Part shown: piece by piece, positions 1 to 64,000 of the stretch | Layout of the letters: each line of letters begins with the position of its first letter | Position numbering within the stretch: the first letter of the stretch is position 1 | Source of the DNA: Artemia franciscana | Taxonomy: Eukaryota > Arthropoda > Branchiopoda > Anostraca > Artemiidae | Assembly: GCF_032884065.1 (NCBI RefSeq) | Contig: NC_088872.1 | Location: 3,844,001 to 3,908,000, forward strand | Length of the DNA: 64,000 bases | Direction of reading: 5' to 3' | Translations under genes and position numbers: made by a program | The notes under the pieces: model-generated | Databases searched by the model: none | Seen by the model: the letters and a program-made list of their open reading frames with translations, nothing else | What the model was told of the DNA's origin: nothing

Positions 1-258
1 TTTTTTAACTGTAAGTAAGGAGCGACATTAAAACTTAAAACAAACAGAAATTAATCCGTATATGAAATGGGTTGTCCCCTTCTCAACGCCTCGCTCTTTA
101 CGCTAAAACTTTTAAATGTTTTGAAAAGTAGAATTGTGGCAAAGAGTCAAACTTTAGCGTAAAGAGCGAGGCGTTGAGGACGGGACAACCCACTTCATAT
201 ACGGATTAATTTCTGTTCGTTTTAAGTTTTAATGTCGCTCCTTACTTACAGTAAAAAA
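1..258. repeat. Family P palindrome, copy at window edge
   Basis: The first ~120 bases are repeated as their own reverse complement in the second ~120 bases, with a short AT-rich centre. Each arm carries GTAAGGAGCGAC, then a stretch reading AACAGAAATTAATCCGTATATG, then GCTCTTTACGCTAAA near the centre. The whole copy would fold into one long hairpin. It has no coding capacity, so it is a non-autonomous foldback or MITE-type repeat by inference. The matching copy in the opposite arm of the window is 46,735-46,990. Confidence 0.85.
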
Positions 259-361
259 AAACTAGTTTTTTTTTAATTTAGTTATTCATCTGCGGAGAGC
301 CGAAATCAGAACATGCATTAACTCAAAAACGTTCAGAAATGAAATAAAAAAACAAGTTTTT

Positions 362-592
362 TTTAACTGAAAGTAAGGAGCGACGTTAAAACTTAAAACA
401 AACATAAATTACTCCGTGTATGAAAGGGGCTGTTCCCTCCTCAACATCTCGTTCTTTACGCTAAAGTTTGACTCTTTCTCTCAATTCTACTTTATAAAAC
501 AGTAAATAACTGTAGCGTAAAGAGCTGGACGTTGAGGAGGGAACAGCCCCTTTCACACACGGAGTAATTTCTGTTCGTTTTAAGTTTTAATG
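362..592. repeat. Family P palindrome, truncated on its right arm
   Basis: This is the same family, from AACTGAAAGTAAGGAGCGAC to a break after TAAGTTTTAATG at about 592, where unrelated AT-rich sequence (593-757) begins. The right arm therefore lacks its last ~25 bases. The counterpart at 46,392-46,625 has the same truncation, so the break predates the split of the two arm copies. Confidence 0.8.
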
Positions 593-757
593 TTTGAAAA
601 CTTATTGAAAACTATAGTATTTATTATAAAAACGAAAAGGAAGAAGAAATAACCGGAAAAATCTAATATTATTTGTGACACAACCTCATATTACTTGACC
701 TGGCTTAATTGATTAAATCTTTGATAGTTTACCCTTACTGGGTTTTTTTCGAGACCT

Positions 758-1003
758 GTATGGTAGGTAAAGAGATTATAAGCCTTTTCGGACGATAGGA
801 GGCAATATTTTCGGGACACCAGTCGACTAACAGTACAGAGCTGCCAGTACGGTACAATTGTACCGTTTTACAACGGTAAATAAACGGTAAACGTATGGTA
901 GGTAAAGAGATTATAAGCTTCTTTGGACGATAGGAGGCAATTTTTTCCGGAAACCAGCCGGCTAACAGTACAGAGCTGCCAGTACGGTACAATTGTACCG
1001 TTT
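758..1003 (+). repeat. Two-unit direct repeat with a 16-bp palindrome
   Basis: A ~110 bp unit starting GTATGGTAGGTAAAGAGATT occurs twice, 135 bp apart. Each unit ends in the perfect palindrome CGGTACAATTGTACCG. The units differ at about a dozen positions. The opposite arm has the same pair at 45,985-46,233. The translations of this stretch look repetitive rather than gene-like. Confidence 0.75.
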
Positions 1004-1777
1004 TAGTATAATTTAGAGATCCTAGTGCAATTCGGTATATTCAAATTTTTTTGGGAAAAATCAAATTTTCCGGTACATTTTGGTTTTATTTGCTCTCTGA
1101 GTCGGATAGCTTCTAATTTCTATATTTCTTCTAAGTTCTAATTTACCGAAAATTGTTTTTTTGTTTCGTCAAATTTTGACCTGCTGTTCCGATGCTACAA
1201 ATTAATCTCTTATGGAAAATTTTAGCCAGAAAACTGGTGCAAATTATTTTAATGCGTTGACAACACTGTACCAGTGCTTAAAATAGGATTACATGGCGAG
1301 CAGTGAAGAACTCCTCTAATCCTTGGCTGGAACAAAAAATACGATTATGGCTTAAATTCCTCTGCCCAATCGAAATTTTATCAATTTCCCATCCACTTAA
1401 AAAAAAAAAAAAAAAAAAAAAAACCTGGCTGCATCTAGCAGAGTGATCAAAACCAAAATTTATGATGAACAAACTTGATCAAGCAGTTCAAGGCCATTGT
1501 CATGGTGGTTAGCAATAATTACTGTATTTTTTTGGTACCTGAATATGTAATAAAAACGAGCGAAGGATATAGGTTTATAGTTAGTTTTTGATAAACAGCT
1601 AAAGTCTAAGTAGTTACAATTTGAATATGTTAAAATATTTTGTAAGTTGCCATTTTACGCATTTAATTACAGCAGATTTAAGTAAGAAAACATTTCAGTT
1701 AAAGCAAAATGTCAGGTAGATCTTTCAGACAGTTGAGGATTTCGTATCCCTAGATCAAACTTTCTTTTTTTCTTTTT
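1004..1777. other. Unassigned intergenic DNA with a poly-A tract
   Basis: AT-rich sequence with no open frame worth calling. The A-run at about 1,399-1,422 is roughly twice as long as the matching T-run in the other arm (near 45,568). That is the kind of length difference expected between alleles. Confidence 0.6.
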
Positions 1778-2330
1778 TCAGGATTGCATAAAAAATTCAG
1801 TTGTTATTAGATTTTTTCTATAATCTATCCAACCATCCTAGGGTAGAACTATGGTAGATAGCCATAGAACTTAGGGATGATCAGGGTTTTTGGTTTGACT
1901 CATGACGGACAATGTCCACTGGACTTGTATGCAAAAGGTGGGGGGACTGAATTTGATTGGAATTTGCGAAGAAGTGACTTAAGCCTAATACAAGGCTGAA
2001 GGCCTCGACCGAGTCCGTTGATTTTTGAATCAAAATCAAGTTGCCATCAAGCCACTAGCCAATTGGAGACAAAGGCCAAACAGGTAGTCTTATTGAGAGG
2101 CAAAGCGGGCATAAACCTTTTGAGGATTGTATGAAAAATGATGTCACTTTCATTTGTTGTACAATATTGCCTATCATCCATCCATCGATCCATCCTAGAG
2201 TCGAACTAAGGTAGTTAGCCATGTCGACTGGACTTGTATGCAAAACGGGGGGACTAAATTTGCTTGGACTCACAGGCGAACACGTGACCTAAGCCTAATA
2301 GGCTTGCCCGCTTTGAGTCTCACGTGGAAT
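1778..2330 (+). repeat. Degenerate direct repeat, ~340 bp period
   Basis: The block that starts AGGATTGCATAAAAAATTCAG (1,781) recurs as AGGATTGTATGAAAAATGATG (2,121). Both are followed by CCATCCTAG, then CTGGACTTGTATGCAAAA, then a G-run and AAGCCTAATA. Two diverged tandem units of a non-coding repeat; family unknown. The opposite-arm copy lies at about 44,660-45,212. Confidence 0.6.
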
Positions 2331-3577
2331 ACCGTGTTTTAGGATCAACGCATAACAGACCAATCCCCTGGACTCGCAGGAAAACCGGGAGACCTATAGT
2401 TTTCCAAGTATTTTGGTAAACAGCACGGGTAAAGCCACCTGAGACCAACATAGCTACACACTCTCTTCCTTCATTGCAATCTAACCAATGCCCCTTTCTT
2501 TACACCCTCACAAGAAGTATTAATTTTGGTCTTCTATATTCAATTAGAATGAGAAAGTTCCCAGCTTTAGATTTATTTACCGAAAGTAATGTTTCGGTTA
2601 CCTAGCTTAATCATTTGTCTCTGATAATTTAAGAAGACTTCCAACTTGTGGTACATCAAGAACAACCACTTCAACTCAAGAGATTAACTTGTTTTTGTGG
2701 ACCCCAAACTTACGAATCAAATTTTTCCTCGATTCTAAGTCAACTTTTCCAACATCTACTAAAATTTTTTTATTAAAACAAAAAAGATAGTATATTTTTT
2801 CATGTTTAGATAATAATATAAGAAGTTTTTTTCGTCTAAGGAGACAGCATTGTAATTTATTTCGTGGGTGGTAAATAAACAAAGGTTTTTCACTACTTCC
2901 TTTCCTCCCCAAAAATTTAGTGTTTGCGCGAGGAGACTAAAATGCAGCACCTCCTTTTGCATTAATTATTGAAGGTTTGGATTATTGGATGTTAAAATTG
3001 GATAATTGGAGGAATTATTGGAGGTTAATATTTAATTGGAGGGTTAAAAAATGGTTACATTTTACCTATTTTTTGTCCAAAAAAGCTACCTAATAGAGTC
3101 ACGATTAATTAAATTTTGATTGTTGTTACAAAAATCTATCCATATTAGGTACACATGGTAACTTATTAGGAGAGGACGCCTTAAGTAAAAAAAAAAAAAA
3201 AAAAAATAAATCAACTCAGCAGAAGGAAAATTAATAAGAAGTCCCAAATTATTTGCTATAGCGAAGCTCAGGAAAAGATTCATGGCTCATCCTTATCTTC
3301 TGTATGTACCTAGTGATTTTTTTTTGTCAATAGTTTCTATTGTTGTTTCTATTGTTCACATTGTGTATATAAAATATAACTCTTCTTCTTATAGGCAATT
3401 TTAAGTTTTCTTTAGTATCTATTTTTGATAAGAAATAGTAAATTATGGTTAGAGTAATAGTTGTTCTTTTTGCTTGAACATTTTATTTACAAATTCATTG
3501 GACACAAAAAAGCGCATTTTAATAATATTCTCAGTTATCAGATTTTATTTACTAGATTCCACCTACTTTTAATCTAG
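2331..3577 (+). other. Non-coding DNA upstream of the Spätzle-like exon
   Basis: No convincing coding exon was found. The gene below needs an upstream exon with a start codon and a phase-0 splice donor. I checked a candidate start at 3,281, but joining it to the exon at 3,578 gives an immediate stop. The first exon is therefore either further upstream, possibly outside the window, or not recognisable to me. A poly-A tract lies at 3,187-3,206. Confidence 0.55.
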
Positions 3578-3942
3578 GTAACAGCAGCTTGTATTACTAT
3601 TGCCCTAGCAGCGGAAACTGAAGATCAGATCACAGCTGAATCTGCCAACGCAAATCCATCAAGATATAAGCAACAGGGCCACCACCGGCCAGGCTATCAG
3701 CAACCAAGTCATTATCAGCCAGGTCACCATAAACAAGGCCATCATCAACCAAAATATGATAATAAATACCCAGCAAAGTATGAGGATGCTCCAGCCTGTG
3801 CCAAGCTTTCAGGAAGACCTTGGTGCCTCGAAGATCCTGAATATCCAACTTATGAGATTCAAAAAGCCCTTGAAGAGCACTATGACGCGGTTTTAGCCCT
3901 TTATAAGGATGTGGAGCTTGATACAAAGAACTCTGTGGAGGG
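3578..3942 (+). CDS. Spätzle-like ligand precursor, pro-region exon (copy 1)
   Basis: This internal exon encodes 121 residues, read from a TCTAG acceptor (phase 0) to a GTAAGC donor (phase 2). The first residues, VTAACITIALAAETEDQ, look like the end of a signal peptide. A His/Gln/Tyr-rich pro-region follows, with HHRPGYQQPSHYQPGHH. Next comes PACAKLSGRPWC-LEDPEYP, matching the conserved Cys pair and YP motif found before the cystine knot in Spätzle/neurotrophin-type proteins. The last part is an acidic helix ending KNSVEG. The split Gly codon (GG|C) joins in frame to the exon at 9,035. The family is established as secreted Toll-receptor ligands activated by proteolysis. Assignment here is by motif reading, and the subfamily (spz1-6) is unresolved. 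The start codon was not found. Confidence 0.82.
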
Positions 3943-3960
3943 GTAAGCTCTTAGATTTGT

Positions 3961-4110
3961 TCATGGGCGTCATTTGGGGGGACAAGGGGGCAGTTGCCAC
4001 CTTCCAAAAATTTGGAGAAAAAATTATTATATAGCCAATGCTCTTGACTATTTGGATATGGACCCCTCTTACCCCCTCCCCAATATAGATTCTAGAAATA
4101 CGCCACTAGA
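3961..4110 (+). repeat. Dispersed ~150 bp repeat
   Basis: It runs from CATGGGCGTCATTTGGGGGG through GAAAAAATTATTATATAGCC to CTAGAAATACGCCACTAGA. Related copies lie at about 42,877-43,026 (-, other arm) and 52,573-52,720 (+). Both the 3,961 and the 52,573 copies sit next to a LINE tail, so they may travel with it. Confidence 0.6.
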
Positions 4111-4149
4111 TTTATTGATAAACAAAATTTTATAGTCAGAGGAGTTTTT

Positions 4150-4490
4150 CCAAGACTCAACTAAATCTTGTTGCCACCAATGAAAGGTTAAGATGTAAAG
4201 ACCGTATTTTATGGAGGAAGAATGACTGATTGCCAAAGATCACGCTGGGGAAAGAACATTGCTGAGGACTAGGGACAAAAGAAAGTTAGGGCCTCCCCAA
4301 ATTGGGTGGGAAGAGGATCATGACAAGGAATTTAAAATACGTTAGAACTTTATGTGAGGGGGTAAAGAGTGAGGCTTTGAATATATTGGGGTGAAGGTGG
4401 ATCCTGCACAGCTTTGGTGGCCTTAGGTGGCTTAGCAATGCAGCGACTTGTAGTGGCAGTAGGTGTAGTAGTTCTGAGTAGCTTATGTGA
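4150..4490 (+). mobile_element. LINE 3'-end fragment, decayed
   Basis: Frames on the + strand read KYVRTLCEGVKSEALNILG and, after a stop, RWILHSFGGLRWLSNAATC. The same arrangement (LGEALNRMG, then CVEFRWLGAAVC) occurs at 52,745-52,850, just downstream of a peptide typical of the C-terminus of non-LTR retrotransposon ORF2. A frameshift separates the upstream part (GWEEDHDKEFKIR) from the tail, and several stops are present. The opposite-arm copy is 42,497-42,837. Confidence 0.45.
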
Positions 4491-4554
4491 AGTGCTGCCA
4501 AGTTTGACGTAATATTTTTCTGGATAATGAGTTGGAGTTTTTGGTCAAAAAAAA

Positions 4555-4770
4555 CTTTATTTGTGTTTTGGCTACGGTGGTTTAAAAGGTAGTATGCACC
4601 ACAGCATAAATTAGTAAAAAAAAATTTGGCCAAAATTTAGTAAAATTGGCAACGGTAATTTAAAAGGTGGTCTGCAGCGCAACATAAATTATTAAAAATT
4701 TTCTGTTCTCACAACCTGTTTTATGTGTCAAAATTAAGAATTTAGAAGAAAAAAATACTTTGGTGTTCTT
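4555..4770 (+). repeat. Copy of the GGCTACGGT repeat
   Basis: Contains GGCTACGGTGGTTTAAAAGG, then TAAATTAGTAAAAA, TTTTCTGTTC and AATTAAGAATTTAGAAGAAA. The same string of blocks recurs at 7,240-7,470 and 7,720-7,930, and in the other arm. The unit is non-coding; family unknown. Confidence 0.6.
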
Positions 4771-5429
4771 AGGTTAATATTAATGAATTATCTTTTATAC
4801 AAGAAAGACCAATATATATTTTCAAGCACAATATTGATAGCCAATTTTCTTGAATAGGAGATCTATTAAATTTTGACGAAATTAATAAGTCCTATATATC
4901 TTGAATTTTTGTTTTAGTATGCCGCATCTTGTATTTGTGATGCATTGCACCGTAGTGTTAGGTCTCTAACAAGCTGAGCAGCTGGATCAAAGGATTGTCT
5001 GAGGTGATTCCTAAAAAAGGCTTTCTAGTATGAACAAACAATTGACTGAATGATTGTAATAAAATACAAGAATCTGGATTTGATCAAGTTATCGAGCATA
5101 TTTTTCCAATAAAGTGCTACTGTACATATAATGGACATATGCGTGCAGTATTCTGACGAATATTGCACTTAGCACCTTCTCAATTACTACAACGGAGTTT
5201 AATCATTGCATTCATAAAAGAAAAAAAAAAACACCATTCACAGAAAAATTAAACGAAAAATTTATTTACTTTTATAGATTAATACAAATTGTTTTGTAGT
5301 TGAAATTTAGATCCTTATATCCATGGATGCCTTGAGCTTTTTATCTTTTGTTTATATTTTTGAAGAAAACGGCAAAGTTATATTATTATTCTCACTTCCA
5401 TGATATCATCCCAAAAACTTCTTTCCAGG

Positions 5430-6153
5430 CTGGTTGGGCAATTAGGTTTTGGTAATTAAAAGTGTGACATACGCCGTTTTTGTATAGATAGATAGATAAG
5501 TGTATATTAAAGCCAAACATACAGCCATGAACACATACAATAACATAAAAGAAAGACACAAATAACATAAACTTTGATCAGCGATCATCATAAAACACTT
5601 AAATGAAACACTGCATTAACCTAACTGTTTTTGTATATTTCCTGAAGATTTAAAACAAAGAAAATAGTTTATCGGCTATCCTCCGCTCTGGAGGATGAGA
5701 CTAATGGGGATAAAAGGAACATATTCTAAACCAAATTTTAATGCTGTTTACAGTGGTGAAAATTTATTTAAATGTTCCTAGCAAATTTAAAACCATTATA
5801 TTTTGTTGAGTATATCTCCTTTTTCCTATAGATAAGAGGATCCTCCTCTGTCAAAAGTATTCGTAGTGAATTCAAAGTTAATATACTTTTGGTGTACGTC
5901 CCCTTTTTCTTAACAAAAAAAGACAAATACCATAGCTCTGTACCATAATACCATAGCTCTATAAGATAACGCTCTTTTGTCAAAACTGGTGTATAAATCT
6001 TTTTTTATCTTCGTAACGCTAAGAGACAAGACAATTCTAACCGTACTGTTTGATTCTTCGCGCTGATTTTACCCACAACACATACATAACTTATTTTTGA
6101 CCAAAATGGCAAATGTCACACTTTTAATTATCACTGCTGAATTGATTGTGCAG
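5430..6153. mobile_element. MITE-like insertion with ~55 bp inverted ends
   Basis: The left end, CTGGTTGGGCAATTAGG followed by TAATTAAAAGTGTGACAT (5,430-5,485), is repeated inverted at 6,100-6,153, ending ATTGATTGTGCAG. The interior contains a short (GATA)n run at about 5,486 and no gene. The opposite-arm copy is 40,845-41,567. I infer a non-autonomous DNA transposon; I could not define a target duplication. Confidence 0.5.
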
Positions 6154-7077
6154 TGTAGAAAAAGAAACAGTTATAAATGCGAATTGGCTAGTTCACGTCC
6201 TCCAAGGAGCTAAGTTCGCTGATTGGCCTCCGAATAGCTAAACGGTTTGAAATAAACATAGACTTTGAGAAACATTTAACAGGTGAATAAACCATAAGTC
6301 TAAAATAGAAAGTGATTTAACTGTCTAAATATACAAATTACCTTTTTAGGTTCTTAAGAGGCAGCAAAATAATGCTGGTTTAAGTGCAAAGAGGTGATAC
6401 AACAAGTACCGATTATCTAATATTTTGACCTACATTGTTGCATATGTTTGCCTATTTAGACATATTCAATCGAAATATTCACCAGTTTTCTAAATAGAGG
6501 AATAGGTGTGGCCACTTTTCGCAGCCGATTCGGTAGGATGACACAATGATAAAGAAGCTATGCGGGGGAGAGAAATATCAAAAAACAATTGACAGATATT
6601 TGGTGAAAAAGTAATCTGTCAGAGCAACTGCCTCTCAGCCTTTTTTATGCTCTATATAAGAATTTTAGATGTTAAAGACTCCTCCCCCTGTGACTTATAA
6701 TTGTAAGTGTTAGATTTTAATTCATGTGAACATCGCCCTCTTGACCATTAAAACTCTAATATATTGCTCCTCACAGATCCCTCCCTTTTATGGAGTTTTC
6801 CCCACGTGACTAAACAAGGGTCTAGACTAGAAGTAGGAGTAAAAAACAGTCATCTCTTGGAATTCAATATGTTCATGTATGACTTTTTTTGTCTCTTATG
6901 GAGCGTAATTTTAACAAACAATTTTCTAGAGTTGTAATTTAGATTATATCTTAGTTTGGTTTTAAGCTAAAAATAGGCTCGTTAGAAGAACTATAAGATT
7001 TCTGTAAATTACTGACCAAAACTAATTGTTCGTACACAGCTCTCAAGGTAAGACAATTACCATTTTGATTTCAAAAG

Positions 7078-8060
7078 CTCAAAATTACAACTACTTCAGA
7101 ACTTTAGAATAGGACTCGTAGTCCGTTTGGTAAAAAAAAAGGAACTCCTGAGCCCTAATTACCACGAAACCCTTTTTATCATTTTTATCTCTTTGTTGTA
7201 TTGTTCATTGTGTGTTTTTAATGCGTGTATTGTGTATTTTGTAAAAATTAGCAAAATTGGCTACGGTAATTTAAAAGTTGGTACGCAGCACAACATGAAT
7301 TAGTAAAATTTGTTAGTGAAAAACCGTAGAAATTAGAAAAATTGGCTACGGTAGTTTAAAAGGTGGTATGCAGCACAACATAAATTAATACAAATTTTCT
7401 GTTCTTCACAATCCGTTTTACATGTCAAAATTAAGAATTTAGAAGAAAAAAATACTTTGCGGGATTAATTCATTATTGAAATACTTTGGGGTATTAATTC
7501 ATTCTGTTCATATATAGCTAGACACGCATGTGAAGCTCAAAATTACAACTACTTTTGAATTTTAGAATAGGACTCATAGCGCATTTGGTAAAAAAAACAA
7601 AAACTCCTGAGTTCTAATTACCACAAGACCCCTTTTATCATTTCTATCTCTTTGTTGTATTGTTTATTGTATACTAAAATTGCGCGTACTGTGTGTTGTG
7701 TAAAAAGTATCGAAATTGGCTACGGTAGTTTGAAAGGTGGTATGCAGCACAACATGAATTAGTAAAAAAATTTTGTAAGAAACAGTAGAAATTTGTAAAA
7801 ATTTTCTGTTCTTCACAATCCGTTTTACGTGTCAAAATTAAGAATTTAGAAGAAAAAAAAATACTTTGCGGTATTAATTCATTCTTGAAATACTTTGGGG
7901 TATCAATTCATGTCATTCTGTTCATATATGGCTAGACATGCATGTGAACCACAAAATTACAACTACTTCAGAATTTTATAATAGGACTTGTAGTGTATTT
8001 GGTAAAAAAAAAAAAAAAGAAGAAGAAAAATCCTGATTCCTAATTATCATCAAACCCTTT
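7078..8060 (+). repeat. Three-unit tandem repeat, ~410-460 bp period
   Basis: CTCAAAATTACAACTACTT recurs at 7,078, 7,538 and 7,951. Each is followed by TAGAATAGGACT, TTGGTAAAAA, a CTTTTTATCATTT block and then the GGCTACGG repeat and TACTTTGCGG/TACTTTGGGG blocks. Unit divergence is about 10 percent by eye. This is a local amplification inside the intron and is shared by both arms. Confidence 0.65.
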
Positions 8061-9034
8061 TTATCATTTCATCTCTTTATTCCATTGTTTATTGCGTGTT
8101 TTCAACGTATTGTAATTTCATTTCACTGCTAGACTCATATAAAATTTATTAGGTGTACACATATTATTTATATTTTTGGTTAATAGTTCAAGTGGGCCCA
8201 ATATTTTTCTTGCCTGCTTTTTTCGTAATTTATCAGGGTTTGAACCAATTTAATTATTAAAAATTATTTTATGTCTATTTAAAATAAGCTTTAGTAATAA
8301 CTATACTATTTAGTTGATTTACAACGTCTTTTGTAAATATAGATGGCATTGAAACAAACAAATTTTAGAAAATCAATTTAAATAAATCTGGAGTAGTTTC
8401 ATCTATCTGATGAATACAACGGTAAAATATTTTGAGGATTTGCGCCAGAAATAATAATAATTCTTTATCTTAACAAAATTTGAATAAAAACCAAAAATTT
8501 AATTAGAGAAATTATTATTGTTCAGGATATTAGAGCGGTAGTGATTTCTCTAGATTTTAGCCCTCCATACTTCAATAAATATTACCTGTTACGCATTTTA
8601 TTGCCCAGGGACACTGATAAAAAAAAAAATCCATTCTCTAGCCCATATAAATGAGGGGCTTCTGACGTCTCTATATTATCAATATTTCTAAGACTTTTAG
8701 AAACATTTCTTATAGGTTCTGTATATTTGTCTGTGTCTACTGTTATTTCTTTTACCCTGTTCCAAATCCCTCAAAATAAGTCCTGCAAAATAAAAATCTA
8801 ACTATAGATTACTTGGTGCCTTTGTTTTTGCCTTACCATAAATGAATCTTTTTCTGTTTTGTAGTATGATTCCTTATTTTTTACATAAGATTCATAATTC
8901 TTTTTTCAAGCTTATACTCCTCCAGAATGTGTTATTGATTAAAGTCTGGTAGGTATTAGGATAAAATAATTGTTGTAAAAGAAAAGAGAATTATGGCACC
9001 ATACAAAATTATTTATTGTTCTTTTCTGTTTTAG

Positions 9035-9371
9035 CCTTTATGATATAAGAGATGAAACATATCTTTGCCCTTCTTCTACCAATTATGTTCAACCCCTTCG
9101 AGCGGTCAATTCAGAAGGCAAATGGAAAATCATCGTCAACAAAGTCGAAGTCAGATACTACAAATTCGACCAGAACACACGAGTTGAAGAGTGTGAGGCC
9201 CCTGAACATCCTTGTCCACTTGTCCCAGAATGCTACGAGTCAAAGTGTGTCCAGAAGAATATTTATCATAGATTTCTAGTTTATGACCCATATGACTATG
9301 ACTATCCTTTCTCTATCGAGTCTTTCAAACTTCCGTCTGCCTGTTCATGCTTTCTAGCTGCTTTCTATTGA
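9035..9371 (+). CDS. Spätzle-like ligand precursor, cystine-knot exon (copy 1)
   Basis: This terminal exon (337 bp, phase 2 in) encodes 111 residues plus a TGA stop. Order of motifs: YLCPSS, then GKWKIIVNKVEVRYY, RVEECEAPEHPCPLVPEC, SKCVQK, YHRFLVYDPYD, FSIESFKLPSACSC. The spacing W..IVN, EEC, PC, C, C, then a final C-S-C after an LPS motif, is the Spätzle cystine-knot pattern. Seven cysteines are visible. Known family members are disulfide-linked dimeric Toll ligands in immunity or development. I infer the same role but cannot choose a paralogue. No obvious basic convertase site precedes YLC. An AATAAA lies 52 bp after the stop. The other-arm copy (37,969-37,633) differs by about one base per 230. 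Confidence 0.88.
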
Positions 9372-9422
9372 TTTAAAGATAAGATATAAAAATTATTTTT
9401 GTACTTCCATTTTGAAAATATA

Positions 9423-9428
9423 AATAAA
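9423..9428 (+). promoter_or_regulatory. Poly-A signal of the Spätzle-like gene
   Basis: AATAAA within overlapping ATAAATAAATAAA, 52 bp after the stop codon. Position and sequence fit a polyadenylation signal. The surrounding DNA is AT-rich, so chance occurrence cannot be excluded. Confidence 0.5.
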
Positions 9429-9458
9429 TAAATTTTCTATCACACAATTATTTGGTAG

Positions 9459-9545
9459 TTCACGTGGAGAACCATTGTCGATAAAATCAAAGGTCAATAC
9501 AGCCTATCAACCAAAACACCGGCTGAGGAATGCACAGCTCTTCAC
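9459..9545 (+). pseudogene. Relic of a second Spätzle cystine-knot exon
   Basis: About 90 bp past the stop, one frame reads FTWRTIVDKIKGQY, then TPAEECTALH. Aligned with the real exon (GKWKIIVNKVEVRYY, then NTRVEECEAPEH), the W, IV, K, Y, T, EEC and H positions agree with one residue of gap. A stop codon lies directly upstream of the matching stretch, and the downstream cysteines are absent. I read this as a decayed tandem duplicate of part of the exon. The opposite arm keeps it at 37,545-37,471. Confidence 0.55.
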
Positions 9546-9599
9546 CTCTTACGTTCAACATGAACAAATCAGTTCAAAAATCAACTGAAAATGACGTGA

Positions 9600-10225
9600 A
9601 GGGGGTAATAATCAGCTGAAGAAAACAATATTTAGTTAATTAATAACTGCATAATTTAATTAAAATCAATATCCATTGTAAATTGGCGTCCTACTCCGAA
9701 CTATTATCATTGATAACCGTAAGCTTATTGTCTTGCTAGATAAAAGGCCTTTTTAGATATAAAGTATTACAATGATCGAAAAATACAAACAACCACCAGA
9801 AATCTAACAAGAATGATGGCAATCAATCAGGTAATAGGGAAAAAGAAAATAGGTAAGAAAAGTTAAAAGTAAAAAGAAATAAGGTAATAGGAAAAGTGTG
9901 TGTTTTTCGTTTAAACTACCGGCTATCACCTGTAAGTAAATTGGATTTTTCCAAAAGTTAAATGCTTTAATACATATCAGGTATTTGCAATCGATCAATC
10001 ACAGAAGGATATTTGAATAGAGTGTTCGCCTTTGCTTGAACGGCTGGGTATCACCGGTTAGTGACTGGAATTCCCACAAAGTTTAATACTTCGTAACACA
10101 TATGGGGTGCTAGTTCATTGTAAAGCTTGAAACAAATTTGCTAATCAATCAAAGGTTACAATCAATCAGGTAATAGGGAAGGATATTTTAATAGAGTGCT
10201 CGCCTTCACTTGAACGGATGGGTAT
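9600..10225. other. Non-coding 3' flank with short duplications
   Basis: No gene. Small repeated phrases such as AATCAATCAGGTAATAGGGA (9,820 and 10,160) and CTTGAACGG..GGGTATCA (10,035 and 10,208) show local duplication. The phrase CTAGTTC.TTGTAAAGCTTG recurs at 10,110 and 10,857, on either side of the family H copy below. Confidence 0.55.
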
Positions 10226-10790
10226 CAAACAGTTCGTGGTAACGAACTGTTGTAAGGAGCGACCCGGCTCAATAGTAACCAAAACTAAAAAAAATGGAAT
10301 TTTGATACCAATAGTTACATCAAAAGAATCGTATTTTAATGCTGATTTTAAATATATAGGTTTCATCAAGATCAGTTATACCCACCAAAAGTTAAGAGCC
10401 TGAGAAAATTCGCCTCATTTTAGAAAATAGGGAGAAACACCCCCTAAAAGTCATACAATCTTACGGATAATCACACCATCAGATTCAGCGTATCAGAGAA
10501 CCTTATTGTAGAAGTTTCAAGCTCCTATCTACAAAAATGTGGAATTTCGCATTTTTTGCCAGAAGAAAGATCACGGATGCGTGATTATTTGTTTTTTTGT
10601 GTTTTTGTTTGTTTTTTTCCCAGGTGTGATCGTATCGACTGACTGGTCCTAGAATGTCGCAAGAGGGCTCATTCTAACGGAGATTAAAGTTCTAGTGCCC
10701 TTTTTAAGTGACCAAAAAATTGGAGGGCCCCTAGGCCCCCTCCCACGCTCATTTTCCCCCAAAGTCACCGGATAGAGTTAAGAGAAAGAC
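10226..10790 (+). mobile_element. Family H hairpin-headed repeat, copy 1
   Basis: It starts with the hairpin CAGTTCGTGGTAACGAACTG (10,230-10,249), directly followed by GTAAGGAGCGACCCGGCTC. Landmarks downstream are TGATACCAATAGTTACATC, CCTATCTACAAAAATGTGG, a GGATGCGTG block, GAGGGCTCATTCTAACGG, TTTTTAAGTGACCAAAAAAT and a CCTAGGCCCCCTCCCACGCT block. There is no coding capacity. The hairpin end recalls Helitron/Helentron termini, but no CTRR end is present, so the class is undetermined. It ends next to a scrap of family P. Other-arm copy: 36,235-36,782. Confidence 0.65.
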
Positions 10791-11873
10791 TAAGTTTTAA
10801 TATAAAACGAACAGATATAACACATATAAAACGAACTTTGTAACACATATAGAATACTAGTTCTTTGTAAAGCTTGATACAAATTGATTAAATATAAAAA
10901 TTTCACAATGTTTTTAAGATGCCATATTTTCTATTTTGTCAACATCGTAGGATGCTACGATAATGGTTTTAGTTCGACATACCAAGATGTCACTAGGTAT
11001 ACATTTGCCAGCGAGAAATCATCGCGGAGATCCTTTTTAGGGGGCTGTGGATCCAACCAAAGCCACGGTGGTGTCGATCAGCCTGAGTTATTATTAGTTT
11101 CAACAAATAGTTTGTTCACTATTAGTTGGTGGTTATTTGCCGTCTGAAGAGTTTCGAACTGATTTAGGACTGTTTTATTTATCTTGTCCGGTTCTGTTTT
11201 ATACTGGATTCTCATCACGATACGTTAGGCGTGGGTAAGGCTAATTATCATGTTCGTTAGTAAGCTAGTCAGAAACTGATTTTAGTGCTTATGGATCCTT
11301 AGAAAATCTTTTACTGGTGGCCCAGAAGAAAAAAGCTATGAGTTTGTAAAAACAAATCTTGTCTGAAGTGTCTTTTACATAAATAAAACGAATGCAAGTC
11401 AGTCTGCTCATTCGGTCGTCAAGAGGTTTGTGAGCATGCTTTTCGGAAAGTTTTAGGTGCTATTTTTTCCGAATATTAAAAGATTTAATTTAAATTCAAT
11501 TTCAAATCTGTAGCCCTGCTCACCTCCCATCTACACAAGGACTTGCTTTTTTTTGGCTGGTCCTGTTTAGATAACTGGACATCAAAGCCATAATTTTGAG
11601 TAGCAAATTACAGACAGAAGATTTGCACCTACTACTTGTTCCATTGATTCCAATAGACATACTAGTCGAATTTAAATAATTACACGACCCAATTTTTCAG
11701 TGACTGTAAACAAAGGGCAAGGGAAGTCACTGCAATCGTGTGTAATAGATTTGGAGAGTCCTCACATCTCAGACATACTACTGCATTTGGCCAATTGATG
11801 TCTGGGTAAAACCTTTTGATTTATTTACGTACACACAAGACGTAAAACTCAAAATATTGCATATTCGAAAGCA
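10791..11873. other. ~1.1 kb unique-looking segment shared by both arms
   Basis: Both arms carry this segment with about 3-4 percent difference in the part I aligned (11,160-11,440). The + strand frame at 10,884-11,147 (87 codons) is open in both arms, but its residue composition is not gene-like and I do not call it. A frame at about 11,590-11,815 that is open in the other arm is broken here. Confidence 0.4.
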
Positions 11874-12745
11874 TCAAACAGTTCGTGGTAACGAACTGTA
11901 GTAAGGAGCGACCCGGCTCAATAGTAACCTAAACTCTAAAAAATGGAATTTTGATACCAATAGTTACATCAAAAGAATCGCATTTTAATGCTGATTTCAA
12001 ATATACAAGTTTCATCAAAAGCTATACCCTTCAAAAGTTACGAGCCTGACAAAATTTGCCTCATTTTAGAAAATAGAAAACTTTTAGGGAGAAAATACCC
12101 CTTAAAAGTCATACAATCTTAACGAAAATCCAACCATCAGATTTAGCGTATCAAAAAACCTTATTGTAGAAGTTTCAAGCTCCTATCTACAAAAATGTGG
12201 AATTTCACATTTTTTGCCAGAAGACGGATCACGGATGCGTGTTTATTTGTTTTTTTTTCCCAGGGGTGACCGTATTGACTGAGCGGTCCTAGAATCTTGC
12301 GAGAGGGCTCATTCTAACGGAAATTAAAAGTTCTAGTGCCCTTTTTAAGTGACCAAAAAATTGGAGGGCACCTAGGCCCCCTCCCACGCTCATTTTTCCC
12401 CAAATTCACCAAATCAAAATTCTGAGATAGCCATTTTATTCACCATAGTCGAAAAACCTAATAACTATGTCTTTAGGGAGGACCTACTTCCCCGCAGTCC
12501 CCGTGGGAGGGGCTGTAAGTAGAAAACATTGACCTGTGTTTATATATAGTAATGGTTACTGGGAAGTATACAGACGTTTTCAGGGGGATTTTTTTGGTTT
12601 AGGGGGGAGTGTTGAGGGGGGGTACGTGGGAGGATATTTCCATGGATAGACTTCTCATGGCGGAAGAGAACTTCATTGAAGGGGGGCGCAGGATTTTCTA
12701 GCTTTATTTAAAAAAACAATGAAAAAATAAATATGAAAAGTTTTT
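11874..12745 (+). mobile_element. Family H hairpin-headed repeat, longest copy
   Basis: Same head as the 10,226 copy (hairpin 11,879-11,898) and the same internal landmarks. It continues past the CCCACGCTCATT block through a GC-richer stretch with CCCGCAGTCCCCGTGGG and GGGGGGAGTGTTGAGGGGGG. It runs directly into a family P palindrome at 12,750 and then the linker and a second palindrome. This arrangement suggests that H, P and linker are parts of one composite element of at least 1.6 kb. Other-arm copy: 34,191-35,062. Confidence 0.6.
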
Positions 12746-13531
12746 TCTACTGAAAGTAAGGAATAGCATTAAAACTTAAAATGAACAAAAATTATTACGC
12801 ATATGAGGGGTTTACCTCCTCCCTATACCCCACTCCTTACACTAAAGTATTTTTACTAATTTCAACTCTTTATTCTGCGGCCTTTGTGATTCGGAGGTCA
12901 TTCTTAAGGAATTGGAATAAAATCTAAGCTTTAGTGTAAAGAGCAAGGTATCGACGAGGGTTGAACCCCCTCATATACGCAATAAAAGCATACGAATATA
13001 GAAGTTCGTTACGTAAGTTAATTCGTAAGTTACGTATATCTTTTACCAATAAGAACGTTTGTAAGAAATTAAAAGTTCTAGTTGGTTTTTTAAGTAATCA
13101 AAAACTTGGAGGGCAGCTAGGCCTCCTCCTTCGCTTCTTTTTTCTCAAAATCTTACGATTAATTGCAATTAATTAATATGCAAATTTCGTTTTAATTATT
13201 TATGTGCGGAGAGCCAAGATCAAAACATGTATTAATTCAAAAACGTCCAAAAATTAAGTAAAAAAAAGTTTTTGTAATGGAACGTAAGGAGCGACATTAA
13301 CACTTAAAACGAACAGAAATTTCTCCGTATATGAAAGCGGCTTTTCCTCCTCAACACCCCGCTCCTTATGCTAAAGTTTCTTACTGTTTTAAAAAGTAGA
13401 GTTAAGAGAAAGGGTCAAAATTTAGCGTAAAGAGCGTGGCGTTGAGGAGGAAAAGCCCCATTCATATACGGAGTAATTTCTGTTCGTTATAAGTTTTAAT
13501 GTCACTCCTTATTTTCCGTTACATAAACTTG
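12746..13531 (+). repeat. Two family P palindromes joined by a linker; inner end of arm 1
   Basis: A variant palindrome (12,750-12,985; arms with TATGAGGGG and AAGGAATAGC) is followed by a ~290 bp linker (GTTACGTAAGTTAATTCG, GGAGGGCAGCTAGGCCTCC, GGAGAGCCAAGATC) and a standard palindrome (13,278-13,512). Homology to the other arm stops at about 13,531, where the other arm instead continues into a mirrored linker. Confidence 0.7.
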
Positions 13532-14779
13532 TTTTTTTATTTCATTTTTCCAAATAAAAAACCGGAATTAAAATAAACAAACTTCATTGTATTGTTTTAA
13601 TTTTTAATTTAGTGCGTCCTTGGATTTCCTTTCATTTAAGGTTGCAGTAACACGCAAAGGGTAAGCTGGTTGATTATCATAGGTAGCGTAATGGTATTGC
13701 ATTAAGTAAAGAGTGATGTGGGCACAATATATTTTTTATTTATTTGTTATTTATTTTTTATTCTACACCAAGGCACTTTATAAGAGAAGGAGTTGTCGTG
13801 AAAACTTTGAAAGGGGCTCATCTGAGTACCATTTTTAAGAGTCGGAGTGATGGAGGGCAGCTAGCCTCCCACCTCACGACCAATTTTCACGAAATGCATC
13901 CGAAATAAGTTTGAGATAGCCATTGGTACAAAAACAATGCAAGGATTACATAATAAGGGCTTTAGGGTTGACACAACACCCCGAGTCAACGAGCAAGGGG
14001 TGTAACTGATGCCCCAAGGGTTTTAAGGAATGGGTGGTTTTTTGAACTTTGGAGGAAGCTCATTTGATTGGAAATTTAAAGTTCTTGTTCACTTTTAAGA
14101 GTCAAAAATGAGAGGAAAAAGAAGAGTCGAAAGGGTATTCGCAAGAAATGCAATGGTTAATATCAGAAATCTGAAGACTTAGTTCTCCAATTTATTCAAT
14201 TGCTGCTTCATTTTTTTGATTGAATGAAATTTTCTTTTATTTCTCGGTTGTTCGTTAGTATCCCGTGATGTCAGTTCGTATTTGTTTAGATTTTGTTCAA
14301 ATGGTGGATATTGGCGATTAACTCATTTTTTGTTGTTGTTAGGTATTTGATTTTGATTCTTTAAATTTTTGGTCTTTTATTGAACTTTATTTTTTTTCGT
14401 TTTTTTCATTGTTTTTTTTTTGTACTTTCCTTGTTTGTTTTTTAGTTTTTGGTTTTTCCTTGACCTTATTATTATGTTCGCGCTGAAGAAGAGAGGTGGT
14501 TGTTCTCTCGAAATATGCGCTTTCTGTGTTTTCTTCAGCACTTTCATTTGGTTTTTATAAACCCTATTTTTGACCGTTTTCTTTCTCTGTGTAATGACAG
14601 GCCAATGTGGTTTAAAAGATTATATTCTAAGGACGCTATATTTGAGATTTCTGGGCATGTTGTTGGGGATGTTCTTTTGAACAAAAATAAAATATACAAT
14701 CATTTTTGACTCTTAAAAAGGGCACTAGAACTTTAATTTCTAATCAAATTAGTTTCTTAAAATATCAATGATATTACTA
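13532..14779. other. Unassigned DNA with a ~50 bp inverted repeat
   Basis: TTTGATTGGAAATTTAAAGTTC..TTTTAAGAGTCAAAAATG (14,060-14,115) returns inverted at 14,700-14,752. This suggests an old foldback-type insertion of about 0.7-1 kb. A diverged GGAGGGCAGCTAGCCTCCC block at 13,855 is related to the family P/H linker. No gene was recognised; the 69-codon frame at 14,500 overlaps a hairpin and is not called. Confidence 0.4.
14480..14520 (+). other. Compact hairpin with a hammerhead-like core
   Basis: GCGC (14,480-14,483) pairs with GCGC (14,517-14,520). Inside are CTGAAGA (14,483-14,489), a GAGAG/CTCTC stem with a 9-base loop, and GAAA (14,510-14,513). CTGANGA..GAAA is the conserved core of hammerhead ribozymes, but one extra A sits between the core and the stem, and no cleavage-site context was confirmed. 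Similar TGAAGA..CGAAA hairpins occur in Penelope-like and other retroelements. Confidence 0.25.
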
Positions 14780-16287
14780 ACCATGATAAAGCAGCGCTGC
14801 CAATGATATTGCTAATATATCCTTTTGATTACTGTGTGCATATAGTTTATTCGTTTAAGTGAGACTCCCCCTAAATGTTCTCTAAAACTTTCAGCTTATT
14901 AGCCTTAGTGTCTTTAATTACAGTAACCGTAGGAGTGGTTTCAAAAGTATACACAAAGTGTCTTCTGGCCAGTTCATAATTGGCCACAAATTAACGTAGA
15001 AGACCTAACCTAGTAATGTAAACTGTTATTGTGATATTGCTTTGTTACACTTTTGACAATCTACATGATCATAGTTTGCTTTGATGTAGTTCAAGATACC
15101 CCTAAATATTCCTTGAAAGCTTCACCTTAATACCCTTAACTTGTGTAGTAGCAATAGTTTTAGTAACAGTAGTAGCATTACTAGCAGTATACACACAGCA
15201 TCTTTGGTTTTCTTCAACATCTCCTTCAACATACGATGAAATTTTCAGTCTGATCAACCATCAACCATTCTTGATGTATTGCTAATACGCCTTCTTGACC
15301 CCTATATAGTCCTCCTATAGTAGTATAGGAGGTACCCCTATAGTACCCCCATAGTAGTAGCCCTCCTGACTACCTATGTGGGCAAAGAACGTTTCGGTTT
15401 AGTTGAATACAGTTTCGATATTTCCCAAAAATTCAACTTAATTTCCCTTAGCTGTAGTACTTATAGCAGCAGCAGTAGTAATAGTAGTAGAACTAATAGT
15501 AGTAGTCTTAGCTTTAGTAAGAATGGTAGTAGCAGCCGTTATAATAACAATAGCAGTAGAAGTAATTATAGAAGTAGAAGCAGTAGTATTACGATGCAAA
15601 TATTGTTTTTTGGTTAGTTCAGTATCCACGACAACAAGCGTTATAGGTTTCAATTTCACACACCCCTTCCCTTTGACAACCTGCATACGGATGGCACGTC
15701 GTGATTTAGTTTACCTTCTCTTCTCTGAAAACTCCTCTAAAAATCTCACCTTTATACCCTTAGGAATAGTTTTAGTAGTAATAACAGCAGCAGTATTAAT
15801 ACCCAACTTAATGTAATTAGCCATTGCTATGACTTTGCCAATATGTCCTTTTGATAACCTGTATAGGCTAGTTGTATACTCTTTGAGTTGCCATGGTAGT
15901 AGGAGTAGTAGCTGCAGTGTTAGTGTGGTTTTAGTAGTAACAGTAACAGCAGTAGCAGAAATATTAATAGCGATATTAGCAGGTACATCCTGCCTTTTGG
16001 TTACTTAAACATGGCTTTCATGACGCCCCAGAAGTTTCACCTTGACACGGTAATCCACTTCAACAATATTATTGATGTGTGACACCCTTTTGACACCCTT
16101 TTGACGCCTTTTTCATCTTAGTACTATAAGCCTTGCAAGTTGTTTCAACTGAAGTAGTAGTTGAAGTAGTTTAGTTGCAGTAGTAGTAATACTAACAGTA
16201 GCAGTGTTAGTAGTGACATACAAATATTACCTTTTTGTCAATCAATATTTCCCTTTAAGTCCTCTTGAATGTTCCAACTTAATACCC
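14780..16287 (+). repeat. Degenerate tandem array with trinucleotide-rich cores
   Basis: A recurring order is seen. First, a phrase like GCCAATATGTCCTTTTGATAACC (variants at 14,800, 15,045, 15,285, 15,830, 16,075). Next, about 60-90 bp later, CACCTTAATACCCTTA (15,125; variants 14,900, 15,440, 15,745, 16,040, 16,275). Last, a GTA/AGC-rich stretch such as TAGCAGCAGCAGTAGTAATAG. Units are ~150-300 bp and poorly conserved. Open frames here only reflect the trinucleotide bias. Confidence 0.5.
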
Positions 16288-16835
16288 AAATCAAACAGTT
16301 CGTGGTAAGGAACTGTAGTAAGGAGCGACCCGGCTCAATAATAACCAAAACCCTAAAAACCCGATTTTGATACCAATAGGTACATCAAAATATTCCCATT
16401 TTAATGCTGATTTTAAATATATAAGTTTCATCAAGTTTAGTCTTATCCATCAAAAGTTAGGTTCCTGAGAAAATGTACCTTATTTTCGAAAATAGGGGGA
16501 TTCAGCGCATCAGACAACCCTACTGTAAAAGTTTCAAGCTTCTATCTACAAAAATTTAGAACTTTGTATTTTTGCCAGAATACGGATGAGTCTTTTTTTT
16601 ATTTTTTGAGGGGTAATCGTTTCGACACAGTGGCTCTAGAATGTTGCGAGAGGGCTCATTCTAACGGATATGAAAAGTTCTCTTGCTCTTTTTAAATGAC
16701 CAAAAAATTGGAGGGCACCTAGGCCCCCTCCCATGCTAATTATTTTCCCAAAGTCACCAGATCAAAATTATGAGATAGCCATTTTATTCAACATAGTCGA
16801 AAAATCTTATAAATATATCTTTGGGGACGACTTAC
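16288..16835 (+). mobile_element. Family H hairpin-headed repeat, copy with short body
   Basis: Hairpin at 16,296-16,315 with one mismatch, then GTAAGGAGCGACCCGGCTC and the usual body landmarks, with a ~50 bp internal deletion around the AAAATAGGGGGATTCAGCG junction. It abuts the LINE fragment at about 16,835. Confidence 0.6.
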
Positions 16836-16839
16836 GAGA

Positions 16840-17127
16840 TGGTTAAATTCATAAGAACGGCAGGGTTAGGATTAGGGAGGTTTAACATTGGGGGGTTTAA
16901 CATTTCATGAAAATGTTGTTTCCACCTCTCTCTTATTCCTGTTGCTTCGTTGATGGGAATCCTATCCTTATCCGGGAGTATATTTGTTAGTGTAGTTTTG
17001 CGCTTCGATAGCTCTCGTATTCTTATGTACACGGCATGAGTACTGCCTTTCCGGAAGTCGAGCTCACATTGGTGACATTTGTTATGAATGTACGTGGTTA
17101 GAGCGCGTTTGGTCTTCTTTTCTCTTA
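16840..17127 (-). mobile_element. LINE ORF2 fragment (3' part of a split copy)
   Basis: The - strand reads LREKKTKRALTTYIHNKC, HQCELDFRKGSTHAVYIR, IRELSKRKTTLTNILPDKD and GIRERWKQHFHEMLNP. This is the style of the linker between endonuclease and reverse transcriptase in non-LTR retrotransposons (R..I..RW..HF..ML). It continues the fragment at 25,378-25,038: deleting the intervening 7.9 kb and one TTA brings LREKKTKR next to the upstream part. No RT domain remains here; family H abuts its downstream side. Confidence 0.6.
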
Positions 17128-17343
17128 GAGCGTGTTCCAGCTGAGACAAAAAGTAACTAAAAGTTACGGAAAAGTTACTAAAAGTAACTTTTTCCGTTCC
17201 AGCTGAGGCTATTTAGCAGCTGGAACGACAGAAAAGTTACTTCAAAGTAACTTTTTCAGTAACTTTTGCTAAAGATAGTTAACGAGCATCTTTAGTTAAG
17301 TAACTTAACATCATTATCATCACTACAATAATATAAAACTTTT

Positions 17344-17476
17344 ATGATGGCTAACAAACAAAAGTTTGAAGACTATGAGCCTTTATGCAGTGAAGAGAAT
17401 GGAACTGCAATTGTTCAAAGAACCAGTGATGGTAAACAATCTTATTTTGACCTTAAAATGATTTTTAATAAAAAAT
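17344..17476 (+). CDS. Possible first exon, unknown protein, inside the insertion
   Basis: From ATGATGGCTAAC the frame reads MMANKQKFEDYEPLCSEENG, then TAIVQRTSDGKQSYFDLKM and IFNKKFIG. It can leave at a donor-like TTG|GTAAAG; without splicing it stops after KVQVLM. It lies ~200 bp inside the left inverted end, the usual place for a transposon gene to start. The composition looks coding, but I recognise no domain. It could be the DNA-binding (Myb-like) partner protein of a Harbinger element, but nothing in the residues proves it. Confidence 0.25.
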
Positions 17477-18570
17477 TCATTGGTAAAGTTCAAGTATTAA
17501 TGTGATCTGCTGGGCATATCTAGAGAAGCTTGGTTGAATAGTTTGTTGGGGGGTGAAGTCTTCAGGTTTTGCTTTAGGAAGCTTCTAATTAAATTGCTGT
17601 AATCCTTGGACAGATGCTAGCCTATCCAAAGTCAGTGGTAAATTGTTTTGTAGAGATGGCATAGCCTAGAGTGAGTAATAGGTCCAATTGTCCAGAAAAA
17701 AATGTATATAGTTCAAAGAAAGCTTAGTTCAATCCCACTTGACATAAAGAAACACTGTGTTACTCTGGAAGCTGATTTAAAACATTCAATGATTATTACT
17801 TAAGCTAGCCTTGGCTAGATTGAATCCTGTAATTCATTGAAGTGCTTCAAAAAGCTTTGCAGTTTATTGGTAGCCTGTAACAACTTTTTAATATTAATTT
17901 ATAGATACATATTAGCCCTCCTAGCAAAGTTTCTTGTAGGCTACTCCAGGCTTGAAAACCTAAGCTTAAGAGTTTAAGGCCTGGTGTTGCTGTTATTTTG
18001 GTCAGGATAAGGGTCAATGGTGTGACTCTGTAAGCTTAGCCACAGTACACCTAGCTATAATGATTAGCCTACCTAGAGAAATTTAGAGGAAAAACTTAAG
18101 AAGAATCAAATGTTTTTTGCACTCAAATGAAGAATCAATGTTTTGTAACATTCCCAGCTACAGACATTGAATCAGGATATCACTTGCTGTGCAATGCTGA
18201 CCATTGGTCAGCATACAATTTTTTTCTTTTTTAAGTAGGCCTAACTTCTTGCTACATTAGAAAATAGGGTCAAAACTAGTAGGCTATGCAATTATGCAAA
18301 ATAATGTGAAACTCAAACCCTCATGTATTGCTATCAAAATAGGAATTGAGAAGAATTGTATACATCAATGCATAACAAAAAATCTAAGCTATGCATCAAT
18401 ATGGTTGTTAGGTAATTGTGTGTTATTCAGAACACACTCAATAAGTAAAGTTAGGTCCTTTTGTGAAACAAACTATGATGCAATTACATTTAAATTAATA
18501 TTTATATATAGAGGTGGTTAGGTTAGGTATTTAATATAATGCACCCCCCCCCTTCCCCTACTGTGCAAAT

Positions 18571-19048
18571 AAGGTTTTGGAAATTAGGCTAAGAGATTGG
18601 TTAGATAAAGAGGAAATACTAAATCCAGTACAAGTGGGATTCAGATTGACATTCAGCACTATTGACCGTATTTTTACTTTGGAAATATTGAGATGGAAAA
18701 ATGGTTGGCTATTTGTATCTTTTTAGACCTGAGAAGTGCTTTTGATTCAGTAAATAGGAGGTTGTTAATTGAAAGCCTGTTAGAAATAGGCTTGCTGTCT
18801 TGTTTTGTAGCAATAATAGCAGCTATGTATAGGAGGGTGAAGTTTGTTGTAAAGGTGATGGGGAAGTTTTCTAGACTAGTTATGTCTCATTTGGGTGTGA
18901 AACAAGGATGTACTTTATCCCCAAAGCTTTTCTCCTTGTTTGTTAATGATTTAGACAGTTTTATGAAAAAATAATGGTGCCCCATTTGTATCTTTGGATT
19001 GGTTCAGGCTATCATGTATATTATTTGTAGATGATATAGTAGTAGTGG
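18571..19048 (+). mobile_element. LINE reverse-transcriptase fragment, nested in the insertion
   Basis: Three frames in sequence carry non-LTR reverse-transcriptase motifs. The first is EEILNPVQVGFRLTFSTIDR followed by IFTLEILR. After a frameshift near 18,690 comes FLDLRSAFDSVNRRLLIESL with GVKQGCTLSPKLFSLFVNDL. After another shift comes LFVDDIVVV, the YxDD-equivalent box. The copy is cut at about 19,049, where a family P/linker repeat is inserted. At least two frameshifts and loss of the thumb and tail mean it is dead. CpG is almost absent from it. Confidence 0.75.
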
Positions 19049-19750
19049 TGGTAATTTCAACTATTTATTCCACAGCCTTTCTGATTCAGGGGTCATTCTT
19101 AAAGAATTGGGACAAAACTTAAGATTTTGTTTAAAAGGCAAGGTATTGACAAGGGGACAAACCCCTTCATATACATAATAAAAAAATATAAGAGTATAAA
19201 AGTTTGTTATGTAAGTTAATTCTTAAGTTATGTATATTTTTTACTAATAAAAACATTTGTTAAAAATTAAAAGTTCTAGTTGCCTTTTTATGTAACCAAA
19301 AAATTGGAGGGCAACTAGGCCTCCTTCCCCACCCCTTATTTCTCAAAATTATCTGATCAAAACTAAGAGAAAGCCATTTAGCCAAAAAAATTAATATGCA
19401 AATTTCATTTTAATAATTTATGTGTGGAGAGCCAAAATCAAAAATGCATTAATTCAAAAATATTCAGAAATTCAATAAAAAAAACTAGTTTTTTAAACTG
19501 AAAGTAAGGAGCAATATTAAAACTTAAAACAAACAGAAATTACTCTGTATATGAAATGGGTTGTTCCCTCTGCAATTCCTTGCTCTTTATGCTAAAGTTT
19601 GATTCTTTGCCACAATTCTACTTTTTAAAACAATTAAAAACTTTAGCATAAAGAGTGAGGGATTGCAGAGGGGACAACCCATTTCATATACGGAGTAACT
19701 TCTGTTCATTTTAAGTTTTAATATTGCTCCTCACTTTCAGTTTAAGAAAC
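19049..19750 (+). repeat. CpG-decayed linker plus family P palindrome
   Basis: Starts with half of a variant palindrome (ACTATTTATTCCACAGCC..AAGGCAAGGTATTGAC). The linker follows (GTTATGTAAGTTAATTC, GGAGGGCAACTAGGCCTCC, GGAGAGCCAAAATC), then a full palindrome (19,497-19,745). Where other copies have CG this one mostly has TG or CA (for example CTTTATGCTAAAG for CTTTACGCTAAAG). Some changes differ between the two arms, so decay continued after insertion. Confidence 0.75.
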
Positions 19751-22700
19751 TAGTTTTTTTTATTTAATCTTTGTTTAGGGATTAAGCATAGGGAATCATG
19801 TTTGAGGAGTTAGCTTGGTAAGAGTTTATTTATGGGTGTTTCTGAATTCATAAAGTGTTTGAAAGTCTGTTTGCTTGTTTAAGTTGTTTGCAAGTTTGTT
19901 TGCTTTTTTAAGTTGTTTGGAATTAGGTGCTTGTATAAAGTTGCATGTGTTTGCTATGGCCTGCAGGCTTTTTTGCAAATAAATCTTATCTATGACATTT
20001 TGCCTTTTTTTTATCAAATAAATATAATACAGAATTTGTAGAACAGACAGAGAAGTTGAACAAATAGGCAGAACAATAAATGTGTTTTTATTCCCTTCAC
20101 TGCCTGTGTCAATAGAAAAGCCAGGGATTTACTGTTTTCATTCCCTGGAAATTAGTCTTATACCTGGTTCCAAAATTGAGATTGAATTTGTCAAAGCTTG
20201 GAGGTTTATTCCTCCTGTCTGTTTAAAGAAAACAGATGCATAATTGAAGTTTTGTTCATTTCTATCTTACATTTCATGGGCATCCATGGTATTTCTTCCT
20301 TTATTAATCTGTCTTGTTTTTTTCTGCAGGATTTTTTTTTTTTCTCATTTTTAGAAAGATACAAATTTTTATTTACAAATTACTTATACTAGAAGCACAT
20401 TTTCAAGACTTTGACCTAACTTAGGATCCCTTGTTCTAAAGGCATGATTGAATTTCTTGAAGCTAGAAATTTCTTTTGTGGCAAATTCAATGGTAAATAT
20501 TTAGTTCACCCTTTTTGCAACTTAATAGTGGTAAAATAGGTAAGATTGTAAATTTTTAGTGACTGCAACATCTTTCACCCATTGCTAATTGCAGTAGAAA
20601 GGAAAGCCCCTGGTAAGAACCCCCAAAGAATTATTTCAGATTATTTTAAAAAGGCTTTACTACCCATAAAGCTGGCATAACTGTAGAAGGGGCTTCTCAG
20701 GAATTAATGACTTTAAAAGCTATACATTATGCATAAAAATGCACATTTTTATGCAGAAAGGCAGCAAGTTATTTATTACTAATCAACTACAGCAGGTATA
20801 TCTATTGCTTTCTTTAACCATCAATAAAGATAAAATGCATGCTGAAAACTGAATGCTCTTTGGAAACTTTCTTTAGACACACTAATTGTGAGATGGATAT
20901 CAACAAAATTCCAACAGGGTTTGTATTTACTTAAGATTTACAAACAAGCATATTGAATGCTTAATTTTGTGATATCCTAATCTCTAAACAGTAAACTAGA
21001 TTCCTTACATTTCCTAATAGTTTTCCACCAGCTCATTTCAGCAAAATCATTTGTAATGACAATACACCCTTTGCTTGGGTGGCCTGGCCTCTCCAAAATG
21101 AAAGACAACTGCTAGTAGGCTAAGCTAGTTCTGCTTGAAATTTGCTATATGAGTTAAGGTATTACTGAGATGGACTATTTTTTGCCGCATTTTTAACTGG
21201 ATTATGAAGCCCATCTCTAAGTTGAACAAAAGATGAATTTTATCCACCTTTTGTTGGTTTCACAAGGATTTTAGTTGAACTTGAATCCTTGTGAAAATGG
21301 CCCCTAAGAAACTTTTATAAGATACTAAAAACTTCAGGGTGAAAAATGAGTTATTAAGGAGGGGGAAGCTACCCTCATTTATGAATCATTTAAAAATTTA
21401 CTGTAGCTACTAGCCCCTGACAAATCTTGGAAACACAAACTTTAGATGTCAAGTATAATAAAACAAAGATGTTATTATCCTTGACATTGCAAGTTACTCA
21501 GAATTACAATGGACACCACCAAATTAAGCATTTATGTTTGCACTAATTTGTTGTAAATTCAGAAAAGCAAGTTAATGTTTACATTCCATCAGAAATTTGT
21601 AATTTTGCAACAAGCCAACAACTGCATCCATAACCAAAATGATAAGATGCTTATCAATGCATTTCTGAGGAAAAAAAAATATTTGATGGGAGAATTTTCT
21701 GCAGGAAAAATTCTCCACAAAGAGGAAATTCTAGCTAGGAAAAGTTATGTAATTTGATTTCCCCTCCACAATACTCTGCTCTTTATGCTACAGTTTGACC
21801 TTTTGTCTTAATTCTTTAACTCTTGAAACACAAGGGCCATTTAAATAAAATCAGAAACTTTTAAGTCTTTAATATGTAATATAAGTTTATATGTAATATA
21901 AAGAAATAAGAAATTATTGGCTTTGAGTGAAACTAATGTTACCAGATAGTACACGAGGAATTGGGCAACATCATTCTTTTCCAAATTGGGTTTTGTTTAA
22001 AATAATATGTATTTTTCAAGAAAATCCTGACATTATGGGAATGATGGGAACCATTTTTGGAATTAACATATCAAATAGCATGAAACTTGGCAAAATACTT
22101 TACGGAATTTTCAAAACTGTAATTTTGGAGGCCAATGTTATCTATGAGTAAATTTATTAATGCCAAACCTGAAAAATTAATTCCAAGAAATTAGAAGTTT
22201 ATTCTACAAAGACAGTGATAGGTGATGTACCTTATATGATTATTTCTGCTATTTAACCAACATTCTTTCTTGGGGAAAAAGAAAATGACTAAATGAAAAC
22301 CATAAAATAGCCTAAACTCAAAAACATAGTCAAATAAAGAATATTTCTGCTATTTAACCAGCAAAACAAAATTAGCTAAATAGAAAGCATAAAACAGACC
22401 ATAGCCAAAAGCCAGGAAGCAAAAAGAGACTTGTTAGTTGTACAGGCTGTCAGGTATTTAGTCAAAATGTTCCTATTGGGTTAGTTGGTCTATACATATG
22501 GTAAACTTTTTCTTCAAATGTGCACATCAAAATAAAGACTCACAATGATTGTATACAAGATGACATCTTTGTATACAAGATGATGAATAACATCATAATC
22601 GCAGGTTACAACAATAAATGACTTTGTAGCAAAACAAAATAATGTATTTTTAAATAAAATCAGAATCCTTTTTTCTTGGTCCTAAAAAACTGTTTCTATG

Positions 22701-22951
22701 TAATAAAAAAAATTACAAATTATTAGTCAACATAATACTTGTCTCCACTCCAACATTCATTTGTACATATACCCCACAATAGAGAAAATGGGGTAGCTAA
22801 GTAGTAATGCTATTTGGCAGTTGCTGCTAAAGTGTCAGCAGCTTTTGGAATTCTATTTAATTATGCTATTGGCAGCTTTGGAACTTTGTCCATACCTGAA
22901 TATACAAGATTGTGTCTAGAAAAATAATAACTTGCAAGATTAAATTGAATA
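19751..22951. other. CpG-poor interior of the insertion, no recognised gene
   Basis: AT-rich DNA with almost no CG dinucleotides. Visible items are a 13-bp inverted repeat TTTCACAAGGATT/AATCCTTGTGAAA (21,258-21,296), a short duplication TTGTATACAAGATGA (22,549-22,580) and a family P fragment at 21,745-21,835. Several frames of 60-75 codons exist but none shows a domain. Confidence 0.5.
21745..21835. repeat. Fragment of family P, CpG-decayed
   Basis: TTTCCCCTCCACAATACTCTGCTC, then TTTATGCTACAGTTTGACC and TTAATTCT, corresponds to the centre-left part of a palindrome (CCTC.TCAACGCCCCGCTC in intact copies), with every CG replaced. Confidence 0.55.
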
Positions 22952-23160
22952 TTATATTACAACTTGCCACCATTTTTCTTCATTTTCATTTGATCCTACA
23001 TCAGTATCCATTATTTCATCAATAAGCAACTGTAGAACTAAATAACATTGTGCCATTTCTGATGTACCACTGGCAGAGTTCATTGTATGAAGATTTGAAA
23101 AAAGCTGTAAAATTGTAAAGTCTAAAATTGTTTCTAGCTGGGATAATCTATTGAATTTTT
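22952..23160 (-). CDS. Exon-like reading frame, unknown protein (C-terminal)
   Basis: Read on the - strand toward a TAA at 22,952-22,954, the frame gives LQKFNRLSQLETILDFTILQ, LFSNLHTMNSASGTSEMAQ, CYLVLQLLIDEIMDTDVG and SNENEEKWWQVVI. About 70 codons with a helical, hydrophobic/acidic composition, an acidic tail and no low-complexity bias, in a region otherwise full of stops. A stop precedes LQKF, and AG acceptors (for example AATTCAATAG) lie nearby, so it would be a last exon. I recognise no family. It could be the terminal exon of the insertion's own gene or a captured host exon. Confidence 0.3.
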
Positions 23161-25034
23161 GAAGTTATTTGATATTTTAGGATTTTGTAAGATATCTGTT
23201 TCAATAATAGTGAGTGTTTTGAAGAGTATCAAGTATTTGAGATGAAAGGAATGCATGCAAAGTCTATAGGTTCAGTTATTCTTGTTTTCTACCTATCAAA
23301 AGACAACAGTTTTTGAACAGCCATCAAAAGAGAGAAATTTCCCTTCACAGAAAAATCCTAAATCAGCCATTGAATTTTTATGCACCCATCTCTATGCTAT
23401 ATTTTTCATGGATTTTGGAATATTTGATGGAGGCTGTAAAATTTAGTTCCTTTATTGGGCTTTGAATAAATCATTTTTATCTTGGACTGTGGTCTCAAAG
23501 AAAGCCTAGATTTAATTAGAAGCAAATACAGTTAATTAGAAGCAGTAAACTGAAAACTGTGTTGTGACTACTCTGCTTTATAAAGGTTAAACTGAATATG
23601 GTGAACTGAATATTTCAAATATATGTCATCCACTTTACTCTAAATTAAATCCTACCTGCAAGTTTCTGTTTCTTTCTCTTGTTAAGTTTAGGTCATGAGC
23701 CTGATTTGGTTATTAAACAAGTTTCTGAAAATCATATTGCCCTAACAACAAAATGTTCTGTGTTCACAAATTAATGCCCAAGAAAATATTTTTAATTATC
23801 ATGACAAATTGGCATTTTTTATACAACTTATACCTTTGATCTGATGCAAGTTTAACCTATTCATAAGCAAATACTATAAAATAATGCAAATAAATAAAAA
23901 ACAAATTCCATAAAAATGAAGACATGAAACCCTTTCAATTTTCTATGAATAAGCTGAAATCAGTCAAGTATAAAATAAAACAAAATCCAGGACAAAACCA
24001 AAGTCTTTCTGCTATGCTAATTCACAAATGGCACTAATTTACAAAACTGTAAATGGGAGGGGGAAGGGAATCTATTTTGAAAATCTGAGGGGGGGGGGGG
24101 TTCCTTGATGGATGTAGCAAAATATATATATATTTCAATGAAAATTCCCAAAGTATTTTGCCAAATCTAGGGGAACTCCCTCTCATTTGATGCAGATCCA
24201 TTATTAAAAAATCATTTAGTAAGCTCAAATACTTTTCAAGATAGGCTAGTGAAAAGGCCATCATTTGGAAATTTTAACTAGCCTAGTCTAAAATTCAAAC
24301 CTTAATAGTTCAACTGAATGTAAGAAAGTGATAGGCCTAAGCCAAAGAGTTTCAATAATCAACGCTACTGTATGCTATCTCAGACACTAATGCACTGAAA
24401 TTAATATAGAAACAGGATATTCAAACCAAATCTAGGTTAATGCCCACAGATTTATTGCAAAATTAATACCTTTCCATAATGAATTTGGCATTAAGTTATT
24501 TATGCAGCATTCTGCTTTTCTTTTTGTGAACAATGTAGGCCAATTTTATACAGTGGGTTAAATTTAAGATATAGGTTAGGCTAGCTTAATCAATCAGAAA
24601 ACAAATCAGAAAAAAAATTGTGGTAAAATTCTAGTTTAGCTACTTTTTGCTATCTTGGCGAGAGGTTACGCTATTCAAACTATACCCAAGACAAACAAGT
24701 TTAAACATGCAACTAGCTTAGAATATCCTATTCATACACCCCTAGAGCGTATCTAATTTTTTTTATTTCAAGATCAGTTCCAAAATATTCTAAGAGTTTC
24801 CTCTACTGGTCGGTGGCCTTAGCTACAATATTTACAAGGACTTATGCACAGGAAGTTATTCTAAATTCAGACTAAATGAGTCTAAAACAAATGTTATCAA
24901 AATCTTGGTCGTAATATTTTTTTCTATCTGAATAAGACCTTAGTTACTTCAAAAACCGTTCCTGGTGAATGTAAAATTCAAGTAACTTCTCTAGTTACTT
25001 TAAAGTTACTTGATTTTTCACCTGGAACGCCCTC
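23161..25034. other. CpG-poor interior of the insertion, right part
   Basis: No gene recognised. AT-rich with a G-run at 24,089-24,100. CG dinucleotides reappear only at about 24,650, about 400 bp before the right inverted end. The last 150 bp carries repeated GTTACTT/AAGTAACT motifs next to the end. Confidence 0.5.
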
Positions 25035-25037
25035 TTA

Positions 25038-25378
25038 GTCACTTTAGATGCTTATAAATGTGAAGATGCTAATAGGTCTTGCCTATTAGCGACAGCAGGC
25101 TTATCTTTGCGCAGTTGAGTGATCTCATCGGTGATCGATAGCTTTTTGAAGCCATTAGTTCTTCCAAGGACTGACTCGGCTGTCTGTATGAAGATCTCGG
25201 TGATCTTGTCGACTAGGGCGTCTAAATCTATTTCCTCTGGATTCATTGAAGAATTCTCTAAGAGGGTTTTGAGAGCCAAATCGAGATTCATCCGGTAGCG
25301 TTTGCGAGTTGACTCGTCTTTCAGAGGTTCAGTACGGAATCTCGGGACTTTTTTCTGGAGTTTGGTTGCCGATTTCAT
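25038..25378 (-). mobile_element. LINE ORF2 fragment (5' part of the split copy)
   Basis: The - strand reads KLQKKVPRFRTEPLKDESTR, KRYRMNLDLALKTLLEN, EEIDLDALVDKITEIFIQTA, ESVLGRTNGFKKLSITDEI and TQLRKDKPAVANRQDLL. The pattern (R-F-x-x-x-L-K-D.., ..AA/TAE..LG....K...W/T.E...LR..K) is that of the region between endonuclease and reverse transcriptase of non-LTR retrotransposons. It is joined to the 16,840-17,127 fragment across the 7.9 kb insertion, with a small frame discrepancy near the junction. Family P sequence abuts it at 25,376. Confidence 0.6.
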
Positions 25379-25998
25379 ATACGAAGTAATTTCTGTTCGT
25401 TTTAAGTTTTAATGTCGCTCCTTAATATCTGTTAAAAAACTTGTTTTTTTATATTTAATTTCTGAACGTTTTTGAATATTTTGATTGGATTGCATGTTTT
25501 GATTTTGGCTCTCCGCAGATGAATAATTGAAACGAAATTTGCATGTTTATATTTTTTGGCTAAATGGATTTCTCATAGTTTTGATCGAATGCTTTTGAGA
25601 AAAAAGGAGCGGGGGAGGAGGCCTAGTTGCCCTCGGATTTTTTGGTTACTTAAAAAGGCAACTAGAACTTTAAATTTTTAACGAATGTTTTTATTAGTAA
25701 AAGATATACGTAACTTACAAATTAGCTTATGTAACAAACTTCTGTATTCTCATGTTTTCATTACGTATATGAGGGGGTTCACCTCCTCGTCAATACCTCG
25801 CGCTTTACACTAAAGCTTAAATTTTGTCCCAATTTCTTAAGAATGACCCCTGATCAAAAAAGCCGTAGAATAAATAGTTGAAATTACTATAAATACTTTA
25901 GCGTAAAGAGCGAGGTATTAGGAGGAGGTGAGCCCATCATATGCGTAACAATTTCTGTTCGTTTTAAGTTTTAATCCCGCTCCTTACTTTCAGTTGAA
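25376..25998 (-). repeat. Half palindrome, linker and variant family P palindrome
   Basis: In - orientation relative to the 12,746 copy: a half palindrome (25,376-25,440), the linker (GGCTCTCCGCAGATGAATAA, GGAGGCCTAGTTGCCCTCG, ACGTAACTTACAAATTAGC) and a variant palindrome (25,760-25,998; arms with CTCGCGCTTTACACTAAAG). Confidence 0.7.
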
Positions 25999-26880
25999 AA
26001 AACTTTTTCATTTTTATTTTTTCACTGTTTTTTTTAAATAAAGTAGAAAATCCTGCGCTCCCTTCAGGGAAATTTTCTTCCCCCATGACAAATTCCTTCA
26101 ATTAAAGTTCCCCCAACATATGCCCCTCTTCTCAACCCCTCCTCCAAGCAAAACATCCCCTGAAAACGTCTGTACACTTCCAAATAATCATTACAATATG
26201 TAAACACTGGTCAAAGTTTGTAACTTGTAGCCCCTCCAGCGGGGACTGTGGGGGAGTAAGTCGTCCCCAAGGACGTACCCTCCAATTTTTTTGGTCACTT
26301 AAAAAGGGGACTAGAACTTTTCATTTCCGTTAGAATGAGCCCTCTTGCAAGATTCTAGAACCACTGGGTCGATACGATCACCCCTGGGAAAAATGAAAAA
26401 AAAACAAAACAAAACAAAACAAACAAATAAACACACATCCGTGATCTGCCTTCTGGCAAAAAATACAAAATTCCACATTTTGTAGATAGGAGCTTGAAGC
26501 TTCTACTATAGGGTTCTCTGATACGCTGAATCTGATGGTGTGGTTTTCGTTAAGATTCAATGACTTTTAGGGGGTTGTATCCCCCTATTTTCTAAAATAA
26601 GGCAAATTTTCCCAATATATCCCCCTCTTCTCAACCCCTCCCCCAACCAAAAAATCCAATTGAAAACGTCTGTACACTTCCAAATGATCATTACTATATG
26701 TACGCACTGGTAAAAGTTTGTAACTTGTAGCCCCTCCCACGGGGACTGTGGGGGTCGTCCCCAAAGACATAGCTATAAGGTTTTTTGACTATGCTAAATA
26801 AAATAGCTATCTCAGAATTTTGGTCTGGTGACTTTGGGAAAATAATTAGCGTGGGAAGAGGCCTAGGTGCCTTCCAGTTT
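25999..26880 (-). mobile_element. Two partial family H bodies, back to back
   Basis: 25,999-26,616 carries family H landmarks in reverse (CCCCTCCAGCGGGGACTG, GGTCACTTAAAAAGG, GTTAGAATGAGCCCTCTTGC, GTAGATAGGAGCTTGAAG). 26,617-26,880 repeats part of the body again (CCCCTCCCACGGGGACTG, GCGTGGGAAGAGGCCTAGGTG). Neither keeps the hairpin head. The second is cut by the start of the Helitron remnant at about 26,880. Confidence 0.6.
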
Positions 26881-27867
26881 TGAAATTACCAAAAGAAAGC
26901 GTGCTGAGGAATCACAAGAACAATGTGAAAACAGGCTTGAGGCTCAAAGAGATAATGCGAAAAGAAAGCGTGCCGAGGAATCACAAGACCAGCGTGAATT
27001 TTATTTCCTGGCATTCAAGTACAGCCCAAACGATGATTATAGCTTGAGTAGATGTGTTCAAATCGGGACTATGTCTAAAATTTGTCCCTATTGCAAGGCC
27101 TTGAAATTTAATGGTCAAACAATGGAAATGTGTTGCACCTCAGGAAAAGTTAAACTTCCTCAACTGGCTGCACCACCAGAGCCATTGAAGATTTTGCTTA
27201 CTGGAACTACGTCAGAATCTAAGCGTTTTTGTTAAACATCAGAAAATATAACTCATGTTTCCAAATTACGTCGTTTAATGCCCAAATCGAAAATCAAGAT
27301 CAATTTATGCCTACTTTCAAAGTGAAAGGGCAAATTTATCATAGAGCAGGGTCCCTTCTACCATTCTCAAGGTGAGAATCATAAATTTTTACAACTGTAC
27401 TTCATCAGTGATAGCAATTCTGAATTGAATGCACGTTGCGAAATTTCTTTCGACGTTGAAAGGACTATCGTTTCCCAATTGCCAATTTTGCACGAAAATA
27501 ATGATTTAGTTCTTCTGTTCAAAACAGCAATCGATTTGATGCCTACTGATACGCATAAAGTTGTTATTTCCGCTGACAAAACGCTTATTGGCCAATATGT
27601 GCGTAGATACAATGCTCCAACTATCGACGAAGTGTCAATCGTTATGGTCAGTGATCATTTTTTACCTCGAGATATTATTCTTCATAAGCGAGACGCTCAG
27701 TTGGTAAGAATTGCTGAAACTCATCGATGCTACGATGCCCTACAATACCCTATCACTTTTTGAGATGGAGCCGATGGCTATGACTTTAATAGTAAATTGA
27801 TAGATCTATCCATTAACAAACAAACGGATCAGAAATGCAGCGCAATGAATAATTATTCCTATAGAAA

Positions 27868-28335
27868 ATGATTCAGCAGGATGAAGACAGTTATATTTTA
27901 AAATGCCATCAAATGTTTCACCAATACATCGTTGATATGTATGCAAAGATAGAATCAGAACGTTTGCTAATTATCCGTCTGAGTCAGACCAAGCTCCGCT
28001 CTGAACAATACATTCATTTGCGAGATGCATTTGTAAATGACGGTAATACCACTAACGTTGGAAGATTAACGATTTTACCTTCGTCATATGCTGGCAGTCA
28101 TCGTCATATGCATGAATATGCTCAAGATGCTATTGCGTGTGTTCGTCTCTATGGTCGTCCATATTTAATTATTACATTTACATGTAATCAATCTTGGGAC
28201 GAGATACAGCAGCTTTTACTTCAAGGACAATCGGCGGTTCATAGACATGACATTACGGCCCGTGTCTTCCGGCAAAAGTTGAAATCACTGATAAACTACA
28301 TAGTAAAACTTAAAGTGTTCGGGTCGGTGCGATGA
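27868..28335 (+). CDS. Helitron Rep-region fragment (copy 1)
   Basis: A 155-codon open stretch: QQDEDSYILKCHQMFHQYIV, KIESERLLIIRLSQTKLRSE, VGRLTILPSSYAGSHRHMHE, YAQDAIACVRLYGRPYLIIT and FTCNQSWDEIQQLL. This is the conserved block of Helitron replication initiators upstream of the HUH motif (LP.S..GS.R.M...Y.DA...V...G.P.LFITFTCN). The frame closes just before the HUH motif. The same block in copy 2 begins at 32,131. Not expected to be functional. Confidence 0.8.
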   Translation: MIQQDEDSYILKCHQMFHQYIVDMYAKIESERLLIIRLSQTKLRSEQYIHLRDAFVNDGNTTNVGRLTILPSSYAGSHRHMHEYAQDAIACVRLYGRPYLIITFTCNQSWDEIQQLLLQGQSAVHRHDITARVFRQKLKSLINYIVKLKVFGSVR

Positions 28336-29675
28336 TGGATGTACTAAGTGGAATGGAAAAAATGAGGATTGCCACACGCACATATACTAATCTGGCTGTA
28401 TGATCAAATTACTTTTAATGAAATTGATGATGTGATTTCCGCTGAAATTCCTGATGAAAATGTCGATAAGGGCTTATATGATATTGTGGTAAAAAAAATA
28501 TGATACATGGACCTTACGGTGCACTGAATGAAAAATCACCATACATGGCCCAAGGAAGGTGCACAAACCAATATTCTCGACTTTTAGTAACCAAAACAAT
28601 TACTGGCAATAATGGTTACCCACAATATAGAAGAGGATCTACTAAAGATGGCGGTAAAACAGCAATAATAAAGAAGCATAACGGTACCACAATCGAAGTA
28701 GATAATCAGTGTGTTGTTCCATATTCACCTTTATTCTCAAAAATATTTAATGCACATATAAACGTTGAATACTGTAACTCCGCAAAGAAATCGAATACAT
28801 ATGTAAATACGTCACCAACGGCAGCGACATGGCAGTTTTTGGCTAGCAGTCCGAAATCAGTGAAATCGATGAAATCGTACAATATCAGGCTGGAAGATAC
28901 ATAAGCAGTAATGAAGCTGTTTGGCGAATTCTTTCATTTCCGATAGATGAACGAAGTCCAGCTGTTGTTCACTTAGCGGTACATTTACAGAATGGTCAAC
29001 GTGTTTATTTTTCGGAATCCAACGTGCAACAAAGAGCCCTGAATCCACCGGATACAACGTTAACTGCTTTATAGCGTTATGTCAAAATGATTCTTTTGCA
29101 AAAAAAACTGCTGTATACTGAAGTGCCTTCGTATTACACGTGGAATGCTAAAAATAAATCATTTGGACGTCGAAAACAGGTTGAGTCAGTCAACGGCCGA
29201 CCTACCATCTTCAAAGATACCACGATAGGAAGACTCTACAGCATTCACCCAAATCAACATGAATGCTTCTTTCTCCGCCTGCTTTTAGTGAATGTACCCG
29301 GTCCGACGTCCTTTGAGTATATGAGAACTGTAAACGGTATTATACATGACACTTACCGTAGTGCATGCCAAGCTCTGAAATTATTGGGGACTGATTAACG
29401 CTGGGATAACTGCATCAATGACGCGTGCAAAACGTCAACTTCAAGTCAAATTCGTGCATTGTTTGGAATCATACTAACAACTTGCTCTCCTTTAGCTCCT
29501 ACAGAGTAATGGGAAAAATATAAATCGAAAATGTCCGAGGATATACTACATCGAAAACGGTTAGAGACGTCAGATATGACTTTTGATTTTACATCATAAA
29601 CTTATAACTGCACTTTAGTTATTATTGAAGATTTGTGCTTATGTTTGACAAACAAACCTCTTCAGGATTTGGGAA

Positions 29676-30466
29676 TTGCCTTCACCTAATCGTAACGCTG
29701 CTGTTTCGACATGTATAGTATTGGATCGTGAACAAAGTTACAACACGAGTGATCTATTGTCGTATGTACAAAATAATATTTCTAAGTTAACGTCTGAGCA
29801 AAAGGACATTTATGATAAGATAATGCATTGTGTCGATAACAACGTTGGAGAGATCTTCTTTTTGGATGCGCCAGGAGGTACTGGTAGAACGTTTGTGATA
29901 AAATTGATTCTGGCATCAATTCGATCAAAAAATGACATAGAGTTGGGAATTGCATCGTCCGGAAAAGCCGCAACGTTGCTGCCTGGTGGAAGAACTGCTC
30001 ATTCCACTTTGAAATTGCCTCTAAATTTGCATTCTACAGAAACTCCCACGTGCAATATTTCCAAATCATCTGGGATGGGTAAAGTATTGCAGCAATGCAA
30101 ACTTATTATTTGGGACGAGTGCACAATGGCAAAAAAACAATGGAAAACGTAAAAGAGGCAACAATCTTGACAGGGCCTTTTGAGGGCGAGGCTGTTCTTA
30201 TTCCTTGCATTTCCATGATTCCAATGGATCTGCCTTTTCAATTTAAAAGATTGCAATTCCCAGTTCGATTAGCATTTGCAATCACCATCAACAAAGCTCA
30301 AGGGCAATCATTAGAAAAATGCAGTATAGATCTTAATACAGATTGTTTTCCCCATAAACAATTGTATGTTGCATGTTCGAGGGTCGGTAAACCTGACAAT
30401 CTATTTATATGCACAGACGATGGGACAGCGAAGAATGTTGTATATTCGCAAAGTTTACGTAGTTAA
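29676..30466 (+). pseudogene. Helitron PIF1 helicase remnant (copy 1)
   Basis: Two overlapping frames. The first (29,676-30,150) carries EQKDIYDKIM, Walker A as FLDAPGGTGRTF (usual Lys replaced by Arg), GIASSGKAATLLPGGRTAHS and Walker B IIWDECTMA. The second (30,095-30,466) carries LTGPFEGEAVLIP, LPFQFKRLQFPVRLAFAITI, NKAQGQSL and QLYVACSRVGKPDNLF, the last motifs of PIF1 helicases. The ~300 residues that normally lie between them are absent. Ends with a TAG stop at the usual Helitron ORF end. Confidence 0.8.
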
Positions 30467-30501
30467 TTTGTTTTGTATATGTATATCTATCTATCTATCT
30501 A

Positions 30502-30654
30502 TCTTTATAATAATAAGTTGTATGTATGCATGTTTGTTTGTTTGTAAAAAGAGCGTTTGCATATGACGTCATTATAAGTATATAAGGCTTTGTATATGCA
30601 CAGACAATGGGAAAGCAAAGAATGTTGTATATTCGCAAGTTTTACGTAGTTAAA

Positions 30655-30657
<3 letters not shown>
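30502..30657 (+). mobile_element. Miniature Helitron derivative
   Basis: Begins TCTTTATAATAATAAGTTG, a variant of the 5' end of copy 2 (TCTATATATATAAAAATAAG). It carries one TGACGTCA (30,564-30,571) and a TATATAAGG box, then jumps directly to a second copy of the last ~55 bp of the helicase frame (TATATGCACAGACAATGGG..TACGTAGTTAA). This is an internally deleted element, with its 3' end lost in the TA array that follows. Confidence 0.6.

Positions 30658-30744
<87 letters not shown>
30658..30744. repeat. (TA)n microsatellite
   Basis: About 87 bp of almost pure TA dinucleotide, then GATAGATA. It lies directly against the 5' end of Helitron copy 2. Confidence 0.9.
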
Positions 30745-30746
<2 letters not shown>

Positions 30747-30796
30747 TAGATATCTATATATATAAAAATAAGTTGTCTGTTTGTCTGTGTGTCGAG

Positions 30797-30930
30797 TGAC
30801 GTCATGTCATCAGGTCGTCATGTCGTCATTATGACCATGACGTCATTAGTGTTTCTGTGTGTTGAGTGACGTCATGTCATAAGGTCGTCATGTCGTCATT
30901 ATGACGATGACGTCATTAAAGGTATTTAAG
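30797..30930 (+). promoter_or_regulatory. Helitron promoter with four TGACGTCA sites and a TATA-like box
   Basis: Perfect TGACGTCA palindromes lie at 30,797, 30,838, 30,867 and 30,908, as two tandem ~70 bp units, each with two sites 41 bp apart. TATTTAAG follows at 30,923-30,930, 55 bp before the ATG at 30,985. TGACGTCA is the established consensus for CREB/ATF bZIP factors. Promoter function is inferred from position. Confidence 0.55.
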
Positions 30931-30984
30931 ACATTCGTTCACGAAAAAACCAAATACAAAAACAAACAAAAACCTTTATAAAAA

Positions 30985-31995
30985 ATGTTTAATTGTAAAA
31001 TGACTGAAGAACCTACAATGTCAACAGCCGAGGAAGCTGCTCAAAGAATCTATGCCAAAAAACTTGCTGCTGATAGAGAAAGTAAGAAAAGAAAGCGTGC
31101 TGAGGAATCACAAGAGCAACGCGAAACCAGACTTGCTGCTAAAAGAGAAAGTGAAAAAAGAAGGCGTGCCAAGGAATCACCAGAACAGCAAGAAAACAGG
31201 CTTGCGGCTGATAGAGAAATTAAGAACAGAAAGCGTGCCGAGGAATCACAAGAGCACCGCGAAACCAGACTTGCTGCTAAAAGAGAAAGTGAAAAAAGAA
31301 GGCGTGTCGAGGAATCACAAGAACAGAAAGAAAACATGCTTGCGTTTTACAAGAGCAACCTGAAATTCAATGGTGAAACAATGGGAATGTGTTGCACCTC
31401 AGGAAAAGTTAAACTTCCTCTATCGGCTGCACCACCAGAGCCATTGAAGACTTTGCTTACTGGAACTACGTCAGATTCTAAGCGTTTTTTATCACAGATC
31501 AGAAAATATAACTCATGTTTCCAAATGACGTCGTTTGGTGCCCAAATCGAAAATCCAGATCAATTTATGCCTACTTTCAAAGTAAAAGGGCAAATTTATC
31601 ATAGAGCAGGGTCCCCTCTACCATCCTCAGGCGAGACTCATAAAATTCTACAGTTGTACTTCATCAGTGATAGAAATTCTGAATTGAATGCACGTTGCGA
31701 AATTTCTCCCAACGTTAAAAGGACAATCATTTTCCAATTGCAACATCTTTTCCACGAAAATAATAATTTAGTGCATCTGTTCAAAACAGCCATCGATTTG
31801 ATGCCAACTGATGCACATAAAATTGTTATTTCCACTGACAAAACGCCTCCTGGCCAACATATGCGTAGATACAATGCTCCAACAATCGACGAAGTGGCAA
31901 TCGTTATGGTCGGTGATCAGTTTTTACCTCGAGATATTATTCTTCATAAGCGAAACGCTCAGTTGGTAAGAATTGCTAAAATTCATCGATGCTAA
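30985..31995 (+). CDS. Helitron protein, N-terminal part (copy 2)
   Basis: 336 codons from MFNCKMTEEPTMSTAEEAAQ. Residues ~25-115 are four to five tandem 23-residue units of the form RLAAKRESEKRRRAEESQEQ, highly charged and probably coiled coil. A knuckle remnant LKFNGETMGMCCTSGKVKLP follows. Copy 1 has MSKICPYC before this point, which copy 2 lacks, so part of the zinc-finger-like motif is deleted. The rest (FMPTFKVKGQIYHRAGSPLP, FKTAIDLMPTDAHKIVIS, RRYNAPTIDEVAIVMVGD) is the usual Helitron N-terminal region. It ends at a TAA where copy 1 has a Tyr codon. The ATG suits the promoter spacing. Confidence 0.8.
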   Translation: MFNCKMTEEPTMSTAEEAAQRIYAKKLAADRESKKRKRAEESQEQRETRLAAKRESEKRRRAKESPEQQENRLAADREIKNRKRAEESQEHRETRLAAKRESEKRRRVEESQEQKENMLAFYKSNLKFNGETMGMCCTSGKVKLPLSAAPPEPLKTLLTGTTSDSKRFLSQIRKYNSCFQMTSFGAQIENPDQFMPTFKVKGQIYHRAGSPLPSSGETHKILQLYFISDRNSELNARCEISPNVKRTIIFQLQHLFHENNNLVHLFKTAIDLMPTDAHKIVISTDKTPPGQHMRRYNAPTIDEVAIVMVGDQFLPRDIILHKRNAQLVRIAKIHRC

Positions 31996-32130
31996 GATGC
32001 CCTAAAATATCCTATGATTTTTTGGGATGGAGCCAACGGCTATCACTTTAATATTAAATTGATGAATCCAGCCACTAACAAAGAAATGAATAAGAAATGC
32101 AGTGCAATGCATTATTATCCCTATAGACTA

Positions 32131-33134
32131 ATGATTCGCCAGGATGAATACAATTATATTTTAAAATGCCCTCAATTGTTTCACCAATATGTCGTTGATA
32201 AGTATGCAAAAATTGAATCAGAACGTTTGCTATATATCTGTCTGAATCAGACCAAGCTCCGCTCTGAACAATACATTCATTTGCGAAATGCAGTTGTAAA
32301 TGACGGTAATACCACAAACGTTGGAAGATTAACGATTTCACCTTCGTAATATGCTGGCAGTCCCTGTCATATGCATGAATATGCTCAAGATGCTATTGCG
32401 TATGTTCGTCTCTATGGTCGTCCAGATTTATTTATTACATTTACATGTAATCAATCTTGGAACGAGATACAGCAGCTTTTACTTCAAGGACAATTGGGGG
32501 TTCATAGACATGACATTACGGCCCGTGTCTTCCGGCAAAAGTTGAAATCACTGATAAACTACATAGTAAAAATTAAAGTGTTTGGGTCAGTACGATGCTG
32601 GATGTACTCAGTGGAATGGCAGGTTTGCCACACGCACATCTACTAGTCCGGCTACATAATAAAATTACTTCTAACGAAATTGATGATGTGATTTCCGCTG
32701 AAAAACCTGATGAAAATGTCGATAAGGGGTTATATGATATCGTTGTAAAAAATATGATGCATGGACCTTGCGGTGGACTGAACGAAAACTCACCATGCAT
32801 GGCCAAAGGAAGGTGCACAAAGCAATATCCTCGACTTTTAGTATCCAAAACAATTACTGGCAATGATGGTTACCCACAATATAGAAGAAGATCTACTGAA
32901 GATGGCAGTGAAACAGCAATAATAAAGAAGCGTAACGGTACCACCATCGAAGTAGATAACCAGTGGGTTGTTCCATATTCCCCATTATTATCAAAAACAT
33001 TTAATGCACACATAAATGTTGAATACTGTAACTCCGTAAAGGCAATCAAATACATATGTAAATACGTCAACAAAGGCAGTGACATGGCAGTTTTGGGCTT
33101 GCAGTCCGAAATCAAAGATATCGACGAAATCGTA
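32131..33134 (+). pseudogene. Helitron Rep domain (copy 2), cut by gap
   Basis: Continues the same protein: YKYAKIESERLL-like block, LRSEQYIHLRNAVVNDGN, YGRPDLFITFTCNQSWNEI, then after a frame change GLPHAHLLVRLHNKI (HUH motif, ~32,623) and CNSVKAIKYICKYVNKGSD (catalytic tyrosines, ~33,045). Key residues are all present. One stop and one small deletion interrupt it. The sequence ends in IDEIV at the N run. Confidence 0.8.
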
Positions 33135-33144
33135 NNNNNNNNNN
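33135..33144. other. Assembly gap of 10 N
   Basis: Ten unknown bases. Left of it is Helitron coding sequence; right of it is family P linker and then the inverted copy of the left arm. The fixed small number suggests a scaffold join of unknown true size. Confidence 0.98.
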
Positions 33145-34190
33145 ATGTAAGTTATTTCGCAAGTTACGTATATTTTTCACCAATGAGAACGTTTGTAATT
33201 AATTAAAAGTTCTAGTTGCTTTTTTAAGTAATCAAAAATTTGGAGGGCAACTAGGTCTCCTCCTTCGCTTCTTTTTTCTCAAAATCTTCTAAATAATTGC
33301 AATTAATTAATATGCAAATTTCGTTTTAATTATTTATATGCGGAGAGCCAAGATCAAAACATGTATTAATTCAAAAACGTCCAAAAATTAAGTAAAAAAA
33401 AAGTTTTTGTAACGGAACGTAAGGAGCGACATTAACACTTAAAACGAACAGAAATTACTCCGTATATGAAAGGGGCTTTTCCTCCTCAACGCCACGCTCT
33501 TTACGCTAAATTTTGACCCTTTCTCTTAACTCTACTTTTTAAAACAATAAAAAATTTTAGCGTAAAGAGCGGGGCGTTGAGGAGGAAAAGCCCCTTTCAT
33601 ATACGGAGTAATTTCTGTTCGTTTTAAGTGTTAATGTCGCTCCTTACGTTCCGTTACAAAAACTTTTTTTTTACTTAATTTTTGGACGTTTTTGAATTAA
33701 TACATGTTTTGATCTTGGCTCTCCGCATATAAATAATTAAAACGAAATTTGCATATTAATTAATTGCAATTAATTGGAAGATTTTGAGAAAAAAGAAGCG
33801 AAGGAGGAGGCCTAGTTGCCCTCCAAGTTTTTGATTACTTAAAAAAGCAACTAGAACTTTTAATTTTTTACAAACGTTCTCATTGGTAAAAAATATACGT
33901 AACTTACGAATTAACTTACGTAACGAACTTCTATATTCGTATACCTCCCCTCGTCGATCCCTCGTCGATACCTCGCTCTTTACACTAAAGCTTAGATTGT
34001 ATCCCAATTCCTTAAGAATGACCTCCGAATCACAAAGGCCGCAGAATAAAGAGTTGAAATTAGTAAAAATACTTTAATGTAAAGAGTGAGGTATAGGGAG
34101 GAGGTAAACCCCTCATATGCGTAATAATTTTTGTTCGTTTTAAGTTTTAATGCTATTCCTTACTTTCAGTAGAAAAAACTTTTCATATTT
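33145..34190 (-). repeat. Mirrored linker-palindrome-linker-palindrome; inner end of arm 2
   Basis: Linker (33,145-33,410), palindrome (33,417-33,653), the same linker inverted (33,660-33,925) and a variant palindrome (33,945-34,172). The first linker has no partner in arm 1, whose homology ends at 13,531. The linker-palindrome-linker block is itself a ~775 bp inverted repeat, probably the fullest form of the element. Confidence 0.75.
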
Positions 34191-35062
34191 ATTTTTTCAT
34201 TGTTTTTTTAAATAAAGCTAGAAAATCCTGCACCCCCCTTCAATGAAATTCTCTTCCACCATGAGAAGTCTATCCATGGAAATATCCTCACACGTACCCC
34301 CCCCCTCAACACTCCCCCCTAAACAAAAAAATCCCCCTGAAAACGTCTGTATACTTCCCAGTAACCATTACTATATATAAACACAGGTCAAAGTTTTCTA
34401 CTTGCAGCCCCTCCCATGGGGACTGCGGGGGAGTAGGTCCTCCCTAAAGACATAGTTATTAGGTTTTTCGACTATTTTGAATAAAATGGCTATCTCAGAA
34501 TTTTGAGTTGGTGAATTTGGGGAAAAAATGAGCGTGGGAGGGGGCCTAGGTGCCCTCCAATTTTTTGGTCACTTAAAAAGGGCACTAGAACTTTTAATTT
34601 CCGTTAGAATGAGCCCTCTCGCAAGATTCTAGGACCACTCAGTCGATACGATCACCCCTGGGGAAAAAAAACAACAAAAAACAAATAAACACGCATCCGT
34701 GATCTGTCTTCTGGCAAAAAATGTGAAATTCCACATTTTTGTAGATAGGAGCTTGAAACTTCTACAATAAGGTTTTTTGATATGCTAGATCTGATGGTGT
34801 GATTTTCGTTAAGATTGTATGACTTTTAGGGGGTGTTTTCTCCCTAAAAGTTTTCTATTTTCTAAAATGAGACAAATTTTCTCAGGCTCGTAACTTTTGA
34901 AGGGTATAGCTTTTGATGAAACTTGTATATTTGAAATCAGCATTAAAATGCGATTCTTTTGATGTAACTATTGGTATCAAAATTCCATTTTTTTATAGTT
35001 TAGGTTACTATTGAGCCGGGTCGCTCCTTACTACAGTTCGTTACCCCGAACTATTTGATGCT
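34191..35062 (-). mobile_element. Family H repeat (arm 2 copy of 11,874-12,745)
   Basis: The same landmarks in reverse, ending with the head hairpin at 35,034-35,053 (two changes spoil the stem here: TTACCCCGAACTA). Differences from arm 1 are scattered substitutions and short indels. Confidence 0.6.
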
Positions 35063-36127
35063 TTTGGATATGCAATACTTTGGGTTTTACGTCTTGTGTG
35101 TACGTAAATAAATCAAAAGGTTTTACCCAGACATCAATTGGCCAAATGCAGTAGTATGTCTGAGATGTGAGGACTCTCCAAATCTATCACACACGATTGC
35201 AGTGACTTCCCTTGCCCTTTGTTTACAGTCACTGAAAATTGGGTCGTGTAATTGTTTAAATTCAAATAGTATGTCTATTGGAATCAATGGAACAAGTAGT
35301 AGGTGCAAGTCTTCTGTCTGTAATTTGCTACTCAAAATTATGGCTTTGATGTCCAGTTATCCAAACAGGACTAGCCAAAAAAAGCAAGTCCTTGTAGAGA
35401 TGGGAGGTGAGCAGTGCTACAGATTTGAAATTGAATTTAAATTAAAACTTTTAATATTCGGAAAAAATAGCACCTAAAACTTTCCCAAAAGCATGCTCAC
35501 AAACCTCTTGACGACCGGATGAGCAGACTGACTTGCATTCGTTCTATTTATGTAAAAGACACTTCAAAAAGATGTGTTTTTACAAGCTCCTAGTTTTTTT
35601 CTTCTGTGCCACCAGTAAAAGATTTTCTAAGGATCCATAAACACTAAAATCAGTTTCTGACTAGCTTACTAACGAACACGATAATTAGCCTTACCCACGC
35701 CTAACGTATCGTGATGAGAATCCAGTATAAAACAGAACCGGACAAGATAAATAAAACAATCCTAAATCAGTTCGAAACTCTTCAGACGGCAAATAACCAC
35801 CAACTAATAGTGAACAAACTATTTGTTGAAACTAATAATAACTCAGGCTGATCGACACCACCGTGGCTTTGGCTGGATCCACAGCCCCCTAAAAATGATC
35901 TCCGCGATGATTTCTCGCTGGCAAATGTATACCTAGTGACATCTTGGTATGTCGAACTAAAACCATTATCGTAGCATCCTACGATGTTGACAAAATAGAA
36001 AATATGGCATCTTAAGAACATTGTGAAATTTTTATATTTAATCAATTTGTATCAAGCTTTACAAAGAACTAGTATTCTATATGTGTTACAAAGTTCGTTT
36101 TATATGTGTTATATCTGTTCGTTTTAC
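35063..36127. other. Arm 2 copy of the ~1.1 kb segment
   Basis: Corresponds to 10,791-11,873. Holds the open frame 35,123-35,358 described next. The rest is unassigned. Confidence 0.5.
35123..35358 (-). CDS. Possible exon, unknown protein, open only in arm 2
   Basis: Read on the - strand: LDIKAIILSSKLQTEDLHLL, LVPLIPIDILFEFKQLHDP, IFSDCKQRAREVTAIVCD and RFGESSHLRHTTAFGQLMSG, about 78 codons between a TAA and a TAA, with a donor-like GG|GTAAAA near the end. The arm 1 copy carries a stop and a one-base insertion in the same stretch. VPLIPIDILFEFKQL weakly resembles the Helitron helicase motif IPMIPMDLPFQFKRL, but the remainder does not. Could be a captured exon or chance. Confidence 0.25.
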
Positions 36128-36226
36128 ATGAAAACTTAAAACGAACAGAAATTACTCCGTATATGTAAGGGACTTTTCCTCCTCAACGCCTCACTCTTTA
36201 CGCTAAAGTTTGACTCTTTCTCTTAA
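36128..36226. repeat. Half of a family P palindrome, present only in arm 2
   Basis: AACTTAAAACGAACAGAAATT..CTCAACGCCTCACTCTTTACG..TTTGACTC, one arm only. Arm 1 lacks these ~100 bp between AGAGTTAAGAGAAAG and ATAAAACGAACAGATAT (near 10,775-10,810), so the two arms differ by an indel here. Confidence 0.65.
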
Positions 36227-36234
36227 CTCTATCC

Positions 36235-36782
36235 GGTGACTTTGGGGGAAAATGAGCGTGGGAGGGGGCCTAGGGGCCCTCCAATTTTTTTGGTCACTTA
36301 AAAAGGGCACTAGAACTTTAATTTCCGTTAGAATGAGCCCTCTTGCGACATTCTAGGACCAGTCAGTCGACACGATTACACCTGGGAAAAAAACAAACAA
36401 AAACACAAAAAAACAAATAATCACGCATCCGTGATCTTTCTTCTGGCAAAAATGCGAAATTCCACATTTTTGTAGATAGGAGCTTGAAACTTCTACAATC
36501 AGGTTCTCTGATACGCTGAATCTGATGGTGTGATTATCCGTAAGATTGTATGGCTTTTAGGGGGTGTTTCTCCCTATTTTCTAAAATGAGGCGAATTTTC
36601 TCAGGCTCTTAACTTTTGGTGGGTATAACTGATCTTGATGAAACCTATATATTTAAAATCAGCATTAAAATACGATTCTTTTGATGTAACTATTGGTATC
36701 AAAATTCAATTTTTTTTAGTTTTGGTTACTATTGAGCCGGGTCGCTCCTTACAACAGTTCGTTACCACGAACTGTTTGATAC
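36235..36782 (-). mobile_element. Family H repeat (arm 2 copy of 10,226-10,790)
   Basis: The reverse of the arm 1 copy, ending with an intact hairpin at 36,755-36,774. Substitutions only, for example GATCTTTC for AAGAAAGATC context. Confidence 0.65.
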
Positions 36783-37470
36783 CCATCCGTTCAAGTGAAG
36801 GTGAGCACTCTATTAAAATATCCTTCCCTATTACCTGATTGATTGTAACCTTTGATTGATTAGCAAATTTGTTTCAAGCTTTACAATGAACTAGCACCCC
36901 ATATGTGTTACGAAGTATTAAACTTTATGGGAATTCCAGTCACTAACCGGTGATACCCAGCCGTTCAAGCAAAGGCGAACACTCTATTAAAATATCCTTC
37001 TGTGATTGATCGATTGCAAATACCTGGTATGTATTAAAGCATTTAACTTTTGGAAAAATCCAATTTACTTACAGGTAATAGCCGGTAGTTTAAACGAAAA
37101 ACACACACTTTTCCTATTACCTTATTTCTTTTTACTTTTAACTTTTCTTACCTATTTTCTTTTTCCCTATTACCTGATTGATTGCAATCATTCTTGTTAG
37201 ATTTCTGGTGGTTGTTTGTATTTTTCGATCATTGTAATACTTTGTATCTAAAAAGGCCTTTTATCTAGCAAGACAATAAGCTTACGGTTATCAATGATAA
37301 TAGTTCGGAGTAGGACGCCAATTTACAATGGATATTGATTTTAATTAAATTATGCAGTTATTAATTAACTAAATATTGTTTTCTTCAGCTGATTATTACC
37401 CCCTTCACGTCATTTTCAGTTGATTTTTGAACTGATTTGTTCATGTTGAACGTAAGAGGTGAAGAGCTGT
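36783..37470. other. Arm 2 copy of the 3' flank
   Basis: Counterpart of 9,600-10,225. Same short duplications, no gene. Confidence 0.5.
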
Positions 37471-37545
37471 GCATTCCTCAGCCGGTGTTTTGGTTGATAG
37501 GCTGTATTGACCTTTGATTTTATCGACAATGGTTCTCCATGTGAA
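37471..37545 (-). pseudogene. Relic Spätzle exon (arm 2)
   Basis: The same degenerate W..IV.K..Y / EEC stretch as at 9,459-9,545, with one silent change (ACA for ACG). Confidence 0.55.
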
Positions 37546-37632
37546 CTACCAAATAATTGTGTGATAGAAAATTTATTTATTTATATCTTCAAAATGGAAG
37601 TACAAAAATAATTTTTATATCTTATCTTTAAA

Positions 37633-37969
37633 TCAATAGAAAGCAGCTAGAAAGCATGAACAGGCAGACGGAAGTTTGAAAGACTCGATAGAGAAAGGAT
37701 AGTCATAGTCATATGGGTCATAAACTAGAAATCTATGATAAATATTCTTCTGGACACACTTTGACTCGTAGCATTCTGGGACAAGTGGACAAGGATGTTC
37801 AGGGACCTCACACTCTTCAACTCGTGTGTTCTGGTCGAATTTGTAGTATCTGACTTCGACTTTGTTGACGATGATTTTCCATTTGCCTTCTGAATTGACC
37901 GCTCGAAGGGGTTGAACATAATTGGTAGAAGAAGGGCAAAGATATGTTTCATCTCTTATATCATAAAGG
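37633..37969 (-). CDS. Spätzle-like ligand precursor, cystine-knot exon (copy 2)
   Basis: The 337 bp exon on the - strand from acceptor CTAAAAC (reverse of TTTTAG) to the TGA at 37,633-37,635. It has the same length, phase and motifs as the copy at 9,035: YLCPSS, WKIIVNKV, RVEECE, CPLVPEC, YHRFLVYDP and LPSACSC. The arm 1 CCC and this arm's TCC (in another frame Pro to Ser) correspond to a synonymous third-position change in the Spätzle frame. Both copies therefore appear intact. They are either two alleles of one gene or recent duplicates. Confidence 0.88.
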
Positions 37970-40844
37970 CTAAAACAGAAAAGAACAATAAATAATTTTG
38001 TATGGTGCCATAATTCTCTTTTCTTTTACAACTTTTATTTTATCCTAATACCTACCAGACTTTAATCAATAACACATTCTGGAGGAGTATAAGCTTGAAA
38101 AAAGAATTATGAATCTTATGTAAAAAATAAGGAATCATACTAAAAAACAGAAAAAAATTCATTGATGGTAAGGCAAAAACAAAGGCACCAAGTAATCTAT
38201 AGTTAGATTTTTATTTTGCAGGACTTATTTTGAGGGATTTGGAACAGGGTAAAAGAAATAACAGTAGACACAGACAAATATACAGAACCTATAAGAAATA
38301 TTTCTAAAAGTCTTAGAAATATTGATAATATAGAGACGTCAGAAGCCCCTCATTTATATGGGCTAGAGAATGGATTTTTTTTTATCAGTGTCCCTGGGCA
38401 ATAAAATACGTAACAGGTAATATTTATTGAAGTATGGAGGGCTAAAATCTAGAGAAATCACTACCGCTCTAATATCCTGAACAATAATAATTTCTCTAAT
38501 TAAATTTTTGGTTTTTATTCAAATTTTGTTAAGATAAAGAATTATTATTATTTCTGGCGCAAATCCTCAAAATATTTTACCGTTGTATTCATCAGATAGA
38601 TGAAACTACTCCAGATTTATTTAAATTGATTTTCTAAAATTTGTTTGTTTCAATGCCATCTATATTTACAAAAGACGTTGTAAATCAACTAAATAGTATA
38701 GTTATTACTAAAGCTTATTTTAAATAGACATAAAATAATTTTTAATAATTAAATTGGTTCAAACCCTGATAAATTACGAAAAAAGCAGGCAAGAAAAATA
38801 TTGGGCCCACTTGAACTATTAACCAAAAATATAAATAATATGTGTACACCTAATAAATTTTATATGAGTCTAGCAGTGAAATGAAATTACAATACGTTAA
38901 AAACACGCAATAAACAATGGAATAAAGAGATAAAATGATAAAAAGGGTTTGATGATAATTAGGAATCAGGATTTTTCTTCTTCTTTTTTTTTTTACCAAA
39001 TACACTACAAGTCCTATTATAAAATTCTGAAGTAGTTGTAATTTTGAGGTTCACATGCATGTCTAGCCATATATGAACAGAATGACATGAATTGATACCC
39101 CAAAGTATTTCAAGAATGAATTAATACCGCAAAGTATTTTTTTTCTTCTAAATTCTTAATTTTGACACGTAAAACGGATTGTGAAGAACAGAAAATTTTT
39201 ACTAATTTCTACTGTTTCTTACAAAAATTTTTTACTAATTCATGTTGTGCTGCATACCACCTTTCAAACTACCGTAGCCAATTTCGATACTTTTTACACA
39301 ACACACAATACGCGCAATTTTAATATACAATAAACAATACAACAAAGAGATAGAAATGATAAAAAGGGTCTTGTGGTAATTAGAACTCAGGAGTTTTTTT
39401 TTTTTTTACCAAATGCGCTATGAGTCCTATTCTAAAATTCAAAAGTAGTTGTAATTTTGAGCTTCACATGCGTGTCTAGCTATATATGAACAGAATAAAT
39501 TAATACCCCAAAGTATTTCAATAATGAATTAATCCTGCAAAGTATTTTTTTCTTCTAAATTCTTAATTTTGACATGTAAAATGGATTGTGAAGAACAGAA
39601 AATGTGTATTAATTTATGTTGCACTGCATACCACCTTTTAAACTACCGTAGCCAATTTTTCTAATTTCTACGGTTTTTTACTAACAAATTTTACTAATTC
39701 ATGTTGTGCTGCGTACCAACTTTTAAATTACCGTAGCCAATTTTGCTAATTTTTACAAAACACACAATACACGCATTAAAAACACACAATGAACAATACA
39801 ACAAAGAGATAAAAATGATAAAAAGGGTTTCGTGGTAATTAGGGCTCAGGAGTTCCTTTTTTTTACCAAATGGACTACGAGTCCTATTCTAAAGTTCTGA
39901 AGTAGTTGTAATTTTGAGCTTTTGAAATCAAAATGGTAATTGTCTTACCTTAAGAGCTGTGTACGAACAATTAGTTTTGGTCAGTAATTTACAGAAATCT
40001 TATAGTTCTTCTAACGAGCCTATTTTTAGCTTAAAACCAAACTAAGATATAATCAAAATTATAACTTCTAGAAAATTGTTTGTTAAAATTACGCTCCATA
40101 AGAGACAAAAAAAGTCATACATGAACATATTGAATTCCAAGAGATGACTGTTTTTTACTCCTACTTCTAGTCTAGACCCTTGTTTAGTAACGTGGGGAAA
40201 ACTCCATAAAAGGGAGGGATTTGTGAGGAGAAACATATTAGAGTTTTAATGGTCAAGAGGGCGATGTTCACATGAATTAAAATCTAACACTTACAATTAT
40301 AAGTCACAGGGGGGAGGAGTCTTTAACATCTAAAATTCCTATATAGAGCATAAAAAAGGCTGAGAGGCAGTTGCTCTGACATATTACTTTTTCACCAAAT
40401 ATCTGTCAATTGTTTTTTGATATTTCTCTCCTCCGCATAGCTTCTTTATCATTGTGTCATCCTACCGAATCGGCTGCGAAAAGTGGCCACACCTATTCCT
40501 CTATTTAGAAAACTGGTGAATATTTCGATTGAATATGTCTAAATAGGCAAACATATGCAACAATGTAGGTCAAAATATTAGATAATCGGTACTTGTTGTA
40601 TCACCTCTTTGCACTTAAACCAGCATTATTTTGCTGCCTCTTAAGAACCTAAAAAGGTAATTTGTATATTTAGACAGTTAAATCACTTTCTATTTTAGAC
40701 TTATGGTTTATTCACCTGTTAAATGTTTCTCAAAGCCTATGTTTATTTCAAACCGTTTAGCTATTCGGAGGCCAGTCAGCGAACTTAGCTCCTTGGAGGA
40801 CGTGAACTAGCCAATTCGCATTTATAACTGTTTCTTTTTCTACA

Positions 40845-41567
40845 CTGCACAACCAATTCAGCAGTGATAATTAAAAGTGTGACATTTGCCATTTTGGTCA
40901 AAAATAAGTTATGTATGTGTTGTGGGTAAAATCAGCGCGAAGAATCAAACAGTAGGTTAGAATTGTCTTGTCTCTTAGCGTTACGAAGATAAAAAAAGAT
41001 TTATACACCAGTTTTGACAAAAGAGCATTATCTTATAGAGCTATGGTATTATGGTACAGAGCTATGGTATTTGTCTTTTTTTGTTAAGAAAAAGGGGACG
41101 TACACCAAAAGTATATTAACTTTGAATTCACTACGAATACTTTTGACAGAGGAGGATCCTCTTATCTATAGGAAAAAGGAGATATACTCAACAAAATATA
41201 ATGGTTTTAAATTTGCTAGGAACATTTAAATAAATTTTCACCACTGTAAACAGCATTAAAATGTGGTTTAGAATATGTTCCTTTTATCCTCGTTAGTCTC
41301 ATCCTCCAGAGCGGAGGATAGCCGATAAACTATTTTCTTTGTTTTAAATCTTCAGGAAATATACAAAAACAGTTAGGTTAATGCAGTGTTTCATTTAAGT
41401 GTTTTATGATGATCGCTGATCAAAGTTTATGTTATTTGTGTCTTTCGTTTATGTTATTGTACTGTGTTCATGGCTGTATGTTGGCTTTAATATACACTTA
41501 TCTATCTATCTATACAAAAACGGCGTATGTCACACTTTTAATTACCAAAACCTAATTGCCCAACCAG
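40845..41567. mobile_element. MITE-like insertion (arm 2 copy)
   Basis: Ends CTGCACAACCAATTCAGC and CCCAACCAG in inverted agreement, as at 5,430-6,153. Contains (CTAT)n at about 41,495. Confidence 0.5.
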
Positions 41568-42496
41568 CCTGGAAAGAAGTTTTTGGGATGATATCATGTA
41601 AGTGAGAATGATAATATAACTTTGCCGTTTTCTTCAAAAATATAAACAAAAGATAAAAAGCTCAAAGCATCCATGGATATAAGGATCTAAATTTCAACTA
41701 CAAAACAATTTGTATTAATCTATAAAAGTAAATAAATTTTTCGTTTAATTTTTCTGTGAATGGTGTTTTTTTTTCTTTTATGAATGCAATGATTAAACTC
41801 CGTTGTGGTAATTGAGAAGGTGCTAAGTGCAATATTCGTCAGAATACTGCACGCATATGTCCTTAGCACTTTATTGGAAAAATATGCTCGATAACTTGAT
41901 CAAATCCAGATTCTTGTATTTTATTACAATAATTCAGTCAATTGTTTGTTCATACTAGAAAGCCTTTTTTAGGAATCACCTCAGACAATCCTTTGATCCA
42001 GCTGCTCAGCTTGTTAGAGACCTAACACTACGGTGCAATGAATCACAAATACAAGATGCGGCATACTAAAACAAAAATTCAAGATAAATAGGACTTATTA
42101 ATTTCGTCAAAATTTATTAGATCTCCTATTCAAGAAAATTGACTATCAATATTGTGCTTGAAAATATATATTGGTCTTTCTTGTATAAAAGATAATTCAT
42201 TAATATTAACCTAAGAACACCAAAGTATTTTTTTTCTTCTAAATTCTTAATTTTGACACATAAAACAGGTTGTGAGAACAGAAAATTTTTAATAATTTAT
42301 GTTGTGCTGCAGACCACCTTTTAAATTACCGTTGCCAATTTTACTAAATTTTGGCCAAATTTTTTTTTACTAATTTATGCTGTGGTGCATACTACCTTTT
42401 AAACCACCGTAGCCAAAACACAAATAAAGTTTCTTTTGACCAAAAACTCCAACTCATTATCCAGAAAAATATTACGTCAAACTTGGCAGCACTTCA

Positions 42497-42837
42497 CATA
42501 AGCTACTCAGAACTACTACACCTACTGCCACTACAAGTCGCTGCAGTGCTAAGCCACCTAAGGCTACCAAAGCTGTGCAGGATCCACCTTCACCCCAATA
42601 TATTCAAAGCCTCACTCTTTACCCCCTCACATAAAGTTCTAACGTATTTTAAATTCCTTGTCATGATCCTCTTCCCACCCAATTTGGGGAGGCCCTAATT
42701 TTCTTTTGTCCCTAGTTCTCAGCAATGTTCTTTCCCCAGCATGATCTTTGGCAATCAGTCATTCTTCCTCCATAAAATACGGTCTATACATCTTAACCTT
42801 TCATTGGTGGCAACAAGATTTAGTTGAGTCTTGGAAA
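42497..42837 (-). mobile_element. LINE 3'-end fragment (arm 2 copy)
   Basis: Reverse-strand counterpart of 4,150-4,490 with a few substitutions. The frame of 115 codons open on the opposite strand here is a shadow. Confidence 0.45.
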
Positions 42838-43044
42838 AACTCCTCTGACTATAAAATTTTATTTATCAATAAATCTAGTGGCGTATTTCTAGAATCTATA
42901 TTGGGGAGGGGGTAAGAGGGGTCCATATCCGAATTGTCAAGAGCATTGGCTATATAATAATTTTTTCTCCAAATTGTTGGAAGGTGGCAACTGCCCCCTT
43001 GTCCCCCCCCCAAATGACGCCCATGAACAAATCTAAGAGCTTAC

Positions 43045-43409
43045 CCCTCCACAGAGTTCTTTGTATCAAGCTCCACATCCTTATAAAGGGCTAAAACCGC
43101 GTCATAGTGCTCTTCAAGGGCTTTTTGAAGCTCATAAGTTGGATATTCAGGATCTTCGAGGCACCAAGGTCTTCCTGAAAGCTTGGCACAGGCTGGAGCA
43201 TCCTCATACTTTGCTGGGTATTTATTATCATATTTTGGTTGATGATGGCCTTGTTTATGGTGACCTGGCTGATAATGACTTGGTTGCTGATAGCCTGGCC
43301 GGTGGTGGCCCTGTTGCTTATATCTTGATGGATTTGCGTTGGCAGATTCAGCTGTGATCTGATCTTCAGTTTCCGCTGCTAGGGCAATAGTAATACAAGC
43401 TGCTGTTAC
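43045..43409 (-). CDS. Spätzle-like ligand precursor, pro-region exon (copy 2)
   Basis: 365 bp on the - strand with identical splice boundaries (acceptor CTAG at 43,410-43,413 reversed, donor GTAAG at 43,044-43,040). It encodes the same signal-peptide end, His/Gln/Tyr-rich stretch, PACAKLSGRPWC pair and KNSVEG end. I saw a single base difference from copy 1 in the comparable 297 bp. The upstream exon with the start codon was not found on this side either. Confidence 0.82.
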
Positions 43410-45984
43410 CTAGATTAAAAGTAGGTGGAATCTAGTAAATAAAATCTGATAACTGAGAATATTATTAAAATGCGCTTTTTTGTGTCTAATGAATTTGCAA
43501 ATAAATTTTGATAAAATGTTCAAGCAAAAAGAACAACTATTACTCTAACCATAATTTACTATTTCTTATCAAAAATAGATACTAAAGAAAACTTAAAATT
43601 GCCTATAAGAAGAAGAGTTATATTTTATATACACAATGTGAACAATAGAAACAACAATAGAAACTATTGACAAAAAAAAAATCACTAGGTACATACAGAA
43701 GATAAGGATGAGCCATGAATCTTTTCCTGAGCTTCGCTATAGCAAATAATTTGGGACTTCTTATTAATTTTCCCTTCTGCTGAGTTGATTTTTTTTTTTT
43801 TTTTTACTTAAGGCGTCCTCTCCTAATAAATTACCATGTGTACCTAATATGGATAGATTTTTGTAACAACAATCAAAATTTAATTAATCGTGACTCTATT
43901 AGGTAGCTTTTTTGGACAAAAAATAGGTAAAATGTAACCATTTTTTAACCCTCCAATTAAATATTAACCTCCAATAATTCCTCCAATAATCCAATTTTAA
44001 CATCCAATAATCCAAACCTTCAATAATTAATGCAAAAGGAGGTGCTGCATTTTAGTCTCCTCGCGCAAACACTAAATTTTTGGGGAGGAAATGAAGTAGT
44101 GAAAAACCTTTGTTTATTTACCACCCACGAAATAAATTACAATGCTGTCTCCTTAGACGAAAAAAACTTCTTATATTATTATCTAAACATGAAAAAATAT
44201 ACTATCTTTTTTGTTTTAATAAAAAAATTTTAGTAGATGTTGGAAAAGTTGACTCAGAATCGAGCAAAAATTTGATTCGTAAGTTTGGGGTCCACAAAAA
44301 CAAGTTAATCTCTTGAGTTGAAGTGGTTGTTCTTGATGTACCACAAGTTGGAAGTCTTCTTAAATTATCAGAGACAAATGATTAAGCTAGGTAACCAAAA
44401 CATTACTTTCTGTAAATAAATCTAAAGCTGGGAACTTTCTCATTCTAATTGAATATAGAAGACCAAAATTAATACTTCTTGTGAGGGTGTAAAGAAAGGG
44501 GCATTGGTTAGATTGCAATGAAGGAAGAGAGTGTGTAGCTATGTTGGTCTCAGGTGGCTTTACCCGTGCTGTTTACCAAAATACTTGGAAAACTATAGGT
44601 CTCCCGGTTTTCCTGCGAGTCCAGGGGATTGGTCTGTCATGCGTTGATCCTAAAACACGGTATTCCACGTGAGACTCAAAGTGGGCAAGCCTATTAGGCT
44701 TAGGTCACGTGTTCGCCTGTGAGTCCAAGGAAATTTAGTCCCCCCGTTTTGCATACAAGTCCAGTCGACATGGCTAACTACCTTAGTTCGACTCTAGGAT
44801 GGATCGATGGATGGATGATAGGCAATATTGTACAACAAATGAAAGTGACATCATTTTTCATACAATCCTCAAAAGGTTTATGCCCGCTTTGCCTCTCAAT
44901 AAGACTACCTGTCTGACCTTTGTCTCCAATTGGCTAGTGGCTTGATGGCAACTTGATTCAAAAATCAACGGACTCGGTCGAGGCCTTCAGCCTTGTATTA
45001 GGCTTAAGTCACTTCTTCGCAAATTCCAATCAAATTCAGTCCCCCCCCCCCTTTTGCATACAAGTCCAGTCGGCATTGTCCGTCATGAGTAAAACCAAAA
45101 ACACTGATCATCCCTAAGTTCTATGGCTATCTACCATAGTTCTACCCTAGGATGGATGGATAGATTATAGAAAAAATCTAATAACAACTGAATTTTTTAT
45201 GCAATCCTGAAAAAAGAAAAAGAGAAGGTTTGATCTAGGGATACGAAATACTCAACTGTCTCAAAGATCTACCTGACATTTTGCTTTAAATGAAATGTTT
45301 ACTTACTTAAATCTGCTGTAGTTAAATGCGTAAAATGGCAACTTACAAAATATTTTAACATCTTCAAATTGTAACTACTTTAACTTTAGCTGTTTATCAA
45401 AAACTAACTAAAAACACATATCCTTCGTTTGTTTTTATTACACATTCAGGTACCAAAAAAATACAGTAATTATTGCTAACCACCATGACAATGGCCTTGA
45501 ACTGCTTGATCAAGTTTGTTCATCATAAATTTTGGTTTTGATCACTCTGCTAGATGCAGCCAGGTTCTTTTTTTTTTTTAAGTGGATGGGAAATTGATAA
45601 AATTTCGATTGGGCAGAGGAATTTAAGCCATAATCGCATTTTTTGTTCCAGCCAAGGATTACGAAATAGAGGAGTTCTTCACTGCTCACCATGGAATCCC
45701 ATTTTAAGCACTGGTACAGTGTTGTCAACGCATTAAAATAATTTGCACCAGTTTTCTGACTAAAACTTTCCATAAGAGATTAATTTGTAGCATCAGAACA
45801 GCAGGTCAAAATTTGACGAAACAAAAAAACAATTTTCGGTAAATTAGAACTTAGAAGAAATATAGAAATTAGAAGCTATCCGACTCAGAGAGCAAATAAA
45901 ACCAAAATGTACCGGAAAATTTGATTTTTCCCAAAAAAATTTAAATATACCGAATTGCACTAGGATCTCTAAATTATACTAAAG
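43410..45984. other. Arm 2 upstream region, mirror of 1,004-3,577
   Basis: Contains the ~340 bp degenerate direct repeat (44,660-45,212), T-runs at 43,790 and 45,568, and no gene. CpG-containing blocks match arm 1. Confidence 0.55.
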
Positions 45985-46233
45985 CGGTACAATTGTACCG
46001 TACTGGCAGCTCTGTAATGTTAGCCGGCTGATTTCTGGAAAATATTGCCTCCTATCGTCCAAAGAAGCTTATAATCTCTTTACCTACCATACATTTACCG
46101 TTTATTTACCGTTGTAAAACGGTACAATTGTACCGTACTGGCATCTCTGTACTGTTAGCCGACTGGTGTCCGGGAAATATTGCCTCCTATCGTCCAAAGA
46201 AGCTTATAATCTCTTTACCTACCATACAGGTCT
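45985..46233 (-). repeat. Two-unit repeat with CGGTACAATTGTACCG (arm 2)
   Basis: Counterpart of 758-1,003. Both palindromes are conserved. Confidence 0.75.
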
Positions 46234-46391
46234 CGAAAAAAAACCCAGTAAGGGTAAACTATCAAAGATTTAAGCAATTAAGCCAGGCCAAGTAATATGA
46301 GGTTGTGTCACAAATAATATTAGATTGTTCCGGTTATTTCTTCTTCCTTTTCGTTTATATAATAAATACTATAGTTTTCAATAAGTTTTCA

Positions 46392-46625
46392 AACATTAAA
46401 ACTTAAAACGAAACGAAATTACTCCGTGTGTGAAAGGGGCTGTTCCCTCCTCAACGTCCAGCTCTTTACGCTACAGTTATTTACTGTTTTATAAAGTAGA
46501 ATTGAGAGAAAGAGTCAAACTTTAGCGTAAAGAGCGAGATGTTGAGGAGGGAACAGCCCCTTTCATACACGGAGTAATTTATGTTTGTTTTAAGTTTTAA
46601 CGTCGCTCCTTACTTTCAGTTAAAA
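46392..46625. repeat. Family P palindrome, truncated (arm 2)
   Basis: Counterpart of 362-592, with the same missing end. Confidence 0.8.
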
Positions 46626-46734
46626 AAACTTGTTTTTTTATTTCATTTCAGAACGTTTTTGAGTTAATGCATGTTCTGATTTCGGCTCTCCGCAGATGAA
46701 TAACTAAATTTAAAAAAAAACTAGTTTTTTTTTT

Positions 46735-46990
46735 TACTATAAGTAAGGAGCGACATTAAAACTTAAAACGAACAGAAATTAATCCGTATATGAAGTGGGT
46801 TGTTCCGTCCTCAACGCCTCGCTCTTTACGCTAAAGTTTGACTCTTTGCCACAATTCTACTTTTCAAAACAATTAAAAGCTTTAGCGTAAAGAGCGAGGC
46901 GTTGAGAAGGGGACAACCCATTTCATATACGGATTAATTTCTGTTTGTTTTAAGTTTTAATGTCGCTCCTTACTTACAGTTAAAAAAACT
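46735..46990. repeat. Family P palindrome (arm 2; outer end of visible homology)
   Basis: Counterpart of 1-258. Because arm 1 is cut by the window edge, the duplication could extend beyond this point. Confidence 0.85.
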
Positions 46991-47059
46991 AGTTTTTTAA
47001 ATTAATTTCTGAACGTTTTTGAATTAATGCATGTTTGATTTTGGCTCTCCACACATAAA

Positions 47060-47452
47060 TTATTAACTTTGACTTTGGAGAAAAATTGAGCGTGGGAGGG
47101 GGCCTAGGTGCCCTCCAATTTTTTCGTTACTTAAAAAGGGCACTAGAACTTTTCATTTCCGTTAGAATAAGCCCTCTTGCGACATTCTAGGACCACTTGG
47201 TCGATACGATGACCCCTGGAAAAAAACAACAAAAATTAAACAAATAAACACGCACCCGTGATTTGTCTTCTGGCGAAAAAATACGAAACTTTACAAAAAT
47301 ACGAAACTTCTGAAACTTATATGTTTAAAATCAGCATGAAAATCCAATTCTTTTGATGTATATTTTAGCATCAAAATACCGTTTTTTAGAGTTTCGTTTA
47401 CTATTGAGCCTGGTCGCTCCTTACTACAGTTCGTTACCACGAACTGTTTAAT
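47060..47452 (-). mobile_element. Family H repeat with internal deletion
   Basis: From GAGCGTGGGAGGGGGCCTAG to the head hairpin at 47,427-47,446. The middle ~150 bp (TACAATCTTA..TTTTAGAAAATAG part) is missing; ACGAAACTT is locally duplicated. Confidence 0.6.
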
Positions 47453-47795
47453 TAAAACGAAATTTGCATATTTATTTTTTTGGCTAAATGGATTTCTAAT
47501 ATATTTGGTCGAATGATTCTTAGAAAAAAGGAGTGGAAGAGGAGGCCTAGTTGCCCTCCAATTTTTTGGTTACTTAAAAAAGTAACTAGAACTTAGTTTT
47601 TTACGAACGTTTTCATTAGCAAAAGATATATATAACTTACGAATTAGCTTACGTAACGAGCTTCTATATTTATATGTTTTTGTTAAAAATATGAGGGGGC
47701 TCTCCCACTCGTCCCTACCTTGCTCTTTACACTAAAGCTTAAATTTTGTCCCAATTCCTTATGACCTCTGGATTACAAAGGCCGCAGAATAAATA
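47453..47795 (-). repeat. Linker and partial variant palindrome
   Basis: AAAACGAAATTTGCATATTTA, GGAGGCCTAGTTGCCCTCC, ATATAACTTACGAATTAGC, then TATGAGGGGGCTCTCCCAC to GGCCGCAGAATAAATA. Cut at 47,795. Confidence 0.65.
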
Positions 47796-47844
47796 TTAGT
47801 ATTTCCAATATTAATCATTAGAAACAGTATTTCTAACAGAAACT

Positions 47845-48013
47845 CAGTGTTGCCACTCCTAGTGATACATCACTATTTCTAGTGGTTTTTATTTTGCCTA
47901 AGCAAAAATATCGTTAAATCAGTAAACAAATCACTAGATTATTGAATATAATCATTAAATCAACCATAAAATCACTAAAATCTAGTGTTTTTTCTCACTG
48001 GGTGGCAACACTG
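47845..48013. mobile_element. hAT-type MITE
   Basis: Terminal inverted repeats CAGTGTTGCCACTCCTAGTGA (left) and CAGTGTTGCCACCCAGTGA (right, reversed); length 169 bp; no coding capacity. CAGTGTTGCC-type ends with 8-bp duplications are characteristic of hAT elements. The flanking 8-mers CAGAAACT and CACGCACT agree at 5 positions only, so the duplication is decayed or absent. Confidence 0.7.
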
Positions 48014-48171
48014 CACGCACTGCTCGAAACACAAAAATCTTTTTGGGTTCTGTGCAAATGACATTCTAAGCGTTCGAATGCTTAGGAGCTACTATCCCTA
48101 CTCCTGTCTGTGGTAATATATGCTCTTCTTAAGCTTGACTATTCATTTTAAATTATGAAAATCTTAAGATT

Positions 48172-48249
<78 letters not shown>

Positions 48250-48719
48250 CTTATAAAATTCTGTTTCTGTATACTATTTCACGCTTATAGCTTCCCTTTT
48301 TTCAATATAAAAGCTAATAGCTAATGTGACCGTGGTAATAACCTAGTGATTTTTATGACGCTATTTGGGTTCTGGATGATCAGTTTTCGACTGGAGCAGA
48401 GCAATCATAATGTACTGTAATGAACTTCTTACACGGTGAAATATCAAGGTCCTTAAGAGAGTGCAATTAAAAAGTTAAGAGGGTGATTCCTGCTATCACA
48501 ATGGGGTTGGTAGTCTGTCAGTAGTCGGGACACAATTGAATACTAATGTTAACTCTGTAAAAACTAGGAGTCGATTGTCTTTAATGGTTATTCTTTATTA
48601 TTATAAAAGTTTAAAAAATTATTGCTAAATATATCTTGTACCTTATAATGCTAATAACTTACTTCTTTTTAACAGATTAGATTTTTTTTAATTAATTTTT
48701 TTCAACTTAAAGTAAGAAG
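48014..48719. other. Unassigned DNA with an (AT)n microsatellite
   Basis: (AT)n from about 48,175 to 48,246; otherwise AT-rich sequence without a gene. Confidence 0.7.
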
Positions 48720-48868
48720 CAGTGTAGTGAAAAGTACTTCAAATTTGTACTTAAGTATCAAGCATTAAGTACCAGACCATATTTGTACTTAAGCAGTACA
48801 TGAGTTTTAAGTACAGAACTTATACTTAAATAGTACTTCAAGTAATACTTAAGTACAACTCCACTAGA
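48720..48868. mobile_element. MITE with AAGTACTT subterminal motifs
   Basis: Ends CAGTGTAGTGAAAAGTACTT and, reversed, CTAGTGGAGTTGTACTTAAG. Inside, AAGTACT and AGTACTT recur about ten times in both orientations. Probably hAT-type by its CAG.GTAGTG end; no genes. Confidence 0.5.
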
Positions 48869-49268
48869 CCCATTTCTAGCTCAGTCATATCTAGTCGTAT
48901 AACGAAAATAAAACAAAGTCGTATAATAAATGCAAAATGCAGTTTAAACAAATAATTAAACACCACGAAAGACAGTAGAGCTCCGCTTCTTTGAACGTTA
49001 GTTAGTTATAAACAGTAACAGTGCCACATGTATCCACGAAAATGGATGACGAATGGATGACGAAATGGATGACTTTTGGACGACGAAAGTCATCCAAAAG
49101 TCTGTCAAAGTAACTAATTACGGGATTCTAGGTAGTTCTGGGAATTCTTCAAGGGTTTTTTTTTCTTTTTCCATTTAGTCAGAACTGCACTGTTCTAGGT
49201 CAAGAAACATTGAAAGAAGTGAAGCCTCCCTTGCTTAAGGTTAAGGATTTGTCTTCTGGTGGAGATGC
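48869..49268. other. Unassigned DNA with overlapping hairpins
   Basis: No gene. GGATGACTTT/AAAGTCATCC (49,067/49,086) and GACTTTTGG/CCAAAAGTC (49,071/49,094) overlap, so only one stem can form at a time. Confidence 0.4.
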
Positions 49269-49804
49269 TGGTACTGGTAATTTGCTTTTAGCACTTCTAA
49301 GTGCTCAAACCTGAGGTCTCATAGAAAATTCCTTCGTAGAGACGTAGTAATTCCTTCGTAAGAACCAAAAAGAAGAATTCTAGTAAAAGATCGAGACGTC
49401 GTGTTGTGTACAAGCACAATATTCGTGTAACTGTCACTCTTTTTTCCAACAAGCCATAAATCTTTTGTTTTTCAAGGTTTCTTTTTCTGGTTAAAAAATA
49501 CTATTGTACAATTTTACTGTTAAATAAACAGGAAGTTTATATTTATTTTTTAACAAACATTTCGGCAGCCAAAAAACAAATTTTTCACCTCTACCCGAAT
49601 TGAGCTGTATTTTCTCCAACAAGAATATTTATTATCGAACGAAGTAAAATCCGTCTGCCGAAGCGAGATTCGATTCCTTTCAGAGCTATGGAAGCTCCCA
49701 TAAAAGGACTAGGGTAGCGATACCCTCCCTGGTACTGGTAATTTGCTTTTAGCACTTCTAAGCGCTCAAACCTGAGGTCTCATAGAAAATTCCTTCGTAG
49801 AGAC
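49269..49804 (+). repeat. 75-bp direct repeat flanking a 386 bp segment
   Basis: TGGTACTGGTAATTTGC..TTCCTTCGTAGAGAC occurs at 49,269-49,343 and 49,730-49,804 with a single visible mismatch (GTGCTC/GCGCTC). The segment between is unrelated to either side. Near identity implies a recent event compared with the decayed surroundings. Confidence 0.7.
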
Positions 49805-50027
49805 AAAATGGATTCTCCGGTTGAAAAAAGTCTTTCAATAGCTGAAGATGGCAATACGCAGTTGTATAACGAAAAACTTGTTGCACATGAGAGTAATCCT
49901 TAAGAGCGCAATGATCCCTCTGTTTGTCCCCTAAAGACTGCAAAACCTCTCACTTTGTTAACTGCAGAGTAGACGGTGATGAATCACTCTCATCTTCTGA
50001 AAATTCTTAGAAACCATCACCTGAAAA

Positions 50028-50306
50028 GTGGCTGGACTTGTCGTCATCAGGATCTTTTCTTCTCATCATTTTAGCCTCCTCAACCAACATTGTTGCAGCT
50101 GCTTTTCTCCAGCTGTCGGGGAATATTCTGTTTTGGAACATGGGCGTGCTGCATGTTGTGAGCATCCCCTGGAAACTTTTATCTCAATTAAAAATGTTCC
50201 TTGTGTAAAGTCCTCCCACCCCATGAAATTTCCATGTGGAAATTTTTTGTATATATTTCCAATAATGAATACAAGACGTAAACCATGGTCAAATTGCGAA
50301 GCCTGA
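50028..50306 (+). pseudogene. Possible hAT transposase C-terminal relic
   Basis: The frame reads SLLNQHCCSCFSPAVGEYS and HPLETFISIKNVP. This recalls the hAT dimerisation region (SERVFS.AG..S..R..L.P..LE.LI.IK). It is diverged: the SER of the family is not preserved and a stop lies shortly upstream. Judged from pattern only. Confidence 0.3.
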
Positions 50307-50309
50307 ACC

Positions 50310-50560
50310 TAATGGCTATCTCGAATTTTTGATTGGATGTCTTTGGGGAAAAAGTGGAATGGGAGGGGATAGCTTTCCTCTCATCTTTTTGTTACTTAAA
50401 AAGGGCACTAAACCCTTTAACTTCAGTTAACACGTATCCGTAATCTTTATTCTGTCAGAAAAGAGAAAATTCTCTGTTATTTTAGATAGGAACTTGAAAC
50501 TTCTGCAGCGGGGTTCCGTGATATGTTAAATCAGATAGTGTGATTTTTGTCAAGATTAAA
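50310..50560 (-). mobile_element. Diverged family H fragment
   Basis: ATGGCTATCTCGAATTTTTG, GGAGGGGATAGCTTTCC, TTACTTAAAAAGGGCACTA, TAGATAGGAACTTGAAACTTC, TAAATCAGATAGTGTGATTTT. Clearly related to family H but much more diverged than other copies; it runs into the palindrome at 50,577. Confidence 0.55.
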
Positions 50561-50576
50561 TAAAAAAGCAAGTTTT

Positions 50577-50830
50577 TTTAACTGAAAGTAAGGAGCGACA
50601 TTAAAACTTAAAATGAACAGAAATTAGTTCGTATATGAAAGGGGCTGATTCCTCATCAACGCCCCGCTCTTTACGCTAAAGTTTGACTCTTTCTCTCAAC
50701 TCTTCTTTTTAAAACAGTAAAAAACTTTAGAGTAAAGAGCGGGGCGTTGATGAAGAAGCAGCCCCTCCCATACACGAAATAATTTCTCTTCGTTTTAAGT
50801 TTTAATGTCGCTCCTTACTTTCAGTTAAAA
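50577..50830. repeat. Family P palindrome
   Basis: Complete copy with both AACTGAAAGTAAGGAGCGAC ends and GCTGATTCCTCATCAACGCC in the left arm. It sits directly against the Penelope-like fragment. Confidence 0.8.
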
Positions 50831-50877
50831 AAAACTGTTTCTTTTTTTTAATTTGTGAACGTTTCGTCAAAAAAAGA

Positions 50878-51080
50878 TAAATGATCTGGATATCCAAGTG
50901 GGTGATTCAAAGCAGATTCAAACTCAATATCTTTACTTTTAGACTTTACGAAATTTATTTATTGAAACCTATTGTTCGTTCACTCTTTTTCCTAATTGCT
51001 GACGGGTTTTGCCAATGTAAAACTTGCCACATGAACACGGGACTCTCTAAATACCACTCCGAAGTATAAGATTAGTTTTA
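50878..51080 (-). mobile_element. Penelope-like element fragment (GIY-YIG endonuclease)
   Basis: On the - strand: CGKFYIGKTRQQLGKRVNE, preceded by RSGI and RVPCSC and followed, in another frame, by FESALNHPLGYPDHL. This is the GIY-YIG endonuclease end of a Penelope-like retroelement (S.VY.I.C.CG..YIGKT.R.L..R..EH, then ESALNHH). A broken fragment of about 200 bp; no RT was found nearby. Confidence 0.7.
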
Positions 51081-52408
51081 TCTTTCCTAGAATTGAAAAA
51101 TCATTCAACGTTTAGTCCTTTTGGCCGCTCAGCTGAGGTCCTTGAAAAAACATCTGCTTTGTTTTTTTTGCTTTCCTTGCAACTGGCTGAAAGTCACTCT
51201 TGTTTCTTTTGTTGGCGCTTCGCGCCACCCCAACACCTAGTTCAATATAATTATTCCCGTCGTAATGCGCTACACATTTGTCATTGTGTTTGCGCGAAGA
51301 GGCCGAGTCATGAAAAAAGATCTCGATTGAATGTGTTTCAAAAATCTTTAATGGAAAGTAATGGAAAGTGCCCATTAAATTGAATTAAAATTATTAAAAT
51401 TTAGAAAAAACTTAAATAATTAAAATCAAGTTAATTTTTTCTTGTAATTCAAAGCAAAATTAAATAACTCTAATACATTAAAATGATTTATCGTTGTGCT
51501 AAAAAAGAAAAAAAAGGCACTTTGCCTTATTCGAGAAAAAACGTTACAGGTTCAGGGAAAAAACATTCTAGTACGTCTAGCTTAGGTTCTAACTTTTTAC
51601 TACCTAGCTTTACCTAGACTTTTCTACCTAGACTAGTGATACCACCCTCAGTCCTTTACTTTTTGGCTATTTCCAATGTATGGGACTGTTCATAGCCATT
51701 CAACTCACTACAAGTAATGTATAAGCACGAATGATAATATAATTTTATTTGACGAATCCATACAGAACATTTTCGCAGCCCCTGCTAATAAAACCCCTAA
51801 GGACTTCAAAATTTTAATTAGACAATCTCATATAATTACTCAAAACTAAACCTTTATTTTATGCTATTTCGAGAGTCTCTATAAGGCATAGTTTGGCAAC
51901 CAGGTAATTACAAATCTTTTCTTTTTCACTTTTGATGTCAAGTCACTCCCATGCTTAAAATCACCCTGAGCTACGATACCTCTTATCCATTCCCAAAGAG
52001 GTATAAATTGTGTGAACCAAGGATATGGCGTGGAGGATGGGGCTGAATGAAAAGCACAATAAGTTCTAAGCAGAGAATCACTTTTCTTTAGTTGACACCC
52101 CATCCTTTACTCTAAACATGTCTTAAATGATAGACTTTAAGTCTATTATTTATCTTAGAGTTTTGGAAAATAGAAAGATAAATCTGTGAATAAAGATTGG
52201 GATTTCGGAAACCACTGTTATAATAGTGGCCAAGTGTGGCTATGAAACAACTTTAAAAGGCAGTGGAAGATTCGTTAATTGTTTTCTAGTGGAATTGTCT
52301 AAAGATAGTCTTACATGCCCATTTGACTGTCTGTATGTCAAACAATAAGTCATACGAAAAATGGGGCCCAATCCCAATTTTTATTGCTATAATAAAAGAG
52401 ATGTTAGG
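51081..52408. other. Unassigned DNA
   Basis: No recognised gene or repeat. The overlapping frames at 51,093-51,383 on both strands have no domain and are not called. Confidence 0.5.
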
Positions 52409-52860
52409 AACTTAGGATGGCTAGGCCAAATGTTACCGATAAAGGATGAGCGATTGTCGAGGGCTGCTTTTTTTGGCTTTCCACCTTGGGCCAACCAAAT
52501 GGGATGAAAGGAGATTCTAAATTATTCTCTTAGGAAATTGGAGGCTCGTGGGAAAAGGTAAAAATAGAAGCAGGATTATTGGTTGGGGGTAAGGGGGGCA
52601 CTTTCACCCAAAAATACGGTGAAAAAATTATTACATAGCCCGTGCCCCTTTAATCTCCGGATTTAGACCCCTTTTGCCCCCCAGCTATAAATGCTAGAGC
52701 TGTACCCCTGGAACCCTGGAAGGGTATAGAGATCTGTACCTTGGGGAAGCTTTGAATAGAATGGGTTGAGAGAGGAGTGTGAGCATTTGTGTAGAGTTCC
52801 GGTGGCTTGGAGCCGCAGTGTGTTGTTAATACTAATGGTAGTAGTCACATTATCATGAAA
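52409..52860 (+). mobile_element. LINE ORF2 C-terminal fragment with a nested repeat
   Basis: The frame NLGWLGQMLPIKDERLSRAA, FFGFPPWANQMG (52,409-52,507, then TGA) matches the closing part of many non-LTR ORF2 proteins (RWLGHVLRM.DERL....LFG.P). A ~150 bp dispersed repeat (52,573-52,720) is inserted. The tail then resumes with LGEALNRMG and CVEFRWLGAAVC, as at 4,335-4,490. Ends in GTAGTAGT-like simple sequence. Confidence 0.65.
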
Positions 52861-53574
52861 TACAAGACATCCCCTTTAGCCTATTCTGTATTAACAAAAG
52901 CATAGTTTTAACTTTTTTTAGGAGTAGCAGAAGGATAATACGTCAGACGCGTACCTCTTTAGCATAACTAGTTACAAAACCATAAGCCTTTGACCTATAT
53001 TCAGGTCATAACAATTATATGAATAAATTTTTTAGAAATAGATCACAGGAATAAATCATTCGCACAACCGGTTACTATCCATGTAACGATTTGGGTGAAA
53101 GACCTACATATTCATGTCATAATAATTTCATTTGCATACATACATGAGGCCCTAGCAACCAGCCATAGCAACCAGATCCAATATAAGCCTGGATTATCAT
53201 CATATTCATGGGAATGAGTGCTTATATCAACACTTCTTCTAGGAGGAACGTCTGGTTATCCATGTATCAACCTCCAAGGCCCCAAATACCCCTCCCTGCC
53301 CAATCATTTGCTCCCTCTTTTGTGCTCTTTTTTAAGAAATTTATTATTTTAACTTTTTTTACATTAAATTTTTTTCTTACTTGTCGATTTTTTTAACTTT
53401 TTTTTCATGTCTTAAAATGGCATAAAATATACATAAAACAAAAAAAAATCGCAGATGATATTTTTGAAATATGAAATTCAAAAATATAGACATGTTAGTC
53501 TTGATTTTTCTTATTACAAAAACAATGTTTGAAGTGACATTTTATTTTCTTTTTTTTACTTAGAATTTTTTGGG

Positions 53575-54030
53575 GCAAATTGATAAAGTCGTATATATTC
53601 CAAGTGACGAGACGCTAGCCCTATGAGGAAAACGTTACAATACACCCTTTTGAAGAGTATTGCTTAGTATTGGACTATGCATAAACCTGAAATTAATAAA
53701 GTTGTATATATTTTAAGCGATGACAAGAAAGCCTTATAAGGGAAATGATACAATAAAGTTTTTTGAAGAGTATTCCTTAGTATTGGAGTATGCATAAAAT
53801 GATACAATAAACCCTTAAAATAATTAAAGGTAATTAATATTAATATTTGAAATTAATAAAGTCAAATATATTTTAAACGATGATACGACATCCCTAAGCG
53901 GGATATTATACAATAAAGCCTTTTAAAGAGTATTGTTTAGTATTGGGATATACATAAAGGTAACATTAATAAATTCATGTATATTTTAAGTGATGATACA
54001 TAAGTCCTATGAGGCAAATGATGTAATAAA
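53575..54030 (+). repeat. ~115 bp satellite, left arm (about 4 units)
   Basis: AAAGTCGTATATATT (53,585) recurs as variants at 53,699, 53,858 and 53,971. Each is followed by GATGATACGACA.CCCTATGAGG, ATACAATAAAGCCTTTT and GAGTATTGCTTAGTATTGG. One unit carries a ~45 bp AT-rich expansion. Confidence 0.75.
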
Positions 54031-55880
54031 GCCTTTTTTGGTGACTGAGTATCAAAAATTTAACAGAAAAGCACTTTTGCACGAACAATCTTTGCACGTA
54101 CTTAATTTCCGAGTGTTTTAGTTGTTAACTGAGCATCAAAAATTTAATAAAAACTCATTTGACCGCTATAAACTGTGGGAATTGATAAAATACGAGATTT
54201 TTAATTGCTAACAGAGAACCAAAAAAATTAATAATTCACTTATGACTACAACAAACCCATTTTCTTGGTAAGTTATAAGTCTTTTGATTAGTGACTGGGT
54301 ATCAAAAAATTAATTAAACCACCTTTGCATGGAACAAACTCAATTAGTAGGTAAATTCCAAGTTTTTTAATTGGTGACTGGGTGTCAAAACAATTAACAG
54401 AAAAACACTTTTGCAAGGAGCCAACTCAGATAGCAGATAAATTATGAATGTCTTAGTTGGTGATTGAGCATCAAAATCTAGTAAAAGCACTTTGGACTTA
54501 AATAAACTGAGGGGACGTGATAAATTCTTAGTGTTGTTTTTACTGACAGAACACCAAATAAATAATTTAAGAGCACTATAGCATTGAAGAAACTCAACTA
54601 GAATGTAAATTCTGAATGTCTTAGTTGCTGACTGTTCATTAAAAATGTGATAAAAGCACTTTTGACTGCAATAAACTGAGGGAGTTCATAAATTCTGATT
54701 GTTGTAGTGGCCGATAGAGTACCAAGGAGTATTAATAAAGCACCTTTGACAGCAACCAACTCAGCTAATTTGTATATTCCAAGTCCTTAAAGTGGTGACT
54801 GGGTATATAAAAAAACCGCTTTCTTTATTCGCATACGACAAACTCAGCTAGTAGGTGAATTTGAGCTGTCCAAGTTGCTGATCAAGCATCAAAATTCTAA
54901 TAAAAGTACTTTTGAGCACAATAAAACGAAGGAACTTGATAAATTCTGAGTGTTTTAGCTGGTGGCTGAGAACCAAAAAATAATAATAGTACTTTTGACT
55001 AAAACAAACTCAGATACTTGATTAATTTTAAGTCTTTTAATAGGTGACTGGGTATCAAAAATTAATAGAAAGGAACATTGGCATGGAACAAACTCAGATA
55101 GTAGGTATATTCCAAATGAACCAAATAAAGTGACTGAGTTTTGGAATATAATAAATGCACTTTCGACTACAATAAACAGAGGGGACTTGATGAATTCCGA
55201 GTGTTATGGGTGCTGATAGAATAACAAAAAATTTATAAAAATTCATTTGACTACAACAAACTCAGCTACTTGGTAAATTCCAGGTTTTTTAATTGGTGAC
55301 ACCTTATCAAAAAATTTGATTATAACACTTTTGAGTGCAACAAACTCAGCTAGCTAGTAAATTTTGAGACATTTAATTGGTGACTGAGCATAAAAGAATT
55401 AAATAAAGCACTCGGGTAAATCCCGAGTGTCTTATTTGCTGAGTGAGTATAAAAAATTAATAAAAGCACTTTTAACTAAAATATACTCAGGCAGATGATA
55501 AATTTACTGTGTTTTAATTGCTGGCTGAGTACCCCAAAAAACTAATTTAAACATTTTTGACCAATTCAAATTCAGCTACTTGGTAAATTCCAATTGTTTT
55601 ACTTGGGGATTGAGTATAAAAAAAAACAATTAAAAAAGCACTTTTGCTTGGAACAAACTTAGCTAGTAGGCAAATTTCGTATTTTTGTGTTGATGACTGA
55701 ACATCAAAATTTAATAAGTGCAATTTTGACTAAAATAAACCGAGGGAGTTGATAGAGTCTGCGTTTTTTAGTTGACAAAGGAGCATCATAAAAAATTAAT
55801 AAAAGCACTTTTGAGTTCAACAATATCAGCTAGCTTGTAAATTACGAATGTTTTCATTACCGATAGTTAACCAATTTTAA
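54031..55880 (+). repeat. ~250 bp higher-order satellite, left arm (about 7 units)
   Basis: Three ~84 bp monomer types alternate. A has GCATGGAACAAACTCAG.TAGTAGG. B has GACTACAATAAACTGAGGGA.TTGATAAATTC. C has GACTACAACAAACTCAGCTACTTGG. Monomer B recurs at 54,671, 54,921 and 55,172 (250 and 251 bp). A monomer is missing between 54,502 and 54,671 (~170 bp). Confidence 0.75.
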
Positions 55881-55945
55881 GTTAGGGGTGTTTAGGTTAG
55901 GTTAGTGTGGCCGGCCACGCTAACCAAACCTAGACGATCCTAACT
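55881..55945. repeat. Centre of the inverted repeat: GGCCGGCC with head-to-head TTAGG motifs
   Basis: TTTAGGTTAGGTTAG (55,891-55,905), then TGT, GGCCGGCC (55,909-55,916), ACG and CTAACCAAACCTAG (55,920-55,933). A nearly perfect palindrome with no loop, the GC-richest point of the region. TTAGG is the arthropod telomere repeat; the two sides face each other. Confidence 0.8.
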
Positions 55946-58900
55946 GAAAAGTAGTTTCCTTAATGTAACGTATCCTCATGCTTTTGTGTCCTTTGTGTGT
56001 AAACATTCGAAATCTGTCAATTATCTTAGTTTATTGCTGTCAAGAGTACATTTATTATTTTTTTATGCTCAGTTAGCATCTAAGGCCCACGGAATTTACC
56101 TACTAGTTGAGCTTGCTGTTTGTAAAAGTGTTTTTTATTAACTTCTTGGTATTCGATCAACAATTAAAGACTCAGAAACTTACCAAGTAGATAAGTTGGT
56201 TTCAGTTAAAAAGTGGTTTTATCAGTTTTTTTTATTAAGCTAATAAGTAGAACACTCGGAATATATCAACTACCTGAGTTTATTGCGCTCAAAAGAGCTT
56301 TTATTAAGTTTTTGATAGTCATCCAGCAAATGAGACAATTGGAATTTACCTACTAGCTGAGTTTGTTGTATGCAAAAGTGTTTTTATTTCCTTTTTGCAT
56401 ACTCAGTCACCAATTAAAAGACTCATAATTTACCAGTTATCTGAGTTTGTTGTACTCAAAAGTGCTAATATTAAATTTTCTGATGCGCTGTCAGTAACTA
56501 AAAAACTCGGCATTTTCCAGCTAGCTGAGCTGGCTGTGCTCAGAATTGCTTGTATTAAATGTTTTATGATAATCTGTCAGCAACTAAAACACTCTGAATT
56601 TATCAACTTTCTCAATTTATTGTATTCAAAAGTGATCTTGTTAAATTTCTTATGCTCAATCAGCAGCAAATACACTCGGAATTTAATTACTAACTAAGGT
56701 TGTTTTATGCGAAAGTGTTTTTTTGTTATTTGTTTCATACTCAATCACCGTTTAAGCTTGAAATTTACCAAGTACTTGAGCTAGTTATAGTGAAAAGTGC
56801 TTTTATTAATTTTTTGGTGATCAGCCTGCAACTAAAACACTCGGAATTAATCAACTACCTGAGTTTATTGTAGTCAAAAGTCTTATTAAATTTTTGATAC
56901 TCAGTTAGAAATTAAGACACTAAGAATTTACTTACTGTTCGAGTTTATTGTATACAAAAGTACTTTTATTAAATCTTTGACATTCAGTCAGCAAATAATA
57001 TACTCGGAATGTACGTAATAGATGAGTTTGATGCAGTTTAAAAAATATTTTTATTAATGTTTTGGGTTTCAGCTAGTAATTGGAACACACGACATATATC
57101 AACTACCAGAGTATATTGTACTCGATAGTAGTTTGATTAAAATTTTATAGTCTGTAAGCAAATAAGACAATAGGAAATTATCAAGTGTTTGAGTTTGTTT
57201 TGCTCAAAAGTGCTATTGTTAAATTTTTTTATATGATTTAAGTAACTTAAACACTGGGAGTTTACGAGCTAGCTGAGTTAATTGAACTCAAAAGGGCAAC
57301 TAGTGAACAACTAAAACACTCAGAATTTCTTAACTCCCTTAGTTTATTGTAGTTAAAAGTGCTCTTGTTAAGTTTTTGATCCTCTGTCAGCTGCTCAGAC
57401 ACTTAGAATTTACCTCCTAGTTCAGTTTGTTCTAAGCAAAAGCGTCTTTTATTATTTTTACACTCAAACATGAATTAAAAGACTTGGAATTAACCAAGTA
57501 GCTAAGTGTGCTATAGCCCAAAGTGCTTTTACTAATATGTGCTTTTTATCAAAGTGGTTTTTTGTTAATATTTTATTAATATTAGTGCTATGCTCAACCT
57601 GCAACTAAAACACCTATAAATTATCAACTACCTCAGTTTATTGTAATCAAAAGGGCTTTTACTAAATTTTTGATACTCAGTCAGCAATTAAGACACTCTG
57701 GATCTACCTTCTGGCTGAGTTTGTTTAATGCAAAAATGGTTTTATTTTATTTGTTTTTGATACTCGTTCCCAAATAAAGAGTCTAAGAATTTACCTACTA
57801 GCTGAGTTTATTGTACTCAAAAGTGTTATTATCAAATTTGTTAATAAGCTGTCACCAATTAAAAGAGTTGGAAATTACCAAGTAGCTGATTCGGTTGCAG
57901 TCGAGAGTGCTTTTATTAATTTTTGGTATTCTGTCAGCAACTATAACACGCGGAATTTATCAAGTCTCCTCTGTTTATTTTAGTCAAAAGTACTTTTCTT
58001 AGATTTTGACCCTCAGCCAGCAATTAACACATTCAGAATTTGCCTACTATCTGAGCTTGTTCCATGCAAAAGTGTTCTTCTTTTAGTTTCCTGATACCCA
58101 GTCACCAATTAAAGGAAACTTACCAAGTATCTCAGTTTGTTGCAGTCAAAAGTATTTTTTGGGCACCCTGCCAGAAGTTAAAACAATCAGAATTTATCAA
58201 GTCCCCTGATTGGAATTTTGAAGATCAGTCAGCGGCTAAGAAATTCCGAATTTACCTACTAGCTGAGTTTGTTATATACAAAAGTGATTTTTAATGATTT
58301 ATGACGCTCAGACACCAGATAAGATTCAGAATTTACCTTCTAACTAAGTTTTTTTTCATGCAAAAGGGCTTTTATAAAAAAAATATCCAGTCACCAATTA
58401 AAAGACTTGACATTTACCATGTCGCTAAATTCGTTGTAGTCAAAAGTGTTTTTTTTTAATTTTTTGGTACTCTTTCAACACCCACAACACTCGAAATTTA
58501 TCAAATCCCTCAGTTTATTGTAGACAGAAGGGTTTTCATTAGATTTTTGATTGATGCGTCCTCATCAACTAAGACGTTCGAAATTTATGGAATTTACCAA
58601 GTAGCTGAGTTTACTGTAGTCAAAAGTGCTTTTATTAGGTTTTTGATACTCAGTCAGCAACTAAGGCGGTTGGATTTAATAAACTGCCTCAGTTTATTGT
58701 AGTCAAAACTGCTTTTATCAGATTTTTGATGCTCAGTCAGTGACAAAGACATTCGGAATTTACCTACTAGCTGAGTTTGTTCCATACAAAACTGATTTTC
58801 TATTAATTTTCTTATACCCAGTCACCAATTAAATGACTTGAAATTTACCTACTAACTGTGTTTTATTCCATGCAAAGGAGCTTTTATTGATTTTTTTAAT

Positions 58901-59000
58901 GAAAAGACTTGGAATTTACCAAGTAGCTGAGTTTGTTTTAGTCAAAAGTGTATGCAAAAGTGCTTTTCTATTAATTTTTTGATACTCCGTCACCAATTAA
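55946..59000 (-). repeat. ~250 bp higher-order satellite, right arm (about 12 units)
   Basis: The same three monomers reversed. B-type CTCAGTTTATTGTAGTCAAAA variants lie at 56,030, 56,275, 56,612, 56,864, 57,113, 57,349, 57,637, 57,965, 58,508 and 58,690. Spacings are near 250 bp, with jumps near 330 where one monomer has been gained. Open frames here are repeat shadows. Confidence 0.75.
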
Positions 59001-59620
59001 GGCTTTATTGCATTATTTACCCTCACAGGGCTATTGTATCATCACTTAAAATATATACAACTTAACTAATTTTGACTTTATGCATACCCCAATACAAAAC
59101 AAAACTCTTCAAAGGCTTTATTGTATCATTCCATTCATAGGGCTAACGGGTCATTGCTTTAAATATAGACGACTTTATTAATTTCAACTTTATGCAAACC
59201 CCAATACTAAACAATACTTTTCAAATGCTTTACTGTATCTTTTCCCTCATAGAGATGTTGTATAATCGTTTAAAACATATTTGACTTCATTATTTTGAGT
59301 TTATGCATGCCCCAATACTAAGCAATACTTTTCAAAAGGGTTTATTGTATCATTTCCCTCATAGGGCTGTCGTTTCATCGCTTAAAGTATATACGACTTT
59401 TCTAATTTTGACTATATATACACCAATACTAAGTAATACTTTTAAAAAGACTGATTGTATCATTTTCCTCATAGGGCTGTCGTATCATTTCTTAAAATAT
59501 ATACGACTAATTGCATCTCCTTTAATAAGAAATACACTTCAAAAGCTTTATTGTATAGCTTTATAGGGCAGTCGTATTGTCGCCTGAAATATGTACAACT
59601 TTATTAAGTTCATCTTTATG
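59001..59620 (-). repeat. ~115 bp satellite, right arm (5-6 units)
   Basis: GGCTTTATTGTATCATT..CCTCATAGGGCTGTCGTATCAT..TTAAAATATATACGACTTTATTAAT recurs about every 115 bp. It is the reverse complement of the 53,575-54,030 block, with one or two extra units. Confidence 0.75.
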
Positions 59621-60295
59621 CGTACCCCTCCCAATAAAAAAAATCAGGAAAAAATGTCACTATAAACGTTGTTTTTCTAATAAGAAAAATCACGACTACC
59701 ATATCTGCATTTTATTCATTTTATTTTTCGAAATTATCACAAGTGACTTTTTTGTTTTAAATATATTTTATTCTATTTTAAGAAATGAAAAAAGTTGAAA
59801 AAATTACTGTCAAAAAAATAAACTTAAGAAAATAAGTGTAAAAAGGGGGCAAAAAGCTGGGTTGAGGAGGGACATTGGGGCCTTGATGGTTGGGATATGG
59901 ATAACCGTACTTTCCTTCTAAAATAAGTGTTGATATAAGCACTCATTCCCACGAAGATGATGATAATCCAGCCTTATATTAGATATAGTTGCTATGGCTG
60001 GTTGCTAGGGCCTCTGGTATGTATACAAATGAAGTTCTCATGGTAGTATGCAAAAGTAATGTACCCTCTGTAGTATAGAAAGTCTGTCCTGTTACTCCAT
60101 GAACGTCTATTAATCATGTCCTAACATGAATATGTTGGTCATCCACCCAAATTGTTACATGGATTGTAACCGATTACTTGAATGATGTATTCCTGTGATG
60201 TATTCCTAAAACATTTATTTATATAATTGTCATGACCTGAATAAGTACGTGAAAGGCTTATGGTATAATAACCGGTTATGCCAATAATGTATAAG

Positions 60296-60440
60296 TGGGA
60301 CCAGGGGTGGACCCCGGGGGGGTCAAGAGGAGACTAAGGCCCCCCAAGATTTTCCTGGCACCATCATTCGCATTCCGTTCTCTTTTCTTTTCTTACTCTT
60401 TTTTTTTAAGTAAACTCGTCAATTTGATCAATTATTAGTA
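60296..60440 (+). repeat. Dispersed TTCCGTTCTTTT repeat, copy 1
   Basis: GGGTCAAGAGGAGACTAAGG, CTGGCACCATCATTCGCATTC, CGTTCTCTTTTCTTTTCTTA, AAACTCGTCAATTTG. Related copies at 61,070-61,215 and 61,360-61,510 suggest a local three-fold scatter of a ~150 bp repeat. Confidence 0.6.
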
Positions 60441-60758
60441 GGTGATTTACCCAATTAACAACAGAAAGCAAAGCTTTCCTATGAATGGAAAGAGCAAAGT
60501 TGAAACTTAAACCGAACAAAAATTATTTATCTTCGGCTGGTTCAGTATGGATATCTGCCAAATTGGTGTAAAAATCTTTGATTGCTGTAAAGATTTGTGT
60601 ACGAACATGGAACTTTCCCTTATTTCACAAAAATGGAGATACTTGTTGAAGGTAAAAGTGGTATCTTCAACACGTTTCATAAACGTGGTAACACAGTTAT
60701 AGCTATTTGTCTATTAACAATGACATATTGAAAAGTAGCCTTGTAGCTAAAAGTTAGA
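60441..60758. other. Unassigned DNA
   Basis: No gene seen. AGTTGAAACTTAAACCGAACAAAAATTATT at 60,497 is a weak echo of family P arms. Confidence 0.4.
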
Positions 60759-60897
60759 ATGGATGAAAATAAAAAATCTGGACACGAGCACAGAATGGAT
60801 AAGAGACGAAGACTGATGGCTGAATATACAAGGGGATCGAAGGATATTTCCGGATATTTTGGTAAAATATCCGAAAACACCTGGAAATCTAAAGGTA
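60759..60897 (+). CDS. Possible first exon of a hAT/ZMYM-type transposase relative
   Basis: From ATGGATGAA the frame gives MDENKKSGHEHRMDKRRRL, MAEYTRGSKDISGYFGKIS and ENTWKSK, reaching a good donor AAG|GTAATT; unspliced it stops three codons later. KSG..(K)RKxxxR....A.GSxDIxxFF resembles the N-terminus of many hAT-derived TTF-type zinc-finger proteins. No further exon was recognised within the window, so it may be a relic. Confidence 0.3.
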
Positions 60898-61069
60898 ATT
60901 TTTGACTAATAATAAACCCCCTCCATCCTCAAAATCATTAATTTTAGTTTTGTGACTAATTAAATAGGGAATGGCACAATAGGCCTTTCGTGTGAATAAA
61001 TTTATCTATCTATTTATTTTAACTATATTGCTAATTTGGTTGAAATTAGATGAATGAAAGAGTTGAAAT

Positions 61070-61215
61070 AAATTTAGGCCAGGAACAGATCTATGGGGTC
61101 AAAGGGGCTGACCCTCCCCTCAAGACACTTCTGGCACACTGATTCCGTTCTTTTTCTTTTTTTTAATCTTTTTTAAGATAAACTTGTCAATTTGGTGCCC
61201 ACCTTGAGTCACATT
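61070..61215 (+). repeat. Dispersed TTCCGTTCTTTT repeat, copy 2
   Basis: GGCCAGGAACAGATCTATGG, GGCTGACCCTCCCCTCAAG, ACTGATTCCGTTCTTTTTC, AAACTTGTCAATTTGGTGCCC, GAGTCACATTGGCGCC. Confidence 0.6.
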
Positions 61216-61359
61216 GGCGCCTTTGGTCCGTTAGCCTTCAGGCCCAAGATTTTGCTCTTGATCTGTTAGAGATTCAGACATGAAACTTTTAATTTACGAA
61301 TCATTTCGCCATAAAATTATAAGATAAACCTCGTTTTCAGGAAAAATTAATCATATAAT

Positions 61360-61510
61360 TAAAGTTGCTTGCTAGATCTTCATCTTCAGATTGTGTTTTC
61401 TGGCACCCTTATTCCGTTCTTTTTAACCTTTTTGGAAATAAACTTGTCATTTTGGTGCCCATCTCGAGTCACATTGGCACCCTTGGTCCAGTGCCTCCCC
61501 CAAAATTTTT
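61360..61510 (+). repeat. Dispersed TTCCGTTCTTTT repeat, copy 3
   Basis: CTGGCACCCTTATTCCGTTC, AAACTTGTCATTTTGGTGCCC, GAGTCACATTGGCACCC, then CCTCCCCCAAAATTTT. Most similar to copy 2. Confidence 0.6.
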
Positions 61511-62638
61511 TCTAGATCTGCCCTTGTCTGGGATGTATTATCCTACCATTACTTTTCGGCACCCACAGTTTTGTAACAATTTTCTTATAGAATAAGTGCA
61601 AATGTAAATCTTGTATCAAATTAACTTGATTATGAATGTATGTAATTGAGGAAACTGATGTCTTTAAACGAAAAATAAAAATACTATTTGCAACCTTTTG
61701 TTTTCTTGGATTCTTTTTTAAATGGCTTCCCAAGTAATTTTTTTTATTGATGAAATTACCAAGAAAAATGGTTTATTACATTTACAGTCAAAAGATTTTG
61801 TTTGACTTTAATGTAGAGACTTTATAAGAATATTACGAAAGTAAATCTTGTCAGTATTTATGATAATAGTATTATTAAAGCTTATATATCCAACTTGTAT
61901 CACAATTTGCATCATAAGAATTTTTTTCACTTTCACATTTATTTTTAATTTTCCTAACATCAATAAATGGCCTTAAACGCCGTTGAACCCTATGAGGTCG
62001 TACGTAAGAATATTGTGTAAAGTTAAAAATAAGTAAGTAAATAAATTATATTTCACAATAGCGTGTAAATTATGATATCCGTTTCATGCTCTTATTGTTT
62101 CATTCGCTCTGGACCCCCCCAAGAGGGTACAAAACTACAGAGTTAATAAATTATAAAAAAAAATAAATAAATTATCTTCCGCATTATTAAGTGTTACATT
62201 GACCCTGATATAACCATATCATTTTTATCTTTCATAGCAAAAGAAGAAACCGCAGAATTTAGCTTCGTATCGGTTCAATTATTTTTCGACTCTGGCAATT
62301 TTTTTTATTTTTTTGGGGCGGCAAATCATTTCTGCGTACAAGGATAATTTCTACATAAAAAGTCTGCAGTGAGCATGAATATCGTATCAATTGGCTCTCT
62401 GGCTACATTGAGTTAATATGGCTAATTTGTATTTGGTATGTTGGAATAGTCAAAAAATGCATGTTTACCTTGTGATTGTGTATACATTTAGTGACTTTTG
62501 TTTAATGTCTTTCGCTTATAAAGTAAGAACTGATGTGCAAAAGGATGTTGCAGAGAGACAGGTTTTTTGCATTTTTCCTTTCTCTGGATTAATTGACTTT
62601 CGATTAATATTTTATGTAAAAATCTCAAGAAAATAACG
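61511..62638. other. Unassigned AT-rich DNA
   Basis: Nothing recognisable on either strand. The 72-codon frame at 62,418 (MANLYLVCWNSQKMHVYLVI) is hydrophobic but has no domain and no splice context that I can defend. Confidence 0.5.
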
Positions 62639-62850
62639 TTTTAAAAATGGTCTAAGAAGGGAGAAATAAAATTTTCTATTCTAAAGAATATTTTTGATAT
62701 GCATATTTCAAAACGTGCCGCGTCTTTTCAGTCAAATACCTATTGATATCCAACTATTTTAAAGGCACACCACGTTTTGAAGTATGAATATCAAGAGCAT
62801 TATTTAAAACCGATATTTTTATTTTCCCCTTTTTTAATCCATTTTTAAAA
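62639..62850. mobile_element. MITE-like foldback, ~212 bp
   Basis: TTTTAAAAATGGTCTAAGAAGGG..TTGATATGCATATTTCAAAACGTG returns as its reverse complement ending CCATTTTTAAAA, ~80 bp arms at roughly 80 percent identity. Non-coding. Confidence 0.6.
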
Positions 62851-62910
62851 TGTGGTTTAAAAATATTATTAGATATTTGTTGAACTCTCTTAAATTCTTA
62901 GAAAAAAATT

Positions 62911-62973
62911 AGGAGTCAGTGATTTCGACTTCTGGGTTATGGGCCCAACGTGCTTCCGCTGCGCCAAGCCGCT
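62911..62973 (-). pseudogene. tRNA-iMet-like remnant (or SINE head)
   Basis: On the - strand: AGCGGCTTGGCGCAGCGGAA, GCACGTTGGGCCCATAACCC, AGAAGTCGAAATC. It has the D-arm/A box TGGCGCAGCGG and the initiator-Met anticodon arm TGGGCCCATAACCCA with CAT. The acceptor stem and T-arm do not pair properly, and the 3' part is replaced, followed by TTTTTTT. It is therefore not a functional tRNA as read. Confidence 0.55.
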
Positions 62974-64000
62974 TTTGTTTAATAAATAGAACAAGAAAGA
63001 TATGTTAACTTATGTTTCTTCTGAAATAATGAACTAAATTGTAGGATAATTAAGCATTTTTGAGATTCAAATATATCAGAATATTAAAATGTAGATCAAA
63101 GCTGCATAATACTTTTGAGCCGAATCGAATGGAGGAAGGGATCGAAATAATCGTCTCAAATTTTTATTGGCGAAAGACAGACATCCAGGGAATACAAGTT
63201 AAGTAAAACGTGGTATAAATTGCGTCTTTTGACCTTGTTTATGGGTCTAATTCATTCACTTGTTAAAAAGATCGACTTCGAATGTTTTGATCTTAAAAAA
63301 CAACAAATGAAGATAAAATCTAAACAAACTGGGTCTCGGATTTTTGTGAGTAATTGCGTCCAGGCACGTAAACGAGAATTTATTCGGTGAAGGTTCTCAA
63401 ATGTTGGAAGTGAGGAAGTGCCCGTCAGATCACTCAAAACATCTGAAACAATCGTAAAATATAGAAAAATCTAAAAAGGGGGTGTTTTGGGGAGGGGCCA
63501 AAACTAAAGGACCTCCAACCAGCAGCAGAATTAAATATATTTGGCACAAGCCTCCAGCTTAAAGCGGTTTAAAGAGACACAACTATTTGTCTTTTCATCA
63601 ATAAAAATGGTAAGACTGGCTTGCAAAAATGAATCACGAAAATTAACAAATGGTTTTATGGTTTATGGTCCCATCGCAAATTTTCGGTATGTTATCTTTC
63701 CGCAGTCTTATGGTTGATGTTTCAACTTAAGATGAACATTTTGCTATCATTCGATAGCTGAAATTCAGCATTATCCATCTATAGGATTATGCTTTGAATT
63801 TTGCTTTTCAGGTTTTCTTATTGAAAAATTAGAACGCGCCAGAAAAAGGCAAAGTACGAGAACTTTCTTTTTAAATAAGCAAGTCTAGATTATTCCCAAA
63901 AAAAGTCAAAATTAGGCTAAATCTTAAATCAAATTCGGTGAATGGATACATCTGAAACTTAGGTCTCCAATTATGTAAGTATATATTATATTGTATCTAA
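62974..64000. other. Unassigned DNA to window end
   Basis: No gene, repeat or RNA recognised. Confidence 0.5.

Follow-up and report, generated by a model that had tools for sequence, protein, structure and literature searches.

A dispersed, gene-free foldback element of Artemia franciscana with a conserved palindromic centre and Maverick/Polinton-like ends in its relatives

Several described systems resemble parts of the element reported here. Galileo, a member of the P superfamily, has target duplications of 7-8 bp, and its copy 112 in Drosophila willistoni is 9,021 bp long, with inverted repeats of 4,246 and 4,680 bp, approximately 140-bp tandem repeats in unequal numbers per arm and no transposase (PMC4168063). 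Tetris of Drosophila virilis, assigned by its authors to Mutator, has duplications of 8-10 bp, inverted repeats of up to 1,735 bp and 37 bp shared between its flank and its repeats (PMC4079207). In vertebrate Mavericks, the duplications are 6 bp long and the commonest ends are 5'-(AGT)2//(ACT)2-3' (PMC8097293).

The window, i.e., the whole 64,000-nucleotide stretch of A. franciscana DNA that was analysed, contains a mirror-image stretch of approximately 7.4 kb. Like Galileo copy 112, the element consists of nothing but two long inverted repeats with unequal tandem arrays and has no transposase; its family differs in the 6-bp duplication (seen in relatives), the two arrays and the conserved centre, whereas Galileo has a 7-8 bp duplication, one tandem family and, in the sections of PMC4168063 consulted, no described conserved palindromic centre. 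With Tetris it has in common the outer flank domain, tandem repeats within the inverted repeats, copy change by unequal exchange and the lack of coding. Unlike Tetris, it has no middle domain between the arms, and the link between flank and repeats was not found in the window element. The likeness to Mavericks/Polintons lies in the (AGT)2-like ends, the 6-bp target duplication (in relatives here) and the tandem repeats near the ends, which are present as approximately 141-bp units in Polinton L046 of the same genome. Unlike these elements, the window element codes for no polymerase, integrase or capsid genes, and its whole body is a single inverted repeat. As it lacks Maverick genes, it can be a non-autonomous passenger at most.

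Architecture of the mirrored element

Self-comparison of the window detected the inverted arms, which join with zero spacer at the axis 55,912/55,913 (GGCC|GGCC), in agreement with the giant spacer-free inverted repeat with mirrored satellites that the initial annotation had described. The ends proposed there, 52,952 and 60,291, were corrected on the left, where the element actually starts at 52,923 (AGTAG..., the first six bases being AGTAGC); right-arm homology reaches approximately 60,284 and the tip is absent. The left arm comprises an outer tip (52,923-52,961, plus strand; 5'-AGTAGCAGAAGG...), which extends 39 bp beyond a GCATAAC motif in the end alignment, and a flank domain (52,962-53,569, plus strand). 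Profile searches placed four 112-bp units (53,570-54,034) and 22 83-bp units (54,034-55,870) on the minus strand of this arm, and 37 83-bp units (56,010-59,000) and six 112-bp units (59,000-59,630) on the plus strand of the other, the 83-bp counts including fragments. The centre lies between the arrays (55,842-55,983), and the right flank domain occupies 59,631-60,284 on the minus strand without the outermost tip of approximately 39 bp. The non-satellite flanks of the two arms were 83.1% identical over 575 aligned sites, and identity was 84.9% over the outermost 159 aligned sites outside the arrays. Because the arms outside the arrays are only about 83% identical, the mirror is not an assembly fold-back but a real structure. 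The window also carries a larger inverted repeat (95-98% identity) and a 10-N gap. Spaetzle points to an arthropod source.

None of the eight open frames of at least 79 aa within the element matched Pfam above the cut-off. Rfam and tRNA searches gave no result, three exact patterns had 0 matches in viral contigs, and no match was obtained by plasmid comparison. Long inverted repeats with tandem repeats, no middle, no coding and dispersed copies with shared ends are all present, as in the foldback class.

The "250-bp" satellite of the initial annotation corresponds to three 83-mers with weak higher-order structure; if 250 bp is read as 3 x 83, its counts (7 versus 12, and 4 versus 5-6 for the shorter satellite) agree with the 22/37 and 4/6 found here. 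The proposed higher-order repeat was retained in part: the best self-alignment offset in each arm was approximately 250 bp, but the likeness of monomers of equal 3-phase was slight in the left arm (11 of 500 permutations gave an equal or stronger value) and absent from the right arm (178 of 500, with four badly cut monomers excluded). In a free-gap arm-to-arm alignment of the 83-mers, the score of 3,534 exceeded 100 single-monomer shuffles (maximum 3,492) and did not stand out from three-monomer-block shuffles (mean 3,515, sd 106), a result that also favours the higher-order repeat, and one five-monomer run matched between the arms register by register (0.72-0.87); the collinearity of the 83-mers is therefore only partial. 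Among the pairs tried of flank domain, 112-mer, 83-mer and centre, no sharing beyond shuffles was detected. The outer 180 bp or so of the left flank holds two diverged copies of one motif approximately 106 bp apart (score 50, maximum 40 in 500 shuffles); the corresponding right-arm repeat was not significant (41, shuffle maximum 42). Adjoining the window is a 97-98% identical copy, L009, holding approximately 1.2-1.3 kb of 83-mers that are absent from the right arm of the window element, in line with the earlier suggestion that satellite copy number changed after formation. This block is no fresh duplicate of neighbouring 83-mers, so that the window copy has more probably lost it by deletion. 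A 113-bp satellite is known from brine shrimp; our literature search returned none.

Relatives, tips and target duplications

Scoring of all 31 candidates in the 1.27-Gb genome placed the centre at 31 loci, with matches on both strands at 24 of these, and the segment 52,952-54,000 of the window had at least 140 genome matches among the best 40 of 1,078 candidates. Further copies with the outer flank and centre, anticipated in the initial annotation, thus exist, and the absence of any second copy, which it had weighed, does not apply: the window element is one copy of a scattered gene-free mobile family. Its description as a foldback-like mobile element stands through these copies, the tandem arrays in mirrored arms and the target duplication in relatives, but not as one of unprecedented size, as the 9,021-bp Galileo copy with unequal arrays was already known (PMC4168063). 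The own left and own right arms matched in inverted orientation over at least 150 bp at 19 of 21 loci (window included) and in direct orientation at six of 21, versus 102/420 inverted and 47/420 direct matches between left and right arms of different loci. At other loci the mirrored arms were often composed of other repeats. One relative, L029 (C10:5926044-5933666), is complete, with a tip and a flank domain at either end and 83-mers on each side of the centre.

Opposite tips occurred in pairs 3.5-12.6 kb apart. The spacing from AGTAG to TTAG was the same (36 bp) in the window, L031, L032 and L008, the value of 35 obtained for the window being due to a pattern match that began one base sooner. 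With the right tip missing from the window copy, the 6-bp duplication is known from relatives. The target duplication sought at 52,952/60,291 was not found near those positions in the window, because the left end lies farther out and no right tip is left. In ten elements with paired AGTAGT-like inverted tips, 49 of 60 bases of the 6-bp flanks agreed, a value reached by 0 of 20,000 random re-pairings; other lengths gave 20-47% agreement in the same ten elements (15/70 for k=7, 20/80 for k=8, 24/90 for k=9 and 25/100 for k=10). The six discovery elements accounted for 27/36, the best of 720 pairings, and the four further elements for 22/24. The presence of the centre is established for two of the ten, L029 and L016, in each of which 4/6 bases of the duplication agree; the other eight pairs (C13, C3, C2, C6, C20, C11, C1 and C16) are known from tips alone, with no centre match in the genome search. 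In C16 the choice between two candidate right tips (6/6 versus 2/6) was made with the flanks in view, and with the alternative tip the total drops to 45/60. L025, an eleventh element with uncertain tips, had 3/6. An unaltered AGTAGT was present at 10 of 20 ends, and 18 of 20 had at most one change, in tips placed by this same motif and by homology.

The most credible alternative, which we nevertheless consider improbable, is an ordinary Mutator (Tetris-like) or P/Galileo foldback whose inverted repeats were enlarged by tandem amplification: the outer flank, tandem repeats, unequal arms and lack of genes match such elements (PMC4079207; PMC4168063), but 6 bp fits the duplications (49/60), whereas the 7-8 bp of Galileo and the 8-10 bp of Tetris do not.

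The same genome contains at least 44 PF03175 matches among the best 91 of 154 candidates. The sequence common around the Polinton polymerase loci L043, L044 and L046 ends exactly at AGTAGT, and a Polinton tip was seen in six of 12 sampled neighbourhoods (L043-L054, taken from the 44 PF03175 matches and sampled on one side). The six Polinton tips share only AGTAGT with the foldback tips, whose sequence beyond this motif is not common to them. Comparison of the mirrored loci with the Polinton neighbourhoods gave ten short matches, including L014-L048, L022-L054 and L025-L054, and in these three the matched part lay outside the Polinton tip. Given the AGTAGT-like ends and 6-bp duplications of the relatives, a Maverick/Polinton integrase acting in trans is most likely. 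We consider the element to be probably a gene-free, non-autonomous foldback DNA transposon mobilised by Maverick/Polinton machinery. The initial annotation had said nothing on ends of this type, a limited literature search found no palindromic or foldback Polintons among the titles listed, and the Maverick-type ends and the conserved centre seem to be new. If the assignment is true, foldbacks arise from self-synthesising, virus-like transposons as well as from cut-and-paste ones.

The palindromic centre

The centre of the window element has GGCC|GGCC at its axis, with (TTAGG)n on one side and (CCTAA)n opposite; 32 of 40 bases are mirrored, and the folding z is -4.57 (0 of 200 shuffles fold as well). 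It was aligned with the centres of 19 other loci and of the duplicate L009, and separately with that of L029. On either strand of the window, the 24-mer most similar to TTAGG repeats lies at the axis, with 20/24 and 19/24 matches, and 60 simulated windows never exceeded 18. This telomere-like centre, absent from the initial annotation, is kept across elements with differing arms. Little or no hairpin constraint was observed: at 19 of the 21 loci, six double changes were counted where 3.5 would be expected (at least six in 235 of 2,000 shuffles), and 310 of 399 cells were paired against 302 (50 of 2,000 shuffles).

The head-to-head TTAGG-like motifs at the axis would also suit a relic of telomere-telomere fusion with shared subtelomeric satellites on either side. 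We regard this as very improbable, since the centre occurs at 31 dispersed loci, L029 and L016 have transposon-like tips, and the core that the centres also have in common, GCGTGGCC|GGCCACGC, is non-telomeric. Fusion was rejected for the window locus and could survive only as a remote origin of the centre motif. Equally hard to credit is an origin by local duplication in inverted orientation, or by assembly fold-back, with no transposition; the larger inverted repeat and 10-N gap in the window and the lack of a visible duplication at the window copy would suit it, but the arms are approximately 17% diverged, unit numbers are unequal and relatives lie on many contigs. A hairpin-RNA locus, retained because its long double-stranded transcript yields small RNAs, as a multi-kilobase spacer-free inverted repeat might suggest, is just as implausible: the arms are about 15-25% diverged, their arrays correspond in order only in part, and the centre shows little constraint on pairing.

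Possible origin

As a foldback mobilised by Maverick/Polinton machinery, the element would be inserted by an integrase encoded elsewhere and supplied in trans. Each arm runs from the tip through the flank domain and, in the subfamily of the window, the 112-bp and then the 83-bp array, the arms meeting at the palindrome. In symmetric defective adenovirus genomes, a mirror arises from a folded-back displaced strand during protein-primed replication. By analogy, the displaced strand of a protein-primed linear replicon may have folded back and been copied, which would yield a spacer-free mirror for which one kind of end is enough; the conserved centre may represent the turn-round hairpin, and the arrays would later have been altered by unequal exchange and deletion. 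In both systems protein-primed linear ends would flank a spacer-free mirror in which foreign DNA is possible. The adenovirus genomes, which our literature search did not return, differ in being virus DNA in cell culture; for the mirror described here such an origin is inferred.

More tentatively, the family could represent a lineage of fully palindromic gene-free satellites of Maverick/Polinton replicons, with one kind of end, protein priming, a telomere-motif turn-round hairpin and arms spreading varied satellite DNAs, a proposal to which we give somewhat less than even weight. A centre that is kept while the arms are swapped is the reverse of the usual picture, in which the ends are kept and the middles vary, and it offers a testable handle on the formation of perfect mirrors. 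Such an element would act as a carrier that spreads satellite DNA in already assembled arrays, with units of about 70 to 165 bp. Next to the related repeat at 61,094, no empty site was found in the window, and a dispersed repeat begins at 60,318, outside the right flank.

Structure of the mirrored element

Self-comparison of the window revealed a mirror spanning positions 52,952–60,291, in which the two halves joined at 55,912/55,913 with no spacer, in agreement with the giant inverted repeat of two mirrored satellites described in the initial annotation. From the outside inwards, each arm was composed of a flank domain of approximately 0.6 kb, followed by arrays of 112-bp and then of 83-bp units. 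Profile searches identified 4 units of 112 bp and 22 units of 83 bp in the left arm versus 6 and 37 units, respectively, in the right arm, so the reported inequality in copy number was retained, whereas the proposed 250-bp unit corresponded to three 83-mers. The claim of a higher-order repeat was favoured by the peak of the arm self-alignments at an offset of ~250 bp and by an arm-to-arm alignment score that was the same after shuffling in blocks of three 83-mers; however, same-phase monomers were barely more similar than other monomers, and a three-unit order is weakly supported. The flank domains were 83.1% identical (575 sites); the mirror is therefore of old origin rather than a single read folded back on itself. 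No ORF of at least 130 aa was found within the element, and none of its eight open frames of at least 79 aa gave a Pfam match above the cut-off. A neighbouring copy (L009), 97–98% identical, contained an extra 1.2–1.3 kb block of 83-mers absent from the window copy. Since this block was not a fresh duplicate, the window copy probably lost it through exchange between units.

A dispersed family with a common palindromic centre

The axis of the element is a palindrome, with TTAGG-like repeats on the left opposite CCTAA on the right, flanking GGCC/GGCC. The top telomere-like 24-mers of the window on both strands were located at this axis (20/24 and 19/24), and the maxima in 60 simulated windows reached up to 18. 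The further copies that the initial annotation had proposed to look for were found: the centre was present at 31 loci genome-wide (31 of 31 candidates scored), with a both-strand match in 24, and a search with the left arm returned at least 140 dispersed matches (best 40 of 1,078 candidates scored). A fused telomere pair, first suggested by the axis motifs, was rejected because the same centre recurs at these 31 loci. Alignment of the window with L009–L028 revealed one sequence common to the centres, including the non-telomeric core GCGTGGCC/GGCCACGC. A further short TTAGG-like stretch lies outside the element (18509–18530).

Approximately 10 kb was read around 20 of the 29 centre loci other than the window and L009. 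The left arm matched its own right arm in inverted orientation over at least 150 bp at 19 of 21 loci (the 20 read and the window; the exceptions were L010 and L011) and in direct orientation at 6 of 21, compared with 102/420 and 47/420, respectively, for arms of different loci. The 83-mer was present in 7 of the 20 loci (L010, L013, L014, L018, L019, L028 and L029). Other periods were observed in L023 (165 and 83 bp) and in L026 and L027 (69–70 bp), and the arrays of L012, L016 and L022 were all short. Thus, one centre is common to elements with dissimilar arms. At the 19 of 21 loci used, 6 double changes were counted versus 3.5 expected, and 310 of 399 cells were paired versus 302, the value of 310 being reached by 50 of 2,000 shuffles. 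The centre has decayed after insertion with little sign of pairing constraint; any requirement for it would therefore have operated in active source elements.

Clusters of 112-bp-array matches longer than that of the window, up to ~4.7 kb, were located at contig positions C1:56578756-56583436, C2:31292748-31295644 and C2:31347210-31350043. At L030, the flank domains formed an inverted pair (1914–2288 and 5626–6149). The 3.3 kb enclosed by them lacked the arrays and contained a 159-aa open frame with no Pfam match.

Ends, target duplication and probable relation to Mavericks

Tip comparison extended the element outward to 5'-AGTAG. The distance from AGTAG to an inner motif was equal in the window, L031, L032 and L008, which places the left end of the window copy at 52,923 rather than at the initially annotated 52,952; the right tip was absent. 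A complete relative, L029 (7.6 kb), had two tips, two flank domains and the centre, with 83-mers on either side of the latter; the right arm of this copy lacked 112-mers and contained an 83-mer block in reversed orientation. L016, with different arms, carried the tips AGTAGAGATAGC and AGTAGTGATAGC. The evidence tying tips to centre comes from L029 and L016 and, for a single tip, from the window copy and L009.

With tips placed by the AGTAGTG motif or by homologous position, the flanks of six elements (C13, C3, C2 and C6, known by paired tips, with L029 and L016) agreed at 27/36 bases at length 6, and the true pairing was the sole one among 720 to reach this value. Four further elements, fetched later as a test of length 6, gave 22/24, two of them perfect. 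The ten together gave 49/60. C16 had two candidate right tips, and the choice between them was made knowing the flanks; the alternative tip gave 2/6, which would lower the total to 45/60. For the remaining lengths between 2 and 12, agreement was 20–47%, and none of 20,000 random re-pairings attained 49. Adding L025, of uncertain tips (3/6), gave 52/66. The short target duplication anticipated in the initial annotation is thus a 6-bp one in relatives, eight of the ten being known from paired tips alone and absent from the 31 centre loci. The family is dispersed, gene-free and mirrored, is variable in array length and has relatives with a 6-bp duplication.

According to PMC8097293, the Mavericks of vertebrates duplicate 6 bp of target, and their ends are most often 5'-(AGT)2//(ACT)2-3'. 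The Polinton-type polymerase family PF03175 gave at least 44 matches in this genome (best 91 of 154 candidates scored), and 12 neighbourhoods were read on one side each. In three of the five compared first (L043, L044 and L046), the common sequence stopped exactly at AGTAGT; L048, L051 and L054 carried the same tip sequence, and no Polinton tip was recognised on the side read in 6 of the 12. Past AGTAGT, the Polinton tips were unlike those of the foldback element (six tips compared). Given the shared 6-bp duplications and AGTAGT-like ends, a Maverick/Polinton integrase is a well-supported inference for the enzyme class. In the Polinton end region of L046 (2682–3385), a unit of ~141 bp was repeated in tandem about five times, with the outer copy extending to the AGTAGT tip.

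Integration would be carried out by such an integrase acting in trans, and copying by protein-primed synthesis starting at the tips. In symmetric defective adenovirus genomes, the mirror is formed by copying of a folded-back displaced strand; by analogy, a displaced strand may have folded back at the centre and then been copied. Such a mirror would, by construction, carry two equal ends.

Tetris (PMC4079207) and Galileo copy 112 (PMC4168063) are Drosophila foldbacks with tandem arrays. The latter is the closer parallel and exceeds the window element in size, contrary to the initial view that this size was unprecedented. The target duplication distinguishes the element from both, and its gene content differs from that of a Polinton, which it is not. 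The most fitting description is a foldback that combines Maverick-type ends with a conserved palindromic centre; tandem-array foldbacks being already described, it is this combination that seems new. By title, none of the literature matches listed dealt with foldbacks with Maverick-type ends.

Surroundings of the element

A larger inverted repeat (1–13549 and 33383–46987; 97.9% identity over 10.8 kb and 95.3% over 2.8 kb) ran past the left end of the window. L009 (C10:3829186-3838021) is a second copy of the element in inverted orientation beside the window, so the larger repeat probably reaches as far as L009. Because a 10-N gap (33135–33144) lies close to its inner edge, two haplotypes joined head to head are a real possibility. 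Imperfect palindromes of ~300 bp (self-inverted identity 79–94%) were located at 25–593, 13249–13549, 19464–19771, 33384–33691, 46393–47018 and 50551–50855, two of them lying at the inner boundary of this larger repeat. A Spaetzle-domain open frame was duplicated within this repeat (8979–9371 and 37633–38025), and positions 27326–33206 contained Helitron fragments (Helitron_like_N, PIF1) together with a coding tandem repeat of 69/138 bp.
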